Shown here: piece after piece, positions 1 to 64,000 of the stretch
Numbering within the stretch: position 1 is the stretch's first letter
Layout: every line of letters starts with the position of its first letter
Virus record (IMG/VR): IMGVR_UViG_3300049846_002130
Span: 62,001 to 126,000 of that record
Strand: one strand, 5' to 3'
DNA length: 64,000 nt
Source of the DNA: a virus
Program-made: the position numbers and the translations under genes
Notes under the pieces: model-generated
What the model saw: the letters and a program-made list of their open reading frames with translations, nothing else
What the model was told of the DNA's origin: nothing
The model's database searches: none

Positions 1-1
1 A

Positions 2-1261
2 GACCAACTACGTATAGCTCCTGTGCGCTGGCCCAACTGTAAAGGCTATGCGTTGGCTATGCGCTATGGTATGGGTGAGCTTTTAGCGCGAATCAAAGAC
101 ATGTATCGTGGGGAGATTATTCTTAGAGGTAACCCTAGAATCCGTCCTTGGGATATAGCTATTCTTGTAGATAACTACAACGATATGGTTGGCCCTGTTG
201 AGATTGAACAAGTTGTTCATACCTTTAGCCACGAGACAGGATTTATTACAGAAATTAAACCTTCGGCTGTTGCATTTGCTAATGAGATTAGTGGTTGGCC
301 TCTTATTGAGGGCATGAAATTATTTGCTATGGCTATCGAGGATATTCACAGTAGATACCAGGGGCTCTCAGCTAGTACTGCAGATCGAGGCTTAGGTGAT
401 CCTGGGATTCTTAGTGCTATTGCAAACCAAATAGCTACTGCTGGCAGCTTGCCTAGAGATACCTTAATAGCAGCTACTGATAATATTGAAGAGAGTATTA
501 CGGGCCGGTCTATTTCGGATCACCACTCTAAACTTGACTCATTCTTAAAAGAAAAGTATAGCCGTATCTTTGGTACTCAGGGCGCTACTGTTAAGAGTGT
601 CTTCGGGGACACAGCCCCTCCAAACCTGAATATGTTAGATGGTATGGGAACGGACATCTTCCAAGATCTTGGAATTGGTGTCGGTATTGCTGGAAGTGTC
701 TTGGCACTTGGAGGAGCTGTAGCAACATTTAGTCAACTTGAAGCTACAGCTGCAGCCGCAACAAATGCTACCGGTCTGTTACAAACAATAAAGGCAGCTA
801 AAGCAGCACCAGGAACTGTAGCAAAGGCTTTTATTAAAAATCCGTATGGCTTAGCTGCTGTTGCTGCTACTGTTGCTGCTGGGGCTGCTGCGGTAGCCGG
901 ATTTGGTTCTGCTGTAGCTGTCAGTAAGATGGGGCTTCCTTCTATTGGTTGGCTAATGGGCTCTAGTGTATTGTTCCTACAATGTTTAAGAACTGATGCA
1001 ATAATGTTAGTACCTTTAATTAAAGGTGGAACTCCTATAGTTGCTGGGCTAGCTACAAATGATCCTGCTATGATTTGGAAAACTTTTAGAGGTCGGATTG
1101 AAAGAGTTGCTCAGGAAACTATTAAAGGTACGACCGATATGCTTACTTTGTACAGTCGGTATGGTTCGGCTCTTTGGGAGCAAGCAAAAAATGATGGGAT
1201 TTGGGACACAGATGCCCCACCCAACCTAACTGGTGAGCAGCAGGGGATAGTGTCTCAATGA
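2..1261 (+). CDS. Baseplate hub/tail-tip-like protein, 5' end cut off
   Basis: The frame is open to the left edge, so the GTG at 23 is only the first start visible and the true N-terminus lies outside. Counting from that GTG, residues 25-90 (RGNPRIRPWDIAIL, then VEIEQVVHTFSHETGF) look like the core of gp27/gp44-type baseplate hub proteins. The C-terminal half is unusual: Gly/Ala-rich hydrophobic stretches at about 216-236, 276-300 and 303-320 could enter a membrane, as might be expected of a tail-tip protein acting during genome entry. It is followed by baseplate genes with a 4-base overlap. Virion role is inferred from context and a short motif match; membrane insertion is speculation. Confidence 0.55.
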   Translation, partial: DQLRIAPVRWPNCKGYALAMRYGMGELLARIKDMYRGEIILRGNPRIRPWDIAILVDNYNDMVGPVEIEQVVHTFSHETGFITEIKPSAVAFANEISGWPLIEGMKLFAMAIEDIHSRYQGLSASTADRGLGDPGILSAIANQIATAGSLPRDTLIAATDNIEESITGRSISDHHSKLDSFLKEKYSRIFGTQGATVKSVFGDTAPPNLNMLDGMGTDIFQDLGIGVGIAGSVLALGGAVATFSQLEATAAAATNATGLLQTIKAAKAAPGTVAKAFIKNPYGLAAVAATVAAGAAAVAGFGSAVAVSKMGLPSIGWLMGSSVLFLQCLRTDAIMLVPLIKGGTPIVAGLATNDPAMIWKTFRGRIERVAQETIKGTTDMLTLYSRYGSALWEQAKNDGIWDTDAPPNLTGEQQGIVSQ

Positions 1262-1680
1262 TGATTCCAAATAGTAAGTGGCAGCGTAGCCAACAATCCG
1301 TAGAGCGCCAACGGTTTAAGCCAGGTGCGGGTGAGAGACATGTAGCCATTGGACTCCTTCTAGAGGTTTGGGATCGAGAAAAGTTAGCCTTAACAGACCC
1401 TCCAGAAGATTTATTAACCAGAATACAGCTTTCCCCGGGTATACTATTTGGCCTTGTTCAAGTTGGGCAGACTCAAATGTATTTGGGTTTTAATGATACT
1501 GAAGATCTTGTGTATTTAGTTTACGGAAATCATTCTCAGCTTGAGGGTAGAAAGGTTAGAATAGAATACGAAAACACCAGTATTGAAAATGGTAGAATCT
1601 TTTTGCATAAGGTTATTGAACAACCACACTTAAATCTTGATACGGATCTAAAAATTCTTGATATTGGGGGAATTATTTAA
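1258..1680 (+). CDS. Virion protein, function unknown (140 aa)
   Basis: Starts inside the end of the preceding hub-like gene (ATGATG overlap) and its TAA overlaps the next start, so it is translationally coupled in the baseplate operon. The sequence alternates short hydrophobic strands (GILFGLVQVGQTQMYLGF, LVYLVYG), suggesting a small beta-barrel. No signal peptide or membrane segment. I recognise no family; a baseplate role is inferred only from neighbours. Confidence 0.6.
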   Translation: MMIPNSKWQRSQQSVERQRFKPGAGERHVAIGLLLEVWDREKLALTDPPEDLLTRIQLSPGILFGLVQVGQTQMYLGFNDTEDLVYLVYGNHSQLEGRKVRIEYENTSIENGRIFLHKVIEQPHLNLDTDLKILDIGGII

Positions 1681-2042
1681 TGGTAAGACCAAGTAAGACA
1701 CTGAGATTGAATTACTGGAAACTAGATCCAACTATGGCAGCTAATATTCAGATCTTGGGCAAGCCTGCTGAGGTAAAGCTGTCTTCTAGTGATAAAACAT
1801 TTTTATCTGTTAGGCAAAGTGGAATCACTCTCAGCCCCGGTATAGGAAACAATATTAACCTTCAAGCCTTACCTCAAAATCTAAGATATGGTGGCATGTT
1901 AAGTGATCTTCCGTTTCCCTTAAGTATCTTGCCAACAACTCCCTTTACGCCTTTCCCTAAACAAATATTTAATCCACCTCTAGCTAAGATAGTTCCCTTT
2001 CTTGTAGACATGAGTGCAATAGCCAGTAGCTTGGTTATATAG
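1680..2042 (+). CDS. Virion protein, function unknown (120 aa)
   Basis: TAATG-coupled to the gene before. The second half is rich in proline and hydrophobic residues (repeated PFPLSILPTTPFTPFPK-type composition), which suits an extended, structural rather than enzymatic chain. No recognised domain. It sits just upstream of a gp25-like gene, so it is probably a baseplate accessory protein. Confidence 0.5.
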   Translation: MVRPSKTLRLNYWKLDPTMAANIQILGKPAEVKLSSSDKTFLSVRQSGITLSPGIGNNINLQALPQNLRYGGMLSDLPFPLSILPTTPFTPFPKQIFNPPLAKIVPFLVDMSAIASSLVI

Positions 2043-2049
2043 GTGATAT

Positions 2050-2475
2050 ATGGCCAATTATTCAAAGATTGTTGATTTATATTTTACTGAAAGTGGCGAC
2101 TACTTTCTTGGTCAGGATGGAGATATAGCTGATACCAAAGATGAGCTATACCGTGGATTTATCCAGATGGCTCATACAATTATTTCTTCTAGTACCAATG
2201 ATTGGAAGTTAGAGCAGATAGGAGCCAACCTGACTTCATTTTTGGGCAAGCCCAATAATCCAGACCTAGCAAGAAGAATACAAGATAGTATATATACTGA
2301 AATAGCCAGACATAAGCTGGTTCGTTCTGCGGAACTTAAAGTTGAAGTTCTTCCTATTTCTGAGTCTGCAATAGCTATTGCTATTTTCTTTACACCTTCC
2401 GGAACCACCAAGAGAATTACATTAACGTATACCTATGATGTCCGGGATAATAAAATAATGATTAGGAATGTCTGA
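2050..2475 (+). CDS. Baseplate wedge gp25-like protein
   Basis: 141 aa, the usual length for the gp25/GpW-lysozyme-like/XkdS-type wedge family. Residues 20-50 (GQDGDIADTKDELYRGFIQM) match the family pattern of an early acidic DGDI-type strand followed by a helix, and the C-terminal half alternates beta strands. In contractile-tailed phages and related injection machines this protein sits in the baseplate wedge next to the J/gp6-like subunit, and here too the next gene is J-like. Start ATG at 2050 follows GGTGATAT. Family call rests on pattern and gene order. Confidence 0.6.
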   Translation: MANYSKIVDLYFTESGDYFLGQDGDIADTKDELYRGFIQMAHTIISSSTNDWKLEQIGANLTSFLGKPNNPDLARRIQDSIYTEIARHKLVRSAELKVEVLPISESAIAIAIFFTPSGTTKRITLTYTYDVRDNKIMIRNV

Positions 2476-3698
2476 TGCCAGCACTAGCTCATAAAAACCC
2501 AATAGAACTTTTAAGAAGATTCAGAGATGAGTTTTTAACAAAAACAGCTATTACTAATTTTGATAGGCTAAGTAAAACACGGGCTCATTCTGATGCTGTT
2601 ACTGATGGGTTCTTAACACTTAGAGAAGAGGCTATTCGAGTAACTCGAAGCCAGGATCCTCTTTTTGCTAAAGGCAGAGATCTTGATGTTTTAGGTGAGC
2701 GACTAGGAGTGCTTCGTTTAAAGGCAACATTTGCACAGTCGCAAAGTAGCGAACGTTGTTTTGCGTTCTATGTTTCTAGTGGAACCTTTGGAAATATTAA
2801 TTCAAACAATCCTATTTCTATTCCTGCTGGGGAAATAGTATTTACAGATCCAAATCAAAACGAACTTGGCGCATATGTTCAATATGCTTTAACTGAATCG
2901 ATTGTGCTTCCTGTTGATACTGCTATAGCTTATATCTCTGTTAAAGCTACGGTTATTGGAGCTGGGTCCAACATTGGAAGTAAAGTTATTAGAAACCATA
3001 ACTTTACCAGCTATACAGATTCTGCTGCCCGGTCACTAAAGATTATTAACTTCTATCCTGTTCTTAATGGTTCAAATGATGAACCTGATGATATCTATAG
3101 GTTTCGAATAGTTAATTTTTACACATCACTTTTGCAGGTTAACGAACAGAAGATAAGGCTTTTGGGTCTAGAAGTTCCTGGTGTTTTAAATGTTAGAGTT
3201 GAACCAGCCTACTATGGAATAGGTACCGCTGGTGCCTTAGTGCTGGGAGCTGAAAACCAAAGTAACCCAAGCTTGGTAGCAGCAGTGCAAAGTAAGATTG
3301 GACAATGGCAGATGCCGGGTGCAGTTATAATAGCTACTGCTGCAACAGAGGTATTCTTTGATTTTAGTATTCGTGTAAGGCCTCACAAGACTCTTACTAC
3401 AAATGAAACTGCCAGGGTTAGAGCCGAACTCAACAAAGCATTTTTAGCATATTTTAAAACTATTAGTTTAGGTGGAACTATAGACCTTGGACTTATTCTA
3501 AAGTATATTCAGAAGAACATCCAGCAGTTTGCTGCTGTCAATCTAAAGGACAGAGAACAAACACTTCGCAAAGTGTTTGTTCGTAAAGGCTATTCTGGAA
3601 GCACAACAGATGAAAGGTCAAAAGTAGTAGGCACAACTTATACACTGGATAGTAATGAGTTCCCTCGGCTAGGTACCTTTGAAGTTGAGATAGCTTAA
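2475..3698 (+). CDS. Baseplate J-like/gp6-like protein
   Basis: 407 aa. Typical J-family layout: a helical N-terminus with the 'GRDLDVLGERLGVLR' motif (about 66-80), a central beta region with 'IPAGEIVFTDPN' and 'AIAYISVKATVIGAGSNIGSKVI' (about 112-170; the hallmark 'G..GN'-type segment), then a C-terminal arm with 'LGLEVPGVLNVRVEP' and 'SIRVRP' strands. J/gp6 proteins form the wedge ring that opens during sheath contraction. ATG overlaps the TGA of the gp25-like gene and the TAATG of the next, consistent with one late baseplate operon. Confidence 0.72.
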   Translation: MPALAHKNPIELLRRFRDEFLTKTAITNFDRLSKTRAHSDAVTDGFLTLREEAIRVTRSQDPLFAKGRDLDVLGERLGVLRLKATFAQSQSSERCFAFYVSSGTFGNINSNNPISIPAGEIVFTDPNQNELGAYVQYALTESIVLPVDTAIAYISVKATVIGAGSNIGSKVIRNHNFTSYTDSAARSLKIINFYPVLNGSNDEPDDIYRFRIVNFYTSLLQVNEQKIRLLGLEVPGVLNVRVEPAYYGIGTAGALVLGAENQSNPSLVAAVQSKIGQWQMPGAVIIATAATEVFFDFSIRVRPHKTLTTNETARVRAELNKAFLAYFKTISLGGTIDLGLILKYIQKNIQQFAAVNLKDREQTLRKVFVRKGYSGSTTDERSKVVGTTYTLDSNEFPRLGTFEVEIA

Positions 3699-5290
3699 TG
3701 ATTACTCAACGATTAGTAAATACCTATCCTTCTTGGTCTAAGATTCGTAAAGATCCAAGTAGCTTTGGATTTAGATACAGCTCTGTGGCTGGAGAACACT
3801 TTGATTTTGTTTATTCAGAGTTAAAACAAAACTATCTTTCATTCCAGCTTTTAAAAGAGGGTCTTGGACTTGAGGCTCTCTGGCAGATAGACTTAAGTAA
3901 AGACGATTACATACTCTCAACTTCAACAACTGGTGGAAGTTTGAGTTGGGCTTATCCTCAAGTAGTCGGGGATCTCATTGCTCTTGAGAGAATAGAATCT
4001 TTAGAAGAGCTTTACTGGAGTTTACCAACAAGAATCGGACAGCAAGAGGTCTTTACATCTGATTTTATAATTGCGACAAAAACTTATCTAGAACCACCTG
4101 TAATAAACACTATGTCTGTTAGTAGCCGGCTACGCGTAAGGATAACCAATTCTACAAATTGGTTTAAGAGAACAAGCTTTCTTAATAGGCTTGAGCCTGG
4201 CATTCATCGGGTAGTAATTGAGGGCTACGATATTAATGGTGATCTAGTAAGAGAACATCTAGACGTTCTTGATGATGGAGATTACTTTACAAGAAATATA
4301 TTCAGCGAGATTCTTGATGTAGACAGTCAGGGCTTTGATGGCGACATTACACTAGATATGTATAGCGATAAAGTAACCTTGGAGGATCCGTTTCATTTTG
4401 GTATTAGTGACTCTGGCCTCGAAGGGCCACTCTATCTTGAACTAAGCAATAACCTTATTTCTAATACTGGAGAGATAGCTTATTATACTACCTTGGTAAA
4501 ACAAGGAGAAAATTATAAAGATGGAATGAGTGAGATTCCATATAATAGAGAAGACCTGTGGGTACAGGCTCTGTTTGATTCTAGTGGAGATGAGATAGAA
4601 GTTGTGGATATAACAATTAATCCAAACACAACTCGCCTTTATGCTCTTGATAGTAGTGGGAACATACATATTTACGAATATGGTCTTCAACGGTTTACAC
4701 CTCCTACTCAACAAGACTCCTTAACAAAAGCTACGTATATTGATATAGATGCAACACAGCCCTGGGCATCATATGGGCAAACATTAATGATGTTTACCAG
4801 ATTTAATCGTCCAAGATTTCCCGTAAGTAGTGTTCAAATAAAAAGGATTAGTCCAAGTGGTATAATAAATTATCTGCAAGCGGATAAAACATGGTCTGTA
4901 AGTAATTACAGTTTTCCAGGAGACCCAAATGCTAAAGGACTTTTTGAAAATACTTTTAAAGATATCACCTTTGATAATGAGTTTGATGAGTATGGTCAGT
5001 GGGAATTCTATTGCACTACAAATACTGTCCATGACACTACCGTATCTTATACCGGGGTAATGGTTGATTCATTAACAGCTCTTACTACTCTTAGTACTGG
5101 ATTAGATGAGGTAGTATCTATAAATTACTCACACGATAACTATCTTGTTGTAGCTGTTGAGCCATTAATAATTAATGATCCCTATACTCTTTATAAATAT
5201 AAAGAGTACTCTGATGTTTTTCTTGCTGATGAAGAAAATCAATCTTTGTTCTTTAGAGAAGAGTATGCCAATATAGAGGTAAGTTATTAA
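3698..5290 (+). CDS. Large virion/baseplate protein, unknown (530 aa)
   Basis: TAATG-coupled to the J-like gene. It is beta-rich throughout, with no enzyme motif, signal peptide or transmembrane segment. The central part contains a propeller-like stretch (NTTRLYALDSSGNIHIYEYG at about 311-330), reminiscent of a single WD/YVTN-type blade, and a long acidic C-terminus. It probably builds the baseplate periphery or a fibre-attachment adaptor; this rests on position only. Confidence 0.6.
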   Translation: MITQRLVNTYPSWSKIRKDPSSFGFRYSSVAGEHFDFVYSELKQNYLSFQLLKEGLGLEALWQIDLSKDDYILSTSTTGGSLSWAYPQVVGDLIALERIESLEELYWSLPTRIGQQEVFTSDFIIATKTYLEPPVINTMSVSSRLRVRITNSTNWFKRTSFLNRLEPGIHRVVIEGYDINGDLVREHLDVLDDGDYFTRNIFSEILDVDSQGFDGDITLDMYSDKVTLEDPFHFGISDSGLEGPLYLELSNNLISNTGEIAYYTTLVKQGENYKDGMSEIPYNREDLWVQALFDSSGDEIEVVDITINPNTTRLYALDSSGNIHIYEYGLQRFTPPTQQDSLTKATYIDIDATQPWASYGQTLMMFTRFNRPRFPVSSVQIKRISPSGIINYLQADKTWSVSNYSFPGDPNAKGLFENTFKDITFDNEFDEYGQWEFYCTTNTVHDTTVSYTGVMVDSLTALTTLSTGLDEVVSINYSHDNYLVVAVEPLIINDPYTLYKYKEYSDVFLADEENQSLFFREEYANIEVSY

Positions 5291-6162
5291 TGTCTTATAC
5301 CCCTATTAAACAACAGCCAAGAAACGATTTGGATATTCTAGGAACCTATCTAGGTTTTAATAGACTAAAAGATGAGTCACTTTCTGATTACCGTCGACGG
5401 CTTCTGGGCGAAACAGTAGATCGTTCGGGCGCCACTCAGAAAGAGCTAGTCAGCACACTTTCACGACGAGTTGGAAAGTTTGATCTCCCTGTGTTTGATA
5501 TTGACTTATTAACAGACGGAGATGGTGTTCCTTTAGCTTCAAATCCTATGATTGAAGTTACAAGCAGTCATATTCGAGCTTATCCAGTAGTTGGTGAAGA
5601 TCCTGAAATCGAATTAAACTTCTATAACCCATCTGATGGTAAATTTTTAATAGACATACTAACAGCCTTTTCGGGTAGTAGCTATTTTTCCATTACTTCT
5701 TTGGCTAATTATGAGCCATGGTTAGTCTCGAGAAACCTACAGTTTGGGTCAAGTGTTAACTATGTAGATAGAGAAATCTTATTAGACTCTGTTGAAAATA
5801 AGTTAAAATATAATTTTATTCTTAATCTATATCCTACTAATCCTCAGATATTTGTTACTGAAGTAATGTCTTTAAATGAGGTTACCGAATTAGGTAAATA
5901 CTATGTCGACTATCAGAATGGTGTCATATTTACTTACAGTACTATGGGTGGGATTGTAAGTTATTTTTACAATCAGTTTCCCTATAGGCTATTCTGGCAA
6001 CCCATAAAGATATATCCATATACCGATGTAGACAAAAAGTATTTTCACAGAAATACCGTTATTGATGATGATGGTAATCTTGCATATCAAAGTCTCAACT
6101 CTAAAGGTGTCGAGGTAGCTAATTTGGTATACTCTGCTCATCCACTTACATGGGGTAAATAA
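5290..6162 (+). CDS. Tail/baseplate protein with J-like N-terminal motif
   Basis: 290 aa. The N-terminus contains 'DLDILGTYLGFNRLKDESLSDYRRRLL' spread over residues 13-40; this 'LG..R...ESL.DYRRR' signature is common at the N-termini of phage tail and baseplate adaptor proteins. A later segment (VDYQNGVIFTYS, about 208-219) recurs in other virion genes of this window. TAATG overlap with both neighbours. Specific role unknown. Confidence 0.55.
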   Translation: MSYTPIKQQPRNDLDILGTYLGFNRLKDESLSDYRRRLLGETVDRSGATQKELVSTLSRRVGKFDLPVFDIDLLTDGDGVPLASNPMIEVTSSHIRAYPVVGEDPEIELNFYNPSDGKFLIDILTAFSGSSYFSITSLANYEPWLVSRNLQFGSSVNYVDREILLDSVENKLKYNFILNLYPTNPQIFVTEVMSLNEVTELGKYYVDYQNGVIFTYSTMGGIVSYFYNQFPYRLFWQPIKIYPYTDVDKKYFHRNTVIDDDGNLAYQSLNSKGVEVANLVYSAHPLTWGK

Positions 6163-9100
6163 TGGCAATAAGTATTTCTGGAGCAGCTAACACTCTTGTA
6201 ACCGATCAGCGGATGCCTCTATCTGTTTTTCTTTCAGGCACCTTTCCTTTAGCTGAAGAGCCTATGGAGGTAGAGGTCACGAGTGAGGACCTTAGCTATT
6301 CTGATACTTTTTCAGTTACAGTTGTTGGTGAAGCTTTAGCTTTTAACGCTACAACTATTCCAACTGTTCCTGGTGGTAGGTATAGTGCTAAGGTCTATGA
6401 GGTTGGAAATCCAAGTAACTTCGATACCTTTCAGTGGTATATTGTTACTGATAGTTTCTCAGATTCTGATCCAGCCGATATAACTTTTATTGGCTTCGAA
6501 CACAAGGAAGCTCAGCGAGATCCCAGTGACCCTCAAAATCCTCCAGGAGATTGGCTTTGGCCATATGACCAGCCAGGGACTTACTACGATAACTATGAGT
6601 TCCACGATGGAGACTACAAGTCTGTTCTTAGATTCAGCAGTGATTGGTCGCATAAGAGTCCGGGAGGGTTTGGCGGAGACTACTCATTAAAAGTTGGCGG
6701 AGGCGTATATGCACCTTACTATCCATCTTATAGTGGTAATACATATATGTCTTTCTTCCTTTGTCGAGGAGATACATCTTCTAGAGAAGTTAGATATATT
6801 TGGCGGCCAGATCCCTTTTTCGGTGCAGGGTTTATAGAAATAGACTTTATGTCTCATGGGTCTGATAGTCTTGGTGGCTACCTATATTTGTTTCAAGATG
6901 GAGCTGTTGAGCTTTATGATAGTGACTCAAATGTTTGGTATGGGTCGGTAGATCCTACCAATGGTGTTGAGAGTGAGTGGAAGTGGACCATTACTTTTGA
7001 TAACCCAGGTAGTATCAAGTTAGAAGTAGGCGGTGTAACTATTGTAGAAGGCACTGGAAACTTTGACAATAATACAGGTGAGGGTCTTGGAAGTATGCTT
7101 ATCGCCCTCCAGGGAGACTTAAGTGCCGACGCTCAGTATTATATAGACGATCTTTTATGTTTTCCGGCGGGTACTTTATCTTCGACACCTAAGTATGTGC
7201 TAGGTGTAAGTCCATCGTCTGATGCTTCAGTTGTTTCAACTCCAAGCTCAGGTTCTATTCGAAACGCAATGGTTAATGAAGATGGAGCTGCATTTGATGA
7301 TGGTGACTACGTTACTTTTACCACCGCTAACTCGACTGATCTTTATGGGATTGAATTTCCTTGGGATGGGATAGTTTGGGGGGTTGTCGCCTTAGGCAAG
7401 CAACAAAGTGATACTACTGACTATCAAGCTACTTTTAGACATACGCTAAGTGATGGTACTAACACTATTTATGGCATGCTCAAAGCTAATAGTATAGGTA
7501 CAGCTGATTATAGAACCTTAAGTAGTGCATTCGACCTGTCACCAAGTGGCGAAACTTGGACAGGGGAAGCTGTTAGTAACCTACTAGTTGGTATCAAAAC
7601 AATAGATATGGTGAGTAGTAATACTCGCTTATCTTGGTACGGTATTGAAGTTTTATGTGATGAGTTAACAGCAGCTATACCAGAAGAGCCAGAACCGGAA
7701 CCAACACCTGCCGAGTACACAGATATCTTAGTGTCACTAAATATATTTAATACAGATTTATCCTCTCTTACCTTAGACCACTCTGGTTTCCTTTGGGATC
7801 GTAGACGCTTAGAAGACTCTTTAGATATAAAGACTAAGTATGAAACTACTTTTGGAGCAGAGGAGTCTGGTATTCGAGATGGTATTCATTTTGACTGGTT
7901 CTCTTCTGGTGTAACAGCAGGATGCAAATACAAGCAGCTGACAAACAAGTATGTGGGAGATTATAAGACTTGGACGCCTGTTGTAGAAAGAGGAATCTAC
8001 AACACTTCTTATCACTTAAAACCTTTGTTTAGTGATTATAGCTATACCTCTAAGTTTGCTACAGATATTCTTGAAGAAGACTCTATGTATCATGTGTTAC
8101 ATAATGATGTAGTCTACTCAACAATAAGAGTTGCTATCTACAAGCGCGATAAAAACCTTATTAATCCATTTTGGGTCTTCAGTCAAGTTGAAGAATTTGA
8201 TGGAGATATTGTTGATGGTGAGCGGACAACCAGAGGTCTTAGTGGATGGGAAACTAATGGGAATCAACGTAAAAAACAATTTAAAGTTGTAGACAATAAA
8301 GTCTATCTAAATGGTAGTCATTATGTTGATCGTCAAATTAACTCCTCCGCCTTGCCAGACACCTATCCTCAGTTTGTAACTGAATATCTTGGACAGAGTA
8401 CGGGACAAGGGACAGTTTTGTTTACTCAATTTCTTCCTGTCCAGCCAGACAGTGTCAGGCTTTGGGTTAAGTTTGGAGACCAATATACAGAGCTAGAAGA
8501 GATTGAAATCTTAGACTACCAGACTGCTCAAGTGCAGGGTTATCAATTTGATCATGATCTCGGTCAGTTTATTTTGACTGGCTATCAAGCTCCACCAGCT
8601 TATTTAACTCAAGATCTCTTAATTACAGATACAACTGTTCATATGAAGACAGAAAATCTATACCTTGATAATTATCCTAAACGAGGTGTAATCCAAGTAG
8701 GTACCGAACGTATTCTTTATACGGATAGAACAAGAACAGAGCTTGTTGATTGTATTCGTGGATATGATAATACCTCTCCTGGTACATATAGTTCTGGATA
8801 CCCTATATCTCATGTAAAGCAAGGAGCTGATGTTGTTGGCCATCTTTATGTGGAATATAAAGCGGTTCCCAGAATAGACTACGAGATAACTAACCATGAT
8901 CTAAGAACAGCTAATAGAGTTGGCTGGTTAGATATTAGGCCCATAAAGAATGTAAATACTAATAGTCTTCTTCAGATATATCCTGGTCAACAGAATATTG
9001 ACCATATTGATCTGTCTACAACTGCACCTCTGTTGGGCGGAGATCTTTACGGTCCTATATATTTGGGAACCAATACTGCACAGTTAACTGCTACAGTCTA

Positions 9101-10124
9101 TGATAGTTTTGGTCTTCCCGTAGATGACCAATTTGTAACTATAAGACTTTTAGAGGGTGCAGGTTATTTAAATGGTATTGAGTCTGCGTATAAAGGACTT
9201 ACAAATAGTAATGGTCAGATTTTTGCAGATTATTCTATTCCCTATGAAAGTCGATTTGTTGAATCTTATCCAATTGAGATTAGTCATTCTGGGGCCGATA
9301 CCTTAATGACATTGCGTCAAATTGATGGTCAACTAACACCAGAAGATGTTTGGATTTTCCAAATTCTCAAACACGATAAGCTTATTGGTTCGGTTGGATT
9401 AGAGTTATCGGTAACAGATGAAGGCTCTGCTAGTTTACCTTATGGGCAGTATTTCTATACTGTTGACGGATATCTGGATGACAGCTATCTTGGTGGACTT
9501 GTCCGGACAGAGATTTCTAATGTAATCGAATGGAGAGAAATTGTTTGGCTTGAACAGATATTTGATACAACGAACAAAACAAAAGTTTATGTTGATGCTG
9601 GTGGAGCTGTTGGTCCTACAAGTATAAAGGTCTTCAAAAAAGATGAAATAATCTGGAACCCTGTTTTATTAAATGGTGTCCGCCGAATACTTTATACTTA
9701 TGACCCATCTGCAAAGCATCCACTTACGGGTTTGCTAGGGGCCTATTTTCCTGTTCATCCAGATGAAATAGATGGTAATGTTCTTATTTTCAACAACAAA
9801 TTATTACCTCTACCTGATTCAACTGATGATACTAACAATCTTGGGGGATATGTTGTAGTTACTGGACATGAAGCTTTGGCTCGAGCAGAGACAACAGACC
9901 CCCTAACAGGGTGGCTTAAGACATCAAACTCTCTACGATTTTCTGTTCGTATTCCTAGCTTTCTTGTTGGAGTTAGTAATGAGGATGGAATTTATGTTCC
10001 TCATGGGTTTAAACTTATAAGCGAAAGCTTTAACCAGGGAAGTGGACTAGGTCTTCCAAACTTTATAACTATAAATCCTGCTGCATCTGGTATTAACCAG
10101 CTAAACATTCAATTAAGTATATGA
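6162..10124 (+). CDS. Giant tail-fibre/adhesin-like protein (1320 aa)
   Basis: Multidomain beta protein. Residues about 105-340 form a lectin/LamG-like jelly roll: Trp/Gly-rich, with a glutamate and tyrosine-rich surface and the typical 'YYIDDLLCFP' terminal strand. A Pro/Glu linker (EEPEPEP) lies near 510. Around 860-920 there is a 'GTERILYTDRTR...CIRGYDNTSPGTYSSG' motif seen in several phage tail proteins, and about 965-1050 resembles a bacterial Ig-like (Big-1) domain (LTATVYDSFGLPVDDQFVTI). Likely an external receptor-binding or fibre subunit. No catalytic residues recognised. The next gene begins eight bases after its stop, with GAGGAATT as ribosome-binding site. Confidence 0.65.
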   Translation: MAISISGAANTLVTDQRMPLSVFLSGTFPLAEEPMEVEVTSEDLSYSDTFSVTVVGEALAFNATTIPTVPGGRYSAKVYEVGNPSNFDTFQWYIVTDSFSDSDPADITFIGFEHKEAQRDPSDPQNPPGDWLWPYDQPGTYYDNYEFHDGDYKSVLRFSSDWSHKSPGGFGGDYSLKVGGGVYAPYYPSYSGNTYMSFFLCRGDTSSREVRYIWRPDPFFGAGFIEIDFMSHGSDSLGGYLYLFQDGAVELYDSDSNVWYGSVDPTNGVESEWKWTITFDNPGSIKLEVGGVTIVEGTGNFDNNTGEGLGSMLIALQGDLSADAQYYIDDLLCFPAGTLSSTPKYVLGVSPSSDASVVSTPSSGSIRNAMVNEDGAAFDDGDYVTFTTANSTDLYGIEFPWDGIVWGVVALGKQQSDTTDYQATFRHTLSDGTNTIYGMLKANSIGTADYRTLSSAFDLSPSGETWTGEAVSNLLVGIKTIDMVSSNTRLSWYGIEVLCDELTAAIPEEPEPEPTPAEYTDILVSLNIFNTDLSSLTLDHSGFLWDRRRLEDSLDIKTKYETTFGAEESGIRDGIHFDWFSSGVTAGCKYKQLTNKYVGDYKTWTPVVERGIYNTSYHLKPLFSDYSYTSKFATDILEEDSMYHVLHNDVVYSTIRVAIYKRDKNLINPFWVFSQVEEFDGDIVDGERTTRGLSGWETNGNQRKKQFKVVDNKVYLNGSHYVDRQINSSALPDTYPQFVTEYLGQSTGQGTVLFTQFLPVQPDSVRLWVKFGDQYTELEEIEILDYQTAQVQGYQFDHDLGQFILTGYQAPPAYLTQDLLITDTTVHMKTENLYLDNYPKRGVIQVGTERILYTDRTRTELVDCIRGYDNTSPGTYSSGYPISHVKQGADVVGHLYVEYKAVPRIDYEITNHDLRTANRVGWLDIRPIKNVNTNSLLQIYPGQQNIDHIDLSTTAPLLGGDLYGPIYLGTNTAQLTATVYDSFGLPVDDQFVTIRLLEGAGYLNGIESAYKGLTNSNGQIFADYSIPYESRFVESYPIEISHSGADTLMTLRQIDGQLTPEDVWIFQILKHDKLIGSVGLELSVTDEGSASLPYGQYFYTVDGYLDDSYLGGLVRTEISNVIEWREIVWLEQIFDTTNKTKVYVDAGGAVGPTSIKVFKKDEIIWNPVLLNGVRRILYTYDPSAKHPLTGLLGAYFPVHPDEIDGNVLIFNNKLLPLPDSTDDTNNLGGYVVVTGHEALARAETTDPLTGWLKTSNSLRFSVRIPSFLVGVSNEDGIYVPHGFKLISESFNQGSGLGLPNFITINPAASGINQLNIQLSI

Positions 10125-10131
10125 GGAATTA

Positions 10132-11895
10132 ATGTCTGATAAGTTATCTCCTACTATGTCTGTAGAAGTTTCGTTTATAGATTCAGAGGCTCCTACTGGG
10201 CGGAAGTTAAGTGCAATTAGCTCTCAGTTAAAGAGAGTATCTACATTGCTTGAGCAATCAGTTGGTGATATCCATTCTCAGAGCTGGCCATATAGTTCTA
10301 GTAATACTAGTACACTATCTGTTAAGTGGGGGCTAAGGGGTACAACTGGAGCACCTTTAAGTTCATCGGATTATCGGTTTCTCGACATAGCTAATATTGC
10401 TCGTCTTATAGGTCCAAGCTCAAATCTAAACCCACGCTTTTTAGGCGGCGAACAAACAATAACCGAGGATATTCCTGCTGACGTACATGAGTTTTTGCTT
10501 TCTCATCCTGTTACCGTAAGGAATTCTAGCAATCCTATAATCACGGACCCTGGACTTACCAATTGGGTTAGTGGTCCATCTAATATTACTTCTGCGGGTG
10601 ACTACTGGGTTAGTGCCAATGGTAGGGTATTCAGTCATACGGCTACAACTGGTGGAACCATTACCTATACATTGAATCCCAATAAATGGAACGGTGGTAA
10701 GAATTATGCTCAGGCGAAGTTTAATGTAATTCCAGATCCCAATCAGCTAACTGCTGGTGGAGATGGTTGTGCTATAGGAGCCCTAACGCCCCAAAGCCGC
10801 TATCCGGTTACCCTTCCAATATGTACTCATCAACAGTCTAATCTTGCTATTACTTCAGTTGTTTTAAATACGGCTGATATAAACTATAGCCAACAGCTAG
10901 AGTTGCCGGTAGTGTTGGTCAACAACTTTACTTCTGGGGACTCGATACCTAGTGGGTTCTTATACCTTAAGAATTGGACAACTAATGAAATGTATGAAGA
11001 TGCTACCTACTTCTACGACACAGAATCTTCTATAGAAGTTGGCAATGTCGATCTTTCAGACGCTATAGCATCTGGGGATAAATTCTGTATTGTTACTGTT
11101 GGTACTGATATAACAACATCTATAGATGATCTTCGTAATAAAATGTTTCATAATCACGATAGAACTCATGGAGAGCCTTTCGTCGTTGCAGAAGGTATTG
11201 CTGGTCAAGTAGCTCAAGAGGGGGAGTCTGGGCCATTTACTTATTCGAATAGGCCTGGAAATTACTTCCCACAGTATCTACATAGAGATGGTTATACTGA
11301 TACCTATGACAACAATATCAATGCCCGAAATGCTATGCGGGGCGATATTATGTTTGGTTTGTCGCCAGCTACTCTTGGAGCTTATCTTGGTAGTACTGGT
11401 GAAACATATGGGCTAAGATTTGGTGGTATCTCCAATGAGGCCCGGATCTATAGAAACTCTGATGATGATTTACAGTTTACTACTGGCTCTTCAGCTCGGG
11501 CTCATAAGTTTACCGGTGGTCGAGTAGTCTCTACTGTTGGTTTTGCTGGGGACGAAGTTGGATTAATTGGTCCTGTACCATATGCTAGTTATGCTACTTT
11601 CACTCCTAGTGGAACCTGGGCAACTGCTGCTGTGGACAGTCCTCATCAGTTTGTTTTAACAGCTGGGTTAGAGTCAAAGAGTTGGTACCATGTAACTATT
11701 GCCTTTAATCCTACTGGAGATAAGTGGATTCCTCCACATCAAGATATTATTGTTGGAGAGTGGGCATATAATATCTACTGGGAAGAGACGGCAGGGGTTA
11801 GCAGTCTATTCGTTAATTTTACAGCAGCTGAGTGGGCAGGGTTAGCTGGAGCTGTTCCCGTACCTTATAGAATTTTTGTCCAGTATGAAGCTTAA
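10132..11895 (+). CDS. Tail-fibre-like virion protein (587 aa)
   Basis: The N-terminal 60 residues are low-complexity and partly helical (SAISSQLKRVSTLLEQSVGDI). The rest is Gly/Ser/Thr-rich beta sequence with regularly spaced aromatics, typical of trimeric fibre shafts. Near 345-365 there is 'NHDRTHGEPFVVAEG', a His/Asp-rich turn like those of fibre knobs. The C-terminus ends 'YRIFVQYEA'. It lies between two other large fibre candidates. Receptor binding is inferred, not shown. Confidence 0.55.
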   Translation: MSDKLSPTMSVEVSFIDSEAPTGRKLSAISSQLKRVSTLLEQSVGDIHSQSWPYSSSNTSTLSVKWGLRGTTGAPLSSSDYRFLDIANIARLIGPSSNLNPRFLGGEQTITEDIPADVHEFLLSHPVTVRNSSNPIITDPGLTNWVSGPSNITSAGDYWVSANGRVFSHTATTGGTITYTLNPNKWNGGKNYAQAKFNVIPDPNQLTAGGDGCAIGALTPQSRYPVTLPICTHQQSNLAITSVVLNTADINYSQQLELPVVLVNNFTSGDSIPSGFLYLKNWTTNEMYEDATYFYDTESSIEVGNVDLSDAIASGDKFCIVTVGTDITTSIDDLRNKMFHNHDRTHGEPFVVAEGIAGQVAQEGESGPFTYSNRPGNYFPQYLHRDGYTDTYDNNINARNAMRGDIMFGLSPATLGAYLGSTGETYGLRFGGISNEARIYRNSDDDLQFTTGSSARAHKFTGGRVVSTVGFAGDEVGLIGPVPYASYATFTPSGTWATAAVDSPHQFVLTAGLESKSWYHVTIAFNPTGDKWIPPHQDIIVGEWAYNIYWEETAGVSSLFVNFTAAEWAGLAGAVPVPYRIFVQYEA

Positions 11896-11906
11896 GGGGC
11901 ATTAAT

Positions 11907-14108
11907 ATGCCAAGTATTCATCTTGAACTTATAGTTGAGACAGATAGCAATTATGGTAATTCAGAACATATTGACTTACCAGTAGCCATCCATGTCCATA
12001 AAAGATTAGAGCAGTTTATCTATACTTCAGCACATAAAGATCCAACTACTGTAATTGCCTATATAGAAAACCCTCCTGTGGATAGTAAGAACTTAAGAAT
12101 AGTTAACAAGACTTCTACTGTTCCTGAAAACAATCATCGATTGGTAAAGGCACAGAATACTAGGTTTGTTAGTGCTAAATCTGTGACTGTAGAATACAGT
12201 CACATACTGGCTACTAATATTTCTACTATGGATAGTAATGGAAAAGAGGCCCCTCTATTTTGGAAGCATTTGCTTCCGGTTGGGGTAACTGGTGTTACCT
12301 TACGAAAGGTGGAAGACGGAATAGATAGTGTTGTAGATACTGGTTTTCTTGTAGATCTTTCAGCAAGATCCCTATATACCAACTATACAAATGAGTTTGA
12401 TGAAAGTACTGGTAAAGTTACTGTTTATTATGTCTATCCAGAATACGATTCGTTTACTACACCGGAAACTGAGAGTGATAGATTTTTATCTTCAACATCA
12501 GAAGATGAGGACCTTGGTGGTTCTGGAGATGTAACTGATTTTCAACCCTCTACAATTACTAGTTCATCCGAAGAAAGGACCAAGCAGCTTTTATCTCTTA
12601 GACCTGTTGTCACAGAAGCAACCTGGGAAGATATAGATGTTTCGACAGGAAACCTATATCCAGACAGACAGGTCTATGTAAAAACCACTACGCCAAGTGG
12701 AACATCATTTGCTTTTAATAAAGGTGATAAGTGGTGGGTCAGGCCATATGAAGAGGGTATGATTCAGCCAATCGCTCCGATTAATACCACTCCAGATTAT
12801 GGATGGTATCTGCATTTTACTAATGGAGATTTTAGAGCTTTAGTAAATTCTAAAGTACGCAGGTTTTATGTACCTGAATTCAACTACCAAAACTTTGTGC
12901 CCTATAAACCGATAAGATATACTACTTATGATTTAGCAAAGATTGCTACAAAGAACCTTCTATTTACTAATAGAAAATCTTTGATGATTGATCCTAGTTT
13001 AGGCCTCAATCTTACGCTTTTTATATATGATGAATCTGACATACTACTTCGTGTATTAACTACTGATAGTAATCTTTCAGGTACTCGCTATAGAGACTCT
13101 GTCTTCTATGAGGGAGGCTTAATAGATGGGTACGATAATACTACTGGCTGTATTGCTGTTGGTCTCGATATTTTTAGCAACCACAAGGTAGTTGCTAGTT
13201 ATTACTATAAAGCCAATGCTTTTGAATATAAGCTTGTTAATGTCAACCCTCTAATCAACTCTTTGATTAGAGATAAGTTGATAGTATTTTATTGTGTGCC
13301 CGATGTTGACGAGGCAGACAGAGCAATTCATTATTTATTGGTTGATACTGCAGGTAAGATCAATTATTGTTCTCAGGGCCTAGGGGTTGGTCATTCTAAC
13401 CTACAGTTAAAGAATCTGGATGGTACTTTTAATATAGATTCAGTAATTGGGATGAAGTATTTTTCTGAGATAGATGCAGATAATTTTATTAATCTATTTA
13501 CTGCCGGATACAATAACACATATGGCTATATGCTTATATGTGAGCTTACTATTAGTGATTATATCCTTGAAGAGAATCAAGAAGTAATTGAGATTCTCGA
13601 ACCAGGAGCGCAGATAAAGGCTGCACTTACGGATACAGCCATCTTGGCAAATCCCAAGATACAAAACTCAGCCTTGTGCAACGCCCCATTTGGATTACAA
13701 ATACCAGAAGAGAATGTAATAGTTGTAGAGCCGCCATACTCTCTCCTAGAAGAGTATGGCGGTGTGCTCAGCAGAGCCCAAGCTGAAAGCTTATTAAGGA
13801 CCCTTATGCCAGTCACAGGATATATGGCAATGAATTGGACCTACCCAAAATCTACTGTAACTGGATACTATAACGATGAAGGAGTTGTTATAGATATTAG
13901 CTTTGAGGGTCTGTACGATTATAAGATTTTTAGAAGCTCACAATCTGAGGAGAAAACCCTTTTAACTACATTCTCTCCAATAAATAGAACTGAGTTAACG
14001 TATACGGACACATCGGTACAGCCAACAACCACCTATACCTACTATATATCTTTAACTGAAAATGATATAACCTATCCTGAAACTGTAGTTAAAGTAAGGG
14101 TGCCATAA
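11907..14108 (+). CDS. Virion protein with C-terminal Fn3-like domain (733 aa)
   Basis: Preceded by AAGGGGC as ribosome-binding site. The body is beta-rich with no recognised domain; residues about 155-185 carry a 'FDESTGKVTVYYVYPEYDSF' strand pair like the repeated motif of other virion proteins here. The last ~85 residues (YKIFRSSQ ... LTYTDTSVQPTTTYTYYISLT) fit a fibronectin type III fold, a frequent carbohydrate-contact module on phage tails. Overlaps the next ATG by one base (TAATG). Confidence 0.55.
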   Translation: MPSIHLELIVETDSNYGNSEHIDLPVAIHVHKRLEQFIYTSAHKDPTTVIAYIENPPVDSKNLRIVNKTSTVPENNHRLVKAQNTRFVSAKSVTVEYSHILATNISTMDSNGKEAPLFWKHLLPVGVTGVTLRKVEDGIDSVVDTGFLVDLSARSLYTNYTNEFDESTGKVTVYYVYPEYDSFTTPETESDRFLSSTSEDEDLGGSGDVTDFQPSTITSSSEERTKQLLSLRPVVTEATWEDIDVSTGNLYPDRQVYVKTTTPSGTSFAFNKGDKWWVRPYEEGMIQPIAPINTTPDYGWYLHFTNGDFRALVNSKVRRFYVPEFNYQNFVPYKPIRYTTYDLAKIATKNLLFTNRKSLMIDPSLGLNLTLFIYDESDILLRVLTTDSNLSGTRYRDSVFYEGGLIDGYDNTTGCIAVGLDIFSNHKVVASYYYKANAFEYKLVNVNPLINSLIRDKLIVFYCVPDVDEADRAIHYLLVDTAGKINYCSQGLGVGHSNLQLKNLDGTFNIDSVIGMKYFSEIDADNFINLFTAGYNNTYGYMLICELTISDYILEENQEVIEILEPGAQIKAALTDTAILANPKIQNSALCNAPFGLQIPEENVIVVEPPYSLLEEYGGVLSRAQAESLLRTLMPVTGYMAMNWTYPKSTVTGYYNDEGVVIDISFEGLYDYKIFRSSQSEEKTLLTTFSPINRTELTYTDTSVQPTTTYTYYISLTENDITYPETVVKVRVP

Positions 14109-14557
14109 TGGGAAGAGAAAATCTTGTTTTTAAAGTTTCTCAAGAAGTCGTTTATGATCCTCTTGGAGTAACAGCTGGAATCAGCAAGACCATTACGATT
14201 ACTAATATGGGCACTGAAAGCCTTGTGGATCTTGGCCTTTATATTAAACCAGCTACTGGACTTGGTGAATTAGATTATCCTTCTGACTATCCCCCAGACA
14301 CAGACTATCAAGATTTATTAACTTGGGGCGAGAATAGTAACCAAGGCGTTGCCATCAGTGGTGGAATCTATATAACCGTAACTCAAAACTCTGGGATATT
14401 TCAGGGTTATGTAACTAGAATTGCAGGAAGTACCTTAGCAAATAAAATTGCTATTAAGGATCTTGCTGCAGCGGAAGAACTTGAAATTGTTATAGATTTA
14501 GAGACACCACCTTCGGGCTCTCCTCGTCGGCTGTATATCGATCTGGTTGTTGACTAA
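14108..14557 (+). CDS. Small virion protein, Ig-like (149 aa)
   Basis: A single compact beta-sandwich: repeated strand patterns such as 'SKTITITNMGTESLVDLGLYI' and 'LEIVIDLETPPSG' resemble Ig/choice-of-anchor folds with a 'TITNMGTESL' core common in extracellular and capsid-decorating proteins. TAATG-coupled to both neighbours. Probably a decoration or fibre-tip accessory. Family not certain. Confidence 0.5.
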   Translation: MGRENLVFKVSQEVVYDPLGVTAGISKTITITNMGTESLVDLGLYIKPATGLGELDYPSDYPPDTDYQDLLTWGENSNQGVAISGGIYITVTQNSGIFQGYVTRIAGSTLANKIAIKDLAAAEELEIVIDLETPPSGSPRRLYIDLVVD

Positions 14558-16623
14558 TGCTTAAGCTAAAGACAAGAATATCAAGCATAAACAATTTATA
14601 TTCTGCAGCACAGTATCGAGTCCAAGATTATTTCTTTCTTGATTTAAGTACTAAAGAAATTGACTCTGGTGTTGCCAGCTATTTAAAGCGAGATCGATTT
14701 TTCTTCGAGCAACCTTTAAGGCCAGCAGTTCCAATGAGTTCTGCTACGTGGCGCGAGTATCTTCGCGACCTTAGATTCTTAATTGTATTTTCTAATTTAG
14801 AAATTAATTCTTTAGAAAAAGATATTTTTGCTTTAGCAAAACGCAACTATAAAAAGATTAAAACTGTTCAAAGAGAGCTAAATATTCTTGAATCAGAGGT
14901 GATTGAAGAAGAACTTAAGTTTTATAGAGATTTCGACTTTGTTCATCATAATAACTTTTCAAAGAAAAAGGATAGGAATACAGTAGAAGTTAAAGATTGG
15001 AACTATGACTTCAAGACAGGACTGTCTTTAGCCAATGATAATCTTAGTGAAGTCTATCCGTTTGCTGGCGCAATACTACCTGTAATAGAAGCGCTATCAA
15101 TTCCAGTATCTAATTGTATTGTGGTCGGCGAAGAAACTGATGTTGGGGACACTCAGCAACCTTTAATAAAGACTAATCCCAATTTCTGTGTAATGGATAA
15201 TGAGATATTCAGATACGTTATTATTCGTCGAGAGTTTGATGAGACAAAAAGAAAGTATTCTTATACAGAAAGCTTTCTAACCTTACTTTTAGATTTTGGT
15301 AATATTCAAACAGTAAACTTTTTTGAGGTCGTTCCGGCAGGAGCCAATAGCCTTCAAATTGCTTCAGTTACTTACCTTAATGAAAGTAACGAAGAGGTTC
15401 CTATTGGAACCGAAGTACTTGATGTCCCTAGTGGGCTTAAGATCTTTATGGAGCCGATTAGAGTTAGATATCTTAAACTTAAATTTAAACAATCTGCTCC
15501 GGTTAACAAACAGTCACTTCTTAATAATAATGGCAATGGTGACCTTAATGTTATTCTTCGAGGCTTAGATTGGTCATCTAAGTTTAGAGAAGACAGCTTT
15601 TCTCAAATAGAGGGCAGGGTCTATGACTTTAGTATAAAGGATATTAAAGTCTGGCTAAATAAGTATAATTCTCTTGGCTATTATTGTAGTGATGTTAAAG
15701 AAATTAAACATATGGCTACAGCAAAAGTAGATTCTAGTTTAGAAGAGATTCCTGTTGTTACGGGTGTCAGTTTTTCTGACTTGCTATATAGCTATACAAC
15801 AGGTAGTACTTCGGCAGAATTTTACTTAGGTATTAAATCGAAGCAGCTTAAGAAGAATAAAAACTTCTTTGAAGACCTGATTCCGCTGCAAGATAGTTTT
15901 CCTATTCAAACAGAGACGCTCGTTATTAATGGTGGCTATGCTAAGTTAAAACTATATCCAAATCTTACTTTTGAGGTGCCTAAACTATTGGTGAATTCTA
16001 TTGAGCACCTTTCTGGTGTTCGATATCTGATTACTACTAGTTTGCCCCATGAACTTGTTGAGGACGAAGAATTCTTTATGATAGGTCCGATGGGGAAGGA
16101 TGTAACAGATACTTTCACAGTTTTCTCAGTGGTTAACGATTATACTATTGAGATTAGACCTACCGTAGCTTCGAATTTAGTCATTGATGAAGAGACAAAA
16201 CCAAATACCTATCTTTTCAAATCTAATGTAGTCCCTACGTTTACATTAACCAAAAGTGGAGCGGATCAGGTTATTGGTACTAATTACCAGGTCAGTTTTG
16301 GTGACGGTATCTATTATGACACCTGGGATTATAGTAAGTACACAGAATGGCTTGTTCGTGGACCAAGGGCTGGGGATTTTAGCTTAAGGATTAAAGATCC
16401 GAGTTATATAGAAACTTATTCTATAGATTATCGACCTCTTAAGAATCAGTGGCTTGGTCAGACAAACCTTGTTAGACTAAAGCATGGAGCAGCTGTATTT
16501 GATCCAAAGTTTAAGGATAGTTTATCAGAAGTACAAACTATTGCTTTATTAAGATCTTCTACTCCAAACTACTATACGACCTCAGTTCTTACTTCCTATA
16601 CTCTTGGTATCAAGAGGTTCTAA
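14557..16623 (+). CDS. Large virion protein, unknown (688 aa)
   Basis: The N-terminal ~130 residues are strongly helical and charged (coiled-coil-like, including 'SLEKDIFALAKRNYKKIKTVQREL'). They are followed by beta-rich domains with a 'IRVRYLKLKFKQ' strand, which is discoidin/F5-F8-like in style. With the next two genes it forms a trio of long proteins sharing this helical-N, beta-C architecture, probably fibre or baseplate-arm paralogues. No enzymatic residues seen. Confidence 0.5.
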   Translation: MLKLKTRISSINNLYSAAQYRVQDYFFLDLSTKEIDSGVASYLKRDRFFFEQPLRPAVPMSSATWREYLRDLRFLIVFSNLEINSLEKDIFALAKRNYKKIKTVQRELNILESEVIEEELKFYRDFDFVHHNNFSKKKDRNTVEVKDWNYDFKTGLSLANDNLSEVYPFAGAILPVIEALSIPVSNCIVVGEETDVGDTQQPLIKTNPNFCVMDNEIFRYVIIRREFDETKRKYSYTESFLTLLLDFGNIQTVNFFEVVPAGANSLQIASVTYLNESNEEVPIGTEVLDVPSGLKIFMEPIRVRYLKLKFKQSAPVNKQSLLNNNGNGDLNVILRGLDWSSKFREDSFSQIEGRVYDFSIKDIKVWLNKYNSLGYYCSDVKEIKHMATAKVDSSLEEIPVVTGVSFSDLLYSYTTGSTSAEFYLGIKSKQLKKNKNFFEDLIPLQDSFPIQTETLVINGGYAKLKLYPNLTFEVPKLLVNSIEHLSGVRYLITTSLPHELVEDEEFFMIGPMGKDVTDTFTVFSVVNDYTIEIRPTVASNLVIDEETKPNTYLFKSNVVPTFTLTKSGADQVIGTNYQVSFGDGIYYDTWDYSKYTEWLVRGPRAGDFSLRIKDPSYIETYSIDYRPLKNQWLGQTNLVRLKHGAAVFDPKFKDSLSEVQTIALLRSSTPNYYTTSVLTSYTLGIKRF

Positions 16624-19538
16624 TGTCAACATCAAAACTACTTCCTAAAGATTTATTTAAGGTAGCTTCTTTTAAAGCTGTTCTTGCTCGCAATCAGGAT
16701 GCTTGGAGAAGTTCATCAACACTAGAAGATCGGCTTGTGAAAGAGGCTAAAGCTTTAGATTACTTTTTTGATGTCGAAGACAACCATATTGATTACTCCC
16801 CGATAACCCAGTTTGAGTCACCAGATATACAATATCTATCGTCTGTATACGATATGCTTGCTAATTTCAGTGTTAGTAATCGTGCGAAGTACTCTGTGTT
16901 GGCTGACTTATATCTAAATAAATATAACAACAATACTTTGCTTCTTCAGGATCTTCTCAATCAGGTTCGACGCATAAAACAAAAGCATGCTGTAATTAGT
17001 TTGGGTAACAGTAATTTTAGAAAATATGTTGTTGGTGATAGTTTTCTTTCGTTGACTAATCTAGATTATGGGTTCTGCGGTGGAACAAATGCAGAGTTAG
17101 ATCCTATAGCGGGGGCAGCCCACCTACCTGTAACTTTAAGACAACAGCAAACACCAACTAATGTTTTGCTGGGTAGTGAGTCTAATGGGGCAGCTGGAAG
17201 CTCAGACCCAGAAGTAGACTCTACAAACCAAAAGCTTGATAACCTACTAAGCTCAAATAATACTCAGTCTTTCTTTTACGAGCGTTTACAGCAGGGGCCA
17301 TGTAAGCTAGCTCTAACCTTCCAGTTCAATAGACCAACACTTATAAACCAGTTTATTATTAATTTAAACAACATTGATGATGGTGTTGTCCCAGAATTAG
17401 CTAAGGTAAGTTTTGTTACCGCTGACAATCAAAACATAAACTTTAAAGACTTAACAGAACAGAGTATTAAAAGTATTACTCGTGCTGACAATGAGATTGG
17501 GGCTTTATTCCCTCCGATAGAAGTTGTATCGGTTAGCTTCTTGTTAACTCAAAGTAGTGCTGTGTCCTTATTAAATGCTGCGGGCAAGACTATAAAGCAA
17601 TTTGCCATTGTTGTAGACAGTGTTGAGTTTTGGTTAAACCAATATTCGGCTACAGGCTTAATTAATAGTCAACCTGTAGAACTTCCAGCAGGGCTTTTTG
17701 CTTTTGAGCCAGTAATCGAATACTATCCTTCTACTCAAGAATTCTTTGACTTAATTTTAGATGTATCTTTTGATGGGGGAGTTACCTGGACCAAAGTAGC
17801 GGATGAGAACAAAGTGGATATCTCTTTGGTAGAAAGCAGAAACTTTTTGTGGAGATTACGAATAGATCGGATCGATAGTGCTTTTTCTTCTTACTCTTCG
17901 TTTTTAGCAACTGCATTTGACTCAGTTAAACGTAAGTTTATACAAAAGTCTGTTATACCAAATGTTAGTCCTTATAGCTTATCTTTAACTTCAAAGCCTA
18001 AAGGTGAAGAGGATATCTATGTCTGGCAGCCAAAACTTCTTCCTCGTAATGATATTAGCAATGGATTTAAGATTGGGGTTGCCTCTTCTGTTCAGACAAA
18101 AGTAAAGCTACCTTTTGATACTGCGTTCATAGAACCTACTGATTTGAAGATATCTATTGGATCAAATGAGTTGGTATATGTTACACCTGGTAATACTCCA
18201 ACTGGAGAAGAGTGGACATATACAGACGACTTTAAGTCTATTGTTTTAGGTAGTGATGTGGTCTCTGGAGCAATAATTTATGCATCACTTGAGCCAGAAC
18301 AAATACAATTGGTCGATACTTCTGAAGGCTATTTGGCTACTCCTAGCTATCCATTTGATACTGATAAGTCTTGTATCAAGCTCAAAGCTTTTGAACCAAA
18401 GCTTACCCGGAGTACCCTGGTATTACCAAAGTTTAAAACTGTTATCCGACTTGGTAATAGAAATATTAAGCCTAGTAGCTTTGAGTTAATCAGTGCTGCT
18501 GGAGATACCTGGACAGAAGGAATTGATAGGCCAGATATAGACGGTGAGACCGATCAATATTACTTAGATGCTCCTAATGGTGTTCTATACCTAAGTAATA
18601 TTGTTGGAGAGGACAGTGTTAGTGTTAGTTATCAACACTATCAAGATAAAATCTTGTCTGATGAAGACTATGATATCTACTACTCTGGAGCAGTACCTGT
18701 TGGATTTTTGATTCAGAAGAAAGCTCTTCCTGTACAAACAGTAGCAGAAAGAATTGGTAGTTCTCTGATATCAACACTCAATCCTATAACAGGTACCCAC
18801 GAACAAAGACCAACCTATATCGCTTCTTCTTCAACAAGTAAACAATTAGGCTATAAAAATATTATCAAGGGCTCACTACACCATAAGAAAGATCTACTTG
18901 CAAATAATCTTTTAGTAGAAGAAGTAGACTATGTTGATGGTAAGTCAGAGTTTCTAGGTTTGATTAAAGTAGATAAAGAGCTAACAAATGAACAGGAGGC
19001 TGACGGCAGCGGATTGGTATCGTTTTACTTAGGGGCTCGGAGTTTATGGTATAGAGATTTTGGCGTAAGCTTTTCTAGCTCTTATTTCACAACTATGCTT
19101 TCTCCAGGAAGCTCTTTGTCTACAGGTGAATACTATATCCAAAAGAGTGGTCTAGTTGTTGTGAAGGTAGGTGTTGGGAATACCTTGCCCGGGGATATAG
19201 CTTATAGCTACTATTATCGTTCTGAAGAGGCTGACCCTGATAATAAGATATCTGTTGACTACACAAATGGAATTCTTTACTCATACTCTGATCTAAACGA
19301 AGATAGCCAGATTAGTTATTCGGTTTGCCCAACATTGGCCTACTACGATATAGTAAAGCCACTTGCATTTGAATATGATAAGACCAGTAACCAGTTACAG
19401 TTTAGTACCCTTGGTATGGACCCAACAAATAGTTTTGTTAAGGTCTCGTGGATTGAGGCTCCTTTCGATTTAAGTCCAAGTCAGATTAAAGAAAACTTTA
19501 CACCCGTTGTTTCGAGAGTAGGATTTAGGTTTAATTAA
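16623..19538 (+). CDS. Large virion/fibre protein (971 aa)
   Basis: Starts with a helical region (residues 1-130), then 'LALTFQFNRPTLINQFIINLNN' around 230, a discoidin-like core strand pair also seen in altered form in the preceding gene. The C-terminal half holds two copies of a beta-hairpin signature: 'YYLDAPNGVLYLSN' near 647 and 'SVDYTNGILYSYSD' near 875. These look like duplicated surface domains. No transmembrane segment or signal. TAATG-coupled on both sides. Confidence 0.5.
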   Translation: MSTSKLLPKDLFKVASFKAVLARNQDAWRSSSTLEDRLVKEAKALDYFFDVEDNHIDYSPITQFESPDIQYLSSVYDMLANFSVSNRAKYSVLADLYLNKYNNNTLLLQDLLNQVRRIKQKHAVISLGNSNFRKYVVGDSFLSLTNLDYGFCGGTNAELDPIAGAAHLPVTLRQQQTPTNVLLGSESNGAAGSSDPEVDSTNQKLDNLLSSNNTQSFFYERLQQGPCKLALTFQFNRPTLINQFIINLNNIDDGVVPELAKVSFVTADNQNINFKDLTEQSIKSITRADNEIGALFPPIEVVSVSFLLTQSSAVSLLNAAGKTIKQFAIVVDSVEFWLNQYSATGLINSQPVELPAGLFAFEPVIEYYPSTQEFFDLILDVSFDGGVTWTKVADENKVDISLVESRNFLWRLRIDRIDSAFSSYSSFLATAFDSVKRKFIQKSVIPNVSPYSLSLTSKPKGEEDIYVWQPKLLPRNDISNGFKIGVASSVQTKVKLPFDTAFIEPTDLKISIGSNELVYVTPGNTPTGEEWTYTDDFKSIVLGSDVVSGAIIYASLEPEQIQLVDTSEGYLATPSYPFDTDKSCIKLKAFEPKLTRSTLVLPKFKTVIRLGNRNIKPSSFELISAAGDTWTEGIDRPDIDGETDQYYLDAPNGVLYLSNIVGEDSVSVSYQHYQDKILSDEDYDIYYSGAVPVGFLIQKKALPVQTVAERIGSSLISTLNPITGTHEQRPTYIASSSTSKQLGYKNIIKGSLHHKKDLLANNLLVEEVDYVDGKSEFLGLIKVDKELTNEQEADGSGLVSFYLGARSLWYRDFGVSFSSSYFTTMLSPGSSLSTGEYYIQKSGLVVVKVGVGNTLPGDIAYSYYYRSEEADPDNKISVDYTNGILYSYSDLNEDSQISYSVCPTLAYYDIVKPLAFEYDKTSNQLQFSTLGMDPTNSFVKVSWIEAPFDLSPSQIKENFTPVVSRVGFRFN

Positions 19539-21502
19539 TGAATTACGAGTCTCAAATAAAAGAACTAGTAATCAAAGAGTTTGTATCTGAGAATAATAGG
19601 GTACCCACTCTTCTTGAACTAAAGCAACTTATAGCTGACCACAAAACAAAGTATCCAAATCTCTCTGTTGTTGGTAGGTCTGGGTATGAGGTTGTAAAAC
19701 CAAGTTTTATGTCGGTATCTAGTAGTACCGATGAAAATCAAAATACCGACTCTCTTACTAGTGACTTTATTTTAGCTAGTAAACGAATAGACTACTTAGC
19801 TGAACAACTTGTTTCTACTGATATTGGTTTGAGTTCCACTGTACGTAAGTTGCAGCGAGAGCTTAATACACTAGAGGGCCGACTTGATAATATCTTACTT
19901 TTTACTCAAGAGGACAATCCGTTCTTAATTGGTATCGAGGAGAACTTTGCCAATGGAGATAAGTTTGATTTTAGTAGGAGCACAGCTTCTCTTGAGAGTT
20001 TTGGACTCACCTCTGGTCGTAGAAGTCTTACTCCGCTTAATTTAAAAAACACTAATATTACTTATAGTACAAGTTCAAATAAGGGTTACTTATCTTTCTT
20101 TAATAATTCAACTACTGATTCTTTAAAGGAAGACGATGGCATTACTTGGACTCATCAGGTTTATACTAACTACTCTTCAGGCAGAGTTACATTACAACTA
20201 AATGTTAATTTAAATTCTGAAGAATATGTTTCTAATATAAGGTTAGTGTTTGCTTCATTTAGTAAAGATAGCAACATGCAGGTTTCTACATCATATAGTG
20301 TTGATGGTAAGACCTATTTAACTCTTGAGCCAGCAGAGGTTTCAGTTACTAATCATGAGTACTCTGTAGATGTCGGAATTGGCGGTGTACAAAAGATAAG
20401 ATTTTTAATTAGTAAAGAGTTTGCTGATGCTAAAACAAGTGTTGGTCAACAGCATGTATATCATTTTTCGATTGATAGTTTAAAAATCTATACCAGTGAT
20501 TATTCTGCTGGAGATTCTATTGCTTATCTTGGGCCGTATGAAATGCTTGACGACAGGCTTAATGAATATAATTTTACAAAAGCAACTTGTGAGTTATGTC
20601 TTACTTCTGGTGATAATACAGCTGCAAATGTTTTTCTAAGTAAAGATAATATAACTTATTTCCCATTAAAGAATTCTAACGATTATGTAATTTTTGGAAG
20701 TAGTATAAGTGACTCTAGTGGAAGTCAGATTTCGGAAACAAGTGCCCGCTATTTATTAGTTGATGATAGTGAGTGCGAATACAACTCTTCTAAAGAAGGT
20801 ATCTTAAACTTCTATATACCAACTACATATACTGATCGAGTAATTCCCAAAACACTTTTAGTTAAAAGAAACATAGTCGTTTCTGATAGCTTGGATTTTA
20901 TTGATGGCGTTGATCCTGGTTGGGTTATCAAAGATAGTCTCTATAGAACAACTATATTTGTAGACAATCCTGGTGGGACTGTTATTGATTTGGGACCGAC
21001 AACTGCATATCTAAATGATATAGAGGTTACCGGTAAGGTTTCTTTACCTTATGGTTATTCTGTTTTTGCTACTGGTGCTAATAATTGGCGAGAGATAGAT
21101 ACTGGTGCTTTGTCTCTTGGGGACCTGAAAAACAAAGACAAGCTTTATCCCTATAACCACAAATTAATTATTGAAGGTTATTCTTATCCAAAGGCTTTTA
21201 ATGGCGAGAAAGTTTACTTTGGTTATCAACATTTTGGGCACTATATGAAGTATGTGCCTGCTAGTTATTTTGATTCAGTTGGATATGATCCAACTATATT
21301 TACTTATGAGGAAGTTCCAAGTGGTTGGAAGTTTAAAGTAAAAGTTGATAAGAGTAGAAATAACTGGGCACTAGAAAAGTTTAGTGGAGAGTGGCGACTT
21401 CAAGATACAAGTGGAAATGATTTATGGGTAAAGATTCTTTTAAGGGGAAAAACAAAAGCAAGATCTGCTATTGTTAACTCATTCAAGTTGAGGGTTATTT
21501 AA
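19538..21502 (+). CDS. Virion/fibre protein with coiled coil (654 aa)
   Basis: The N-terminus (1-40) is a charged helix. Residues about 85-125 form a heptad-like coiled coil (LAEQLVSTDIGLSSTVRKLQ...LEGRLDNILL), suggesting trimerisation. The rest is beta-rich with Ser/Asp/Tyr-dense loops. Third member of the long-protein trio. Function inferred only from position. Confidence 0.5.
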   Translation: MNYESQIKELVIKEFVSENNRVPTLLELKQLIADHKTKYPNLSVVGRSGYEVVKPSFMSVSSSTDENQNTDSLTSDFILASKRIDYLAEQLVSTDIGLSSTVRKLQRELNTLEGRLDNILLFTQEDNPFLIGIEENFANGDKFDFSRSTASLESFGLTSGRRSLTPLNLKNTNITYSTSSNKGYLSFFNNSTTDSLKEDDGITWTHQVYTNYSSGRVTLQLNVNLNSEEYVSNIRLVFASFSKDSNMQVSTSYSVDGKTYLTLEPAEVSVTNHEYSVDVGIGGVQKIRFLISKEFADAKTSVGQQHVYHFSIDSLKIYTSDYSAGDSIAYLGPYEMLDDRLNEYNFTKATCELCLTSGDNTAANVFLSKDNITYFPLKNSNDYVIFGSSISDSSGSQISETSARYLLVDDSECEYNSSKEGILNFYIPTTYTDRVIPKTLLVKRNIVVSDSLDFIDGVDPGWVIKDSLYRTTIFVDNPGGTVIDLGPTTAYLNDIEVTGKVSLPYGYSVFATGANNWREIDTGALSLGDLKNKDKLYPYNHKLIIEGYSYPKAFNGEKVYFGYQHFGHYMKYVPASYFDSVGYDPTIFTYEEVPSGWKFKVKVDKSRNNWALEKFSGEWRLQDTSGNDLWVKILLRGKTKARSAIVNSFKLRVI

Positions 21503-22773
21503 TGTCTAATGTAAGTGATATTGCTTCCACTTTAGTTCAACGATCGGGTATGACTGTAGCTTGGACAAGTACAGCATCGTTAAATAGATTTCAGAATGCT
21601 ATTCAAACAGACATTGCTGGTCTAATAGGACAAATTAATACAGTTTACTACCCTTTAATTTCTAGTTTAGTAACAGATAATGTAGATGTCTTTGATCTTG
21701 GCCTTTCTGGAAATACACTGTATTCTGATGTCGAGGCAACTACTGGTAGTGGGCGCTATCTTTATAGTGCTGATCTTAATAGAAAGCTTTCTATTAAAGA
21801 GTCTATAGATGCTTTAGGTACAGCAATTGACTCTGTGGCGGCAACCACATTGGCTACAGCTACAACAGATTGGCCAGGAGATACGTTCTTAGAGTCTCTA
21901 GATGCCTTTCAGTCTAGCATTGATACTCAGCAAGCCAATCTAGTTCAACTTAAAGTGGATACTTTTGGTAGTGAATATTCTTTAAATGGAGATGGTATTG
22001 GGATATTAAGTTATCCGCTATCTCAATATGTAGATGCTTTGGGTGTCTTCTTTAGTGGGTTTCCTGTTACAGGTAATACCTATACTTCTACTTTTCCAAC
22101 CTTAACATTTTCTGTACCGATAAGTAGTTTAACCTTTGATGTAACTATAGCTCAAAGTTCCATAACAGATTTGTCTACAGATTTAGGTAGTATTCGTAGC
22201 TTTGTTGGAATGGCGACAGTTTCGGAGACCCCAACATATAGTGATCATGGAGATATTACATATGTCTCTGATGGCCAGTCTTTAGAAGAAGCTATTCAGG
22301 TACTTGATGAACAGATAAGCTCTGTAGTGTCTGATCTTTTGGTAACTAAAAATGCTTTTACTGACACTAGTTACTATACCCTTACAACAGATGGGGCTGC
22401 TGTAACTTCTAGTAATATTCTTGTTCTTCCCCAACATAGTGCGGGTTGGCTTAATATTGATTGGGTTACTATGTATTCTGATGGTGGCGGCACACAGAGA
22501 ACAGCGGGGGGCACTCTATATGCTTTAGCTTATAGAACTACAGGCGCTGTTACCGTGGTGGATTATTCTCGCTCGGAAATGACAGATAGTGCAGCTAATG
22601 CGGGCGAACTAACAATAGCTACTGCCGCTACGGTGGCGGCACCAAAACTAATAACTAGTGGTACTGTAACTGGTGGTGTTGAATTTCAATTAGCTTTGAC
22701 TACTGGTGCTGGTAATCCAACTAAAGCTGTCGCTCGTATCAGATATACTACAGTTACCAATACTGGCCCCTAA
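21502..22773 (+). CDS. Tail-fibre-like protein (423 aa)
   Basis: Ala/Ser/Thr-rich, with long amphipathic helices ('SADLNRKLSIKESIDALGTAID', 'SLEEAIQVLDEQISSVVSDLL') alternating with beta segments. This is a common design in trimeric fibres: the motif 'GQSLEEAIQVLDEQI' recalls repeats that build helical-bundle shafts. The C-terminal 110 residues are Gly/Thr-rich beta. Last gene of the virion block; the next gene starts TAATG-coupled and encodes a sugar transferase. Confidence 0.5.
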   Translation: MSNVSDIASTLVQRSGMTVAWTSTASLNRFQNAIQTDIAGLIGQINTVYYPLISSLVTDNVDVFDLGLSGNTLYSDVEATTGSGRYLYSADLNRKLSIKESIDALGTAIDSVAATTLATATTDWPGDTFLESLDAFQSSIDTQQANLVQLKVDTFGSEYSLNGDGIGILSYPLSQYVDALGVFFSGFPVTGNTYTSTFPTLTFSVPISSLTFDVTIAQSSITDLSTDLGSIRSFVGMATVSETPTYSDHGDITYVSDGQSLEEAIQVLDEQISSVVSDLLVTKNAFTDTSYYTLTTDGAAVTSSNILVLPQHSAGWLNIDWVTMYSDGGGTQRTAGGTLYALAYRTTGAVTVVDYSRSEMTDSAANAGELTIATAATVAAPKLITSGTVTGGVEFQLALTTGAGNPTKAVARIRYTTVTNTGP

Positions 22774-23759
22774 TGCGTAGGAACCAGCGGGTATTGTTAG
22801 CTAAGCAGCCACACCAAGTCCTAGCTGCCAGGAAAGCCAGCTCGGCAGCAACTAGGGAGAATGTTTGGTCTTTCCTAAAAGAAAGACCAAACGCTAACAT
22901 CTTGGTGATTAGAGCCCTTGGTGGGATTGGAGATGTCTTAATGACAACCCCAGCTGTCCGCCAACTTAAAGAAGATTATCCCGGCTGTAGCATAACCTAT
23001 GCCACTGATAGAGATCCGGGTTCGGGCAATGTATATTATGATATCCTAAAGAACGCAGGATTCATAAATAACATTGTTGATGCCAAGCTAATCAATAGAG
23101 ATAGATTTGATAAGTATATTGACATAAGTTCTGTTTGCCTTAAATATGAACATTCTGATTTACCCATAATAAACCGTATTGATATCTTTTCTAAATCAAT
23201 AGGAAACCCTAGGCTTAAAAATCCTTTACCATTCTATAAGGTAGAGGAGTCAGAGCGAGCGGCTGCTCAACATAGAGTGCCACAGAATACAAGCTTAGTG
23301 TTTTATCATACAGCTTCGTTTGATTCTAAACGGACCTGGCCAGTGTTAAATCAACTACAGTTTCTTAAGTTAATGAATCAGCGGATGCCTAATATAAAAA
23401 TTCTTTTGTCTGATTTCAATAATCTAATTAAGAACAAGCAAGAATATCCTAATTGTTTAGACATATCATCATTACCTATTCGTGAAAAGGCTGCTCTAAT
23501 TGAGAGAAGTAATCTCTTTGTTGGGCCAGACTCAGGACTTCTGCATCTTGCGGGTGCGCTTAAAAAGAAAGGACTTGCCTTGTTCGGTAGCATTCCCCCA
23601 CAAGCGCGGATTAATTACTATCAAGGTATTTCTGCACTAACTGTAAATCCAAAGTTGTCTTGTCAATATTGTATTTATAAACCATGTTCTATAAACTTTA
23701 AGTGTATGTCGGATATACGTCCAGAGCACTTGGTCAATAAGATTCAAGAATTGATTTAG
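22773..23759 (+). CDS. Glycosyltransferase family 9 (heptosyltransferase-like)
   Basis: 328 aa, close to the family's ~330-350. Residues 49-65 give the GT9 N-terminal signature LGGIGDVLMTTPAVRQL (GT-B fold); 251-263 give GPDSGLLHLAGAL, the sugar-nucleotide-binding motif (usual form 'DTG..HlAaAl'). A late Cys cluster, C297-x2-C-x4-C-x5-C311, is typical of many GT9 homologues. GT9 enzymes move heptose from NDP-heptose to an acceptor, usually LPS core. Here the gene directly follows fibre genes, so it may glycosylate virion proteins or host surface. Family call is firm; donor and acceptor are inferred. Confidence 0.85.
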   Translation: MRRNQRVLLAKQPHQVLAARKASSAATRENVWSFLKERPNANILVIRALGGIGDVLMTTPAVRQLKEDYPGCSITYATDRDPGSGNVYYDILKNAGFINNIVDAKLINRDRFDKYIDISSVCLKYEHSDLPIINRIDIFSKSIGNPRLKNPLPFYKVEESERAAAQHRVPQNTSLVFYHTASFDSKRTWPVLNQLQFLKLMNQRMPNIKILLSDFNNLIKNKQEYPNCLDISSLPIREKAALIERSNLFVGPDSGLLHLAGALKKKGLALFGSIPPQARINYYQGISALTVNPKLSCQYCIYKPCSINFKCMSDIRPEHLVNKIQELI

Positions 23760-23767
23760 GAGATATA

Positions 23768-24511
23768 ATGAAGAGTCTTAACGTAAGAGGTATCCCTTTC
23801 TTCGCTCGCGAAGGTACAGTAGATGAGGGAGTTATTCATGAAGTAGTTGAAGGTGATGTATATCAGCTAGACAAGATAACTCTTCGACCTAATCCCAATA
23901 TTGTAGATGTTGGGGGACACATAGGATCCTTTACTAAGCTAGCTGCATGGAAATGGCCTCATGGAACTTTCTTCGTGTATGAGGCCAATCCTAGAAATTG
24001 GGAAGTCTTAGATGCAAACCTACAGGACATTTCTAATAAGACTTCTATTTTTCATGGGGCCTGTGTTGGTGAAATACCAGTGAACAAACGAATTGTAATT
24101 AGTAAGGATGAGGCCGATAGGATTACTGGGGGCTGGGGAATAGTCTTTACTTCAACTGCATATGAAGAATCTTCTGATTCGGCAACAGAAACAATTGACA
24201 ACTTCTATTCTTTATCGGATTTACTTCCAGCTTTAGATAAAGTGGATATCCTCAAATTAGATTGTGAGGGGAGTGAGTTTAGTATTATTGGAGCTTTAAC
24301 AAAAGAAGAGCTTTATAATATTGATTATATTGTTGCTGAGGTTCATGTCGGAGCCACAAGTCATACGCCAATAAAATATCCAGAGTTTAGGGCAAAAATT
24401 TTACGTCAGTTTGTATGCCCTCAACTTGAGGCCCGTAGGGTTGTCGCTCCTAATGATATCTTTAATATTGTTGCCTGTAATCGCAAGTTAATACCTTCGA
24501 GACAGCAATGA
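23768..24511 (+). CDS. FkbM-family SAM-dependent methyltransferase
   Basis: 247 aa. The AdoMet-binding motif I is clear (VDVGGHIGSFT, residues 46-56), with acidic Glu72 at the end of beta 2 (YEANP) and the FkbM hallmark LKLDCEGSEF (162-171). FkbM enzymes O-methylate sugars or polyketides and often accompany glycosyltransferases. Good ribosome-binding site AGGAGAT upstream. It sits between GT9 and HAD genes, so it probably caps a sugar added by the cassette. Substrate not deducible. Confidence 0.85.
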   Translation: MKSLNVRGIPFFAREGTVDEGVIHEVVEGDVYQLDKITLRPNPNIVDVGGHIGSFTKLAAWKWPHGTFFVYEANPRNWEVLDANLQDISNKTSIFHGACVGEIPVNKRIVISKDEADRITGGWGIVFTSTAYEESSDSATETIDNFYSLSDLLPALDKVDILKLDCEGSEFSIIGALTKEELYNIDYIVAEVHVGATSHTPIKYPEFRAKILRQFVCPQLEARRVVAPNDIFNIVACNRKLIPSRQQ

Positions 24512-24846
24512 GATTCTGTTTTGATCTAGATGGTACCCTGTGCAAAGGTTTACCATACGAAGGAGCAGAGCCCCTTCCCGGAGCAAGAGAACTGTTGCTT
24601 CGATTGAAAGAAAAGGGACATACTATAATTATACAAACTGCTAGAGGTATGGGGACCTCTGCTGGAAATCAGGGTACTGCATTAAGTAAGATAGGACTGT
24701 TAACATTTGAACAGCTCCAAAGATGGGGCTTTGTTTATGATGAGTTATGGTTTGGTAAACCAGCAGCCGATAAGTATATTGATGACAAATCTTGTCAATC
24801 AATTCTTGACTTACTTGAGGATCCAGCCCTATGTCAGATCATTTAG
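24508..24846 (+). CDS. Small HAD-family phosphatase
   Basis: 112 aa with the HAD nucleophile motif FDLDGTL (D6, D8), a motif II Thr in 'IIIQTARGMG' (about residue 45) and a 'GKPAADKYIDDKS' segment supplying motif III Lys and IV Asp pairs near 91-103. It lacks a large cap domain, like the capsule/sugar-phosphate HADs and GmhB. ATGA-coupled to the FkbM gene and overlapping the next. It could dephosphorylate a heptose bisphosphate, but that substrate is inference. Confidence 0.75.
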   Translation: MRFCFDLDGTLCKGLPYEGAEPLPGARELLLRLKEKGHTIIIQTARGMGTSAGNQGTALSKIGLLTFEQLQRWGFVYDELWFGKPAADKYIDDKSCQSILDLLEDPALCQII

Positions 24847-25145
24847 TAGTAGAGTATAGATTACAAGTTCTTGAGGAAAACCTTGAGAAGAGCCACGATC
24901 GTCTTTCTGATAAACTAGATACAACAATTGAAAAGCTTGGTCAGGCCACAACAGCTCTTGCTGTGCTAGACGGAAGACTCGAAGCTTTAGAAACAATGAG
25001 CCATGAACTAATTCCACTTAAGGATAGTGTAGCTAATCTTAGTTATAAAATGAAGTACCAGCTGGCACCTGGGGCATTAGGTGGAGGTATAATGACTGCG
25101 GTTATTGAATTAATTCGGGTACTTATGGATAAGCTATGGCAATAA
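24831..25145 (+). CDS. Coiled-coil protein with hydrophobic C-terminal helix, XhlA-like
   Basis: 104 aa: residues 5-75 are a long heptad helix (LEENLEKSHDRLSDKLDTTI...), followed by a hydrophobic Gly-rich tail (LAPGALGGGIMTAVIELIRVLM) that could insert into a membrane. This layout resembles XhlA/haemolysin-type holin-associated proteins, but it could also be a virion accessory. Overlaps both neighbours by a few codons. Confidence 0.5.
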   Translation: MSDHLVVEYRLQVLEENLEKSHDRLSDKLDTTIEKLGQATTALAVLDGRLEALETMSHELIPLKDSVANLSYKMKYQLAPGALGGGIMTAVIELIRVLMDKLWQ

Positions 25146-25354
25146 CTGATGATCAGTATGATAGGTTAGTAAATCGTATTACTAGATTAGAAGAGACTTG
25201 TAATAACCTAATCGTTGCACAGTCTAGACTGATAAGTCTTACACAAGTAAATCAATTACTTACTTTAATACAAACACAAGTACAAGACCTTTCTGAACAA
25301 GTAGAAGCTCTTGAGGATAGGGTAAGTAGCATAGAAGAAGAGCCCCTCTCCTAG
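25136..25354 (+). CDS. Small coiled-coil protein (72 aa)
   Basis: Almost entirely one heptad coiled coil (IQTQVQDLSEQVEALEDRVS near 45-64). Last gene of the + strand block. Its stop TAG shares the palindromic CTAG with the stop of the convergent - strand gene. Function unknown; possibly pairs with the preceding coiled-coil protein. Confidence 0.5.
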   Translation: MAITDDQYDRLVNRITRLEETCNNLIVAQSRLISLTQVNQLLTLIQTQVQDLSEQVEALEDRVSSIEEEPLS

Positions 25355-25377
25355 TCTCTAAGACTGTGAGGGGGCTC
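25340..25377. terminator. Convergent hairpin between the two gene blocks
   Basis: GAGCCCCTC at 25340-25348 pairs with GAGGGGGCTC at 25368-25377 (one bulged G), and an inner AGTCT/AGACT stem stacks on top. It covers the stop codons of both converging genes. No U-run follows on either strand, so it may be a weak or factor-assisted bidirectional terminator, or protect transcript ends. Confidence 0.5.
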
Positions 25378-25557
25378 GCTAGTGGTGGGTAGGAGCCTTA
25401 AAGATAAAGCTTCTACTCTTTTTTCCATTGAGGCTATTTGCTTAAGTTGTTCTTCTATTTTTGATAGGACGACTGTTAGCAGATCAAGCTTGATAGTTAA
25501 GCTTTTACTCTGTTCTTCTAATTGGTTTAGTCTGCTTTCTAATTGGTGTGATTCCAT
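25351..25557 (-). CDS. Small coiled-coil protein (68 aa)
   Basis: Heptad-rich helix from residue 3 to 55 (LESRLNQLEEQSKSLTIKLD...). It mirrors, in size and character, the 72-aa coiled-coil protein on the other strand across the terminator. Start lies inside the end of the upstream gene (53-base overlap). Function unknown. Confidence 0.45.
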   Translation of the reverse strand: MESHQLESRLNQLEEQSKSLTIKLDLLTVVLSKIEEQLKQIASMEKRVEALSLRLLPTTSEPPHSLRD

Positions 25558-26080
25558 ACCAAGGCTCCCAATCTGTAGAAGTAACTTTATCCCCAGGAGA
25601 TTTACCAGCGTAAAGACCAGCAGCTAAATCTTCTGCTGTAACAGTTGTTGTCCTGGAAAACTTTTTGGTCTTATCATTAGTTATATAAATACCATCTGGC
25701 TTTACTCTAATACTAACAAGCTTTTCAGTAGAGATGATATTTGCTAGCTGGTCAGCTAATGTAAATCTTCCATTTGGTGTACTGTGCCAAATAGGCTTTG
25801 GTTCTGTTTTTTGAAAGATTTCTTTTCTTATCTCTGGACCGGCAAACCTGTCTGGGTCTTTAGCAAAAGATAAGATGAATTCTGAGAACTCTGCTTTTGC
25901 TCTAAGCCAAGTGTAAATAGCATTCCGTAAGGTCTCCTTTGAGGAGATAACTGAAATTAATTCTTTACCTCCAGGAATGACATGCTTTTCCATTTCTGTT
26001 TTTCTTTTTGTTAATAGGCCAACGATAGCTCCCTGATCAGAGAGACTTGGATCGTTGAATACCTCATACCTTGTTTTCAT
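25505..26080 (-). CDS. Hypothetical protein (191 aa)
   Basis: Basic, soluble, with a Lys/Arg-rich C-terminus (KQTKPIRRTE) and a central 'KPIWHSTPNGRFTLADQLANII' segment. ATGA-type overlap with the gene before it in transcription order. No family recognised. Confidence 0.55.
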   Translation of the reverse strand: MKTRYEVFNDPSLSDQGAIVGLLTKRKTEMEKHVIPGGKELISVISSKETLRNAIYTWLRAKAEFSEFILSFAKDPDRFAGPEIRKEIFQKTEPKPIWHSTPNGRFTLADQLANIISTEKLVSIRVKPDGIYITNDKTKKFSRTTTVTAEDLAAGLYAGKSPGDKVTSTDWEPWYGITPIRKQTKPIRRTE

Positions 26081-26646
26081 TTAATATTCTCCTTAATGTA
26101 TCTGTAAGGTACTTCCGTGGTAGTAATAGCTTTCAGTCTGGGAAAACTAAATTCTACTAAAGCAATACTATAAACATATCTTTGATATGGGTCCATTCTT
26201 TCAAGTTCAATTTTATTTGAGATACCTTCTTCATCTATATAATGATACTCAAGAGGGGGAGGTATAAAGACTTTACGCTCGGATACCGATGCAATGTAAT
26301 TAGAGACATGGATCACAATCTGTCTTTTTAGAAGTAGGGCGGGAATAGATGGTGTCGAGTGGTTAAATACTTTAAATCCTCTAATTTGTTTTAAGTAAAT
26401 AATTGCTATGTCCTGCCAGGCATCCTCAGAATCTATATTGGTTTTGAACTTACTGAAATCTGCACGATTAAAAAACTCAGCCATTCGATATGAGATATTT
26501 TTTGCTATAGGGTTATATAGCATATCTATCCAATGATCAATATCAGGAATCAGTAGTTGAAATATTTTTTCTACTTCTTTTTGGTTTAGAAGATTTACTA
26601 GTTCCTGATGGGTTATCTGCAGGTTTCTGAAGATTGGCTCTCTCAT
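26077..26646 (-). CDS. Possible sigma-like factor (189 aa), weak
   Basis: Unrecognised with confidence. Residues about 70-120 (IDSEDAWQDIAIIYLKQIRGF ... IPALLLKRQIVIHVSNYIAS) follow the rhythm of sigma-70 region 2: acidic 'eDa.QDi' then a hydrophobic helix, a variable loop and a '..L.r.i..n'-like helix. The rest is helical with a basic C-terminus. Large phages often encode such late-transcription factors. It overlaps the RuvC-like gene by 104 bases, where that gene codes for a low-complexity tail. Could equally be another helical DNA-binding protein. Confidence 0.4.
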   Translation of the reverse strand: MREPIFRNLQITHQELVNLLNQKEVEKIFQLLIPDIDHWIDMLYNPIAKNISYRMAEFFNRADFSKFKTNIDSEDAWQDIAIIYLKQIRGFKVFNHSTPSIPALLLKRQIVIHVSNYIASVSERKVFIPPPLEYHYIDEEGISNKIELERMDPYQRYVYSIALVEFSFPRLKAITTTEVPYRYIKENIK

Positions 26647-27094
26647 GTATATAAGTATATCCTAATGCCAGAGCATCTGCTTCATTATCATCTTTTGCTT
26701 CGAAGGAAAAGGTTTTGTTAGCCCACAAAATCATTTCTTCTTTTTGCGCGCGCCCATTACCAGTACAAAATTTCTTAGCTTGAGTCGGGGCAATACCATA
26801 TATGGGAATGTCTTGAAGATATGTCGTGGCCTGGAGCATTGAGACAATTCCGCCATACACTAAGGCAGCTTGTGAACTACTCCAGCGTTTAACAGCCTCG
26901 TATACAACTGTGTCTGGTTTATAGTAAACCAGGAGATTTTTGAATGCCTCAAGAGCATTATTAAATCTTTGTCCAGAATGCTGATTCTTTATTGTAGAAA
27001 AATTAAGAACCCCGCTAGAAACCCTTTGAGAGTCTTCAAAGAAAGCCCAGCCACAAGTGGTTGCTGGGTCTATTGATAATACTCTACTACTCAT
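26543..27094 (-). CDS. RuvC-like Holliday junction resolvase
   Basis: 183 aa, near RuvC's ~170. The RNase H-fold acidic residues are in order: D9 in LSIDPATTCGWA, E66 in VVYEAV, and the DDNEADA motif at 135-141. The last ~30 residues are Ser/Lys-rich and probably disordered. RuvC cleaves four-way DNA junctions; in phages this resolves replication and recombination branches before packaging. ATGA overlap with the ClpP-like gene. Confidence 0.85.
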   Translation of the reverse strand: MSSRVLSIDPATTCGWAFFEDSQRVSSGVLNFSTIKNQHSGQRFNNALEAFKNLLVYYKPDTVVYEAVKRWSSSQAALVYGGIVSMLQATTYLQDIPIYGIAPTQAKKFCTGNGRAQKEEMILWANKTFSFEAKDDNEADALALGYTYIHERANLQKPADNPSGTSKSSKPKRSRKNISTTDS

Positions 27095-27672
27095 TGAATA
27101 CTCCTATATGGAATAATCTTGTCTACAAGTTTATGCTTTTTGGCTTCACGAGCTGTAATGTAATTATGTGTTGTGCTTGTTCCAAATATATCTGCAAAGT
27201 TTTGTTTGTTTATATTTAAACGTTTGGAGATAAGTTCCTGCATTTGGGTATTGCACCATTTATAGTGTTTATAAAGTTCTTCGCCAGCATTGGCACTTTC
27301 TACTATGTTCCAGCTAATCACGTTGTGGTAGAAGAACGTAGTGGCAGGAGTGCACTGTCTAATATCTCCCGCCATATAAACAAGTAGTGCAGCTGATCCG
27401 ACAAATCCAACACCAAAGGCCAATATTGGATTAGGAACTGTTCTTAAGATATCAAATATTGCAAGACCAGCATAGAAGCTGCCTCCAGGAGAATTAATAA
27501 TAACCTGTATGGGGGCAGTTTTATCCAGGGTCTGCAGGGTTAGTATTTGGCCGATTGCCTTGGAAGCTCCTTCGTCTGTTATTTCTCCTGTAATTTCTAC
27601 AGAACGAGTAGTGGGTCCAAAGTAGGAATTTTCTTTTGGCCAAAGTTGAAATTCAGGTTGAGATTGACTCAT
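27091..27672 (-). CDS. ClpP-like serine protease
   Basis: 193 aa, matching ClpP (~195). The crotonase-type core is clear: 'VIINSPGGSFYAGLAIFDIL' around 58-76, the nucleophile Ser93 in GFVGSAALL, and His116 in TFFYHNV. 'ITAREAKKHKLVDKII' near the end matches the family's final helix. The third catalytic Asp, expected a few residues before that segment, is not obvious (TTHNYITA). The enzyme could degrade host or phage proteins with an AAA+ partner, or act alone. No ClpX gene is in the window, but a protease-less Lon-type ATPase lies at 57742-59046. Confidence 0.85.
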   Translation of the reverse strand: MSQSQPEFQLWPKENSYFGPTTRSVEITGEITDEGASKAIGQILTLQTLDKTAPIQVIINSPGGSFYAGLAIFDILRTVPNPILAFGVGFVGSAALLVYMAGDIRQCTPATTFFYHNVISWNIVESANAGEELYKHYKWCNTQMQELISKRLNINKQNFADIFGTSTTHNYITAREAKKHKLVDKIIPYRSIQ

Positions 27673-28072
27673 TAATTAACTCCAGGAGTAGATTGGCAGA
27701 TAGACTTTCTTTTAATTTATATGGAATTTCCAAATAGTTAAATCCATTTTGTAGAGCAATTCCTTTTTTAGCTGTGTCTCTAAATTTAAGAAGATTGTAA
27801 TTAATTAATTTTTCTCTAATTGAGATAGTGCCAAAGCTAGTTGCTTTATAATGCTGATTACCGTGTAGTTCTATAATTAGCATCAGCTCTTTAATATACC
27901 AATCATAATGATGATTGGTATATTCATATTCAGGAAATAGATCACATACATTAACTTCTTGATAACAAGTTAATTTTGCAAATGGTAGTTCTGTACAAAG
28001 AACTGTTCTTAGGGCTTCGTGAAATTGGCTTTTGTTTGATAGTTGTTCATACTGTGTATGGTATTTTGCCAA
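27653..28072 (-). CDS. VSR/PD-(D/E)XK-type endonuclease-like protein
   Basis: Start taken as TTG at 28072 because AAGGA lies six bases upstream; the frame is open further to 28120. The core reads 'HHYDWYIKELMLIIELHGNQHY': Asp, then E-L-H-G, then 'RDTAKKGIALQNGFNYLEIPYK', the D...E-x-x...K pattern of VSR/DUF559-like nucleases (the 'ELHG.QHY' block is characteristic). It may nick mismatched or foreign DNA, or process phage DNA. Substrate unknown. Confidence 0.65.
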   Translation of the reverse strand: MAKYHTQYEQLSNKSQFHEALRTVLCTELPFAKLTCYQEVNVCDLFPEYEYTNHHYDWYIKELMLIIELHGNQHYKATSFGTISIREKLINYNLLKFRDTAKKGIALQNGFNYLEIPYKLKESLSANLLLELINESIST

Positions 28073-28397
28073 AGACAGACAGTCCTTCTTTTCCTGCTTT
28101 AATTTCTCGTCTACTTCCAATTTCTAAAAGCCTATGTTCATGTAGGAAGGCTATTAAGTCGTAGAACTCTTGGTTATCAGATATTTTTTTAAAGAGACCG
28201 GGACTAGTTGGGTCTACTTCTTCTACCCACATCTTATTAGCCTCTATATCTGCATAGGCACAATATTCTTTAAGCCCACGATGAACCGTAGCTAAATGTA
28301 TATATGGTTGGCCTTTACTATTGCAACCAAAGATTTTCTTATCTAGTGGTTGATAAACATCATTAGTAATAGTAAATCCTGTACCAAAACTTTTCAT
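28047..28397 (-). CDS. Hypothetical protein (about 116 aa)
   Basis: ATG at 28397 chosen because AAGGAG lies six bases upstream and it overlaps the preceding stop (ATGA); the open frame extends to 28421. Small soluble protein with several aromatic residues and an Arg/Lys-rich C-terminus. No family recognised. Confidence 0.55.
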   Translation of the reverse strand: MKSFGTGFTITNDVYQPLDKKIFGCNSKGQPYIHLATVHRGLKEYCAYADIEANKMWVEEVDPTSPGLFKKISDNQEFYDLIAFLHEHRLLEIGSRREIKAGKEGLSVFGKIPYTV

Positions 28398-29158
28398 TTT
28401 AGTCTCCTTGCTGGAAAGCATATAGGTTTAAACTCGCATGAATGTGCGCATGGTGTTAATGGAAAGTGATACTTTGTTTCTAGCAATTTAACTGGTTGCT
28501 CAAGAAACTCAAGCCAGGTTCTTTTTTCCATTGATTTGTCATATTGCAACGAAGTGTAAGCTACATCTTCATTACTATTATTAGTACTAAATAGATGTAG
28601 CTTAGCTTCGGTTGAGGTGGTTGAGAGTGGGGTGTTAGCTCCCAATGTTTGTACCTTAAGTAAACTGATTAGATCAGATTCCATATCTCTTATTGTGTTG
28701 TAAGGTACAAAGCTTATAGCATGTAATGTTTTTGCTCGACTAACCTTTTGGGTTCCCCATACTCTCGGAGATACTAGCTGTAAGGAATTTATATTAAGTC
28801 TTAAGCTCGAGTGGCTTATGTTAACAAAGTAATCAAATGGACCGAATATTGGTATATAGATACTAGGATTTAGGATTTCTAAGACTTGGTTAACTGCTAA
28901 AACAGCATGACGAATATCTTCTTGAATTTCAATAATATTGTTTTTATTTTGTTTTAATAACTTAGTTTCCAAATAGCGACTATGAAAATAAAGGCTTTGT
29001 TTATAATCAAAGTTTATGTCTTTTAAAAGATCTTGAACCAACCTGTTATATAGGTTCTCTACATATTGAAGTTTTTTAGAAGCAGTAAGGTTGCCCCCTT
29101 TGTGATGAAATTCCGAACATTTGATATAGGCTCGGAGTTCAGACTCTTCTATTCTCAT
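28394..29158 (-). CDS. RecB/Cas4-like protein with C-terminal Cys motif (254 aa)
   Basis: The N-terminus 'SELRAYIKCSEFHHKGG' matches the start of the RecB/Cas4/AddB nuclease families, where the Cys binds an iron-sulfur cluster, and the C-terminus 'PCAHSCEFKPICF' supplies the matching Cys triad. The central PD-(D/E)XK acidic motif is not clear, so it may be a cluster-binding protein with lost catalysis. A second, better-preserved Cas4-like gene is at 37497. Function inferred. Confidence 0.5.
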   Translation of the reverse strand: MRIEESELRAYIKCSEFHHKGGNLTASKKLQYVENLYNRLVQDLLKDINFDYKQSLYFHSRYLETKLLKQNKNNIIEIQEDIRHAVLAVNQVLEILNPSIYIPIFGPFDYFVNISHSSLRLNINSLQLVSPRVWGTQKVSRAKTLHAISFVPYNTIRDMESDLISLLKVQTLGANTPLSTTSTEAKLHLFSTNNSNEDVAYTSLQYDKSMEKRTWLEFLEQPVKLLETKYHFPLTPCAHSCEFKPICFPARRLK

Positions 29159-29661
29159 ACAGCAGTAAAGTAGGCTAAACTATAATTATCAGGGTCTTGT
29201 GTGTACCAGTATCCTGCTGAGGTTATTGGACAATTATAACTGTTGTCATAATTAATCTTAATATCAGTATTAGGAGTTTTAGACCAATTGCCTGGAGCTA
29301 AATAGTGAGACTCAAGCTGAGTTGATCCAACCTTATTGACTTCTACAATTTTGCGAATGTTTTCAATAACTTCTTTAGATAGAGTTTCTGCTTCTTTTAC
29401 TTTAGGATCTAGTTTAGCAGCAGGAGTTATTTGATCGAAGAGTGGAGATAGAACAATGTCACTTAGAGCCTCTTCGTCAATTTCTCGTATATCAGTATTA
29501 GTTGAAACAAAATTATAAGTTGTTTCATCTTCATCTAGATTATCTTTTATTTCAAAATAAAAGAAATCACTATCATATTCGAAGTTTACTAAGGACAAAG
29601 ACATTTCTTCTAAAAGCTCTAGGGTTTTAAGGTAAAGCTTATCTATTAGGAGGTCATTCAT
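29155..29661 (-). CDS. Hypothetical acidic protein (168 aa)
   Basis: Acidic N-terminal half (FEYDSDFFYFEIKDNLDEDE), no membrane segment, no recognised motif. ATGA overlap with the next gene and two bases from the preceding one, so it belongs to the same transcription unit. Confidence 0.5.
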   Translation of the reverse strand: MNDLLIDKLYLKTLELLEEMSLSLVNFEYDSDFFYFEIKDNLDEDETTYNFVSTNTDIREIDEEALSDIVLSPLFDQITPAAKLDPKVKEAETLSKEVIENIRKIVEVNKVGSTQLESHYLAPGNWSKTPNTDIKINYDNSYNCPITSAGYWYTQDPDNYSLAYFTAV

Positions 29662-29662
29662 T

Positions 29663-29857
29663 TTAACCTATTCTCCATGCGTTTACTGTATGATGGCGGC
29701 CTTGTGACCAATTAGGTGTAAGTACTTTAACTAATGTGCTCTTGCAAGAGTCACACTCTGGTATTTCATCTGAGGTATGCATTAGCTCTATAAGCATGTC
29801 GTACTTAGCGCATAAAGTATTCTTACATTTAAAATCATTAATTTTCCAGTTGCTCAT
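29663..29857 (-). CDS. Zinc-ribbon protein (64 aa)
   Basis: Cys pairs C11-x4-C16 and C36-x2-C39 fit a small zinc ribbon of the FmdB type, with a basic aromatic tail (NWSQGRHHTVNAWRIG). Such tiny proteins often bind nucleic acid or RNA polymerase. Role unknown. Confidence 0.6.
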   Translation of the reverse strand: MSNWKINDFKCKNTLCAKYDMLIELMHTSDEIPECDSCKSTLVKVLTPNWSQGRHHTVNAWRIG

Positions 29858-29882
29858 AATTTCTAGCCTTTAGAAAATATAA

Positions 29883-29905
29883 AGTCTTGCTTTTAAAGCA
29901 AGACT
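29883..29905 (-). terminator. Rho-independent terminator
   Basis: On the - strand an AGTCTTGCTTT/AAAGCAAGACT stem is followed by TTATATTTTCT. It lies between the gene ending at 29978 and the zinc-ribbon gene starting at 29857, so it separates two transcription units. The rest of the 120-base gap shows no clear promoter. Confidence 0.6.
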
Positions 29906-29977
29906 CCAGTTTGATAAAGTACTTGAGATATTCTTGACCCAAGGATTAGGTATTTTATTAACACTGATTTAATCTTG

Positions 29978-30277
29978 TTAATCATCATTGTCCCAAACAT
30001 TTGGAACCTCTACTTCGGGGCTTGAGCTATGAAGTCTCTTAATATGCTCATTTAGAAATATTGGACAGCTTTCTATATTTTTTAGCTTAGCTTCTTTCCA
30101 TTCCATAACAGCAACTGTTCCATCTACGATATCATTGGTTTTAAGTAAGCCTTTAATTACCAAGGTCTGTCTGAGCCTGGGTACTGGATTGCCTAAATAG
30201 ACAATTTTACCGGTCTCTAGAAAATAAAATTTTCTGTCTCTATAGGAAAGAAATCCCTTAGTCTTATCGTTTAACAT
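29978..30277 (-). CDS. Hypothetical protein (99 aa)
   Basis: Begins with a short beta-rich part (FLSYRDRKFYFLETGKIVYLG) and ends in an acidic tail (PNVWDNDD), a style common in phage ssDNA-associated or adaptor proteins. Six bases from the cupin gene. No recognised family. Confidence 0.5.
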   Translation of the reverse strand: MLNDKTKGFLSYRDRKFYFLETGKIVYLGNPVPRLRQTLVIKGLLKTNDIVDGTVAVMEWKEAKLKNIESCPIFLNEHIKRLHSSSPEVEVPNVWDNDD

Positions 30278-30283
30278 TTAACC

Positions 30284-30670
30284 TCACATATGAACTCTAA
30301 TAGAATCTTTAGAATTATCGTATGTACTTGCTTCAACTAAAAGTACATCACTGGTTAGAGCGCATAGCTGGTGTAAAAATCCAGGGGGCACGACTACAGC
30401 TTCTAAAGGGTTAACTAAGTATTCTTCTGGTTCTGTTGTTACCGGATGAATTGTTTTTAAAAGTAGGGCACCACTTATTACAAGTAATGTTTCATGTTTA
30501 TCAATATGAAAATGCATGGAGCCACAGGAACTAGATTTGATGGTTAGGGTTTTTAGGCAATACTTTTCATTCATATAAGTATTTTCCTCGCCCCATCGCT
30601 TTTCAGTTGTTAGGATACCCTTTTTAAGTATCTTTGCTACCGATTCACTAGCTCCTATTTTATATTCCAT
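30284..30670 (-). CDS. Cupin-fold protein (sugar-phosphate isomerase-like)
   Basis: 128 aa double-stranded beta-helix. 'MHFHIDKHETLLVISGALLL' (around 53-72) is cupin motif 1 (HxH...E), and 'VVPPGFLHQLCAL' is motif 2. It most resembles the C-terminal domain of type II mannose-6-phosphate isomerases and other sugar-handling cupins, so it may join the carbohydrate functions seen elsewhere here. The stop of thyX overlaps its start. Confidence 0.75.
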   Translation of the reverse strand: MEYKIGASESVAKILKKGILTTEKRWGEENTYMNEKYCLKTLTIKSSSCGSMHFHIDKHETLLVISGALLLKTIHPVTTEPEEYLVNPLEAVVVPPGFLHQLCALTSDVLLVEASTYDNSKDSIRVHM

Positions 30671-31677
30671 TATACCCCTAATAATCTTTTAATCTTTCTA
30701 ATAAAGTCTTTTCTTTCTGTTTTGCTTGTTAGTTTAGCCTGTCCTAGAATTTTTGCTCTAGTTTCTGGATCTTTATTCCAAGAATCTAACTTGTTATTAA
30801 ACTCATACCTAGCAGCTGCAGTAGTAAGAAGATTAAGTGCTTCTTGTTCTGGAGCAGAGAGACTAATTGTATCACGTTTGAAATCACACCAAGCCATGTA
30901 AGCATATGGGCACCACGCTTCCACTATCTTACCAATAAGGTTAGCTATTTCTCTAATCTCTTGTTGGGCATGTGGGTCTGTTCTTAGCCACATGAAGTGT
31001 AGCAAATTGTGGAGGTCTTGTTTATAATACACCTCCGTATAGGTACTCATTGGTAGATCCTTACGGGCCTGCTCTCTAGCCACACCCAGAGCAAGACGCT
31101 CTAGATATACCTCTCTGGCAAGGTCCTGAAGTTGCTGCTCTCTACTTGAGAGGTACTGGTTTATATCTAAGCCAAGCTGCTCAGCCTCGGTCCACAAGTC
31201 AAAGAGAATATTAGCTTTGCTCCCAAGCAAAGCTAATAGCTCGACCTCTCGTTCAGGACTGATTGGAAAAGGCCAGGCTGTTATAGCTTCGCCAGAGCCT
31301 TGTTTATTGTCTTTGGATTGGGAGCGCCAGGTTTGTGCTGTCATCATATCGTCAATAGCTATGGAATATCGGGTGCTATACTCGTTCACGTTTGCCGTGC
31401 GGTGTCGCACCATTTGGCGCCATGTATCTATGCTTAGCCTAATATGTAATTTAATTTCACATTGCTCTAGTGGCGAAGTGTGGTGATGATTGACCAGGTA
31501 ACGGATAAGCTGCTTATCTTCAGTTACTGACTTGGTCCCGGCACCATAAGATATACGAGCTGCTTGACAGATAGCTTGGTCGTCACCCATGGTGTCAACT
31601 AGGTAAAGCCAGCCTCCAGATCCAAACTTTTGAGGATTGTTAGCTCCAAACTGTTCTAATAGCTCCTGCTTTGTCAT
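30670..31677 (-). CDS. thyX: Flavin-dependent thymidylate synthase ThyX
   Basis: 335 aa, longer than the usual 210-300. The ThyX motif is at 91-104 (RHRTANVNEYSTRY); the canonical sixth residue Ser is Asn here, a known position of variation but worth noting. The enzyme makes dTMP from dUMP with FAD and methylene-THF, supplying thymidine for phage DNA. Paired in function with ribonucleotide reductase at the right edge. ATGA overlap on the upstream side. Confidence 0.93.
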   Translation of the reverse strand: MTKQELLEQFGANNPQKFGSGGWLYLVDTMGDDQAICQAARISYGAGTKSVTEDKQLIRYLVNHHHTSPLEQCEIKLHIRLSIDTWRQMVRHRTANVNEYSTRYSIAIDDMMTAQTWRSQSKDNKQGSGEAITAWPFPISPEREVELLALLGSKANILFDLWTEAEQLGLDINQYLSSREQQLQDLAREVYLERLALGVAREQARKDLPMSTYTEVYYKQDLHNLLHFMWLRTDPHAQQEIREIANLIGKIVEAWCPYAYMAWCDFKRDTISLSAPEQEALNLLTTAAARYEFNNKLDSWNKDPETRAKILGQAKLTSKTERKDFIRKIKRLLGV

Positions 31678-31976
31678 TCTGGTATCTCACTACACTGCAG
31701 GAGTACCTCGTGCATTATTTGTTTCTGACATAGTTCGAATACAATTTTGATTAATCTTTTGGGATCCGATTGAAACTGGTAAGTAAGCATATACTTCGAT
31801 ATAGGTGTTTTTATTCTTGCTTCTGTTGCTTTTTTACCACTACGGTATTTGAATGCTACTTCAAGATAATATGTTTCATTAAGTAGGTCTTCTGTTATAG
31901 AGTATCTAAGTCTATTTTTAAGGATATATTTGAACTTAAATGTCTTTAGATATTCTTGAATTTCTTCTAGTGTCAT
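31674..31976 (-). CDS. Hypothetical basic protein (100 aa)
   Basis: Basic with many aromatic residues (FKFKYILKNRLRYSI, YYLEVAFKYRSGKK). ATGA-coupled to thyX. No family recognised. Basic charge suggests nucleic acid contact, which is inference. Confidence 0.5.
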   Translation of the reverse strand: MTLEEIQEYLKTFKFKYILKNRLRYSITEDLLNETYYLEVAFKYRSGKKATEARIKTPISKYMLTYQFQSDPKRLIKIVFELCQKQIMHEVLLQCSEIPE

Positions 31977-31986
31977 ATGTCTCCAT

Positions 31987-32017
31987 AAAATAGGCCACCA
32001 GTGTTACTGGTGGCCTA
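31987..32017 (-). terminator. Rho-independent terminator
   Basis: A 12-bp perfect stem (TAGGCCACCAGT / ACTGGTGGCCTA, 31991-32017) with a 3-base loop and TTTTAT on the - strand side. It ends the unit containing 32038-32409. Confidence 0.8.
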
Positions 32018-32037
32018 TTAGCACATCTGTTAGTAGA

Positions 32038-32409
32038 TTATTCTCTAACTTTTAGAACCTCAGTTTCATCAATCGCTACTTTGTTGGCAGCCATTAGCTT
32101 AAAGAGCCCCTTAAGAGCCTCTCTTTCACCTAAGTACTTTTCCGATACACTTTCTAGAAGGGTTTCTAGAGTATCGTGGCCGGCTTTAATGTCTTCAAGA
32201 AGTAGCTCTTGAACTTCTTTAGCTAGCTCAAGCTCCTCTGCCTTAGCTGCAATTGGTAAACCTAGAAAGCTATTAGGAGCTACAAGAATATAAACAGTTG
32301 ATTCTTGAGTAATAGAGATCTCAACTACTTCTAGTTTAGGTATTCTGCAGATAGATTTATCTTTGAAAGAAACAACATCTCCAATTTTAAAGTCGGTTGT
32401 ATATGTCAT
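32038..32409 (-). CDS. Hypothetical protein (123 aa)
   Basis: An SH3-like N-terminus (FKIGDVVSFKDKSICRI) typical of small beta-barrels, followed by helices. Strong GGAGG-like ribosome-binding site (AAGGAGGAGATC). No specific family. Confidence 0.5.
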   Translation of the reverse strand: MTYTTDFKIGDVVSFKDKSICRIPKLEVVEISITQESTVYILVAPNSFLGLPIAAKAEELELAKEVQELLLEDIKAGHDTLETLLESVSEKYLGEREALKGLFKLMAANKVAIDETEVLKVRE

Positions 32410-32458
32410 TGATCTCCTCCTTATTGTTTTGTGACAATGGGTTTAGCTTAGTTTTTAT

Positions 32459-32668
32459 CTAAGCTCCATCGTCTTCTCTATCATTATTAATAAATTGTAT
32501 TTCTTCTGGTAGGTCTATATCAATAAGTTGACCTGACAAATAAGCCAAAAAGAATTTAGCAACCCTTTTTGAATCCGGGGTTAATGTGTTCTTAAGTGAT
32601 ACAAGTTCTTGTTTATAAAACCTTGCGAGACGTCGAGCTAGATATAGCTCTGTTTCTGTGAGTGTCAT
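32459..32668 (-). CDS. Hypothetical small helical protein (69 aa)
   Basis: Begins 'MTLTETELYLARRLARFYKQ' and ends in an acidic tail. ATGA overlap with the gene at 32665. AGGAAAAAG precedes the start. Unknown role. Confidence 0.45.
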   Translation of the reverse strand: MTLTETELYLARRLARFYKQELVSLKNTLTPDSKRVAKFFLAYLSGQLIDIDLPEEIQFINNDREDDGA

Positions 32669-32874
32669 CTTTTTCCTGTAATAAATTGTATTGGCGATAT
32701 TTGAAAAAAGAATTCGGGATCTTCTTTAATTTGTAAATCTTTTTTAGACGGGAAGGTCCAGTGTTGGGTAATTGGATCCCAGGAGCAGCCCACCATCTTG
32801 TTGTTAAAGATGGTGGGCCATCGACCAATACCGCTAATAGCTATATCTTTAGAAATCTTTATCATCTTCGTCAT
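32665..32874 (-). CDS. Hypothetical small protein (69 aa)
   Basis: Starts inside the last codons of the primase-helicase (ATG at 32874). Trp/Pro-rich centre (GRWPTIFNNKMVGCSWDP). No family recognised. A shorter start at Met4 is possible. Confidence 0.45.
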   Translation of the reverse strand: MTKMIKISKDIAISGIGRWPTIFNNKMVGCSWDPITQHWTFPSKKDLQIKEDPEFFFQISPIQFITGKR

Positions 32875-35356
32875 TATAGTCAGTATCTATTTCTAGACCT
32901 GAACTTATAGCTCTGGGTATAAAGCTACGACTGGGTTCTGTGCTAGGTGCACCATACTCAATTTCTCTAATTGCTTGCTGCATAGTGATTTGTTTTAGGG
33001 TGGTGGTGTCCGGATCTAGATCAACAGCCAATTTATCTTTGAAGGAACTAATCTTGTTCTTAGATATATCAAGAGCAAGTCTTGGTAGCTTCTTTTCTGG
33101 ATGCATTGGGTTAGACCAGAAAATTTCACAATTCTCTTTTCTATCGTTATGATCGTTATAAACATGAATGATTACATCGGCTTTATATTTTAGGCCTCTG
33201 GAATCAGCAATGTCATCATTGGATGGCCATTTAATCTTGCCAGTATCTAGTCCCTGACTGTTCTTTCTATACTCTACGGTAGCCCACATAGCACATTTAT
33301 ATTTAATACCTAGATTCTTTTGAGTCAAAGAAATTAGTTTCATGCGCTGTGTTTGGTCTAGATTAGGATGGTCGGTATAGTCATGAGTATTATCTGCGAC
33401 ACAAAGTAACTTTTTATTTGGATACTTCATTCTCAGATAACGTAATTGCTTTTCAATTACAGATAGGGTTGTCCCATCTTCGCCATCCATAACAATTATT
33501 TTCTCACTAGCTATTAGATTCCTCATGACTAAAGCAGCTGTTTTGTATAGAGCAGATATCTCTGGGTCAGTAATTAGCGTAGGATTGTTAGCATCATAAA
33601 TAGAAAGCTTTTGTTTTTGATGTTGTAAGAAAGCAAAGTTGGTTAAGAATCTACCTTCTAGTTTCTTATAATTATCATCAATAAAATGAAAGAGAACAAC
33701 TACGTCTGGATCACTAAATGCGATATCACAAGCTAGTGCAATCATGGTCGCGGTCTTACCAGCATTTTCGCGCCCACCAAAATAGAAGAGTGAGCCTTCT
33801 GTCCACGGTAGGCCCTTAGCAAATGCATCGGCAAAGAATGTGTAATATCCAAATTGGAATGCATTAAACTTAGCGTTGGCTTCAGTCTTAGCATTTTGTA
33901 ATGCTTCGAACCTTTGAAGTTGATAATTAACACCCATTGTAGACTTAGCGTATTCAAGTTCTATTTGTTGAACTTCTTTCTCGTGGATAGACATAAGAGC
34001 ACTGACACTAGCAGGATCCTGCTCAGCTTGTGCTTTATACTTATCTATTGAATTTAGGATACGCTCACGCTGCTGCTCATAAGATTGATTACGTATACGC
34101 TCAACATCTGAAATAATTGCAGCTTCACTGATACCTGTTAACTTAGAAAGCTGAAGTACTTGTTTTTCTCTCATCATAGCTACGGGTGTGCTTGCTATTA
34201 TTGGAATTATCTTGGCATTGATATCATCAATAGACTTAAGGTTTGTATTTGAACAAATGTAAGTAAACGAGTCTACTACTTTAAGCTCTCCTAGAGCTGG
34301 ACCTATCTTCTCATCCTCTAACTTAGAGAGATATTCATCTAAGTCTTTATATGTATTAGTAGAATCTAGAACTATATATATATTAAATCCAACAATCTTT
34401 TTAGATTGAATTGTTTTCAATACACGTTCAATGCCTTGTTGACCTGCAGTGTCCCAATCTAGACACAAATATAAATTTCTAATTCCAAGATCTTTTAGTA
34501 TATAAAGATGTTGGTCAGTAATTGCTGTGCCAACACAGGCAACGACGTTTGTTTTCCCACCTCTAAGAAGTTGGTTTCTCTCTCCGATTCCCTCGACAAT
34601 CCATAATCCGCTCTGTTTTGCACTCTTGCTCGCAAGATCGATACCTAATAAAGATTGGCTTTTATTAAAAATAAGTGATTCGGTAGAGTGCACATATTTT
34701 GGCTCTCCATCGTCTAGTCTTCTAGATACAAAGGCTATTGGACGTCTACGGACATCTTTAATAACGGTTGTTACGTAAGACTTGCCGATAAATGGATAGA
34801 ACCCGCTAACGTTTTGTTTTCCGATTAGTCCAGTGCGCTCGATAAAATCTAAATCCCAGCCTTTTGTAGCCAGGAATTTAAGTAACTCGTCTGTATTTAC
34901 GGAATAACAAGACTCATATTCATTTAGCCATTTTCGCTGTGTAATATAGTTCTTTGCTTCGTTGGCAGGGTGGACAATAAAGGCTTCGATATCTCCCGCT
35001 AACTTATAATATTCAGTCTTTAGCCTTGCTGTTGGAGATGGCTCTCCAATAGAAACACTAATTCCAAGTTGGGCTGCTAGAGCAGGAATAGTTTCTGTTA
35101 TCCACTCTCGCCCTTCTGTTGGTAGGTTCTCAATAATGTGGGCAGCGGAAAATATATCTAAGTTGGCACCACACCCAAAACAATGTGCGGTTTGTAGTTC
35201 TGTCTTAGGATTAATATGCATTGAGGGGCTGCGCTCTTCATGCACAAGACATTTAAATTTCTTTTTCCCTGGTTCTAGTTTGTTGTGAAGTATTAAATAG
35301 TCTTCTAATTTACTTTTTAATAAAGTTACAACATCTTCTAGTTCTGTTAAGTACAA
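32849..35356 (-). CDS. Primase-helicase (CHC2-TOPRIM-DnaB-like fusion)
   Basis: 835 aa, organised like T7 gp4. An N-terminal CHC2 zinc finger (C36, H39, C59, C62) recognises primer template. The TOPRIM catalytic core has E255 in 'LWIVEGIGER' and D300/D302 in 'CLDWDTAG'. A helical linker region (about 380-500) leads to a RecA-fold helicase with Walker A GGRENAGKT (527-535) and a Walker B-like 'LLCVADNTHDY' near 640. It unwinds DNA at the fork and makes RNA primers for the DnaE-type polymerase encoded nearby. Confidence 0.88.
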   Translation of the reverse strand: MYLTELEDVVTLLKSKLEDYLILHNKLEPGKKKFKCLVHEERSPSMHINPKTELQTAHCFGCGANLDIFSAAHIIENLPTEGREWITETIPALAAQLGISVSIGEPSPTARLKTEYYKLAGDIEAFIVHPANEAKNYITQRKWLNEYESCYSVNTDELLKFLATKGWDLDFIERTGLIGKQNVSGFYPFIGKSYVTTVIKDVRRRPIAFVSRRLDDGEPKYVHSTESLIFNKSQSLLGIDLASKSAKQSGLWIVEGIGERNQLLRGGKTNVVACVGTAITDQHLYILKDLGIRNLYLCLDWDTAGQQGIERVLKTIQSKKIVGFNIYIVLDSTNTYKDLDEYLSKLEDEKIGPALGELKVVDSFTYICSNTNLKSIDDINAKIIPIIASTPVAMMREKQVLQLSKLTGISEAAIISDVERIRNQSYEQQRERILNSIDKYKAQAEQDPASVSALMSIHEKEVQQIELEYAKSTMGVNYQLQRFEALQNAKTEANAKFNAFQFGYYTFFADAFAKGLPWTEGSLFYFGGRENAGKTATMIALACDIAFSDPDVVVLFHFIDDNYKKLEGRFLTNFAFLQHQKQKLSIYDANNPTLITDPEISALYKTAALVMRNLIASEKIIVMDGEDGTTLSVIEKQLRYLRMKYPNKKLLCVADNTHDYTDHPNLDQTQRMKLISLTQKNLGIKYKCAMWATVEYRKNSQGLDTGKIKWPSNDDIADSRGLKYKADVIIHVYNDHNDRKENCEIFWSNPMHPEKKLPRLALDISKNKISSFKDKLAVDLDPDTTTLKQITMQQAIREIEYGAPSTEPSRSFIPRAISSGLEIDTDYNDEDDKDF

Positions 35357-35357
35357 T

Positions 35358-36230
35358 CTATCTCCATTTAGTAATTGGAATCATTAGACTTGGTATTGCT
35401 GTGTAGTTTGTCTGTACTACTTCTAAACAATTAAGTACTGCAAATTGTATTGCGTCACAGATTGTTAAGTAGTCAATTTCTTTTACTTTAGATTGTGTTA
35501 GGTATGTAGCAATTGCTGCAGTAAAACAATCTCCCGCCCCTGTGGCATCTACTACTTTTACTGCAGGTACATGAGTAATTACAACAGTGTTTTGACTTGC
35601 ATCTAGAAGACGTATTGCTTCTGGTCCATTTGTATGGATAGTCCAGTCGAATTTTCTACCGTAATTTTCATCATATTCTTGACCTGTAGCATGCCATATG
35701 GTTGTGTCTGCAATAGCCAAGAGTTTATCGGGTACAGAACGATATCTGGAGTCTACTATGGTAGCAGTTATTTTCTTTTTAGAAATAAGATTAGTCCAGT
35801 GTGGGTTGCTAACTAATCTTTCTAGTGCACCTTTATTGTAATCGGATATAGCCAGAACTACTTCGTCTGTTGGTGAGAATGTCTGAATAGCTGAACAAAG
35901 ATTATTATGGTATTGGTCTATATAAGTTTCCCAATCCGACAGTCTTTCTAGAATTGAGAACTTATAATCCCATGGACTATATCGGATTCTCTTAAGCATC
36001 AAGCTTGCATTTCTAGCATCTGATAAAAACATCTGACTGAGGTAGTCAACATTAAGTGAGTTTTCAAATCCATTGAATCCTTCTAGCTTAGATACATACC
36101 TTAGAGTGGCGGTAGCCCCGCCGTCAAATGACTTAGAATCTACTAGCTCATAATGTTTTTTTAATTCTCTATATTCTTGGTGCATATCAATCAAGAAATC
36201 ACCAAGCACACCTACTACTTTGTTTTGCAT
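35358..36230 (-). CDS. PfkB-family kinase, HldE/RfaE domain I-like
   Basis: 290 aa. PfkB signature 2 is plain (DATGAGD at 228-234). 'GDFLID' at 10-15 and 'SDYNKG' at 129-134 match the heptose-7-phosphate kinase (HldE/RfaE N-domain), whose family motif is SDYxKG. It should phosphorylate a sugar phosphate, possibly D-glycero-D-manno-heptose 7-phosphate. The matching nucleotidyltransferase half lies apart, at 49448. Another PfkB substrate (ribose, adenosine) cannot be excluded. Overlaps the next gene by a base. Confidence 0.75.
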   Translation of the reverse strand: MQNKVVGVLGDFLIDMHQEYRELKKHYELVDSKSFDGGATATLRYVSKLEGFNGFENSLNVDYLSQMFLSDARNASLMLKRIRYSPWDYKFSILERLSDWETYIDQYHNNLCSAIQTFSPTDEVVLAISDYNKGALERLVSNPHWTNLISKKKITATIVDSRYRSVPDKLLAIADTTIWHATGQEYDENYGRKFDWTIHTNGPEAIRLLDASQNTVVITHVPAVKVVDATGAGDCFTAAIATYLTQSKVKEIDYLTICDAIQFAVLNCLEVVQTNYTAIPSLMIPITKWR

Positions 36231-37264
36231 TAAAGCCTCGTTGTTAATCCGTGTGGTTGAGCCTCTATAGCTCCATTAGCTGTAATTTTAATCCATTTTG
36301 TATTTTTATATATTTTTCTAGAGTCTTTAATATTCAAATAGGTGCAGGCTGATCTTAATCCGCCCTCAAACTTTTCAACTATTGATCTTACAGTTGTTCC
36401 ATCCCACATCGTTTCTGGATGTGAAACTCCTTCTGGACATGAGTTAATTTTTGAGTATTGGTCTTGTTGAAACTCAGCAGATGCCTGACCCCTATAAGAT
36501 TTGTAAAGCTTCCCGTCTCTTGGCATCCAGCCAGCAGCCTCTCTTGCCTTAGAAAAAACACTACCAAGCATAGCCCCGTCCGCGCCCAAGGCAAGGTACT
36601 TGACAACATCACCTGGATAACGAATACCACCATCAGCTATTAAGATAATATCCGAGGCAGACGCACTATCTAGAAAGCTTCTAATTTGAAATACAGCATA
36701 GGCATTGGGAACACCAACCCCAGTCATAAGTCTAGTTGTACACCCCGCCCCAGGACCAACTCCTACACGCAGATGTGTTGCACCTGCATTGACACAAGAC
36801 CTTGCTTGCTCGGCAGTACAAATAGAACCTGACATTATGTTCTTGAAGCCAAAGCGCTTCCATTTCTCAATAGCTTTTAATGCTTGGGTTGTAGTTCCGT
36901 TAGCAACATCAATTGCTATCCCAAACTTTTCTAGATCAATATTGGTAACCTTATGAAGGGGTAACGAGAACTTACCATCTAGTCCGGTGGCAAAGAAGAC
37001 TGGCTCTGATGCTGTGCCAATCTCATTAGCTAGTTTTACTGTCTTAATAATTTCTTCTCTAGGTATAAACCTACTAACAACAGGGTTGTGTCCGTACTTT
37101 ATAAGCACAGCTGTCATTGAAGAGCCTGTTACTGTATCCATAGGAGCCGACCACAAGAAATTATGGGTTCTAACATCTTGTCTGCTGTTGACATTACTAG
37201 GAACTGGAATCAAAGTAATATCGTCAACTGTAAATGCTGGTCCACTTGTATATGTTGAAATCAT
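36230..37264 (-). CDS. IMP dehydrogenase/GMP reductase family enzyme
   Basis: ATG at 37264 (ATGA overlap, AGAGG ribosome-binding site) is preferred to an upstream start at 37321. The TIM-barrel active-site loop 'GPGAGCTTR' is the family signature, with the catalytic Cys, followed by 'GVGVPN'. 'ADGGIRYPGDVVKYLALGADGAMLGS' is the phosphate-binding region, and 'YRGQAS' stands where the mobile flap begins. No CBS domains, as in GMP reductases. It interconverts guanine and inosine nucleotides in the phage-infected cell. Which direction cannot be told. Confidence 0.85.
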   Translation of the reverse strand: MISTYTSGPAFTVDDITLIPVPSNVNSRQDVRTHNFLWSAPMDTVTGSSMTAVLIKYGHNPVVSRFIPREEIIKTVKLANEIGTASEPVFFATGLDGKFSLPLHKVTNIDLEKFGIAIDVANGTTTQALKAIEKWKRFGFKNIMSGSICTAEQARSCVNAGATHLRVGVGPGAGCTTRLMTGVGVPNAYAVFQIRSFLDSASASDIILIADGGIRYPGDVVKYLALGADGAMLGSVFSKAREAAGWMPRDGKLYKSYRGQASAEFQQDQYSKINSCPEGVSHPETMWDGTTVRSIVEKFEGGLRSACTYLNIKDSRKIYKNTKWIKITANGAIEAQPHGLTTRL

Positions 37265-37563
37265 CTGTAAACCTCTGTCGCTCTTTTCTTTAAAATCTTT
37301 AAGCCATTGTCCATATAGCATTCGTAGACATAGCCAATTTTAATATGGTCGATCTCATGTCCACTCAAGCCAAGTATTAGTTGTGGGAAGTCCATCAATA
37401 TTTCTGATGCATCTTCTAGGTTTAAATATGGACCAGCAGACAAAATTGAAGCTCCATTCGGAGCTTCAATTTCTAACTTAATTATAAAAAAGGTGTCTAA
37501 AGAATTTGTTTCTTGTTCTCGTCGTAGCAAACATTTCTCCACGAACAATTGGCACATCTCCAA
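37261..37563 (-). CDS. Hypothetical protein (up to 100 aa)
   Basis: Soluble, mixed alpha/beta, with 'FFIIKLEIEAPNGASILSAGPY'. The first ATG is at 37563, which overlaps the Cas4-like gene by 67 bases; no better start codon is present downstream. Unknown family. Confidence 0.45.
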   Translation of the reverse strand: MEMCQLFVEKCLLRREQETNSLDTFFIIKLEIEAPNGASILSAGPYLNLEDASEILMDFPQLILGLSGHEIDHIKIGYVYECYMDNGLKILKKRATEVYR

Positions 37564-38543
37564 TCGCCCAGTTCAAGTTCTTTCAATTCCTTTTTGGTTT
37601 TCTTACCACTAGAGGCTAACTCTATGTTTTCTTGCTTACGGTCTTCTATCTTTTCAAAAGCTTCTTTATTAGTTTTTGAAAGCTCACCAGCCTCATTGAG
37701 GCGCTGAATATAATCAGAACTATATTGGAGTTGATAATCTGCAGCAGGAATAACAAATTCATTAAAGGCATTCTGAACATAGGCATATTGATCAAGAATA
37801 TTTTCTATCGTTATTGGGGACCTTTCAATAGCTGTTACTATTGGTGATATACCTTTAAAGTATATTTTATGTTCTGAACCTTCAAGTTTGGTTTCAACTA
37901 AGTACTCGGAGAATACACCGGTATCTCTAGCTCCATAAAATAGTCTTTGCTTAAAGTCTTTAATAGACTTCTTTAGGTGCCATTCATAAAGAGCGGCCTG
38001 CATTAGATTACTATCGCGAGGCTTACCTAACTTACCAGTTTTCTTACTGGTTGTTGAACCCAAGACATCTTTTGCTTGGTGGCCATAAACACTTTTAATT
38101 TCTATACCATTAAGGGTTTCATTATTGGGGTCAATAACAATTAAGTCTAGTTTACCAACAAGATTGACTGATGGAATAATTACTTGTGTTTGGGCCTCAA
38201 TAAAGACACCAGACTCTTTTGCTTGCTCAACAATAAAGTCTTCGAATAGGTTACCAGCTGCCCAAATCCACTGCATATATCTATCTGTCGGGAGCTTACT
38301 AACGTTAAGTTTTTCTACTAGGGATTTATATGCGCTATTCTTTTTAGGATCGTAAGTGTAGTTTGTTATTGCAAATCTAAAGAATGTAGCTCGTCTACAA
38401 GCTCCAGTTACACTTGGTTCATTTAAGACAGAGTTAACAACTGCAGACGCTTCGCTTGGCCACAAGGCTGGGGGACGAATATCTCCTAGTCTTGGCCTTT
38501 CAAAGTGTGAGCTTATATGGCTTGCTAGGCTCCAATTACTCAT
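37497..38543 (-). CDS. Cas4/RecB-like PD-(D/E)XK nuclease with Fe-S cluster
   Basis: 348 aa. The nuclease triad reads D133 (LVGKLDLIVID) and E148-x-K150 (GIEIKSVYG). Four cysteines, C49 and C330/C333/C339 (CANCSWRNVC), fit a [4Fe-4S] cluster as in Cas4 and AddB. It probably trims DNA ends for recombination or degrades host DNA. No CRISPR array or cas1/2 in the window. The last segment is Lys/Glu-rich. Confidence 0.8.
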   Translation of the reverse strand: MSNWSLASHISSHFERPRLGDIRPPALWPSEASAVVNSVLNEPSVTGACRRATFFRFAITNYTYDPKKNSAYKSLVEKLNVSKLPTDRYMQWIWAAGNLFEDFIVEQAKESGVFIEAQTQVIIPSVNLVGKLDLIVIDPNNETLNGIEIKSVYGHQAKDVLGSTTSKKTGKLGKPRDSNLMQAALYEWHLKKSIKDFKQRLFYGARDTGVFSEYLVETKLEGSEHKIYFKGISPIVTAIERSPITIENILDQYAYVQNAFNEFVIPAADYQLQYSSDYIQRLNEAGELSKTNKEAFEKIEDRKQENIELASSGKKTKKELKELELGDWRCANCSWRNVCYDENKKQIL

Positions 38544-38832
38544 CTAGTTTTACTTCAGATTCAGCACCAGAAGTCATCTTTTCGAGACTTTCTTTCTTCA
38601 GTCTCTCTACTTCGTCAAGAATCTCTTTCTGGCGACTAGTAGCGTATTCCTCAAACTTATCCAAATCAATTTGGATTAGTGGGTTGCCGCTAGCATCTTT
38701 AGCCATAACAATATGATCTAGCATGAATTCAATAAGCATTGAGGCTGTAAACATTTGCTCACCAAGTCTCTGTAGCTTTAGCTCATGAGCTTGGAGTACC
38801 CGCATTAGGGTTTCATCAATTTCGGGTTTCAT
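38536..38832 (-). CDS. Hypothetical helical protein (98 aa)
   Basis: Almost fully helical and acidic, with 'EIDETLMRVLQAHELKLQRL' at the start and a coiled-coil-like second half. Eight-base overlap with the Cas4-like gene. May be a partner of the nuclease; unknown. Confidence 0.5.
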   Translation of the reverse strand: MKPEIDETLMRVLQAHELKLQRLGEQMFTASMLIEFMLDHIVMAKDASGNPLIQIDLDKFEEYATSRQKEILDEVERLKKESLEKMTSGAESEVKLDE

Positions 38833-39005
38833 TAGTTCTCCTTATAGTAAACAATAGTTTTAATAACACTTGACGAGTATGCAGATGTAACCTGACCAAG
38901 AATATTAATTCTATCTTTATTTTGTTCTAGCCATTTATCCATACGGTAATTTTCGTTACTATTGGGCTTATGATAAAAAGTTTTTGATAGGGTTTCGCTA
39001 GTCAT
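38832..39005 (-). CDS. Hypothetical small protein (57 aa)
   Basis: ATG at 39005 preferred (GAGGTGG upstream, overlaps the end of the phosphoesterase gene); the open frame starts at 39017. 'VTSAYSSSVIKTIVYYKEN' forms the end. No family recognised. Confidence 0.45.
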   Translation of the reverse strand: MTSETLSKTFYHKPNSNENYRMDKWLEQNKDRINILGQVTSAYSSSVIKTIVYYKEN

Positions 39006-40107
39006 TTTCCACCTCAAAATCTAATTTGTTAGCTGGTAGCAGCTGACCACAGTATACAAAGTTTGACCTATTAAAGTCAGTATTACCTTCTTTGTCTTGA
39101 TAAATAACAGCATAGCCATTAATTGAATTGCCATTAATTATTTCTCTTGGCTGCCATGCGTAAGACATATAGTCTGCCATACAACCTTGTTCGATTAGTA
39201 AAAGAGAGTAGGCTATATGTTTACTAACTTTATGAGTATGGCCGCATACGATGGAATCAAAACTTCCTCTAGGAAGTCTTTCTAGAAACTTCTTTGCCCA
39301 GACATCTACTGTGAATCCGGGTTTGGAGCTTCCACGGTTATGAGGATGAACAAAGAGTGTTTTGCCTATTTTAATCCACCAAGACTCATGTTCTTGATAG
39401 TGAACATTTTTAAAGTTTAGTTTTTCGACTAGTTGGCCTTGTCTATTAAGACGCTCACCATTTGCGATTCTAGCAATAAGATCTGTTTCAAAGACAGTGA
39501 GAGCAGCTTGATTTATAGGCGCTTTCTTTAATAAGGAAGAGGTTCTGACATCGTGGTTACCACTAATCAGTATAACCTTAGGAAAGGTTTTTGAACAGTG
39601 CTCTATAAAATCAAATGCAGCCATATATTCTTCTATCGCTGCAATATCTTTATCCTTTTCAAATCTTGATGCTGCATAGCCATCTAAGATATCTCCATTT
39701 AAAACAATGATATCTGCATCTGCATGCTCCTTTAAGGCATGTCTTAGATGATCTTCTCTTGCTAAGGGAAAGTGGATATCAGATAAAGAAAGTATTTTTC
39801 TGCTAGAGGAGTTAACTAAGCCAACATCTGAGAATGAACTTTTATCTCCATGACGTTCTCTAGCTTTTTTTAGCTTGTCCCATGGACTAGCTGAGTTGTT
39901 GGTTGGTAGCTTTTGTTCTTTTCGTTTGTCGATACGTCTTAGTTTTCTTTCAATAGCTTCTGGGCTTCGAAGACTAATATTTGGTTTAGGAGTTGTATTA
40001 AGCTTTTTTTGAAAATAGCTAGCAACTTCTAAATAGCTTAGCCCTTCAGCTATTAGCTCTAATAAGAGCTGCTCTTCTGTATCTGACCACTTATTGGGAT
40101 TCGTCAT
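38998..40107 (-). CDS. Metallophosphoesterase with N-terminal SANT/Myb-like domain
   Basis: 369 aa. Residues about 5-65 ('WSDTEEQLLLELIAEGLSYL ... RSPEAIERKLRRID') look like a Myb/SANT helix-turn-helix. The calcineurin-type phosphoesterase follows: 'LSLSDIHFP', 'NGDILDG', 'SGNHDV' and 'VCGHTHKV' give motifs I-IV with metal ligands. Close to SbcD/Mre11-type nucleases, but the DNA-binding N-domain is unusual. It may process DNA ends or a nucleotide. ATGA-like overlap with dnaE C-half. Confidence 0.75.
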   Translation of the reverse strand: MTNPNKWSDTEEQLLLELIAEGLSYLEVASYFQKKLNTTPKPNISLRSPEAIERKLRRIDKRKEQKLPTNNSASPWDKLKKARERHGDKSSFSDVGLVNSSSRKILSLSDIHFPLAREDHLRHALKEHADADIIVLNGDILDGYAASRFEKDKDIAAIEEYMAAFDFIEHCSKTFPKVILISGNHDVRTSSLLKKAPINQAALTVFETDLIARIANGERLNRQGQLVEKLNFKNVHYQEHESWWIKIGKTLFVHPHNRGSSKPGFTVDVWAKKFLERLPRGSFDSIVCGHTHKVSKHIAYSLLLIEQGCMADYMSYAWQPREIINGNSINGYAVIYQDKEGNTDFNRSNFVYCGQLLPANKLDFEVEND

Positions 40108-42538
40108 TAAAATCTCCGTATAGGGAGTATACCTTAAATACTTTAACTTGTTTTGCTATTGGATTGTCATCTTCATCATAGACTTCCTCTGCAGTAGCTA
40201 GGACTCTTGCACTAACAACTTTATATTTATAGTTATCAGCAGTTTTATTGTTGTTGGTTATTGGAAGCTCTGTATTGTCGGTACCATCTGTAATATTTAA
40301 ATAATGCCTAAAGGATCCATCTTTATTCTTATATGTTTTTGTTTTGTCAACAACTCCACAAACTTCATAAGTACCCTTTTCACTAATTTCTTCTAAAGGT
40401 GTGGTATCGGGATACATCAGTCTTGCTGGGTTGTTAATAAAGCATCCGATTATAGCTCCCTGATCAAGCATTTCTTGAAAGCTAATAGTTAGCTTTTTGC
40501 TTCTTATTAGTTCGGGTAAGGTAGGAAGCTCAGGAACAACTAGTGGTTTTTTCTCTCTAATGCCTTTGTAGGTTTCTAGAAAAGATTGTTCTTCATCTGT
40601 AAGATCTCTAGTTTTTGAAAGTTTTTTAAGTCTTTCTAGTTCTAGTTTGATTTCTATTATACTTTTATTTTCTTTTTCTCGTTGTTCATTTTCAACAAGA
40701 CGCTCTTCAATGATCTTTTGGGTTTCTAGATAAAGTTGCAAACTATCGATTGAATCGAGTATTTGTTGTCTTTTATAACCCATTGAATCAAATGTACCAG
40801 CTATAGTTAAACATTCAAGTATCTTTTTGTTTACCTTGGTTTTTGAGATAAACTCCAAAATATCTTTGAACTTATCTTTTCTTTTATTTAATATTTTTGT
40901 AGCTGCTGTAAAGCCTAGACCCTTAATAGCAGTCAGTCCAAAGTAAATACCATTTCCAGCAATCTCAAAGTCAATGCCTGATCTATTGATGTCTGGTGGC
41001 AAGATTCCGACGTTCATTGCTTCAGCTTCTAAAATTATTTTAGAAACCTTGGCACTCCATTTCTTTGCATCACTTGTAGTTTTGCTGCGGACAGACATAA
41101 GGGCAGCAAAGAACTCTATTAAGTAATAGGTCTTTAACCATGCACACTGGTAAGTAATTAGTGCATAAGAGATCGCATGCGACTTATTAAATGCATACTC
41201 AGCATAGCCAAGGATAATATCGTCCCAATAGTGGATAGCATATGCTTCTGTAATCCCAGCTTTTATAAAGCCTTGTATAAATTGGTCTCTGTATGGCTTA
41301 AGGTATTTGACATTTTTCTTTCCCATAGCCCTGCGCACATCGTCAGCTTCTTTTAAACTAAAGCCAGCAATGTTAGACATGATTTGCATCATCTGTTCTT
41401 GGTAACAAAGAACATAATGTGTGTTTTCTAATACGGTAGCTATTTGATCTGGCAATCCAGAAGGTCGACCCTTATATTTGTTTTCTTGATATTGCTCTAC
41501 GAAGCCAGCTTCAAGTGGACCTGGACGGATTAATGCACTCAGGTCTGCAAGCTCTGATAGGTTTTTTGGCTGTAGCTTTTGAACCGATTGTTTCATCAGT
41601 TCACTTGTTTCCATTTGAAAGATTCCAGCTAGTTTGCCACTATTAATTAGTTCATAAACTTTAGGGTCATCTTCTGGCAAAGAGTCTGGGTCTATAGCTA
41701 TACCATGACGCTGTTTAACTAATTTACATGTCTCTTTAATTATAGATAGGTTTTCTATTTTTAAAAAGTCATACTTAATCAAACCCAAGCTAGCTATCTC
41801 ATTCATATCAAACTGAGTGATCCAGCGATCTGTCTCAACTTTTGTATCTGGATCTTTCATCTTTCGAAACCATAATGGAACAACATTACTTACTGGGTTT
41901 TCGCTGATAACGATGCCAGATGCGTGAGAACTATATGACTTAATCATATTCTCTAACTTTTGAGCTACATTATACCAAGGTCTGTACTTGCCTTCCTTTA
42001 ATTCTGGGTGCGCTATATAACCTTTTTTAGAACTTCCATTAATTGTTTCCTCAAGGGTTGCCTCTTTGCCGAAGAGTGTCTTGGGAATCTTTTCAAGGAT
42101 TTCTGATTGAATCTTCATATGCTCTTTAAATTCTCTAGACTCTCTATCTTTGGGTGCGGTGGCCATAAAATATGAGCGTACAGTTGATTTTGGTTTAAAC
42201 TTTTGAAGAGCAATAATGTTAGCTATGTTTTCTCTGCCCCAGTAATCTATAAGCCAGTCAACTATACGCTGGTAATTAAGTGGGTCAAAGTCTACGTCAA
42301 TATCTGGAGCTGCTCCATCAATAGTATCTGCCCTATTTTTTTCAAAACAAAATTCATTTGTTTTGCCAGTAATATATAGTAATATAGAGTTATGAGGATT
42401 TGGTACAGAACTTGGCTTGAGAGCTAAGATTAGTTTAATATCATCTTCAGATATTAGTTCTTCTTCAAATTCAAGGAAGTCTGGATCTACTTCTGCAAGC
42501 CTTGAATCTATATAAAGCTTTTTTAGATTTTCTATCAT
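40091..42538 (-). CDS. dnaE: DNA polymerase III alpha, C-terminal half (split DnaE)
   Basis: 815 aa. It starts close to the polymerase catalytic motif PDIDVDF (residues 78-84), which carries two of the three active-site Asp, and continues with typical DnaE segments: 'GIVISENPVSNVVPLWF', 'QTD/TQFDMNEIASLGLIKYDFL', 'LIRPGPLEAG', 'YQEQMMQIMSNIAGFS' and 'ADDVRRAMGKK'. A helix-hairpin-helix-like stretch and an OB-fold ('CGVVDKTKTYKNKDGSFRHY') follow. The first ~70 residues include a second, degenerate copy of the palm lead-in ('HNSILLYITGKT'). The PHP/N-terminal part is separate, at 43446-44726. AAGGA upstream. Confidence 0.88.
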   Translation of the reverse strand: MIENLKKLYIDSRLAEVDPDFLEFEEELISEDDIKLILALKPSSVPNPHNSILLYITGKTNEFCFEKNRADTIDGAAPDIDVDFDPLNYQRIVDWLIDYWGRENIANIIALQKFKPKSTVRSYFMATAPKDRESREFKEHMKIQSEILEKIPKTLFGKEATLEETINGSSKKGYIAHPELKEGKYRPWYNVAQKLENMIKSYSSHASGIVISENPVSNVVPLWFRKMKDPDTKVETDRWITQFDMNEIASLGLIKYDFLKIENLSIIKETCKLVKQRHGIAIDPDSLPEDDPKVYELINSGKLAGIFQMETSELMKQSVQKLQPKNLSELADLSALIRPGPLEAGFVEQYQENKYKGRPSGLPDQIATVLENTHYVLCYQEQMMQIMSNIAGFSLKEADDVRRAMGKKNVKYLKPYRDQFIQGFIKAGITEAYAIHYWDDIILGYAEYAFNKSHAISYALITYQCAWLKTYYLIEFFAALMSVRSKTTSDAKKWSAKVSKIILEAEAMNVGILPPDINRSGIDFEIAGNGIYFGLTAIKGLGFTAATKILNKRKDKFKDILEFISKTKVNKKILECLTIAGTFDSMGYKRQQILDSIDSLQLYLETQKIIEERLVENEQREKENKSIIEIKLELERLKKLSKTRDLTDEEQSFLETYKGIREKKPLVVPELPTLPELIRSKKLTISFQEMLDQGAIIGCFINNPARLMYPDTTPLEEISEKGTYEVCGVVDKTKTYKNKDGSFRHYLNITDGTDNTELPITNNNKTADNYKYKVVSARVLATAEEVYDEDDNPIAKQVKVFKVYSLYGDFNDESQ

Positions 42539-42558
42539 ATTGTTCCTTGGAGTAAATA

Positions 42559-42966
42559 ATGGCCATTAGTTACAAGAAGTCTAGCAAGAATGTTCCTCGG
42601 GGACAAAGAGTTGCTCATGTTACAAATATTGGTGCTAGTGACTCAGTAGACATTGTTGAGATTTTAGGGTTTCCAGCTAGGGTCGTAAAAATAGTTACGC
42701 CTGATTCTGGAGATATTTTAGAAATAAAGATTAACAATCGCTATACTTTAGCAGATGTTTATAACATGCCAGCTCATGGAGAACATGGTAGTGTAGATCC
42801 CAGGTCAGCAGTTAGAGTTGTGTCTGAGGGGGCGCAGCATCCAACACATACGCTTACAGGCTCTACTGTGTATTACTCAGAGGATGGATTAGAGATTGCT
42901 TGGCTAGAGCTATCAGATATGACTCCCGCTACAGCGACAGATGTTATTGAGTTAATGGCCTGGTAA
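42559..42966 (+). CDS. Hypothetical beta-rich protein inserted in dnaE locus (135 aa)
   Basis: Lies on the opposite strand to its surroundings. GGAG upstream, only 20 bases from the divergent dnaE C-half start. Composition is beta-rich and acidic (VVKIVTPDSGDILEIKIN ... STVYYSEDGLEIAWLELSD), similar in style to virion or decoration proteins. No family recognised. Five bases from the next + gene, so the two form a small operon. Confidence 0.55.
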   Translation: MAISYKKSSKNVPRGQRVAHVTNIGASDSVDIVEILGFPARVVKIVTPDSGDILEIKINNRYTLADVYNMPAHGEHGSVDPRSAVRVVSEGAQHPTHTLTGSTVYYSEDGLEIAWLELSDMTPATATDVIELMAW

Positions 42967-42970
42967 TGCT

Positions 42971-43534
42971 ATGAACACTGGGCTTAGATGGTTTTCAAAA
43001 GCACTTTTTTCATATAAAGGTTGTGTTAATATTTGGAAGCCTGGTCTATTCTTTTATATAGTAATTTCTTTAGCTATATTACTTTTGGAGCGGAATACTG
43101 TTTACATTGGTGATGTAATCCGAAACAGACAGATTGATCACATACAAACTGTTGCTGTTCTGGATACTGTTTTAGAAGTACCCACAAGAGAGGCAATCGA
43201 GTGGACCTCTGAGCGAGGTTGCTACTTTAAATACGTTGATGATCCTAATATAGCTGAGATCTTTATTCGGCTAGAGGATGAAATTAACTGTGGTGGACTT
43301 TACTCAGCTGGATGCGCTTCTGTTGGTAAAGCAATTAAGGAAATTAGAGTTACAATGCCAGAAGAAATTATTCTTGCTCATGAATTACTTCATGAGCATA
43401 ATCTGACTCATCCTCTAAACCCGCCTAATAAACATATATTAAGTCCTACTTTTGAACATCTAAGCTACAATGATCGTGGAGTTCGGCAGGCGTGTGCTCG
43501 GACTCGAGCCTATCCAATTCCTGTTGCGCAATAG
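42971..43534 (+). CDS. Membrane-anchored HExxH metalloprotease-like protein
   Basis: 187 aa. One transmembrane helix at about 25-39 ([15 protein letters not shown]), then a soluble domain with [11 protein letters not shown] at 137-147: the HExxHxxxxxH zinc motif of metzincins (Asn where Gly is usual). Two Cys pairs earlier may form disulfides, suggesting an outside-facing domain. Could act on the host envelope at lysis or entry. Its 3' end overlaps 89 bases of the dnaE N-half tail-to-tail. The 135-aa partner precedes it. Confidence 0.65.
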
Positions 43535-44726
43535 CTTTTGTTGCTTGATCAAAAATTAACGGTAGTGCAGCTCGACCAGGATTAAGCATTCGTTCAAACA
43601 GTAGGTTATATTTAATAGGATCTACTTTTGTAATACCTAAGGCATAGGCAACTAGAGAACCTCCAGCACTGCCACGACCAGGACCGATTGCTATGTCTAG
43701 CTCACGGGCCTTATTAACGTACTGAGCAACAATTAAAAAGTAATCGCTAAAGCCTAGTTTCTTAATAACACCAAGTTCATAAAATAATCTTTCAGTATAA
43801 ACAAATGGCATGGTTGTAAATCTTTTTTGAAGACCACTAATTGCTTCTGCTTCAAGCACTTGCCATGAATGTATACCTGGTGGGCATTCTTTATATTTGG
43901 TGAACCGATTCTTTCTATCAGAGAAATAATCGTTGGTTACCATGTTGGCAATATGTGTAGTATTAGTGAGCGCTTCTAAGGGTACGCTTGCTTGCTTAGC
44001 TAAGTCTTGCATCTCTTGTGGCGAACCAAGAAATACTTCTATGTCTCCAAATGAGAAGCCATCACCAGAACCTTCAGTTGCCATTTTAAGTGTAGTCTCG
44101 TGAAATTGTTTATCATGCTTATGTGTGTAGTGGGCATCAGCTGTCATAATAATTGGCAAGCTATTTCTATTTGCTAGCTCAATAAGAATGCTGTTGACAA
44201 CTTGCTGGTCTCCAGCATGAGCTTGTAGCTCTACGAAGAATCTATCTTTATAGATATCAGCATGCTCTAGCAATTGTTTTTCTGCTTGTTTATAGTCACC
44301 TCTTAAAATTAATTGAGAGAATAGCGATCCTAAACATGCAGTAGTGGCAGCAATACCTTCTGAATAGTCAGCCATAATCTGTTTTGCAATTCTTGGCTTA
44401 TAGTAAAGATTCTCTGTGTATGCTCGAGAGCTTAGTGTCCATAAGTTATGAAGACCTTTATTATTTAGAGCCAGCATGACCATATGATAGTAAGCTCGTT
44501 CTCGCTCATCGGGTTCGCGCACACCATTCGGTAGAACTGATATATATGCTTCTAAACCAAGGATAGGTTTAATACCAACCTTATTACAGTTCTGCCAGAA
44601 TTGGTAATGGCCGACACAATTACCGTGATCGGTTAAAGCGCAGCTGGACATTCCCTTATTTTTAATATGTTGAGGAGTGCTGTCTAGACGATTTACCCCA
44701 TCTAGTGTTGATGCTTCAAACTTCAA
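43446..44726 (-). CDS. dnaE: DNA polymerase III alpha, N-terminal half (split DnaE)
   Basis: 426 aa from TTG at 44726. It holds the PHP domain after its first motif ('TLDGVNRL', '[15 protein letters not shown]', '[10 protein letters not shown]', '[16 protein letters not shown]') and the start of the polymerase palm ('[24 protein letters not shown]', then '[14 protein letters not shown]'). The PDIDxDF motif that should come next is in the other half. The last 37 residues are unlike DnaE and are coded opposite the metalloprotease gene. The missing HLHVH motif lies in another frame just upstream (44723-44788). Both halves are needed for a full active site. Confidence 0.85.
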
Positions 44727-44788
44727 GAGTGTACATGAAGGTGAACAAATCCACCTTTAGTACACTCTTGCCCTCCTTTATCATTCAT
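44723..44788 (-). other. Out-of-frame DnaE N-terminal leader with HLHVHS motif
   Basis: ATG at 44788-44786 overlaps the stop of the gene before (ATGA) and encodes 21 residues ending FVHLHVHS, then [11 protein letters not shown] is the first PHP motif of DnaE. A -1 shift at TCT-TGA (44728-44723) would join it exactly to the downstream half ([10 protein letters not shown]). A stem CAAGAGTGTAC/GTACACTCTTG spans this point. Either a sequence error, a natural mutation or a frameshift site. Confidence 0.7.
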
Positions 44789-44972
44789 GACAATTACATC
44801 CTGGGTTACACTGACAGACATCCTCTTCTGCTAATATTTCTTTCTCACACTTATAGCAATATTCGAGATGATCAATAAGTTCTCTAATAAAGTTTAATCT
44901 TTCTAGTGTAGTAGATTCTTGATTACAACTATCTATTAGTTGCCATATCTCTATTTCAAGTTCAGGAGTCAT
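44781..44972 (-). CDS. Small Cys-rich protein (63 aa)
   Basis: Helical N-terminus, then 'YCYKCEKEILAEEDVCQCNP' plus a terminal Cys/His patch, possibly a zinc knuckle. Overlaps the gene before it by eleven bases and the DnaE leader by ATGA. Role unknown. Confidence 0.5.
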   Translation of the reverse strand: MTPELEIEIWQLIDSCNQESTTLERLNFIRELIDHLEYCYKCEKEILAEEDVCQCNPGCNCHE

Positions 44973-45237
44973 TGCTTACCTCCATGGTTTGATAAGCAAG
45001 GTAGCCAGAATGGTTATTTGTTGGTATACCTATTATCTTTGCGGTAGAATTTGGATTTTGAACTTCGAATATATTGCAAAATGTATTATCTAGTATCTTT
45101 TGTGTCTGCCATTTATTATTTGGTGGATCGTCTAGAGTAGCGACTTTATCATATGCTTCAGAAGTGCTATTGGCCTCTATGTAAACAATAGTTTCTTGCA
45201 TAACTCTTCTATATAAAAAAGCTTTATATGTCTTCAC
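44962..45237 (-). CDS. Hypothetical protein (91 aa)
   Basis: Starts 'MKTYKAFLYRRVMQETIVYI', a beta pair common in small phage proteins, followed by a 'TSEAYDKVATLDD' helix. ATGA coupling on both sides. No family. Confidence 0.5.
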   Translation of the reverse strand: MKTYKAFLYRRVMQETIVYIEANSTSEAYDKVATLDDPPNNKWQTQKILDNTFCNIFEVQNPNSTAKIIGIPTNNHSGYLAYQTMEVSNDS

Positions 45238-45854
45238 TCAAACACCATGGTATTAGCTATCTCCCCATTAGTTAACGCTAGTGGGGCAGCAGTTGGAGTT
45301 TTAGTTGTATCAAATAGAGTATACGAAACAGTTGTTCCGTGACCATGAGATTCTTGTTGTTTTACCAACTCAAGTATTTCGGTTAGGTGTTCTGGGAAGC
45401 GCCACACTTGGCAGCCAGCAGAGTTACGGCCGACATACTTGGAACCATAACCGTGATGGCCATTAACGGCATTACCGGTTCCGGTAATCCATTGAGTCTC
45501 ATCAACTTGTGCGTCTTTGTTATTATCACGCCAATAGGTAAGGGTACCCACTTGCTGTAGTGCAGGATAGCCAGTATGAGTGCCTAGCTTCCATAAAGAC
45601 TTTTGGTGAGTGGGGGCTACTACAAGGCAGCCCATCGAAGTTAATGGGTTTTCTAGGTAGTGAACACCGGGTGTGGTAGTGCCAATCCAGCGCTTTAGAA
45701 CCCAGCGCTTGCCGTCAAAAAACGCACAGCCAAGAGCATCATCCCAACTGTCAGCATGGCCAGAGACTCGGATGCCAAAGACATTGAGATCGTAAGGCCC
45801 AGTATAAAAAGGCCAAGCTTTGTCAGAATATAATTTTCTAAGTGTCGATAGCAT
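45234..45854 (-). CDS. L,D-transpeptidase/lysin-like domain protein (206 aa)
   Basis: The segment 'NGHHGYGSKYVGRNSAGCQV' (around 128-148) matches the 'H......vG.wSaGCqvf' pattern of YkuD-like catalytic domains seen in phage lysins and peptidoglycan enzymes, where His and Cys are catalytic. Trp-rich flanking beta strands agree. No signal peptide. It could cut or modify peptidoglycan at lysis. Family call rests on one motif. Confidence 0.55.
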   Translation of the reverse strand: MLSTLRKLYSDKAWPFYTGPYDLNVFGIRVSGHADSWDDALGCAFFDGKRWVLKRWIGTTTPGVHYLENPLTSMGCLVVAPTHQKSLWKLGTHTGYPALQQVGTLTYWRDNNKDAQVDETQWITGTGNAVNGHHGYGSKYVGRNSAGCQVWRFPEHLTEILELVKQQESHGHGTTVSYTLFDTTKTPTAAPLALTNGEIANTMVFE

Positions 45855-46041
45855 TAGTATCTCCTAATAAAATGGGTCTTGATACGAATGTAAGCTCGTT
45901 TTCAGAAATTAAAGACCATTCGTCGTCTACTTTAATATCTGTAATATATGCTTCGGTAAAGTGCCAGGTTTGTCCATTACTTAACTGGGTAATTAAGTCT
46001 GGTCCATCCCAGTATATCTCAGTGCATTTCTCTGTTTGCAT
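45838..46041 (-). CDS. Hypothetical small protein (67 aa)
   Basis: Acidic, Trp/Thr-containing beta-rich protein (LITQLSNGQTWHFTEAYITD). Its end overlaps the start of the lysin-like gene and its start overlaps the gene upstream. Unknown. Confidence 0.45.
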   Translation of the reverse strand: MQTEKCTEIYWDGPDLITQLSNGQTWHFTEAYITDIKVDDEWSLISENELTFVSRPILLGDTNAIDT

Positions 46042-46255
46042 ATTCTTTAATCCCCCAATATGGTAATGGTGCCCACCATTCTGGACCGGTTTGTGTATCG
46101 AATCTATAAGGAGAGTAGGGGTCGTGCTTTAGCCACCAGCCTTTACCAGCATAAGTAAATATCTCATATAGGCCACCACTATAACCAAGCACTCGTTCAT
46201 TGACTTGAGGTTCTTTCTGAGTAAATTCTAAATTTAGATAATAGGTCTTAACCAT
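46019..46255 (-). CDS. Hypothetical small protein (78 aa)
   Basis: ATG at 46255 chosen because TAATG couples it to the preceding stop; the frame is open to 46279. Tyr/Trp-rich (WWLKHDPYSPYRFDTQTGPEWW). No family recognised. Confidence 0.45.
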   Translation of the reverse strand: MVKTYYLNLEFTQKEPQVNERVLGYSGGLYEIFTYAGKGWWLKHDPYSPYRFDTQTGPEWWAPLPYWGIKEYANREMH

Positions 46256-46464
46256 TAGGTAAACCCCATATAATCGCACTCATCCTCATCTAGAGGGTGG
46301 CCCTCATCCCATTCGTTTTCTTCAGTAGCTATATTTTCAAGATGATGTAGCAACTCATCCTCTAAACCATTTTCCATAATGAAGTCCATTAGTAATACAA
46401 CCAATGTACTTTCAGACCAACATTGTTGCTCTGTTAGTTCAATTAAATGTCGTTCTGTATTCAT
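46255..46464 (-). CDS. Hypothetical acidic protein (69 aa)
   Basis: Very acidic C-terminus (ENEWDEGHPLDEDECDY). Directly follows the terminator at 46464-46493, so it heads a new unit. Acidity is reminiscent of DNA-mimic or inhibitor proteins, but that is only a guess. Confidence 0.45.
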   Translation of the reverse strand: MNTERHLIELTEQQCWSESTLVVLLMDFIMENGLEDELLHHLENIATEENEWDEGHPLDEDECDYMGFT

Positions 46465-46493
46465 AAAAAAATAAGGGGGGCAATTAGCCCCCT
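46464..46493 (-). terminator. Rho-independent terminator
   Basis: - strand GGGGGC-TAATT-GCCCCC stem followed by TTATTTTTTT. Ends the unit containing 46497-46721. Confidence 0.85.
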
Positions 46494-46496
46494 CCT

Positions 46497-46721
46497 TTAC
46501 TGTGGTCTACGTAGTTGACGCCACTTGCTAACAGTTACATCCTTTGGATTTGCTTGAGCATAACGCTCGGTAACAAACCGGCCACTGCTATCGCGGAATT
46601 GTGTATGCGTCGCGTAGCGTGGGGCGAACTTACCAGTTGTGTCCCGAAGTGAAGTCTGTGAGGTCGTGTTCTGTACTGATGTGCGAGATTGAGTATTTTG
46701 GTTTCTTTGTGTTCTTGTCAT
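46497..46721 (-). CDS. Basic repeat protein (74 aa)
   Basis: ATG at 46721 chosen (AAGGAGAC upstream); an earlier ATG at 46748 is open. Arg/Gln/Thr-rich with two copies of a RD[ST][ST]G[KR]F motif: 'RDTTGKFAPRYA' and 'RDSSGRFVTERYA'. Pattern suggests a nucleic-acid-binding or unstructured protein. Overlaps the next gene by ~90 bases in another frame. Confidence 0.5.
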   Translation of the reverse strand: MTRTQRNQNTQSRTSVQNTTSQTSLRDTTGKFAPRYATHTQFRDSSGRFVTERYAQANPKDVTVSKWRQLRRPQ

Positions 46722-47037
46722 TATTGTCTCCTTGTGTATTAATTTCAATTTTTGCCAAATAGCATAGTTGAAATGGTAGTTGGACTATAAGCTGTCCATA
46801 GCCTTTGTCTATTACTTTGGTCCATTGCCAAAAGTCAGAATCTAAAAAGTAGAGATTGCCATCATCTAATTCTAGCTGTATGGGAAATTTAAAGGATTCT
46901 CTCATTACTAGTAAGCGAAGAGATTCGGTTAATTCTGTAGCTAAATTAGTTATTAGTCTAGGTGTAGCTGAGTGGCCTTGGTATTTTGCTGCTGTGTTGT
47001 TGATGCAGTCTTTAATTAATTTTAACTCGTTATTCAT
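46630..47037 (-). CDS. Hypothetical protein (135 aa)
   Basis: Helical N-terminus (LKLIKDCINNTAAKYQGH), then beta sequence, then a charged tail that overlaps the basic repeat gene. ATGA coupling to the 50-residue gene upstream. No family. Confidence 0.45.
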   Translation of the reverse strand: MNNELKLIKDCINNTAAKYQGHSATPRLITNLATELTESLRLLVMRESFKFPIQLELDDGNLYFLDSDFWQWTKVIDKGYGQLIVQLPFQLCYLAKIEINTQGDNNDKNTKKPKYSISHISTEHDLTDFTSGHNW

Positions 47038-47186
47038 CTAAGCAGTCCATTAATTTTTTCTTCTAGGTGTAGGGCAATACTTGGTGGCACATCGGGGCCT
47101 AACATGTGTATTAATAGCAAGATGTCGTTTAATTCATCTTTATTAAATTGTCTTACAACTAGTCTAGTCTTCAGATATATCCACAA
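47034..47186 (-). CDS. Small protein overlapping recA end (50 aa)
   Basis: Starts at TTG 47186 inside the last codons of recA (different frame) and ends with ATGA overlap on the gene at 47037. Helical: 'FNKDELNDILLLIHMLGPDV ... IALHLEEKINGLLR'. Without it the 126-base space would be empty, which is atypical of this operon. Too short for a homology call. Confidence 0.5.
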   Translation of the reverse strand: MWIYLKTRLVVRQFNKDELNDILLLIHMLGPDVPPSIALHLEEKINGLLR

Positions 47187-48258
47187 TAGAATCAGAATCA
47201 TCATCATCAATTGTTCCCGCTAATTCTTTATCTGCGCTATAACACATTGTTTCTAATTTTTGCATCATATCTGGATTAGTTCTTAGGGCTTCTACGAAGC
47301 CTGCTTTGCCACCTGTTGACCAAAGGGTTTCCCAGTCGCTATCTCCTGTACCAGTTCTTATTAATGTACTTTGACCAGCATGCCTTATTATACCAAGAGT
47401 TTTTGCATTAAGCATTAGGTCACTTGGCTTATCAACGCCTCTGGCGTAAACGAAATGATAGTTTATTTCGGCAGCAATTGGCGGACTACATTTGTTCTTA
47501 ACAATTTTTAGTCTACCCATAAACGCATTAGCAACTTCCGTAGAAGGCTTTTGAGGTAAAGTCTTGAGTCTTACAGAAGAGTAAAATTTAAGAGCTGTAC
47601 CGCCAGAGGTGGTCTCTGGATTACCCATACGAGCGCCGGGGTTATATTTTAATTGATTTAAAAAGATAGAAGTAATATCATTTTCTGCAGCTATTTTAGA
47701 ATACTCTCTAAAGAATCTGCTTGTATCCTTAGATATACCACCAACATCTACTTCACTTACATCTCGCTGTAACTGCCTTTGATTTTGTAACGCATCAATA
47801 GAATCTAGTAAAACAAAGCCAACCTGTCCAGTCTTGCCTAAGTCTAGTAAGGTTTGGAATGCTTCCTCGGCAGTATCAACCCGACAGTACAAGACTCGGT
47901 CCATGTCCACACCCATGCTCTTAAAGAAAGAGCCAACCATGGTGTGCTCAGCATCAATGACAAGAGCTACACGTCCACCGTGTAGCTCACGGCCCTCAGT
48001 AGTTTGGTCTTGCCAGTCTTGGTAAGCTTTAATAGATGCTAAGGCCAGGCTTGTTTTGCCGCTAGATTCAGGACCATAAATTTCTACGATACGTCCGCGG
48101 GGCCAGCCCCCAATACCCAAAGCTAAGTCTAGAGAGAATACACCAGACGGGACAGGTTCAATCTTTTGTTTAGTGGTTCCAAAAGTAATGAAATCTTTTT
48201 TAGAGAACTTCTTTTCAAGTTGCTCAATTGTCTTTTTTAATAATAGGTTTCCTTTCAC
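47164..48258 (-). CDS. recA: RecA recombinase
   Basis: 364 aa. Walker A GPESSGKT at 62-69, 'VALVIDAEHT' Walker B region, 'FLLLDSIDAL' and the L2-flank 'IFLNQLKYNPGARMGNPETTSGG' (MAW-like DNA loop) are all present. Catalyses strand exchange during phage recombination and late replication. The C-terminus is acidic (DDDDSDSIVDISED), which in RecA tunes DNA binding. ATGA overlap with the HD gene. Confidence 0.95.
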   Translation of the reverse strand: MKGNLLLKKTIEQLEKKFSKKDFITFGTTKQKIEPVPSGVFSLDLALGIGGWPRGRIVEIYGPESSGKTSLALASIKAYQDWQDQTTEGRELHGGRVALVIDAEHTMVGSFFKSMGVDMDRVLYCRVDTAEEAFQTLLDLGKTGQVGFVLLDSIDALQNQRQLQRDVSEVDVGGISKDTSRFFREYSKIAAENDITSIFLNQLKYNPGARMGNPETTSGGTALKFYSSVRLKTLPQKPSTEVANAFMGRLKIVKNKCSPPIAAEINYHFVYARGVDKPSDLMLNAKTLGIIRHAGQSTLIRTGTGDSDWETLWSTGGKAGFVEALRTNPDMMQKLETMCYSADKELAGTIDDDDSDSIVDISED

Positions 48259-48944
48259 ACTGTCTCCAACTGAGAACTGAGTTCTAGTTTAGCCTTGGCA
48301 ATACTGCTAGATAAATAATTAGTTACATATGTTTTATGCTGTAGCTTTGTTTTGGGAAGGTGACCGCTCCCAGAATAATATGTATCTAAAATATTCTTTC
48401 CAGCTCTAATTAACTTTGTGTTAAGGTCTTTTAGCTCCAACCAATTGGACTTAACTTTCTTGTTAACTCTAGCTGCAGCAGGATGATGGTGGTATGCCAT
48501 CTCAATAACCAACGCAAGCTGATCAATATATTTAATTAGCTGGTCGTTTCTATAGTCTAATGGTAAACCAATAGATTTATGAACATGAATCTCAGCTTTG
48601 TGTTCGATCTTAATATAGTCTGGTAAATAAGGTTTAAGGCCCGAAGGAATATCAACAACTAAATATTCATGTAAGTCGTGAGCAACAGCATAGCCTCGCT
48701 GGACGACTAAATTATTAACAAAGTTATTTTGAGTTGTAAAGATATCTGGTAAGACCTTGAGAGCATCTACTAATTTTCCACACAGATATAAATGCTCTGC
48801 TAACGTAACGTCAATTGCTCCTAGATAGCGCCTCATATTAAAAATATGCTTAAAGATATCACTTAGCTGTACATTCGTTGTTTCTAATGCATCAAAATAA
48901 ACTAGGTTACCTTCAGCAGTTGTCATATCAGGATATCTGTTCAT
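48255..48944 (-). CDS. HD-domain hydrolase, YfbR-like
   Basis: 229 aa. 'LAEHLYLCGK' and 'VAHDLHEYLVVDIPSGLK' supply H...HD...D of the HD superfamily, followed by 'EIHVHKSIGLP'. YfbR-type HD enzymes hydrolyse deoxynucleoside monophosphates, so this may act in nucleotide pool control with ThyX and NrdB. Substrate unproven. Confidence 0.7.
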   Translation of the reverse strand: MNRYPDMTTAEGNLVYFDALETTNVQLSDIFKHIFNMRRYLGAIDVTLAEHLYLCGKLVDALKVLPDIFTTQNNFVNNLVVQRGYAVAHDLHEYLVVDIPSGLKPYLPDYIKIEHKAEIHVHKSIGLPLDYRNDQLIKYIDQLALVIEMAYHHHPAAARVNKKVKSNWLELKDLNTKLIRAGKNILDTYYSGSGHLPKTKLQHKTYVTNYLSSSIAKAKLELSSQLETV

Positions 48945-49449
48945 CGGACTCCTTAGGTTCCTTGTCTGGATTTAGGGTAAGAAATTTAACTCTATTCTCC
49001 TTAACAGCTTCTTTGATTGCTTTTTGAACTTTACTAAGTCTAGATTTACTAGTCTTTACTTCTATAAAAAGTATCTCGTTTACAGTTGGCTCAGTATCGC
49101 GGCTATTATGAACACCTGAAAATACGATGTAGTCTATAGGATCTCCCAGATGTCTAAAGTCACGGGGATTCAGATTACCAATTGCAAACGGTATAAAGGT
49201 CTCAGCTATATTGCCTCTAGTTACTGCTTTACTTTTTACTATTGCTTCTGCCCTAGCAGTGGTTAGGGATTGCTGATGGTTCAAATTTTGATCTAGTAGT
49301 TCTTTTTCTAAGGTTTCTATTTTTAACTTAGTGACTTTTCTTTCTTCTGCCAGCTGAGTTTTAGTAAACTGATTAAGGCTTATAGTAAAGATTAGCATGA
49401 CAGATAAAAGAATACATGCAACAGTTAATAAAATTAAGGATGTGTCCAT
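48928..49449 (-). CDS. Membrane-anchored PD-(D/E)XK (Holliday-junction-resolvase-like) nuclease
   Basis: 173 aa. N-terminal transmembrane helix (residues 5-25), a coiled-coil linker, then a nuclease domain with D106 (GDPIDYIVF) and E130-V-K132 (FIEVKTSKSRLS). This is the 'endonuclease related to archaeal Hjc' family, often fused to a TM helix. Start ATG shares the palindrome CCATGG with the divergent gene at 49448. May act on DNA near the membrane. Confidence 0.7.
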   Translation of the reverse strand: MDTSLILLTVACILLSVMLIFTISLNQFTKTQLAEERKVTKLKIETLEKELLDQNLNHQQSLTTARAEAIVKSKAVTRGNIAETFIPFAIGNLNPRDFRHLGDPIDYIVFSGVHNSRDTEPTVNEILFIEVKTSKSRLSKVQKAIKEAVKENRVKFLTLNPDKEPKESDEQIS

Positions 49450-49843
49450 GGAACCTCATAATGTGCAAGTACTTTGCTCTGGGTATTTTAATCTATTACA
49501 TGCTGGCCATGTTGAGCTGTTAGCTTTTGCTTCTAAGTATGGGAAAGTAACAGTAGCTATTAATGATGATGAGCATTGTCAAAGAAAATATGGAACAAAA
49601 GCTATGTTGGCTTCCCATCGGTTGTATTGCTTAAATGCTTGTAAGTATGTAGAAAGTACTTGTGTCTTTGGCGAAGACACGCCCTCTGAATTAATACTAA
49701 GACTAAAGCCCAAGTATTATATACGAGGCTATGACTATGCTAATAAAGCACTTCCAGAAGAAGCTGCTCTAGAGCTTGTTAAAGCACAAACCATTATATT
49801 CAAGAGTAAGCAAATTAAGATTCATACTTCTGACTTTCTTTGA
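49448..49843 (+). CDS. Cytidylyltransferase-like, HldE/RfaE domain II-like
   Basis: About 131 aa from ATG 49448 (AAGGATG upstream). 'CSGYFNLLHAGHVELL' contains the HxGH motif of nucleotidyltransferases, 'AINDDEH' binds phosphate, and 'RGYDYANKALPEEAALELVK' matches the HldE C-domain 'KGgDY'. HldE's C-domain makes ADP-heptose from heptose-1-phosphate and ATP. Lone + strand gene in a - strand region. Sugar is inferred. Confidence 0.75.
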   Translation: MEPHNVQVLCSGYFNLLHAGHVELLAFASKYGKVTVAINDDEHCQRKYGTKAMLASHRLYCLNACKYVESTCVFGEDTPSELILRLKPKYYIRGYDYANKALPEEAALELVKAQTIIFKSKQIKIHTSDFL

Positions 49844-50453
49844 TTACAGCAGTAAAACAATTATTCATCTTTAGCAAAAGATGAAAATACTTTGCTAGTT
49901 CTTTAAGTTCAATATTGGTCATACCAACATCAAGTTCTAAACATAGGGCAACAAAAACTGCTTCAAGTAACTGAACTTCAGCACGTTTGCCATCCTTATT
50001 GATACGGATAATTTTTTCTTCTGTGTCTACAGGAGGCAAAGAATTGTCTGTAAACTTTACATCTTCATGAAGAACTTCATAAACCTTACCGCAGATATTA
50101 ATACTCTCCGGAATATGATCAAAGATTTGCATGTCTTTCTCGGTCCAGTACTGAATTGTTTCTTTAATGGCATACTCTTTCATTTGTTCTAGATTAACTT
50201 TCTCACTTTCTAGAATCTCTTTTACCATGGCTTCTACGCTCATGGTGTTGTTATAGCCATCAAATACATTAGCTAGTTCATAGTCATTATCAAATAAAAA
50301 GGCAATGGCGGTTAAGTATGCTTCTTGCAGATACTTTTTTCTTCTTGTAATTGGATGTTGTAGTTTTATGTAATCATCAATTGCCTGGCGTAAGATGCCA
50401 AGAAGCAAGTTACGCCAGTCAACATGATCCATATAGTCAATGTCTTTATTCAA
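49815..50453 (-). CDS. Hypothetical protein (212 aa)
   Basis: Helical N-terminal half, mixed C-terminal half. 'KIIRINKDGKRAEVQLLEAVFVALCLEL' has the spacing of ImmA-type 'HE..HAL' regions but the His and Glu are missing, so it would be inactive. Overlaps the nucleotidyltransferase gene tail to tail. Confidence 0.45.
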   Translation of the reverse strand: MNKDIDYMDHVDWRNLLLGILRQAIDDYIKLQHPITRRKKYLQEAYLTAIAFLFDNDYELANVFDGYNNTMSVEAMVKEILESEKVNLEQMKEYAIKETIQYWTEKDMQIFDHIPESINICGKVYEVLHEDVKFTDNSLPPVDTEEKIIRINKDGKRAEVQLLEAVFVALCLELDVGMTNIELKELAKYFHLLLKMNNCFTAVIKESQKYES

Positions 50454-50465
50454 TATTTTGTCCGA

Positions 50466-50816
50466 CTAGACTTCTTCTACTGGATCTTCAGGAACTTCAA
50501 ATCCAGTAGTTTCGTCAAATTGGATACCTATAAAGTCATCAACGCTACTTTCTATATCTTCTAGATTCTCTGTAGCTATGTCCCAGAGTTCATGTAAATA
50601 ATCAGGCACATCTGCTGGTTTGATTCCAAGAAGGAATGCTAGTAGATCTACTGGAGTTTCTTTAAGCAATGGCCAAAAGTCAGCAGCATCTACACGATCT
50701 TCTAAAGCATCGTCTATATCGTTACCTAATAGTTCAAAAAGAAGTATTTGATGTTCTAGCTTTGCATCTTCCGATGCCTTTATAAGTTCATCAAGGTGTG
50801 TCATTAAGTCTCCCAT
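50466..50816 (-). CDS. Hypothetical acidic protein (116 aa)
   Basis: Asp/Glu-rich helical protein, no motif. Its 5' end overlaps the membrane protein gene. Unknown. Confidence 0.45.
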   Translation of the reverse strand: MGDLMTHLDELIKASEDAKLEHQILLFELLGNDIDDALEDRVDAADFWPLLKETPVDLLAFLLGIKPADVPDYLHELWDIATENLEDIESSVDDFIGIQFDETTGFEVPEDPVEEV

Positions 50817-51042
50817 ATATCATTGTAGCGATATTTGCTAATAAGCCTGCAGTAATTGCAGCAATAACAGCTACTAATGATTGGCTAATGCTTGTTACTG
50901 TTATATAAACAGATAGGGTAAACATTAGTTCACTAATTATAAAATGTTTAATACTGAAATTTTTAAGCCACTGTGGCAAGTGCATCCAAGTAAAGACTGT
51001 ACTTGCAAAGATAAGACATCCAAAAACAATACCATCAATCAT
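50791..51042 (-). CDS. Small membrane protein (83 aa), possible holin
   Basis: Three likely membrane segments (about 1-20, 35-55 and 58-75), short charged C-terminus (YGRLNDTP). Size and topology fit class I/II holins, but no lysin is coupled and no family is recognised. Confidence 0.45.
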   Translation of the reverse strand: MIDGIVFGCLIFASTVFTWMHLPQWLKNFSIKHFIISELMFTLSVYITVTSISQSLVAVIAAITAGLLANIATMIYGRLNDTP

Positions 51043-51608
51043 TATGACTCTAGGTGTCTCATTTCTACAGCTTGAGAAATAGCAATAGAGTTTAAAGACT
51101 TCTCAACTTTATCTAACATATCAAGTTTTTCTCTCCAGTAATGTTTAAACATTGCTGAGGTCATAGATATATTATTAAGTTTCTGTAGAATAAGGTTTAC
51201 CATTTTTTCAAGTTGTGCTTGAGAGGGCGCTCTTATATTTTTCGAACTATATTCTAATAATAAGGAATTTATAACATCTGTCTTCTTAACAGATAAACTG
51301 TTCTTTAATGCAGTAGCACCAAGAGTACATATACTGTAATAATGACTAGCTATTTGAATGTTATTAGCAATTACTATATGTAGTTCTCTAATCATATCTG
51401 GAGATAGTTGTTTTGTAGAGGGGAAGGCTATAGCAAAACTTTCCTCCCACTCGTCAATGCTTTTACCAAAGAATTTAATTTGTGAAGAAAATATTTTGAT
51501 AAAAGCTTCTGCGTCTATCACATCCTCAAGTGCATCATCTAAGACTTTTTGAGAATCAACAACTGTAGCTTTAAGTTCTTTAGTTACTTCTTGTTCTATC
51601 AGGTCCAA
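51042..51608 (-). CDS. Hypothetical helical protein (188 aa)
   Basis: Nearly all helical ('ELKATVVDSQKVLDDALEDV', 'ISMTSAMFKHYWREKLDMLD'). One-base overlap with the membrane protein gene. No family. Confidence 0.5.
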   Translation of the reverse strand: MDLIEQEVTKELKATVVDSQKVLDDALEDVIDAEAFIKIFSSQIKFFGKSIDEWEESFAIAFPSTKQLSPDMIRELHIVIANNIQIASHYYSICTLGATALKNSLSVKKTDVINSLLLEYSSKNIRAPSQAQLEKMVNLILQKLNNISMTSAMFKHYWREKLDMLDKVEKSLNSIAISQAVEMRHLES

Positions 51609-51988
51609 GGATTGCTTCTTTTAGCTGTTGTTTTTGCTGTAGGACGCGATGTGGTTTCTGGAGCTGCAGGAGCAGAAGTAGGCGCAGTACTAGAACCTAG
51701 GTACTCTTTAACGATAGCGTTAAGAATTTCTGCTTCCATGGTTGTTTGCTTAGCATCTTCAAACTCTTTGGGGTCTATAAAGTAAACAGTTGGCCACCAT
51801 ACCTTTTGTCCATTATCATCTACTTTACTACTAAGTTGAGATGGAGGCTTTGCAAATGGCTCACCAGCCTTACTTAAAAAGATTTTAAAGTCTTTAATTA
51901 CCAATGTGTCGTCAATAACTAGGTCACAAAAACCTGCAAGACTACCCATTGGACTTTGAAGCTTACGAAGTTTTAGAGAATAATTCAT
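51599..51988 (-). CDS. SpoVG-like protein
   Basis: 129 aa. 'GFCDLVIDDTLVIKDFKIFL' and the conserved 'KAGEPFAKPPSQ' correspond to the SpoVG/septation protein fold (strand-rich DNA/RNA binder). A disordered Ser/Thr/Ala tail (about 100-129) follows. In some phages these bind single-stranded nucleic acid, which would suit its position next to recombination genes. Confidence 0.7.
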   Translation of the reverse strand: MNYSLKLRKLQSPMGSLAGFCDLVIDDTLVIKDFKIFLSKAGEPFAKPPSQLSSKVDDNGQKVWWPTVYFIDPKEFEDAKQTTMEAEILNAIVKEYLGSSTAPTSAPAAPETTSRPTAKTTAKRSNPWT

Positions 51989-52154
51989 TTTGAGCTGTCT
52001 CCTTTTCTAATCTATGTAAATGAGTTGCAATATAAAATGCAAATTTGTCTAGAATCGAGTCATACATATTTGTAGCTTGACCGAGTAAGCCCAAACTAGC
52101 TGCTAACTGAGCTGAATTCGGTGTCTTGGGCTGAGTTGGATTCGAACGTGACAT
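51963..52154 (-). CDS. Hypothetical protein (63 aa)
   Basis: Helical, with a Ser/Pro-rich start. Long overlaps on both sides, so it is coupled. Unknown. Confidence 0.4.
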   Translation of the reverse strand: MSRSNPTQPKTPNSAQLAASLGLLGQATNMYDSILDKFAFYIATHLHRLEKETAQNELFSKTS

Positions 52155-52389
52155 CGTTTTTCTCCATAAAAATTCTATATATATAGCCTAATCTAAAGGC
52201 TGTTGTGAACAGAACGCGAAAAGTCGAGTCTGAAAGATGCTGAGATAGAGCTTCTAAAGCTTTGTTAATAAATAGCTGTTGGTCTTCTTTCTCTGGATTA
52301 GCCATTAGTTTATTAAACAATAAGTCTACTAATTCTTTATTCGTGTATTTAGAAGTACCTGCTGAGGTTTTAACAGACCACATCACCAA
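52096..52389 (-). CDS. Hypothetical helical protein (97 aa)
   Basis: 'YTNKELVDLLFNKLMANPEK' gives a helix-turn-helix-like start. Ser-rich acidic end. Seven-base overlap with the Whirly-like gene. Unknown. Confidence 0.45.
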   Translation of the reverse strand: MVMWSVKTSAGTSKYTNKELVDLLFNKLMANPEKEDQQLFINKALEALSQHLSDSTFRVLFTTAFRLGYIYRIFMEKNDVTFESNSAQDTEFSSVSS

Positions 52390-52829
52390 CCTAACATCTT
52401 GGGTAAGGCTGTTCGTATAAGTATACCTAGGGCAGAGAACTCTCCCCCTGAGAGCGAAACTGTTATCATACGAGAGGTTCTATCAGCATCTGTTTGTCTG
52501 ATAGACATTAACCAAGTCCCAGCATACCGCTCATCTGTACTTTCCTTAAAAGAGATGGATTTAGTTGTTCCTTGGTACTCGTGAACAATCTTTGTTGTTT
52601 CTGGGTTTTCTAGTAAATGACAAAGATCTGCAGTACCTAATGCAATTGAAATTTTACCATCTTTCCAGTCGTATAGTTTATTTTCTCCATCTGTTCCAAC
52701 TACTTTTGCTGCTTCAACAAGAATTGCTCCTGCTTTATCCATCCAATCATTGTCTTTAGCTCTGGGAGCAAGAAATGAGAATTTGGCTGCAGCCGAGCCT
52801 TTAAAAATATCAAATGAGCCTGGCTTCAT
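52383..52829 (-). CDS. Whirly/PC4-like ssDNA-binding protein
   Basis: 148 aa. Three landmarks follow the order of the plant Whirly fold: 'KGSAAAKFSFL' (10-20, cf. KGKAALS), 'KLYDWKDGKISIALGTADLCHLL' (51-73, cf. RKYDW...FALS..E.G.L), and 'EFSALGILIRTALPKMLGW' (130-148, cf. EFAV...ALPHIMGW). Whirly proteins bind single-stranded DNA and protect organelle genomes. Here it would coat ssDNA for recombination or replication. No ordinary OB-fold SSB is in the window. Call rests on motif pattern. Confidence 0.65.
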   Translation of the reverse strand: MKPGSFDIFKGSAAAKFSFLAPRAKDNDWMDKAGAILVEAAKVVGTDGENKLYDWKDGKISIALGTADLCHLLENPETTKIVHEYQGTTKSISFKESTDERYAGTWLMSIRQTDADRTSRMITVSLSGGEFSALGILIRTALPKMLGW

Positions 52830-53091
52830 TATTGGTCCCCTTGTTTGAATACCATGTTTGCATTAAAAGACCTTGTGCAATTAATGCGTTCTCTGGTGTT
52901 TCACCATATGTTTTTCTATGCTGATGCAAATAGTCTACTAGCTCTTGATAGCTGATAGATTCTGCCCCAGTCTTACTTAATCCAATATTAATGAGAACGT
53001 CGGCAAATATACCGATGATCTCCTTTGTTGTCAAAGTTGTACTATTAAGCAGATTAATAATTTGATCTGCTATATCTTCTTCTAGTTTCAT
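52810..53091 (-). CDS. Hypothetical protein (93 aa)
   Basis: Helical: 'EEDIADQIINLLNSTTLTTK' and 'YQELVDYLHQHRKTYGETPE'. Lies directly after the terminator at 53104-53134, so it begins the recombination unit. Unknown. Confidence 0.45.
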   Translation of the reverse strand: MKLEEDIADQIINLLNSTTLTTKEIIGIFADVLINIGLSKTGAESISYQELVDYLHQHRKTYGETPENALIAQGLLMQTWYSNKGTNNEARLI

Positions 53092-53103
53092 TTTTTAAAA
53101 ATT

Positions 53104-53134
53104 AAAGTGGTCGGAGATTAACTCCGACCACTTT
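53104..53134 (-). terminator. Rho-independent terminator
   Basis: 13-bp stem AAAGTGGTCGGAG/CTCCGACCACTTT with AATTTTTAAAAAA on the - strand. It overlaps the last codons of the 57-aa gene and ends the ubiquitin-like cassette. Confidence 0.85.
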
Positions 53135-53291
53135 CTACCTGTATGTTCCAAGCTTTTAATCCTCTATAAACTTCATACATTTTTATATCAGGATTTTGTT
53201 TACATCTTTCGATGAAGCCAGGAACATTGGCTTTGATTTGAGATAAGGCTTCTTTACATTGCTTAGGGGAATATACTTCCGTCCCAAACAT
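53118..53291 (-). CDS. Hypothetical small protein of the Ubl cassette (57 aa)
   Basis: ATG at 53291 taken (TAATG coupling to the Ubl gene); the frame is open to 53324. 'YSPKQCKEALSQIKANVPGF' is helical, 'MYEVYRGLKAW' follows. Last gene of the cassette; may be a partner of the Ubl. Unknown. Confidence 0.5.
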   Translation of the reverse strand: MFGTEVYSPKQCKEALSQIKANVPGFIERCKQNPDIKMYEVYRGLKAWNIQVESGRS

Positions 53292-53512
53292 TAGAAAGCG
53301 CCTTTGGATCCCTGGACTGCCCAAATCTCTTCTACGCCATCTACACAGGTAGTAGAGAACTCACTAGGAGCTACCTCAGTTTCGCCACCAAGAAGAATCT
53401 TATAGGTGCTATCGATCTGTAGGTGAGACACTACATCTTGAACGGTAGTGCCCTGGGTAACTTGGACTGTCTTGGTGTTCCCCGCGGGAACAAATAGTAC
53501 ATGAATTGTCAT
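53291..53512 (-). CDS. Ubiquitin-like beta-grasp protein (73 aa)
   Basis: Strand-helix-strand pattern of the beta-grasp fold: 'HVLFVPAGNTKTVQVTQGTTVQDVVSHLQ' (3-31) then 'KILLGGETEV' and 'IWAVQGSKGAF'. Size and position next to an E1-like gene match PRTRC protein C/MoaD/ThiS-type modifiers. The C-terminus is GSKGAF, without a Gly-Gly end, so any conjugation would need processing (a JAB peptidase is nearby) or a different chemistry. ATGA-coupled to E1. Confidence 0.65.
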   Translation of the reverse strand: MTIHVLFVPAGNTKTVQVTQGTTVQDVVSHLQIDSTYKILLGGETEVAPSEFSTTCVDGVEEIWAVQGSKGAF

Positions 53513-54222
53513 TCTATCTCCTTTAAGTTGTATTGCTTTACAAATAGTTTACTATCTTTCATAACTGTAATTGTTCCATATGGATATTTAAAGGCACTAG
53601 TTGTTGCTTTAGCAACCAGTAGCGTACAAATATATTGTACCATATAGGCAGATATCGTAGTTACAAGAGTGGAACATAGACGCTGATTACAAGGGCCTTC
53701 TGGAATGAGGCTATCATCCATAAAGCTATCTGTCCACTGTCTATATAGTTCAGAGTTTAAAGGATTTATTACATGTATTTCTCCATGTTCAAATCCAAGG
53801 CGTGCTTCAATAGCTAACAGTATATTTGTGTTATACAAGATACCTTGTGATATATCTTTTCGACTCTTCATAGAGTCGGTAGCTATTATTAAAAAGCCCT
53901 CCACATGCGCAGCATCAGCTGCGCTAGTATAAAACCTATTATATGTTTTTACTTCTATGTCTGGATTAAATTCACGAAGCAACTCTGACAATGCTTCTAC
54001 TTTAGATTTTCCTATATGTTTGGGAAAGAACTGCTGATTTGCTAGATTATAGTCTTCAACAACATCTGCATCATAAAGAACAAACTTTTTAAATCCCATA
54101 CGGGCCGCGATCATAGCAACATTAGAGCCAACACCCCCACATCCAACAATAACTATTGGATGTGTTATCATATTTGGATGTAGCCATCCAGAATGTCTTA
54201 GAAATGATGGCTTATTCTCCAT
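53509..54222 (-). CDS. E1/ThiF-like adenylating enzyme
   Basis: 237 aa, the size of PRTRC ThiF. Rossmann motif GCGGVGS (27-33), acidic 'DADVVEDYNLANQQFF' (51-66) with the Asn/Gln that bind ATP, 'GKSKVEALSE' Lys72/74, and 'ATDS' Asp116, all standard in E1/MoeB/ThiF enzymes. C178 and C183 could serve as transfer or zinc Cys. It should adenylate the Ubl C-terminus. Its ATG sits inside the end of the JAB frameshift extension. Confidence 0.8.
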   Translation of the reverse strand: MENKPSFLRHSGWLHPNMITHPIVIVGCGGVGSNVAMIAARMGFKKFVLYDADVVEDYNLANQQFFPKHIGKSKVEALSELLREFNPDIEVKTYNRFYTSAADAAHVEGFLIIATDSMKSRKDISQGILYNTNILLAIEARLGFEHGEIHVINPLNSELYRQWTDSFMDDSLIPEGPCNQRLCSTLVTTISAYMVQYICTLLVAKATTSAFKYPYGTITVMKDSKLFVKQYNLKEIE

Positions 54223-54739
54223 ACTCGATTCCTTTAAAGAGCATTAATAGTTCTTTTAATACTTTTACTTTTTCTGTAGAGCTAGATTCTTTAAATACGG
54301 AGTTATCAACAAGATATAATGTTGTAGCTAAAAGTAAAACTAATACATTTGCATCAACAGCAGTTGTAGAAAACATCTTAGTTATTTCTGATAAGCTTAC
54401 TGGCTCAAATATATCTTTTATTGGTACTTTCTTTTCTTTAGCCGAAGTAACTATACGATGAAGCCTTATTGTAATACCTAGCCATCGTAATGCTTTATTT
54501 CTATCAAGTCCCCAACCTTTCAATAACAAAAGGAATCTATCTAAATGAGTCTGGATAGATGAAGGAGTCATTGCTTCCACTAAGGATTCACCTGCTTCGA
54601 GTAGGTAGCTAAGTTTATATGGCTCGAAATCTGGTGACTCAATAATTTTAGTAATGAATTGATTTTTATTTATAAAGTCTATCTGTTGTTTATCAAATAG
54701 ATTTATAAATTTATAGTTACTTCGGCCTAGTGTTTTCCC
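54212..54739 (-). CDS. -1 frameshift extension of the JAB protein (about 175 codons)
   Basis: Frame open from the slippery site to TAA at 54212. Between 54739 and 54567 it has no ATG, GTG or TTG, while the residues look coding: 'NYKFINLFDKQQIDFINK', then 'SYLLEAGESLVEAM'. The first start is GTG 54580, giving at most 122 aa. Helical, no recognised family. Reading it as the second part of a JAB-X fusion made by ribosomal slippage is simpler than an internal start. Confidence 0.7.
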   Translation of the reverse strand, partial: GKTLGRSNYKFINLFDKQQIDFINKNQFITKIIESPDFEPYKLSYLLEAGESLVEAMTPSSIQTHLDRFLLLLKGWGLDRNKALRWLGITIRLHRIVTSAKEKKVPIKDIFEPVSLSEITKMFSTTAVDANVLVLLLATTLYLVDNSVFKESSSTEKVKVLKELLMLFKGIEYGE

Positions 54740-55467
54740 ATATAGTGAAACACAAAATCAGTTTGATCAGTAGTCGTTGTAGTGTCTTTCGAGGTCGTCG
54801 TACCAGCATACACGCTCTGAGCTAAAGGGGCGGGTGGACTTCCTCCAGAAGTTACTGTAACTACAGAACTCTTTTTACTAACCAAAGAGCTGATAGCACT
54901 ATCTATTTTCTTATAGTTATAGCTGTTTTCAACAGCTATTGGAGGCTGCTCGATTATAATCCCATCTAGACTTGGATCAAAGACTCTGCAATAAATATCA
55001 CGTTTCTGATTAAAGATTAGCATTGCTTTTGGTGTAGTAGCATCTTTAATTAGAGCTGTCCAGTTTTCTTGATCAGTACCAGTAGGCTTTGCTTCCATAT
55101 TAACATGGGAATGGCACCAAGCTCCTGCCTCAGACATCAAAGTCTTAAGCTCCGTAGCAGTAAGATTACGGTCTTTCTTAAGTTGTTGCCACATCTCAGC
55201 TAAGTCTGCTGGCTCACTATCAACTGTTATTGTGGTAACAGTTTGCTTTGGTATAAAGATATCACTAATTCGATAAAATATCTTACCGTTTTGACGCTCT
55301 GAATAATCTGGTATTATTCTAGAGTACCACTGACCCTCAAACGTCTTAAGTTCATCTACAAAGTATTCGCTTAACTCTAAACATTCTTGATCAAAAACCA
55401 CATAATATTTATAAGCAGTAGTAAGAGTTGGAGTCCTTTCTGCTATTAGTTTCTTAGATAGTGTCAT
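54727..55467 (-). CDS. JAB/JAMM metallopeptidase (PRTRC A-like)
   Basis: 246 aa. JAMM motif H119-S-H121-x7-T129-x2-D132 ('CHSHVNMEAKPTGTDQENW'; Thr replaces Ser) binds the zinc of deubiquitinase-like peptidases. The N-terminal 110 residues hold the conserved Glu and core strands. The C-terminal 50 residues are Ser/Thr-rich and disordered. In Ubl systems it trims the modifier's tail or removes it from targets. Ends on a -1 slippery heptamer. Confidence 0.8.
   Translation of the reverse strand: MTLSKKLIAERTPTLTTAYKYYVVFDQECLELSEYFVDELKTFEGQWYSRIIPDYSERQNGKIFYRISDIFIPKQTVTTITVDSEPADLAEMWQQLKKDRNLTATELKTLMSEAGAWCHSHVNMEAKPTGTDQENWTALIKDATTPKAMLIFNQKRDIYCRVFDPSLDGIIIEQPPIAVENSYNYKKIDSAISSLVSKKSSVVTVTSGGSPPAPLAQSVYAGTTTSKDTTTTTDQTDFVFHYMGKH
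54733..54739 (-). promoter_or_regulatory. -1 ribosomal frameshift heptamer G GGA AAA
   Basis: In the JAB frame the codons are ATG GGA AAA CAC TAG, so the heptamer is in the correct X XXY YYZ phase, two codons before the stop. The -1 frame then reads GGG AAA ACA CTA and stays open 175 codons. Lambda gpG-GT uses a near-identical GGGAAAG site. No strong downstream hairpin is obvious. Confidence 0.75.
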
Positions 55468-55474
55468 CTATTTT

Positions 55475-57175
55475 TTAACCTTCTTCGTAAAGTGGAAACC
55501 ATGTATACTCTGCTCCCCACTGGTCCTTACTGTTAACCGATGTAACCCATGAATCAACTGCGTAAAACAACTGACCCAAATCTCCCTCAGAGATTGCCCT
55601 TTTAATATTTGCTTCTGCTTCTCCGAAACAAATTTTAGTTGGTTTATTATAAGCTGATTTTATGCTTTTGACATCTTTTCTATTCATAGCTGTTGCAGCT
55701 GAGTGTGGATGAGCCTTGATATTTACAATATCTCCTATAGCTGGAGAGATACCTATAATAGAACTTAAATCTAGAGGATATATTTTTCCAATTAGATCTC
55801 CTCTATAAGAATAACCAATACTTATTCTGTAGGGTCCTGCTACAACTAAAGTTGTATTAGTTCCTTTTTCTGCTTTATCAACATATAGAATTGAAGGCTT
55901 TATAGTCTGCAGCTCAATATTTAAACTTTGAATTCTATCTTTTTCTTCTATAAGCTCTTTTAAAAAGATACTGTATTTATCTTCTGTATTTAAATCTAAC
56001 TCTGTATAAGAATTATACATGGTCTCTATAGTAATAGCTTGTAAGCTATAATTAGATAAAAGTCCAAGGCCCAAAAATTTACAGAATGTTTTTGTATTTT
56101 TAAGTGTATTAAGATATATTTCTGCAGCTAAGTTACTATTGGTTTTCGCTATAGTTAAACTTTCTTTAATCTTTTGATGGGTTTCTAGATAACCTTTAAG
56201 CTTTAATTCAAGATCTTTAATAAGATTTTGATTACTTTCTACATTTTTTGTAACTGAAAGATCCTCAGAAAGAAGGGTATTTAAAAGATTAGTTTTAGTT
56301 TGAAATTCTTTTGCTCTTTCTTTTAATAAGATATATTCTTGTGATGGTCTTGGAATAAAGAGAGGCTCAGCTTTAAAGTCTTTGTCTACTTGTAGCTCAG
56401 TATCAATCTTATTTGCATCTTCTGGTGTAAGTAGCTCTGCTAAAACATTCCAGTTTTTAGTTAAGCTATTAAGATTAGTTAGGTCAATAGGCTTATTGAA
56501 AGCTGCGGCCCCACTATTAAGATACTTAATCATAAACTCGTGAATAGTTTTACCATAGGTGGCATATAGCTTTGCACTACATTTTGGTAAAACCATTACA
56601 TTGTGATTAACTATAGTATTATTAGCTTTTATAAATGGTAGGTTTAAGAAGAATACTTTTGGTGTCCTTGGATTCAAGGGCAAGTCTTCAACAACCACAT
56701 CCTTTAGAGAATTGGTCACGATATCGAAAACTGTAATACTATCTTTTGGTAATTGAGTTTTTAATATATTTAATAATGAATTATTAGAAAAGATAAAGGT
56801 TGAGTAGTCTCCAACATGACCATTAACTTTAGAACACCAACTTAATGCTTCTGTATACTTTATTGAATGCCAATCTTTGTCTAGTAGACTAGTTAAGCTT
56901 TCTAACTGTTTATAACTTAAATTAGGTAAGCTTGGTATTTTAAAATTAGGTAGTGTTGGATGTATGAATAGCAATATCTTAGGAATAAGATTGCTATAGT
57001 ATAATTCTCTTCCTCCTGGAAGTGTTTGGGGCTCAAAGGTGGAGGAAAGTGAAATTTTTGATTCTACGTAAACGTTATTTTCTTTTCTTCTATACATAAC
57101 TAACTGTTTAGTAGCAGACTGTGCTTCTAAAAAGTGGTTGCCTATTAATGCGTCAGTTGATAAAACAATACTCAT
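55475..57175 (-). CDS. Coiled-coil protein with C-terminal E2-like domain (566 aa)
   Basis: N-terminal ~250 residues mixed alpha/beta, then a coiled-coil region (about 280-430). The C-terminal 120 residues (447-566) read like a ubiquitin-conjugating domain: 'GPYRISIGYS' strands, 'HPH' at 489-491 in the place of E2's HPN, a Cys at 516 in 'KICFGEAEANI', then a long helix with 'LFYAVDSWVTSVNSKDQWG'. Homologues of this pattern occur in PRTRC B and other bacterial E2s. The gene sits immediately upstream of JAB. The N-terminal part has no recognised fold. Confidence 0.6.
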   Translation of the reverse strand: MSIVLSTDALIGNHFLEAQSATKQLVMYRRKENNVYVESKISLSSTFEPQTLPGGRELYYSNLIPKILLFIHPTLPNFKIPSLPNLSYKQLESLTSLLDKDWHSIKYTEALSWCSKVNGHVGDYSTFIFSNNSLLNILKTQLPKDSITVFDIVTNSLKDVVVEDLPLNPRTPKVFFLNLPFIKANNTIVNHNVMVLPKCSAKLYATYGKTIHEFMIKYLNSGAAAFNKPIDLTNLNSLTKNWNVLAELLTPEDANKIDTELQVDKDFKAEPLFIPRPSQEYILLKERAKEFQTKTNLLNTLLSEDLSVTKNVESNQNLIKDLELKLKGYLETHQKIKESLTIAKTNSNLAAEIYLNTLKNTKTFCKFLGLGLLSNYSLQAITIETMYNSYTELDLNTEDKYSIFLKELIEEKDRIQSLNIELQTIKPSILYVDKAEKGTNTTLVVAGPYRISIGYSYRGDLIGKIYPLDLSSIIGISPAIGDIVNIKAHPHSAATAMNRKDVKSIKSAYNKPTKICFGEAEANIKRAISEGDLGQLFYAVDSWVTSVNSKDQWGAEYTWFPLYEEG

Positions 57176-57178
57176 TTG

Positions 57179-57589
57179 TTACCCATTGTTAATAAAAGCT
57201 TTTGCTAAGTTTTCAATAAAATAATTAAGCACAAGGTTTCTTGATTTAGTATCATCAAGAATTTTAGGCCCTAAGAGAGAGATACCTAATTTAGTGGCTG
57301 AATTATTTTTTCTGTTATCCAGTCCAAAGTCTTCTAAGATCAGATCTACTTTTTTAGTATCAAGATAAATAAACTCTTTATTTAAGATTGTTTTAATTAT
57401 TCCTGCAGGCATGGGGAATAAGGTTGCTGCACCACGCGCAAAACAAGCACTTGACTGAAAATCAAAATATGGAGAAAGAATGTTTATTACTTCAGTATCC
57501 AACAAGCAGCCTTCTCTCATATAATAACCTAACAAAGCTTTCTGTAGGTTTGAGTAAACAAATGGGTTATTTAAATCCCATTTGTTCAT
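57179..57589 (-). CDS. Hypothetical protein of the cassette (136 aa)
   Basis: ATG at 57589 with GGAG six bases upstream; a longer frame begins at 57637. Mixed helical protein, 'ACFARGAATLFPMPAGIIKTIL' in the centre. Three bases before the E2-like gene, so co-transcribed. No family. Confidence 0.5.
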   Translation of the reverse strand: MNKWDLNNPFVYSNLQKALLGYYMREGCLLDTEVINILSPYFDFQSSACFARGAATLFPMPAGIIKTILNKEFIYLDTKKVDLILEDFGLDNRKNNSATKLGISLLGPKILDDTKSRNLVLNYFIENLAKAFINNG

Positions 57590-57809
57590 ATATATACTCC
57601 AACACATCTGCCCCATCAGGGGCATTGATAAGCTCATCTATATCTATAGATATACCTATCGAATAGCAGATAGGACAAATATTACTTATATCGTCTCTAG
57701 TTGCTTTATAGCCACATTCTAATTCTGAACATATAAAGTACTTAGAAGCCAATTCCTGGTTTTCTGCTAGGGGTGGCTTTAGATTTTCTACTAATGACAA
57801 ATTCTTCAT
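57567..57809 (-). CDS. Zinc-ribbon/rubredoxin-like protein (about 80 aa)
   Basis: 'CSELECGYKA' and 'NICPICYSI' give two CxxC-type knuckles. The C-terminus is acidic. Start uncertain: ATG 57809 overlaps the AAA+ gene by 67 bases, and a TTG at 57752 is also possible. Fits a small metal-binding adaptor of the cassette. Confidence 0.55.
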   Translation of the reverse strand: MKNLSLVENLKPPLAENQELASKYFICSELECGYKATRDDISNICPICYSIGISIDIDELINAPDGADVLEYIYEQMGFK

Positions 57810-59046
57810 CCTTAGCAATATGTTTCTGTACAAGAAGTAGTTTTAAGTTTTTTTCTATTGTTCTTATACTGTCGTGAGTTAGTAGATTACTAATATCTAA
57901 GTCATTAGTAATAGTGTCTGAAATAGATAATTCTTTAGAAATCTTTGGAATAAGTTTGTTTTTTATAAGTTCCTTAAGCTCTTCAGTAGAATAGTTTCTG
58001 AAATGAACTTCGGTTAATCGATCTCTAAACGGCTTAGATAGTTTAGTATTGTCATTACTTGTAAATATAAAGGTAATGTTAGAAACATCAATAGGTTGAT
58101 TTATATAAGCATCTACCCAATTGGTATTCTGGCTTGGATCTAATAAACTTAAAAAGCTATTTTGTACTTCCGTGGAGCTTTTATCTATCTCGTCACATAC
58201 AAGAATTGGGTTTAAGCATTTGGTATTAATTAGTTCTTGAACTATAATTCCTGGAGAACTATTTGTATACGTTCTTAGGAAGCCAGAAACATAATTTTTA
58301 TCAGTCTTATCTCCGAGACTAAACACTCTCATTGGAGTTTCTAGTAGCTTTGCTAAATCATATGCAAACGTAGTTTTACCTACACCAGGAGGCCCACTAA
58401 ATAATAATGGTGGAAGGCCAGGCTTATCTAAGAAATAAGAGTAGCGTATGGTTAAGTACAACATAAGCTGATCTTCTTTTGATAAAGGTAAGACTTCTAT
58501 AAGATTTTTTATCTCTCCAATAGCATATTTTAAAGGTAGAGTTGTTTTAGGGATTTGGTCTAGGTACTGAATATAATTATTTAGATTATTATATTCAGTA
58601 GATCCAGGAACGAGTTTAGATAAACTGGACTTTAAAGAAAGCAACTTATTTGTTTTTTCTAAAAGAAACATAAGTGCTTCTTGAGAAGATAGCTCAAGAT
58701 ATTTTGCTCTTTCCTCTAAAGATGTCAGTATTAGTTCTGCTTTGCTATCTAATTCTTCAGTTGAAAAGCAATTAAGTGCATTAGCTTCTAGGGGCTCTGC
58801 AGAAATTGGTTCATATATATTACTTGTATAGTCTCTACAGAATATTTTAGATGTTGGTACAAATCTAATATTAGAGTCTTCAGGAAAAGCAGAGCCTATA
58901 TAACCTATAGTAAGTAGTTTGTCTTTATATGTAATTAGAACTACTGCTTCATATGGTTCTTGCGAATAGGGCTCAATATTAATTAATTTAAAACTTTGTA
59001 AGTATATAGGAATATGTACTTGTAATGGGACTATATGTATTCTCAT
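57742..59046 (-). CDS. Lon-like AAA+ ATPase without protease domain
   Basis: 434 aa. Walker A GPPGVGKTT (218-226), 'VFSLGDKTDKNYVSGFLRTY' then 'PGIIVQEL', Walker B 'ILVCDEIDKSS' (281-291), 'LLDPSQN' and 'FTSNDNTKLSKPFRDRL' all follow the Lon ATPase order, in particular Lon's '...LGGVRDEAEIRGHRRTY'-like segment. The N-terminal ~80 residues may be a reduced Lon N-domain. The Ser-Lys protease domain is absent, so this is an unfoldase. Its operon place suggests it unfolds or extracts Ubl-tagged proteins; that is inference. Confidence 0.8.
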   Translation of the reverse strand: MRIHIVPLQVHIPIYLQSFKLINIEPYSQEPYEAVVLITYKDKLLTIGYIGSAFPEDSNIRFVPTSKIFCRDYTSNIYEPISAEPLEANALNCFSTEELDSKAELILTSLEERAKYLELSSQEALMFLLEKTNKLLSLKSSLSKLVPGSTEYNNLNNYIQYLDQIPKTTLPLKYAIGEIKNLIEVLPLSKEDQLMLYLTIRYSYFLDKPGLPPLLFSGPPGVGKTTFAYDLAKLLETPMRVFSLGDKTDKNYVSGFLRTYTNSSPGIIVQELINTKCLNPILVCDEIDKSSTEVQNSFLSLLDPSQNTNWVDAYINQPIDVSNITFIFTSNDNTKLSKPFRDRLTEVHFRNYSTEELKELIKNKLIPKISKELSISDTITNDLDISNLLTHDSIRTIEKNLKLLLVQKHIAKDEEFVISRKSKATPSRKPGIGF

Positions 59047-59050
59047 TTAG

Positions 59051-59320
59051 TTATGATTTAACTAGACGAGTTACGAAAGCTTGAACAAGATCTTGTATTT
59101 CTTTTCTTAATAAATCACTGTCTTGTTTAGCTAACCTTCGCTCTTCCTTCTCCTCTTTTAAAAGACTATTCAGAAACTGAACTTCTTTTTGTGTATTTGT
59201 TGGAAACCATTTGGCTCTTATATAATGATATAAGAGTATGCCTACTGTGCTTTGACCAATAAAAGAAAATAATACTGTGACTGTAAACCAAAAGGTTACA
59301 AAGCTATCACTCAATATCAT
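59051..59320 (-). CDS. Membrane coiled-coil protein (89 aa)
   Basis: One transmembrane helix (about 8-30), basic linker, then a charged heptad helix (FLNSLLKEEKEERRLAKQ...). Architecture resembles spanin or holin-associated proteins. Four bases after the AAA+ gene in genome order. Unknown. Confidence 0.5.
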   Translation of the reverse strand: MILSDSFVTFWFTVTVLFSFIGQSTVGILLYHYIRAKWFPTNTQKEVQFLNSLLKEEKEERRLAKQDSDLLRKEIQDLVQAFVTRLVKS

Positions 59321-59513
59321 CTTTTTTCTTTAGTTGACGTTTGGCTGGTTGAGGCTCTAACTTCGATTCTGACTTTGGTTCAGGAGTTGGTTTGCTATCA
59401 ACACTAATCAATGCTTCTAGCCTTTTAACGCTTTGCTCCAAAACTTCAATTCGGCTTCTTAAAAGCTTAATTTGTTTTGCCTGATGTATTGCTGTCATCA
59501 GCTCTTGACTCAT
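59307..59513 (-). CDS. Small coiled-coil protein (68 aa)
   Basis: ATG at 59513 (ATGA overlap with the UDG stop); the frame is open to 59540. Coiled coil then a Pro/Glu/Lys-rich tail (PTPEPKSESKLEPQPAK). Unknown. Confidence 0.45.
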   Translation of the reverse strand: MSQELMTAIHQAKQIKLLRSRIEVLEQSVKRLEALISVDSKPTPEPKSESKLEPQPAKRQLKKKDDIE

Positions 59514-60112
59514 AGCTCCTCCACGATACTTATTGCCCACGCAATGTCTTCTACCAGAGTACTTCTCTTACTAGGATTTCTAAGAATATAGCTTGGATGA
59601 TATGTAGTCAAGACCAATATATCTTGTATAGTAAATCTTTGACTAGCAAAGGCTCCAAATCGATCTATTCTTGCTAGGCGACATAATGTATCAGCTGCCA
59701 CACGGCCCAGTCCAAGTATGAACTTAGGTTTAACCAACTGTATTTGTTTTACAAGAAAAGGCTGACAAGCTAGTTGTTCTTCAAGCAAAGGGGTTCTGTT
59801 ATAAGGTGGCCGATGTTTAACTACATTGGTAACAAATGTCTTATGTCTTTTGTTATCCCACCCAGCTTCAGTCAAGACTTGCTGAAGTAGCTGACCGGCG
59901 GGCCCGACAAGGGGCACGCCGAAGCCGTCATCATAAAGCTCTGGATTACTTTCTACCTCACCAGGAGCCTCAGCACAGATAAATAGCTCAGCAGAGCTAT
60001 GGCCCTCTCCAGGCACCGGAAGCCATGGGCTAGAGTGATCGGTATTTAATATACAGCCTGTGCACTGCTTAATTTGGGTTCGAAGACTCTGTAGTGAGTA
60101 AGGCTCTGACAT
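59510..60112 (-). CDS. Uracil-DNA glycosylase, family 4/5-like
   Basis: 200 aa, usual length. 'CTGCILN' Cys pair, 'FICAEAPGE' motif I, 'GPAGQLL', 'NVVKHRPPYNRTP' and 'TYHPSYILRNP' motif III all match Fe-S UDGs (family 4, bacterial/archaeal). It removes uracil from DNA during phage replication. Overlaps the nucleotidyltransferase-like gene by 44 bases. Confidence 0.85.
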   Translation of the reverse strand: MSEPYSLQSLRTQIKQCTGCILNTDHSSPWLPVPGEGHSSAELFICAEAPGEVESNPELYDDGFGVPLVGPAGQLLQQVLTEAGWDNKRHKTFVTNVVKHRPPYNRTPLLEEQLACQPFLVKQIQLVKPKFILGLGRVAADTLCRLARIDRFGAFASQRFTIQDILVLTTYHPSYILRNPSKRSTLVEDIAWAISIVEEL

Positions 60113-60932
60113 GGTTAGGAACCTCTAACGAATAACGATTAGCATATTTAAGTATGCGTTGAGAGACTATATCTAGATGACGAGATATTATCTTATGTCT
60201 TGGTAAGGAGAACATATCTAGTTGTTCTTGAGTTAAGGAAAGCTTACTATCAATAATATCTAAAATAGTTGCATCAGAGACTATTACTGTTTTTAGAATA
60301 GAGTCGTTAAATACAATAGCTACTTGAGCATGAGTAATATCAAAAGAAGCTAGATATCTAATTACATCTTTATAAAAACATTCAGCATCTAAATCTAGTA
60401 CATATTGAGCCGAGAGGGGAATCTGATTGACAACTTTACTAAGTGAGTAAGTGGCCAACCTTTCTATTACATACCCTCGATGTTTAGTAAATCTTGTATA
60501 GGATCTTAATAGGTTGCTTAAGATTACAGCTGCAGGGTTACAATTAACTATTTGTATACCATTTATATATATATTAGGTAAGGTTGGTTGAAAGTTAAAA
60601 TCTATAACCGGAACTTTTGTATACGAGGGAAATGGATTATTAACGACGGAATGCTCTTTTCGAAACTCTTCATAAGCTGGTGAGGCTCTATCTAAATAAA
60701 TATCTAGATCCTGAGTATAAGTATAAGTAGGGCCTAGGCCTAAGCTTAATAAAAGATATGTTAATGCTGCGCCACCACAAATTGCCCACTGTCCAGATTG
60801 ATATTTAGATTTCTGTAGGGTCTCAAATACATTAGAACCTAATATAGCTAATTCTGATTTAATGTTTTCAGGAACCGGATTACAAGAAAATGTTTGCACA
60901 TATTTCTCAATGTCTCCTATTGAGTATTTCAT
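60069..60932 (-). CDS. Nucleotidyltransferase-fold protein (AbiEii-like)
   Basis: 287 aa. 'WAICGGAALTYLLLSLGL' then 'TQDLDIYLDR' matches the GG...DxD catalytic layout of DNA polymerase beta-type nucleotidyltransferases such as AbiEii/toxin families. The rest is helical. Whether it nucleotidylates a protein or tRNA, or protects against host defence, cannot be told. Confidence 0.55.
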   Translation of the reverse strand: MKYSIGDIEKYVQTFSCNPVPENIKSELAILGSNVFETLQKSKYQSGQWAICGGAALTYLLLSLGLGPTYTYTQDLDIYLDRASPAYEEFRKEHSVVNNPFPSYTKVPVIDFNFQPTLPNIYINGIQIVNCNPAAVILSNLLRSYTRFTKHRGYVIERLATYSLSKVVNQIPLSAQYVLDLDAECFYKDVIRYLASFDITHAQVAIVFNDSILKTVIVSDATILDIIDSKLSLTQEQLDMFSLPRHKIISRHLDIVSQRILKYANRYSLEVPNHVRALLTTESSNPN

Positions 60933-61126
60933 GAATCCATCTCCTTTCTTCTAGAGTCTAGATAGCCTTGTATGCCTAACCAGAGCATAGTAATCATCAT
61001 CCAGCTATTAGCATCTATATAACGAGTAAAGAGTGCAATAGTAGCAATAGTCCAAGCTATAAATTTCCTACTATTTGCCTTATTAACAAAATTTTCTATG
61101 TGTTGGCAAAGTTTATCAAGTGTCAT
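60929..61126 (-). CDS. Small membrane protein (65 aa)
   Basis: Two transmembrane helices (about 24-37 and 41-55) and a charged tail (SRRKEMDS). ATGA coupling to the gene downstream. Possibly a holin, without family support. Confidence 0.45.
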   Translation of the reverse strand: MTLDKLCQHIENFVNKANSRKFIAWTIATIALFTRYIDANSWMMITMLWLGIQGYLDSRRKEMDS

Positions 61127-61133
61127 AAATAAT

Positions 61134-61160
61134 ATGAGAGCGCCTATTCAGCGCTCTCAT
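61134..61160 (-). terminator. Hairpin terminator
   Basis: ATGAGAGCGC/GCGCTCTCAT 10-bp stem overlapping the stop of the gene at 61144, followed on the - strand by ATTATTTATG. The short U content makes it a medium-strength terminator. Confidence 0.6.
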
Positions 61161-61614
61161 CCTCCCATAAAGATGGAATCTGCTGTAAAGCTAGATCCCT
61201 AATTGTACGAATATATTCCTGTATAGCAAGAATATCTTTAACCACATAAATCTTTTCTAAGAAGTCTCGTCCAGATACAGTAGGTATTTGGGAAATCCTC
61301 ATTGCCTTTTTAGTAATGAAGTCATCTTCATCTAAACTCAAGAAGTAATTAAATTCGTTGAGTGTATGATGGGCTTCATATGGACTAACTTCATGTAGCT
61401 TGTTATAGAGTTTAGCTACAAGGGTTGCCATCGGTCCGCAAGGTAAAAGTTTAGTAGTAAGAGTAAAACTACCAATAGCTATTCTTCTAAACAAATCAGC
61501 ATAGGGTAATAGAATTGCAAATAAAGCATCGTCAACATTCTGACTAGTAGCATTATCTAAATCTTTGTTCTCTAGGTTTGGATTATAGGCAATAGCCTCT
61601 GGTTTCAGTTTCAT
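61144..61614 (-). CDS. Hypothetical helical protein (156 aa)
   Basis: GGAGG ribosome-binding site. Helical with a central hydrophobic patch ('IGSFTLTTKLLPCGPMATLVAKLYNKL'). Lies downstream of the tRNA cluster. No family. Confidence 0.5.
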   Translation of the reverse strand: MKLKPEAIAYNPNLENKDLDNATSQNVDDALFAILLPYADLFRRIAIGSFTLTTKLLPCGPMATLVAKLYNKLHEVSPYEAHHTLNEFNYFLSLDEDDFITKKAMRISQIPTVSGRDFLEKIYVVKDILAIQEYIRTIRDLALQQIPSLWEDESAE

Positions 61615-61676
61615 TATCAGCCTCCAATAAGAATGAGTCTAACAAATTAGGTTAGCTTAGAAAAGACAAACTTTAT

Positions 61677-61732
61677 AGTGCCTGCCACAGGATACTGTCT
61701 AACCCAGTATTGATAGAGTTGAACTATCCACT
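61677..61732. other. Compact four-way-junction RNA/DNA element
   Basis: The 56 bases fold with almost no spacers: closing AGTG/CACT (61677-61680 / 61729-61732), then CCTG-CCA-CAGG, ATACTG-TCTAACC-CAGTAT and GATAG-AGTTGAA-CTATC. One hairpin is shared with the tRNA-Thr-like element, so only one fold can form. Could be a cruciform or a ncRNA end. Confidence 0.4.
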
Positions 61733-61777
61733 TATACGTACAAGGTATTAAATGTAATCTTTTCTACATTTAAACTC
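61704..61777 (-). tRNA. tRNA-Thr(UGU)-like element, degenerate
   Basis: 74 nt. D-like arm (TGTA/TACA), an anticodon loop CUUGUAC giving UGU, and a perfect T arm GATAG-TTCAACT-CTATC with the consensus loop. The acceptor pairs only partly (GAGTTTA with AATACTG). Either a decayed tRNA or a tRNA-like signal. Confidence 0.3.
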
Positions 61778-61792
61778 AAACTTATTATAGGT

Positions 61793-61865
61793 GGGTAAGG
61801 CATCGAGTTCAACGATGCTTTCTACTAGCTACAAGCTAATCTGGATTGTCTTCTTACACATACCC
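61793..61865 (-). tRNA. tRNA-Thr(UGU)-like element, degenerate
   Basis: 73 nt. Acceptor GGGTA/TACCC, anticodon loop CUUGUAG (UGU) on an ATTAG/CTAGT stem, and a T-arm stem GCATCG/CGATGC with a non-consensus loop TTGAACT; D arm not clear. Lies between tRNA-Tyr and the second Thr-like element. Confidence 0.3.
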
Positions 61866-61871
61866 AAGTAA

Positions 61872-61953
61872 TTGGAGAGACTAGATTTGAACTAGTGAAC
61901 CTTTTGGGAACGGTTTTACAGACCGCATGCTTTAGCCTCTTGCATACTCTCCA
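61872..61953 (-). tRNA. tRNA-Tyr (anticodon GUA)
   Basis: 82 nt, type II. Seven-bp acceptor (TGGAGAG/CTCTCCA), U8/A9, D loop with GG, anticodon loop CUGUAAA, a variable arm, and T arm ACTAG-TTCAAAT-CTAGT. The first pair is U1-A72 rather than G-C. Encoded CCA is absent. Confidence 0.85.
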
Positions 61954-61959
61954 AAAAAA

Positions 61960-62094
61960 CTAGTGTAGATAGATGCTCGGCTCAGCGAATAAACACCTTA
62001 AGTGATCAGACAAAAAGTTAATCATTCTTTTCAGCTTTGCTACAGGATGATCTTCCCAGCTGTAATTTCTTCTACCAACAGCTTTTTACACTAG
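61960..62094 (-). ncRNA. Structured RNA candidate (135 nt)
   Basis: Perfect 8-bp closing stem CTAGTGTA/TACACTAG, with an internal AGCTGT/ACAGCT hairpin, followed on the - strand by TTTTTTT. Lies between two tRNAs. Does not fit tRNA, tmRNA or known riboswitch patterns. Other internal pairings are weak. Confidence 0.45.
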
Positions 62095-62115
62095 AGCCCG
62101 GTACCAGGCTTTTAA

Positions 62116-62189
62116 TGGCCAAGGTAGGAGTCGAACCTACGACGCATAGCTCTTCGGGCTATCGCTCATACCAACTGAGCTACTCGGCC
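62116..62189 (-). tRNA. tRNA with anticodon GAA (Phe) and C33
   Basis: 74 nt with canonical arms: acceptor GGCCGAG/CTTGGCC, D arm GCTC/GAGC, T arm GTAGG-TTCGACT-CCTAC and discriminator A. The anticodon loop reads CCGAAGA: position 33 is C instead of the near-universal U, with G37. Anticodon by position is GAA. Confidence 0.8.
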
Positions 62190-62194
62190 TAAGG

Positions 62195-62267
62195 TGTAGA
62201 TAACAATTTAAACAACTTATTAGTTTAATTCCAATTATAAATGTAAAGTTGTTAGCATTTATCTACA
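62195..62267 (-). ncRNA. Rod-like structured RNA candidate (73 nt)
   Basis: Nested inverted repeats: TGTAGATAA/TTATCTACA (9 bp, 62195-62203 / 62259-62267) and AACAACTT/AAGTTGTT (8 bp, 62211-62218 / 62246-62253). Fills the gap between the C33 tRNA and the DUF4236 gene. No open reading frame. Unknown role. Confidence 0.4.
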
Positions 62268-62286
62268 AGATAGATTTATCTAGAAA

Positions 62287-62469
62287 CTAAAAGACTTTTT
62301 TGGCTTTAGTATAAGCAAAACCCTTTTTGCCTATACGAGTAGTAACTTGGCCTTTAGAGTTTAGACCTACTCTCGCACCAGGGATACCAATACTAGTGGA
62401 TATACCTGTTTTACTAATTGTAATGTTTATTGGACCTACTTTGAAGGTCTTAGATGCAGAGAGTTTCAT
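62287..62469 (-). CDS. DUF4236-like protein (60 aa)
   Basis: 'KVGPINITISKTGISTSIGIPGARVGLNSKGQVTTRIGKKGFAYT' fits the DUF4236 pattern (SKxGxSxSxGxPGxR...). Function of the family is unknown. Short Lys-rich end. Seventeen bases after the vWA gene. Confidence 0.65.
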   Translation of the reverse strand: MKLSASKTFKVGPINITISKTGISTSIGIPGARVGLNSKGQVTTRIGKKGFAYTKAKKVF

Positions 62470-62485
62470 TACTCCTCCAATAGTA

Positions 62486-63109
62486 CTAGATTAATCTAGA
62501 GCCTACCTTATTTTCAACTGCAGCAGAACGATCAGCATCTGTAAAGAAGTTGTCGCCACTAACCTTATCTTCAGCCCAGCCATCGATAATATTTAGCAGC
62601 GAATTCAATGCTGCTTCAAAGTTATGAGCTGTGTTGCTCATCTGCAATGTTTTGCCTGGTTTGATACCTAGCTTAGTAGAATATTCGATAGCTTTCTTAT
62701 CTGTACCCATAAAAAGCCAATCCCACCGCAGCGCAGTTTCCATTGTTCGAATACGCTCGCAAATGTTTTTGGCTGTACCAGAATCATAGTGACCATCTTG
62801 TCCATCAGTGAATACGATGGAAAGTACTTTATCTGTAGGCTGAAATCCTGTTGAAGTATTTAAACTATCTAAAAATTTAGATAGTGATCCACAAATATCA
62901 GTATCACTACCGTTTGCTGAATAGCTTCTACGAAGGTCAGCAACAGAAACATATTCGTTTCCAATATAGCCGGAGAAAGTTCTGGCATATAACTGGACAT
63001 CCTTCTTATCTAGTAAAAGCTGTAGCCTATCTAGAAAAGAGCGTAGTGTATGTTTATGGCTTGCCATCGAGCCTGAATCATCTAATAATAATGCTAATTT
63101 CTTTTGCAT
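62486..63109 (-). CDS. von Willebrand factor A domain protein
   Basis: 207 aa. MIDAS metal site: DDSGS (10-14), Thr in 'GSDTDIC' and Asp in 'FTDGQDG'. A compact vWA fold without signal peptide, so cytoplasmic. In bacteria and phages such proteins often partner with MoxR-type AAA+ ATPases; the Lon-like ATPase is ~3.5 kb away. Role unknown. Confidence 0.8.
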   Translation of the reverse strand: MQKKLALLLDDSGSMASHKHTLRSFLDRLQLLLDKKDVQLYARTFSGYIGNEYVSVADLRRSYSANGSDTDICGSLSKFLDSLNTSTGFQPTDKVLSIVFTDGQDGHYDSGTAKNICERIRTMETALRWDWLFMGTDKKAIEYSTKLGIKPGKTLQMSNTAHNFEAALNSLLNIIDGWAEDKVSGDNFFTDADRSAAVENKVGSRLI

Positions 63110-63169
63110 GTAAGTCTCCTATGCAATGCCTTCGTTAGAAGGCTTATATTTTAGTACAAAGCCTAGCCA

Positions 63170-63189
63170 AGGCGACCATTAGGTCGCCT
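63170..63189 (-). terminator. Hairpin, possible terminator or 5'-UTR structure
   Basis: GGCGACC-TAAT-GGTCGCC stem between nrdB and the vWA gene, with a second GCCTTC/GAAGGC hairpin at 63128-63143 nearer the vWA start. No strong U-run, so a regulatory leader is equally possible. The rest of the 159-base gap is AT-rich with no clear promoter. Confidence 0.4.
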
Positions 63190-63268
63190 CCCAGCCCCAG
63201 GGTTAGGGACTATATAAACTTATTCATAATTTATCAGGCTGACTATTTTTTTAATATAATTTTTAAAA

Positions 63269-64000
63269 TTACCAGCCCCAATCGCCCATTAAATTACCAA
63301 CACTGTAATCGCTCACCCTCCCCTCAAAGAAATTTTTCAAACTATCTCCACTCATAATCCAGTCTAACCAGGGTAGTGGATTTGTTTCTATTTCATAGTT
63401 TGCTTTAAGGCCAAGCATTTGAAGCCTACGATCAGCAATATATCTTATATATACTTTCATTTCTTCTGGTGTTAGGCCTTCAATTGGTCCCATAGCAAAA
63501 GCTTTATCTATAATAATATCTTCAACTTCTACAGCTTGACGGTACATACTGTAGATATATTTTTTAAATTCATTACTAATAATTTGGGGGTGCTCTTCGC
63601 AGAACTTTTTAAATAGCCAGCTCATGCCTTGTAGATGTAGTGTTTCGTCCCTAATAGACCATTCAACTACAGTGCACATGCCCTTCATCTTACCAAAGCG
63701 TTGGTAGTTCATTAACATGGCAAAGGCACTAAAGAGGCTCATGCCTTCATTGCATACTGTATGAGCTAGCTGATAAGCCATAGTCTTTATTTCTGCTTCT
63801 CTTATAGACGCTTCATTAGGAAAGGCTCCTACAGAATGATAATCAGACATAAGATCTACTTTGTGTTTCATATCTTTATCAGATAAAAAAGCACCGTACT
63901 CAGATTCATCCATACCTAATGTATCGTTTAACAACGCATATGCTCGCTGATGAATTGCTTCGCGAGAAGCGAAGCTCATGAGCATTTGTCGTATCTCATG
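63269..64000 (-). CDS. nrdB: Ribonucleotide reductase small subunit, 5' end cut off
   Basis: Open to the right edge; the visible 244 codons begin 'HEIRQMLMSFASREAIHQ' as in class I R2 proteins (EA.H ligands). 'CTVVEWSIRDETLHLQGM' supplies the second E...E..H metal set. The end 'NFFEGRVSDYSVG' fits the R2 tail that docks on NrdA. It makes dNTPs for phage replication with ThyX. The large subunit is not in the window. Confidence 0.9.
   Translation of the reverse strand, partial: HEIRQMLMSFASREAIHQRAYALLNDTLGMDESEYGAFLSDKDMKHKVDLMSDYHSVGAFPNEASIREAEIKTMAYQLAHTVCNEGMSLFSAFAMLMNYQRFGKMKGMCTVVEWSIRDETLHLQGMSWLFKKFCEEHPQIISNEFKKYIYSMYRQAVEVEDIIIDKAFAMGPIEGLTPEEMKVYIRYIADRRLQMLGLKANYEIETNPLPWLDWIMSGDSLKNFFEGRVSDYSVGNLMGDWGW

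Follow-up and report, generated by a model that had tools for sequence, protein, structure and literature searches.

A probable ubiquitin-like conjugation and deconjugation cassette encoded among the replication genes of tailed phages

What is known of ubiquitin-like (Ubl) conjugation in bacteria comes mostly from host metabolism and anti-phage defence. In BilABCD a Ubl, an E2, a JAB-type peptidase and an E1 are encoded together, some of these systems having two Ubl domains per protein, and the resulting ISG15-like, host-encoded machinery defends against phages. Anti-phage activity has been described for Bil, CBASS and related E1-E2-JAB systems (PMC10097602; Bil papers cited in PMC13373217). 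CBASS Cap2/Cap3 and the 6A-6C systems also pair a JAB protease with the reactions of E1 and E2, but there the two enzymes form a single fusion protein, and it is a cGAS-like enzyme that becomes modified. PRTRC, or operon type 6d (Iyer et al. 2006, PMC1779556), has separate genes for a Ubl with a C-terminal glycine, a JAB peptidase, an E1 and an E2-like protein, is found on mobile DNA and is tied to replication or maintenance (PMC1779556). Phages themselves are represented by the lambda tail proteins gpK (JAB plus NlpC) and gpI (Ubl), a JAMM and Ubl pair with cleavage at the Ubl C terminus, which has no E1 or E2, lies in the tail module and has a structural role (PMC1779556, PMC12908700). The archaeal SAMP/UbaA/JAMM1 system operates without an E2, whereas eukaryotes possess all four activities in polyubiquitin, UBA5, RPN11 and the UBC enzymes. 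In the literature searched there was no earlier report of a complete phage set of Ubl, E1, JAMM and E2.

Here we describe such a set in a window of 64,000 nucleotides (positions 62,001 to 126,000 of IMG/VR record IMGVR_UViG_3300049846_002130), the source record being that of a real tailed phage, with terminase, baseplate and endolysin genes. An initial annotation, made from the letters alone, had proposed that an operon in this window encodes a Ubl, an E1, a JAMM peptidase and an E2-like protein. This claim held; the four genes lie within 53118-57175 on the minus strand, where they had been placed (Table 1), and the identity of all four is supported. The shared operon that the annotation had called for in relatives was also found, all four genes occurring together in 48 of 54 and 62 of 80 related loci (134 in total), mostly on viral contigs. 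The invariance of the catalytic residues of each of the four proteins across 10-15 distant relatives, together with the presence of the whole set at most of the 134 loci, shows that the cassette reflects more than chance. The set is not unique to this phage but is widespread in phages. We consider it likely (probability approximately 0.8) that the operon constitutes a complete Ubl conjugation and deconjugation cascade, used during infection and expressed with the replication genes, although conjugation itself, the targets and the role are inferred.

Table 1. Coordinates of the cassette and adjoining features within the window
Feature	Position	Strand	Remarks
93-aa and 148-aa genes	52383..53091	minus	follow the cassette; conserved block in closest relatives
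57-aa protein, function unknown	53118..53291	minus	directly after Ubl
Ubl, 73 aa, predicted ubiquitin-like (beta-grasp) modifier	53291..53512	minus	AlphaFold2, Foldseek and Gly71 conservation
E1/ThiF-type activating enzyme, 237 aa, candidate catalytic Cys178	53509..54222	minus	Pfam ThiF 5.2e-28
-1 frame extension of JAMM, ~173 aa, helical	54212..54738	minus	predicted 418-aa long form
Candidate -1 frameshift heptamer G-GGA-AAA (GGGAAAA)	54739-54733	minus	in phase, just before JAMM stop
JAMM/JAB metallopeptidase, 246 aa (short form)	54727..55467	minus	invariant E44, HSH, D132
E2-like protein, 566 aa	55475..57175	minus	HPH...CxG motif, downstream helices conserved
E2 (UBC) domain, ~residues 430-566 (to 55475); putative active-site Cys516	55630-55628	minus	
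136-aa protein, function unknown	57179..57589	minus	between zinc ribbon and E2; no family match
Zinc-ribbon-like protein, 80 aa	57567..57809	minus	between AAA+ and E2; four cysteines
Lon-type AAA+ ATPase without protease domain	57742..59046	minus	upstream of cassette

The 73-aa protein is predicted to adopt a ubiquitin-like beta-grasp fold, which the annotation had set as a check on its proposal. Its AlphaFold2 model (pLDDT 82) displays the order beta-beta-alpha-beta-beta-beta, and in Foldseek the best PDB matches were all ubiquitin (best E 7.7e-4). Among solved structures, the Ubl profile found its closest full-domain match in sequence in SAMP2. Gly71 (codon 53302-53300) is invariant in 12 relatives and is followed here by an Ala-Phe tail, the C terminus across relatives comprising a conserved K-G plus 1-2 residues. 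Many Ubls carry two glycines at the C terminus; here a single glycine precedes the tail. The K-G-[N/G/A] sequence differs from the plain Gly-Gly end of the eukaryotic proteins. In several relatives two or three Ubls are encoded head to tail, with a repeated KGN, KGG or RGA junction, an arrangement shared with polyubiquitin. The Ubl-like domains of crAss-like phages and FpV4 are fused to longer proteins. That Gly71 can be exposed as a C-terminal conjugation site is inferred from sequence alone, there being no conjugation data. The small gene downstream most likely starts at ATG 53291, and no relative of its 57-aa product was found.

The 237-aa protein is a member of the E1-like (ThiF/MoeB/UBA) superfamily. 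It scores 98 bits against Pfam ThiF (cut-off 28) and carries the superfamily pattern of a Rossmann fold, GxGxxGS, DxD...E..N..Q, K, D and Cys; the ATP-site residues and Cys178 are invariant in the alignment of relatives, and the phage E1 profile matched UBA5 (1.8e-17) as well as Cap2. Catalysis, however, remains inferred. It could be proposed that the Ubl and E1 act as a sulfur carrier, similar to ThiS/ThiF or Urm1/Uba4, delivering the sulfur of a cofactor or of a tRNA base, with the JAMM enzyme serving only to mature the Ubl. In support of this view, ThiF models give the E1 its best NCBIfam scores (though below their cut-offs), and SAMP2, the closest prokaryotic match of the Ubl, also has a sulfur role. 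Against it, an E2-type protein with a conserved cysteine is present in nearly all complete loci, and rhodanese, cysteine desulfurase and thiamine or molybdenum genes were not recognised beside the set, making the sulfur-carrier explanation unlikely. It should be added that a ThiF match from Salmonella proved to be a host thiamine cluster within a record filed among phages, and not a phage set.

By its residues and profile the 246-aa protein is a JAMM/MPN+ metallopeptidase, although cleavage is inferred. The active site is complete (E44 ... H119-S-H121-x7-T129-x2-D132), with metal-site residues that are invariant over 13 sequences and a Thr in place of Ser in the window protein. The JAMM profile matched RPN11 (1.8e-6) and archaeal JAMM1, while the single window sequence did not reach the cut-off of the Pfam JAB models and showed no match to an NlpC domain. 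An alternative is that, as in lambda, the JAMM enzyme releases the Ubl from a second protein and thereby sets the timing of an assembly step, no conjugation being involved. The lambda pair is indeed a phage JAMM and Ubl (PMC12908700), and the fused Ubl-like domains of crAss-like phages and FpV4 are compatible with such a role. This explanation, however, leaves the E1 and E2 without a function; the set lies outside the tail module, its JAMM gene residing among early/replication genes and lacking the NlpC/P60 domain and tail-module location of gpK/gpI, and the 73-aa Ubl is not fused to any other protein. We therefore regard maturation alone as very unlikely.

The identity of the E2 rests on motif and profile evidence, in the absence of a confident structure model. 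The window protein contains HPH...KIC516FG, with a longer loop, and the H-P-[N/H]...C motif is conserved in relatives; the predicted order of elements in the C-terminal domain is a helix, four strands, the cysteine and two helices. Most of the weak PDB matches of the E2 profile were E2 enzymes, each with E>=0.06 and none significant alone, and there was a weak match to Pfam UQ_con. The AlphaFold model is of low confidence (pLDDT 49.9), and in Foldseek it returned nothing significant (best E 0.66). Thus, the E2 domain that had been proposed around Cys516 is supported but not confirmed structurally. The protein also has a long N-terminal region of unknown function.

Despite the likeness in gene content, membership of PRTRC, a comparison that the annotation had recommended, can be rejected. 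PRTRC_ThiF gave 37.2 bits with the phage E1, against a cut-off of 144.75, and the other PRTRC models did not match the other three phage proteins at E<=1. Type 6d E2s lack the upstream histidine and have a downstream one, whereas in the phage E2s HPH precedes the cysteine, and the phage Ubls differ in extending 1-2 residues past the glycine or in being tandem. A scan of ten cassette proteins, which did not extend to the rest of the record, recognised no ParB. No Bil-named match was obtained in PADLOC or NCBIfam, although whether these collections contain Bil models is uncertain; in contrast with the host-encoded Bil system, the present set is phage-encoded within a replication block. It differs from CBASS in that all components are separate and a Ubl is present, and from the eukaryotic pathway in having no recognised E3 and no proteasome.

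The genes surrounding the cassette encode RecA, DNA polymerase III and a primase-helicase, and DNA polymerase III/primase families are shared near the sets of clade I, the clade containing the window's own set. The crAss-like and Flavobacterium phages have a divergent version, which in the crAss-like phages lies near primase and uracil-DNA glycosylase genes. When the window E2 and E1 were each scanned alone against IMG/VR, no match was obtained, the family being reached through alignment with the MT835544 relative; tblastn with the E2 proteins of two relatives detected no match in plasmids. That the system modifies host or virion proteins is a conjecture, and the surrounding genes suggest a role at the replication stage and not in virion assembly. 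It is possible, though less likely than our main reading, that the same biochemistry serves phage-borne defence or superinfection exclusion, tagging virion parts of competitors or blocking other elements in the manner of Bil. The anti-phage activity of E1-E2-JAB systems (PMC10097602, PMC13373217) favours this hypothesis, as does the position of clade II sets beside a reverse transcriptase of the retron type, which is frequent in defence. Such a neighbour, however, is absent from clade I (0 of 70 loci), PADLOC matches were limited to generic E1 and weak JAB models, and the set is kept in a replication block with the AAA+ and 148-aa genes across divergent phages, unlike variable defence cargo.

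In the conjugation cascade that we favour, the Ubl would be made with a short C-terminal tail (Ala-Phe here), or in other phages as head-to-tail repeats or an N-terminal fusion, and trimmed at the conserved glycine by the JAMM enzyme; the layout of these precursors is shown, the cleavage inferred. The E1, whose residues are invariant, would adenylate the glycine and take the Ubl onto Cys178, from where it would move to Cys516 of the E2-like protein and then to target lysines. As no separate E3 was recognised, we propose that the long N-terminal region of the E2 chooses the targets. Because the set lies among replication genes in different phages, these targets probably serve genome replication or takeover of the host. 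The JAMM enzyme may also remove the tag. Against the cascade stand the lack of biochemical data, of a confident E2 model and of a second glycine in the Ubl, and the absence of a C-terminal glycine from clade II Ubls. If correct, the full set in many phage lineages, with a divergent version in crAss-like gut phages growing on Bacteroides, would mean that bacterial viruses tag proteins for their own ends, probably much as human cells do with ubiquitin, conjugation again being inferred. The phage sets offer very compact E1-E2-peptidase-Ubl systems and polyubiquitin-like precursors in viruses of prokaryotes, and they allow a direct genetic test of their role in a cultured phage.

As to the Lon-type ATPase and the frameshift fusion, whose combination with the set had been thought new, the ATPase and the JAMM extension are specific to a lineage, and the JAMM frameshift is plausible. 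The JAMM and -1 frames overlap by 28 nt, with the heptamer inside the overlap, and the -1 frame is open to 54212, its stop overlapping the E1 start, with no ATG, GTG or TTG for ~147 nt past the JAMM stop. Most close relatives encode JAMM and a helical domain in a single frame, as in L068-L075, although the extension has no recognisable similarity between phages. Thus, a -1 frameshift likely joins JAMM to the helical domain; the site is shown, its use inferred. Alternatively, a 122-aa ORF (54212-54580) may be an ordinary separate gene, for which GTG 54580 and ATG 54571 are possible starts, L067 has an ATG directly after the JAMM stop, and the hairpin, ~22 nt downstream of the heptamer, is more distant than is typical. 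This reading, which we find the less likely, leaves ~50 open codons upstream of GTG 54580 unexplained, and is opposed by the in-phase heptamer and the single ORF in L068-L075. Frameshifting would probably yield part of the JAMM protein as the long form, delivering shifted ribosomes to the E1 start, and may set the ratio of writing to erasing.

The match of the AAA+ gene, just outside the four-gene interval, to NCBIfam TIGR00763 Lon (1e-41) is confined to the AAA part (model positions 279-524 of 795); the ORF stops there and the Ser-Lys protease domain is absent. The view that this gene is unlinked to the system, based on the lack of a match in the first relatives, was overturned once closer ones were found, 7 of the 10 closest (L067-L071, L075, L076) having it upstream of the set. 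Both this linkage and the JAMM extension belong to the lineage of the window phage and not to the wider family. From conserved linkage only, we infer that the ATPase may unfold or extract tagged proteins. A bolder and less likely reading, still compatible with the data, is that tailed phages possess a small-scale ubiquitin pathway whose precursors are of the polyubiquitin type. In this lineage tagged proteins would then pass to the Lon-type unfoldase, while a programmed JAMM frameshift would balance tagging and untagging during genome replication. The adjacent zinc-ribbon-like protein has a weak zf_CopZ match (0.0026). Its fusion to the AAA+ protein by frameshifting was rejected; the overlap needs no such event because the zinc-ribbon ORF has its own ATG at 57809 and the AAA+ proteins of relatives terminate at the same IGF motif. 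At the other end of the cassette, the 148-aa gene is present in all ten, and the 93-aa gene in five, of the ten closest relatives.

The 183.5-kb IMG/VR virus record from which the window (bases 62001-126000) derives is that of a genuine tailed phage, as shown by a large terminase (PF03237, 1.4e-10), baseplate-wedge and endolysin families, and the phage's own replication genes (RecA, DNA polymerase III alpha and a primase-helicase). The cassette genes lie on the minus strand and are listed in the table in the direction of transcription; from the E2-like gene onwards they overlap or are separated by only a few bases, an operon-like spacing. E1 and Ubl genes of the cassette kind each occur once in the record.

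Coordinates of the cassette genes, in transcription order, and of other features (L-numbers are related loci or contigs)
Feature	Location	Strand	Remark
Lon-type AAA+	57742-59046	-	first
Small zinc-ribbon protein		-	between AAA+ and 136-aa genes
136-aa protein		-	between zinc-ribbon and E2-like genes
E2-like protein	55475-57175	-	
JAMM enzyme	54727-55467	-	
-1 frame extension of JAMM	to 54212	-	
E1	53509-54222	-	
Ubl	53291-53512	-	
57-aa protein		-	after Ubl, last
Tandem Ubl genes	L114:7662-8336; L012:9364-9777; L144:8883-9296; L109:7681-8094; L075:8272-8703		
Reverse transcriptase observation, clade II	L017:9729-11084; L043:9278-9556		others L004, L007-L009, L018, L021, L033-L037, L043-L057
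Group I intron, Rfam	L021:15320-15721		below threshold
Twister-P1, Rfam	L037:314-382		below threshold
RAGATH-36, Rfam	L009:13723-13907		below threshold
Divergent E2-like/JAMM/E1 set	L002, L003, L005, L060-L065		crAss-like phages and FpV4
DNA polymerase III alpha, PHP part	43446-44726		
DNA polymerase III alpha, polymerase part	40091-42538		

The window E1 matches Pfam ThiF (5.2e-28), and a profile of 12 phage E1 sequences finds UBA5 (1.8e-17) as well as Uba1, ThiF and Cap2; Cys178, the candidate catalytic residue, and the ATP-site residues are invariant. The metal-site residues of the JAMM enzyme (E44, HSH and D132) are likewise invariant across the phage alignment, the profile of which finds the proteasome deubiquitinase RPN11 (1.8e-6). 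The AlphaFold2 model of the Ubl, built from a 12-sequence alignment, has a pLDDT of 82 and the order beta-beta-alpha-beta-beta-beta, and ubiquitin makes up nearly all of the PDB matches listed in a fold search (best E 7.7e-4, probability 1.00). The closest full-domain match of the Ubl sequence profile is SAMP2 (7.5e-4), the single better-scoring match covering only a brief segment of a designed repeat protein.

The structure model of the E2-like protein is poor (pLDDT 49.9) and thus the case for this component rests on sequence. The family has an invariant C-x-G, usually with [H/N]-[P/T]-H upstream, and a predicted element order of helix, four strands, Cys and two helices. A relaxed form of the motif matches 14 E2 genes and no others in 650,000 residues, and nothing in shuffles; textbook forms occur in the related loci L032 (HPHVDGNNGRPCLGS), L038 (HPHVSGHNGEACFGN) and L050 (HHPHISQDGTPCLGN). 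Cys516 of the window protein is kept in its closest relatives (CLGE...W...N..D.WG....FP), two of which also display HPH. The 15-sequence profile gave 97 weak PDB matches, the majority of those listed being E2 enzymes, each at E>=0.06; UQ_con is the sole Pfam family matching more than one member (best 0.007).

Sulfur transfer and simple precursor cleavage are both disfavoured: a Ubl whose Gly close to the C terminus is conserved is encoded together with E1, E2 and JAMM, a combination that probably signifies true conjugation. All claims that go past sequence and fold are inference.

The family search began from the gut phage contig MT835544, whose JAMM is weakly similar to that of the window. 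The alignment scan started from it returned 32 IMG/VR loci and 20 MAG contigs, and all four genes were found at E<=1e-3 in 48 of the 54 loci of the derived collection, including several absent from profile training (L038-L040, L048 and L050). The E1 alignment scan identified at least 383 confirmed relatives; among the best 80, JAMM accompanies E1 in 78 and the four genes lie within 7 kb in 62. The two collections overlap in some contigs, and several of their incomplete loci are contig ends. The sets fall into two clades, the Ubl C terminus being mostly K/R-G plus 1-2 residues in clade I (the window type) and resembling KADNA in clade II.

Head-to-tail Ubl genes arranged like polyubiquitin were also found: one gene of L114 comprises three near-identical Ubls, and two-unit genes occur in L012, L109/L110, L144, L139, L073/L074 and L075, the units ending in KGN, KGG or RGA. 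Such genes would need a peptidase, for which the adjoining JAMM enzyme is a candidate; cleavage is inferred.

A retron-type reverse transcriptase (PADLOC RT_II-A, 2e-41) lies downstream of E1 in 34/41 clade II loci and 0/70 of clade I. The 200-500 nt gap upstream of it is often flanked by inverted repeats resembling the a1/a2 pair of retrons (14/26 gaps have arms of >=8 nt, versus 10 percent in shuffles), and clade II may conceivably represent a retron with a Ubl-conjugation cassette as its partner. In some clade II loci (L009:5064-5738 and L037:4945-5565) the Ubl is fused to a conserved ~130-aa domain that is a stand-alone gene in 20 other loci. Three Ubl-carrying viral contigs have below-threshold Rfam matches.

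Among annotated phages, Flavobacterium phage FpV4 and several crAss-like phages (Kolpuevirus, Mahlunavirus, DAC17 and others) carry a more distant set of E2-like, JAMM and E1 genes. It lies close to genes for primase and uracil-DNA glycosylase, and its members are labelled 'metalloprotease', 'thiamine biosynthesis' or hypothetical. Profile comparison gave probabilities of 100 percent for E1 and 98 percent for JAMM, but only 13 percent for E2 and <1 percent for Ubl. The Ubl-like domain is N-terminal in the gene upstream of the set, ends in KKIKSGA or KQVKSGG and continues into a longer protein. The E2 and Ubl identities here rest on motif, position and a weak Foldseek match; the matched protein belongs to cr111_1 and, at 211 aa, is as long as the upstream gene there.

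Immediately upstream of the window JAMM stop, in the right phase, is a G-GGA-AAA heptamer (54739-54733, minus strand), a candidate -1 frameshift site. The -1 frame is open from 28 nt before the stop for ~173 codons, reaching the E1 start, and lacks ATG, GTG and TTG for ~147 nt past the stop; a hairpin 3' of the heptamer has a z of about -3 to -4, at a spacing (~22 nt) larger than usual. In the close relatives L068-L075 a single ORF encodes JAMM and a C-terminal extension, which is too variable among relatives for confident alignment; in the relative L067 the extension is in the -1 frame after an A run, yet an ATG is also there. The AAA+ gene lies upstream of the set in 7/10 closest relatives and the 148-aa gene downstream in 10/10; neither was found alongside the sets of more distant relatives.

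Ubl operons of prokaryotes (types 6a-6e) are known from bacteria and plasmids (PMC1779556), E1-E2 conjugation acts in defence in CBASS (PMC10097602) and in Bil and Bub (cited in PMC13373217), and the lambda gpI/gpK pair is a known phage example (PMC12908700). No account of complete phage E1-E2-JAMM-Ubl sets was found in the literature searched, which excluded preprints and most subscription papers; this absence falls short of proving novelty. Because of its genome position, the cassette is inferred to have, probably, a role at the replication stage or in host takeover. Defence against other phages remains possible and is not excluded.

Elsewhere in the window, DNA polymerase III alpha is split into two genes within 40091-44726, separated by two plus-strand ORFs that have an insertion-like appearance. 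A single plus-strand gene amid a minus-strand block (49397-49843) resembles cytidylyltransferase-type nucleotidyltransferases (FNLLHAGHVELL motif), and the phage encodes an IMP dehydrogenase/GMP reductase at 36230-37321 (Pfam IMPDH, 7e-56).
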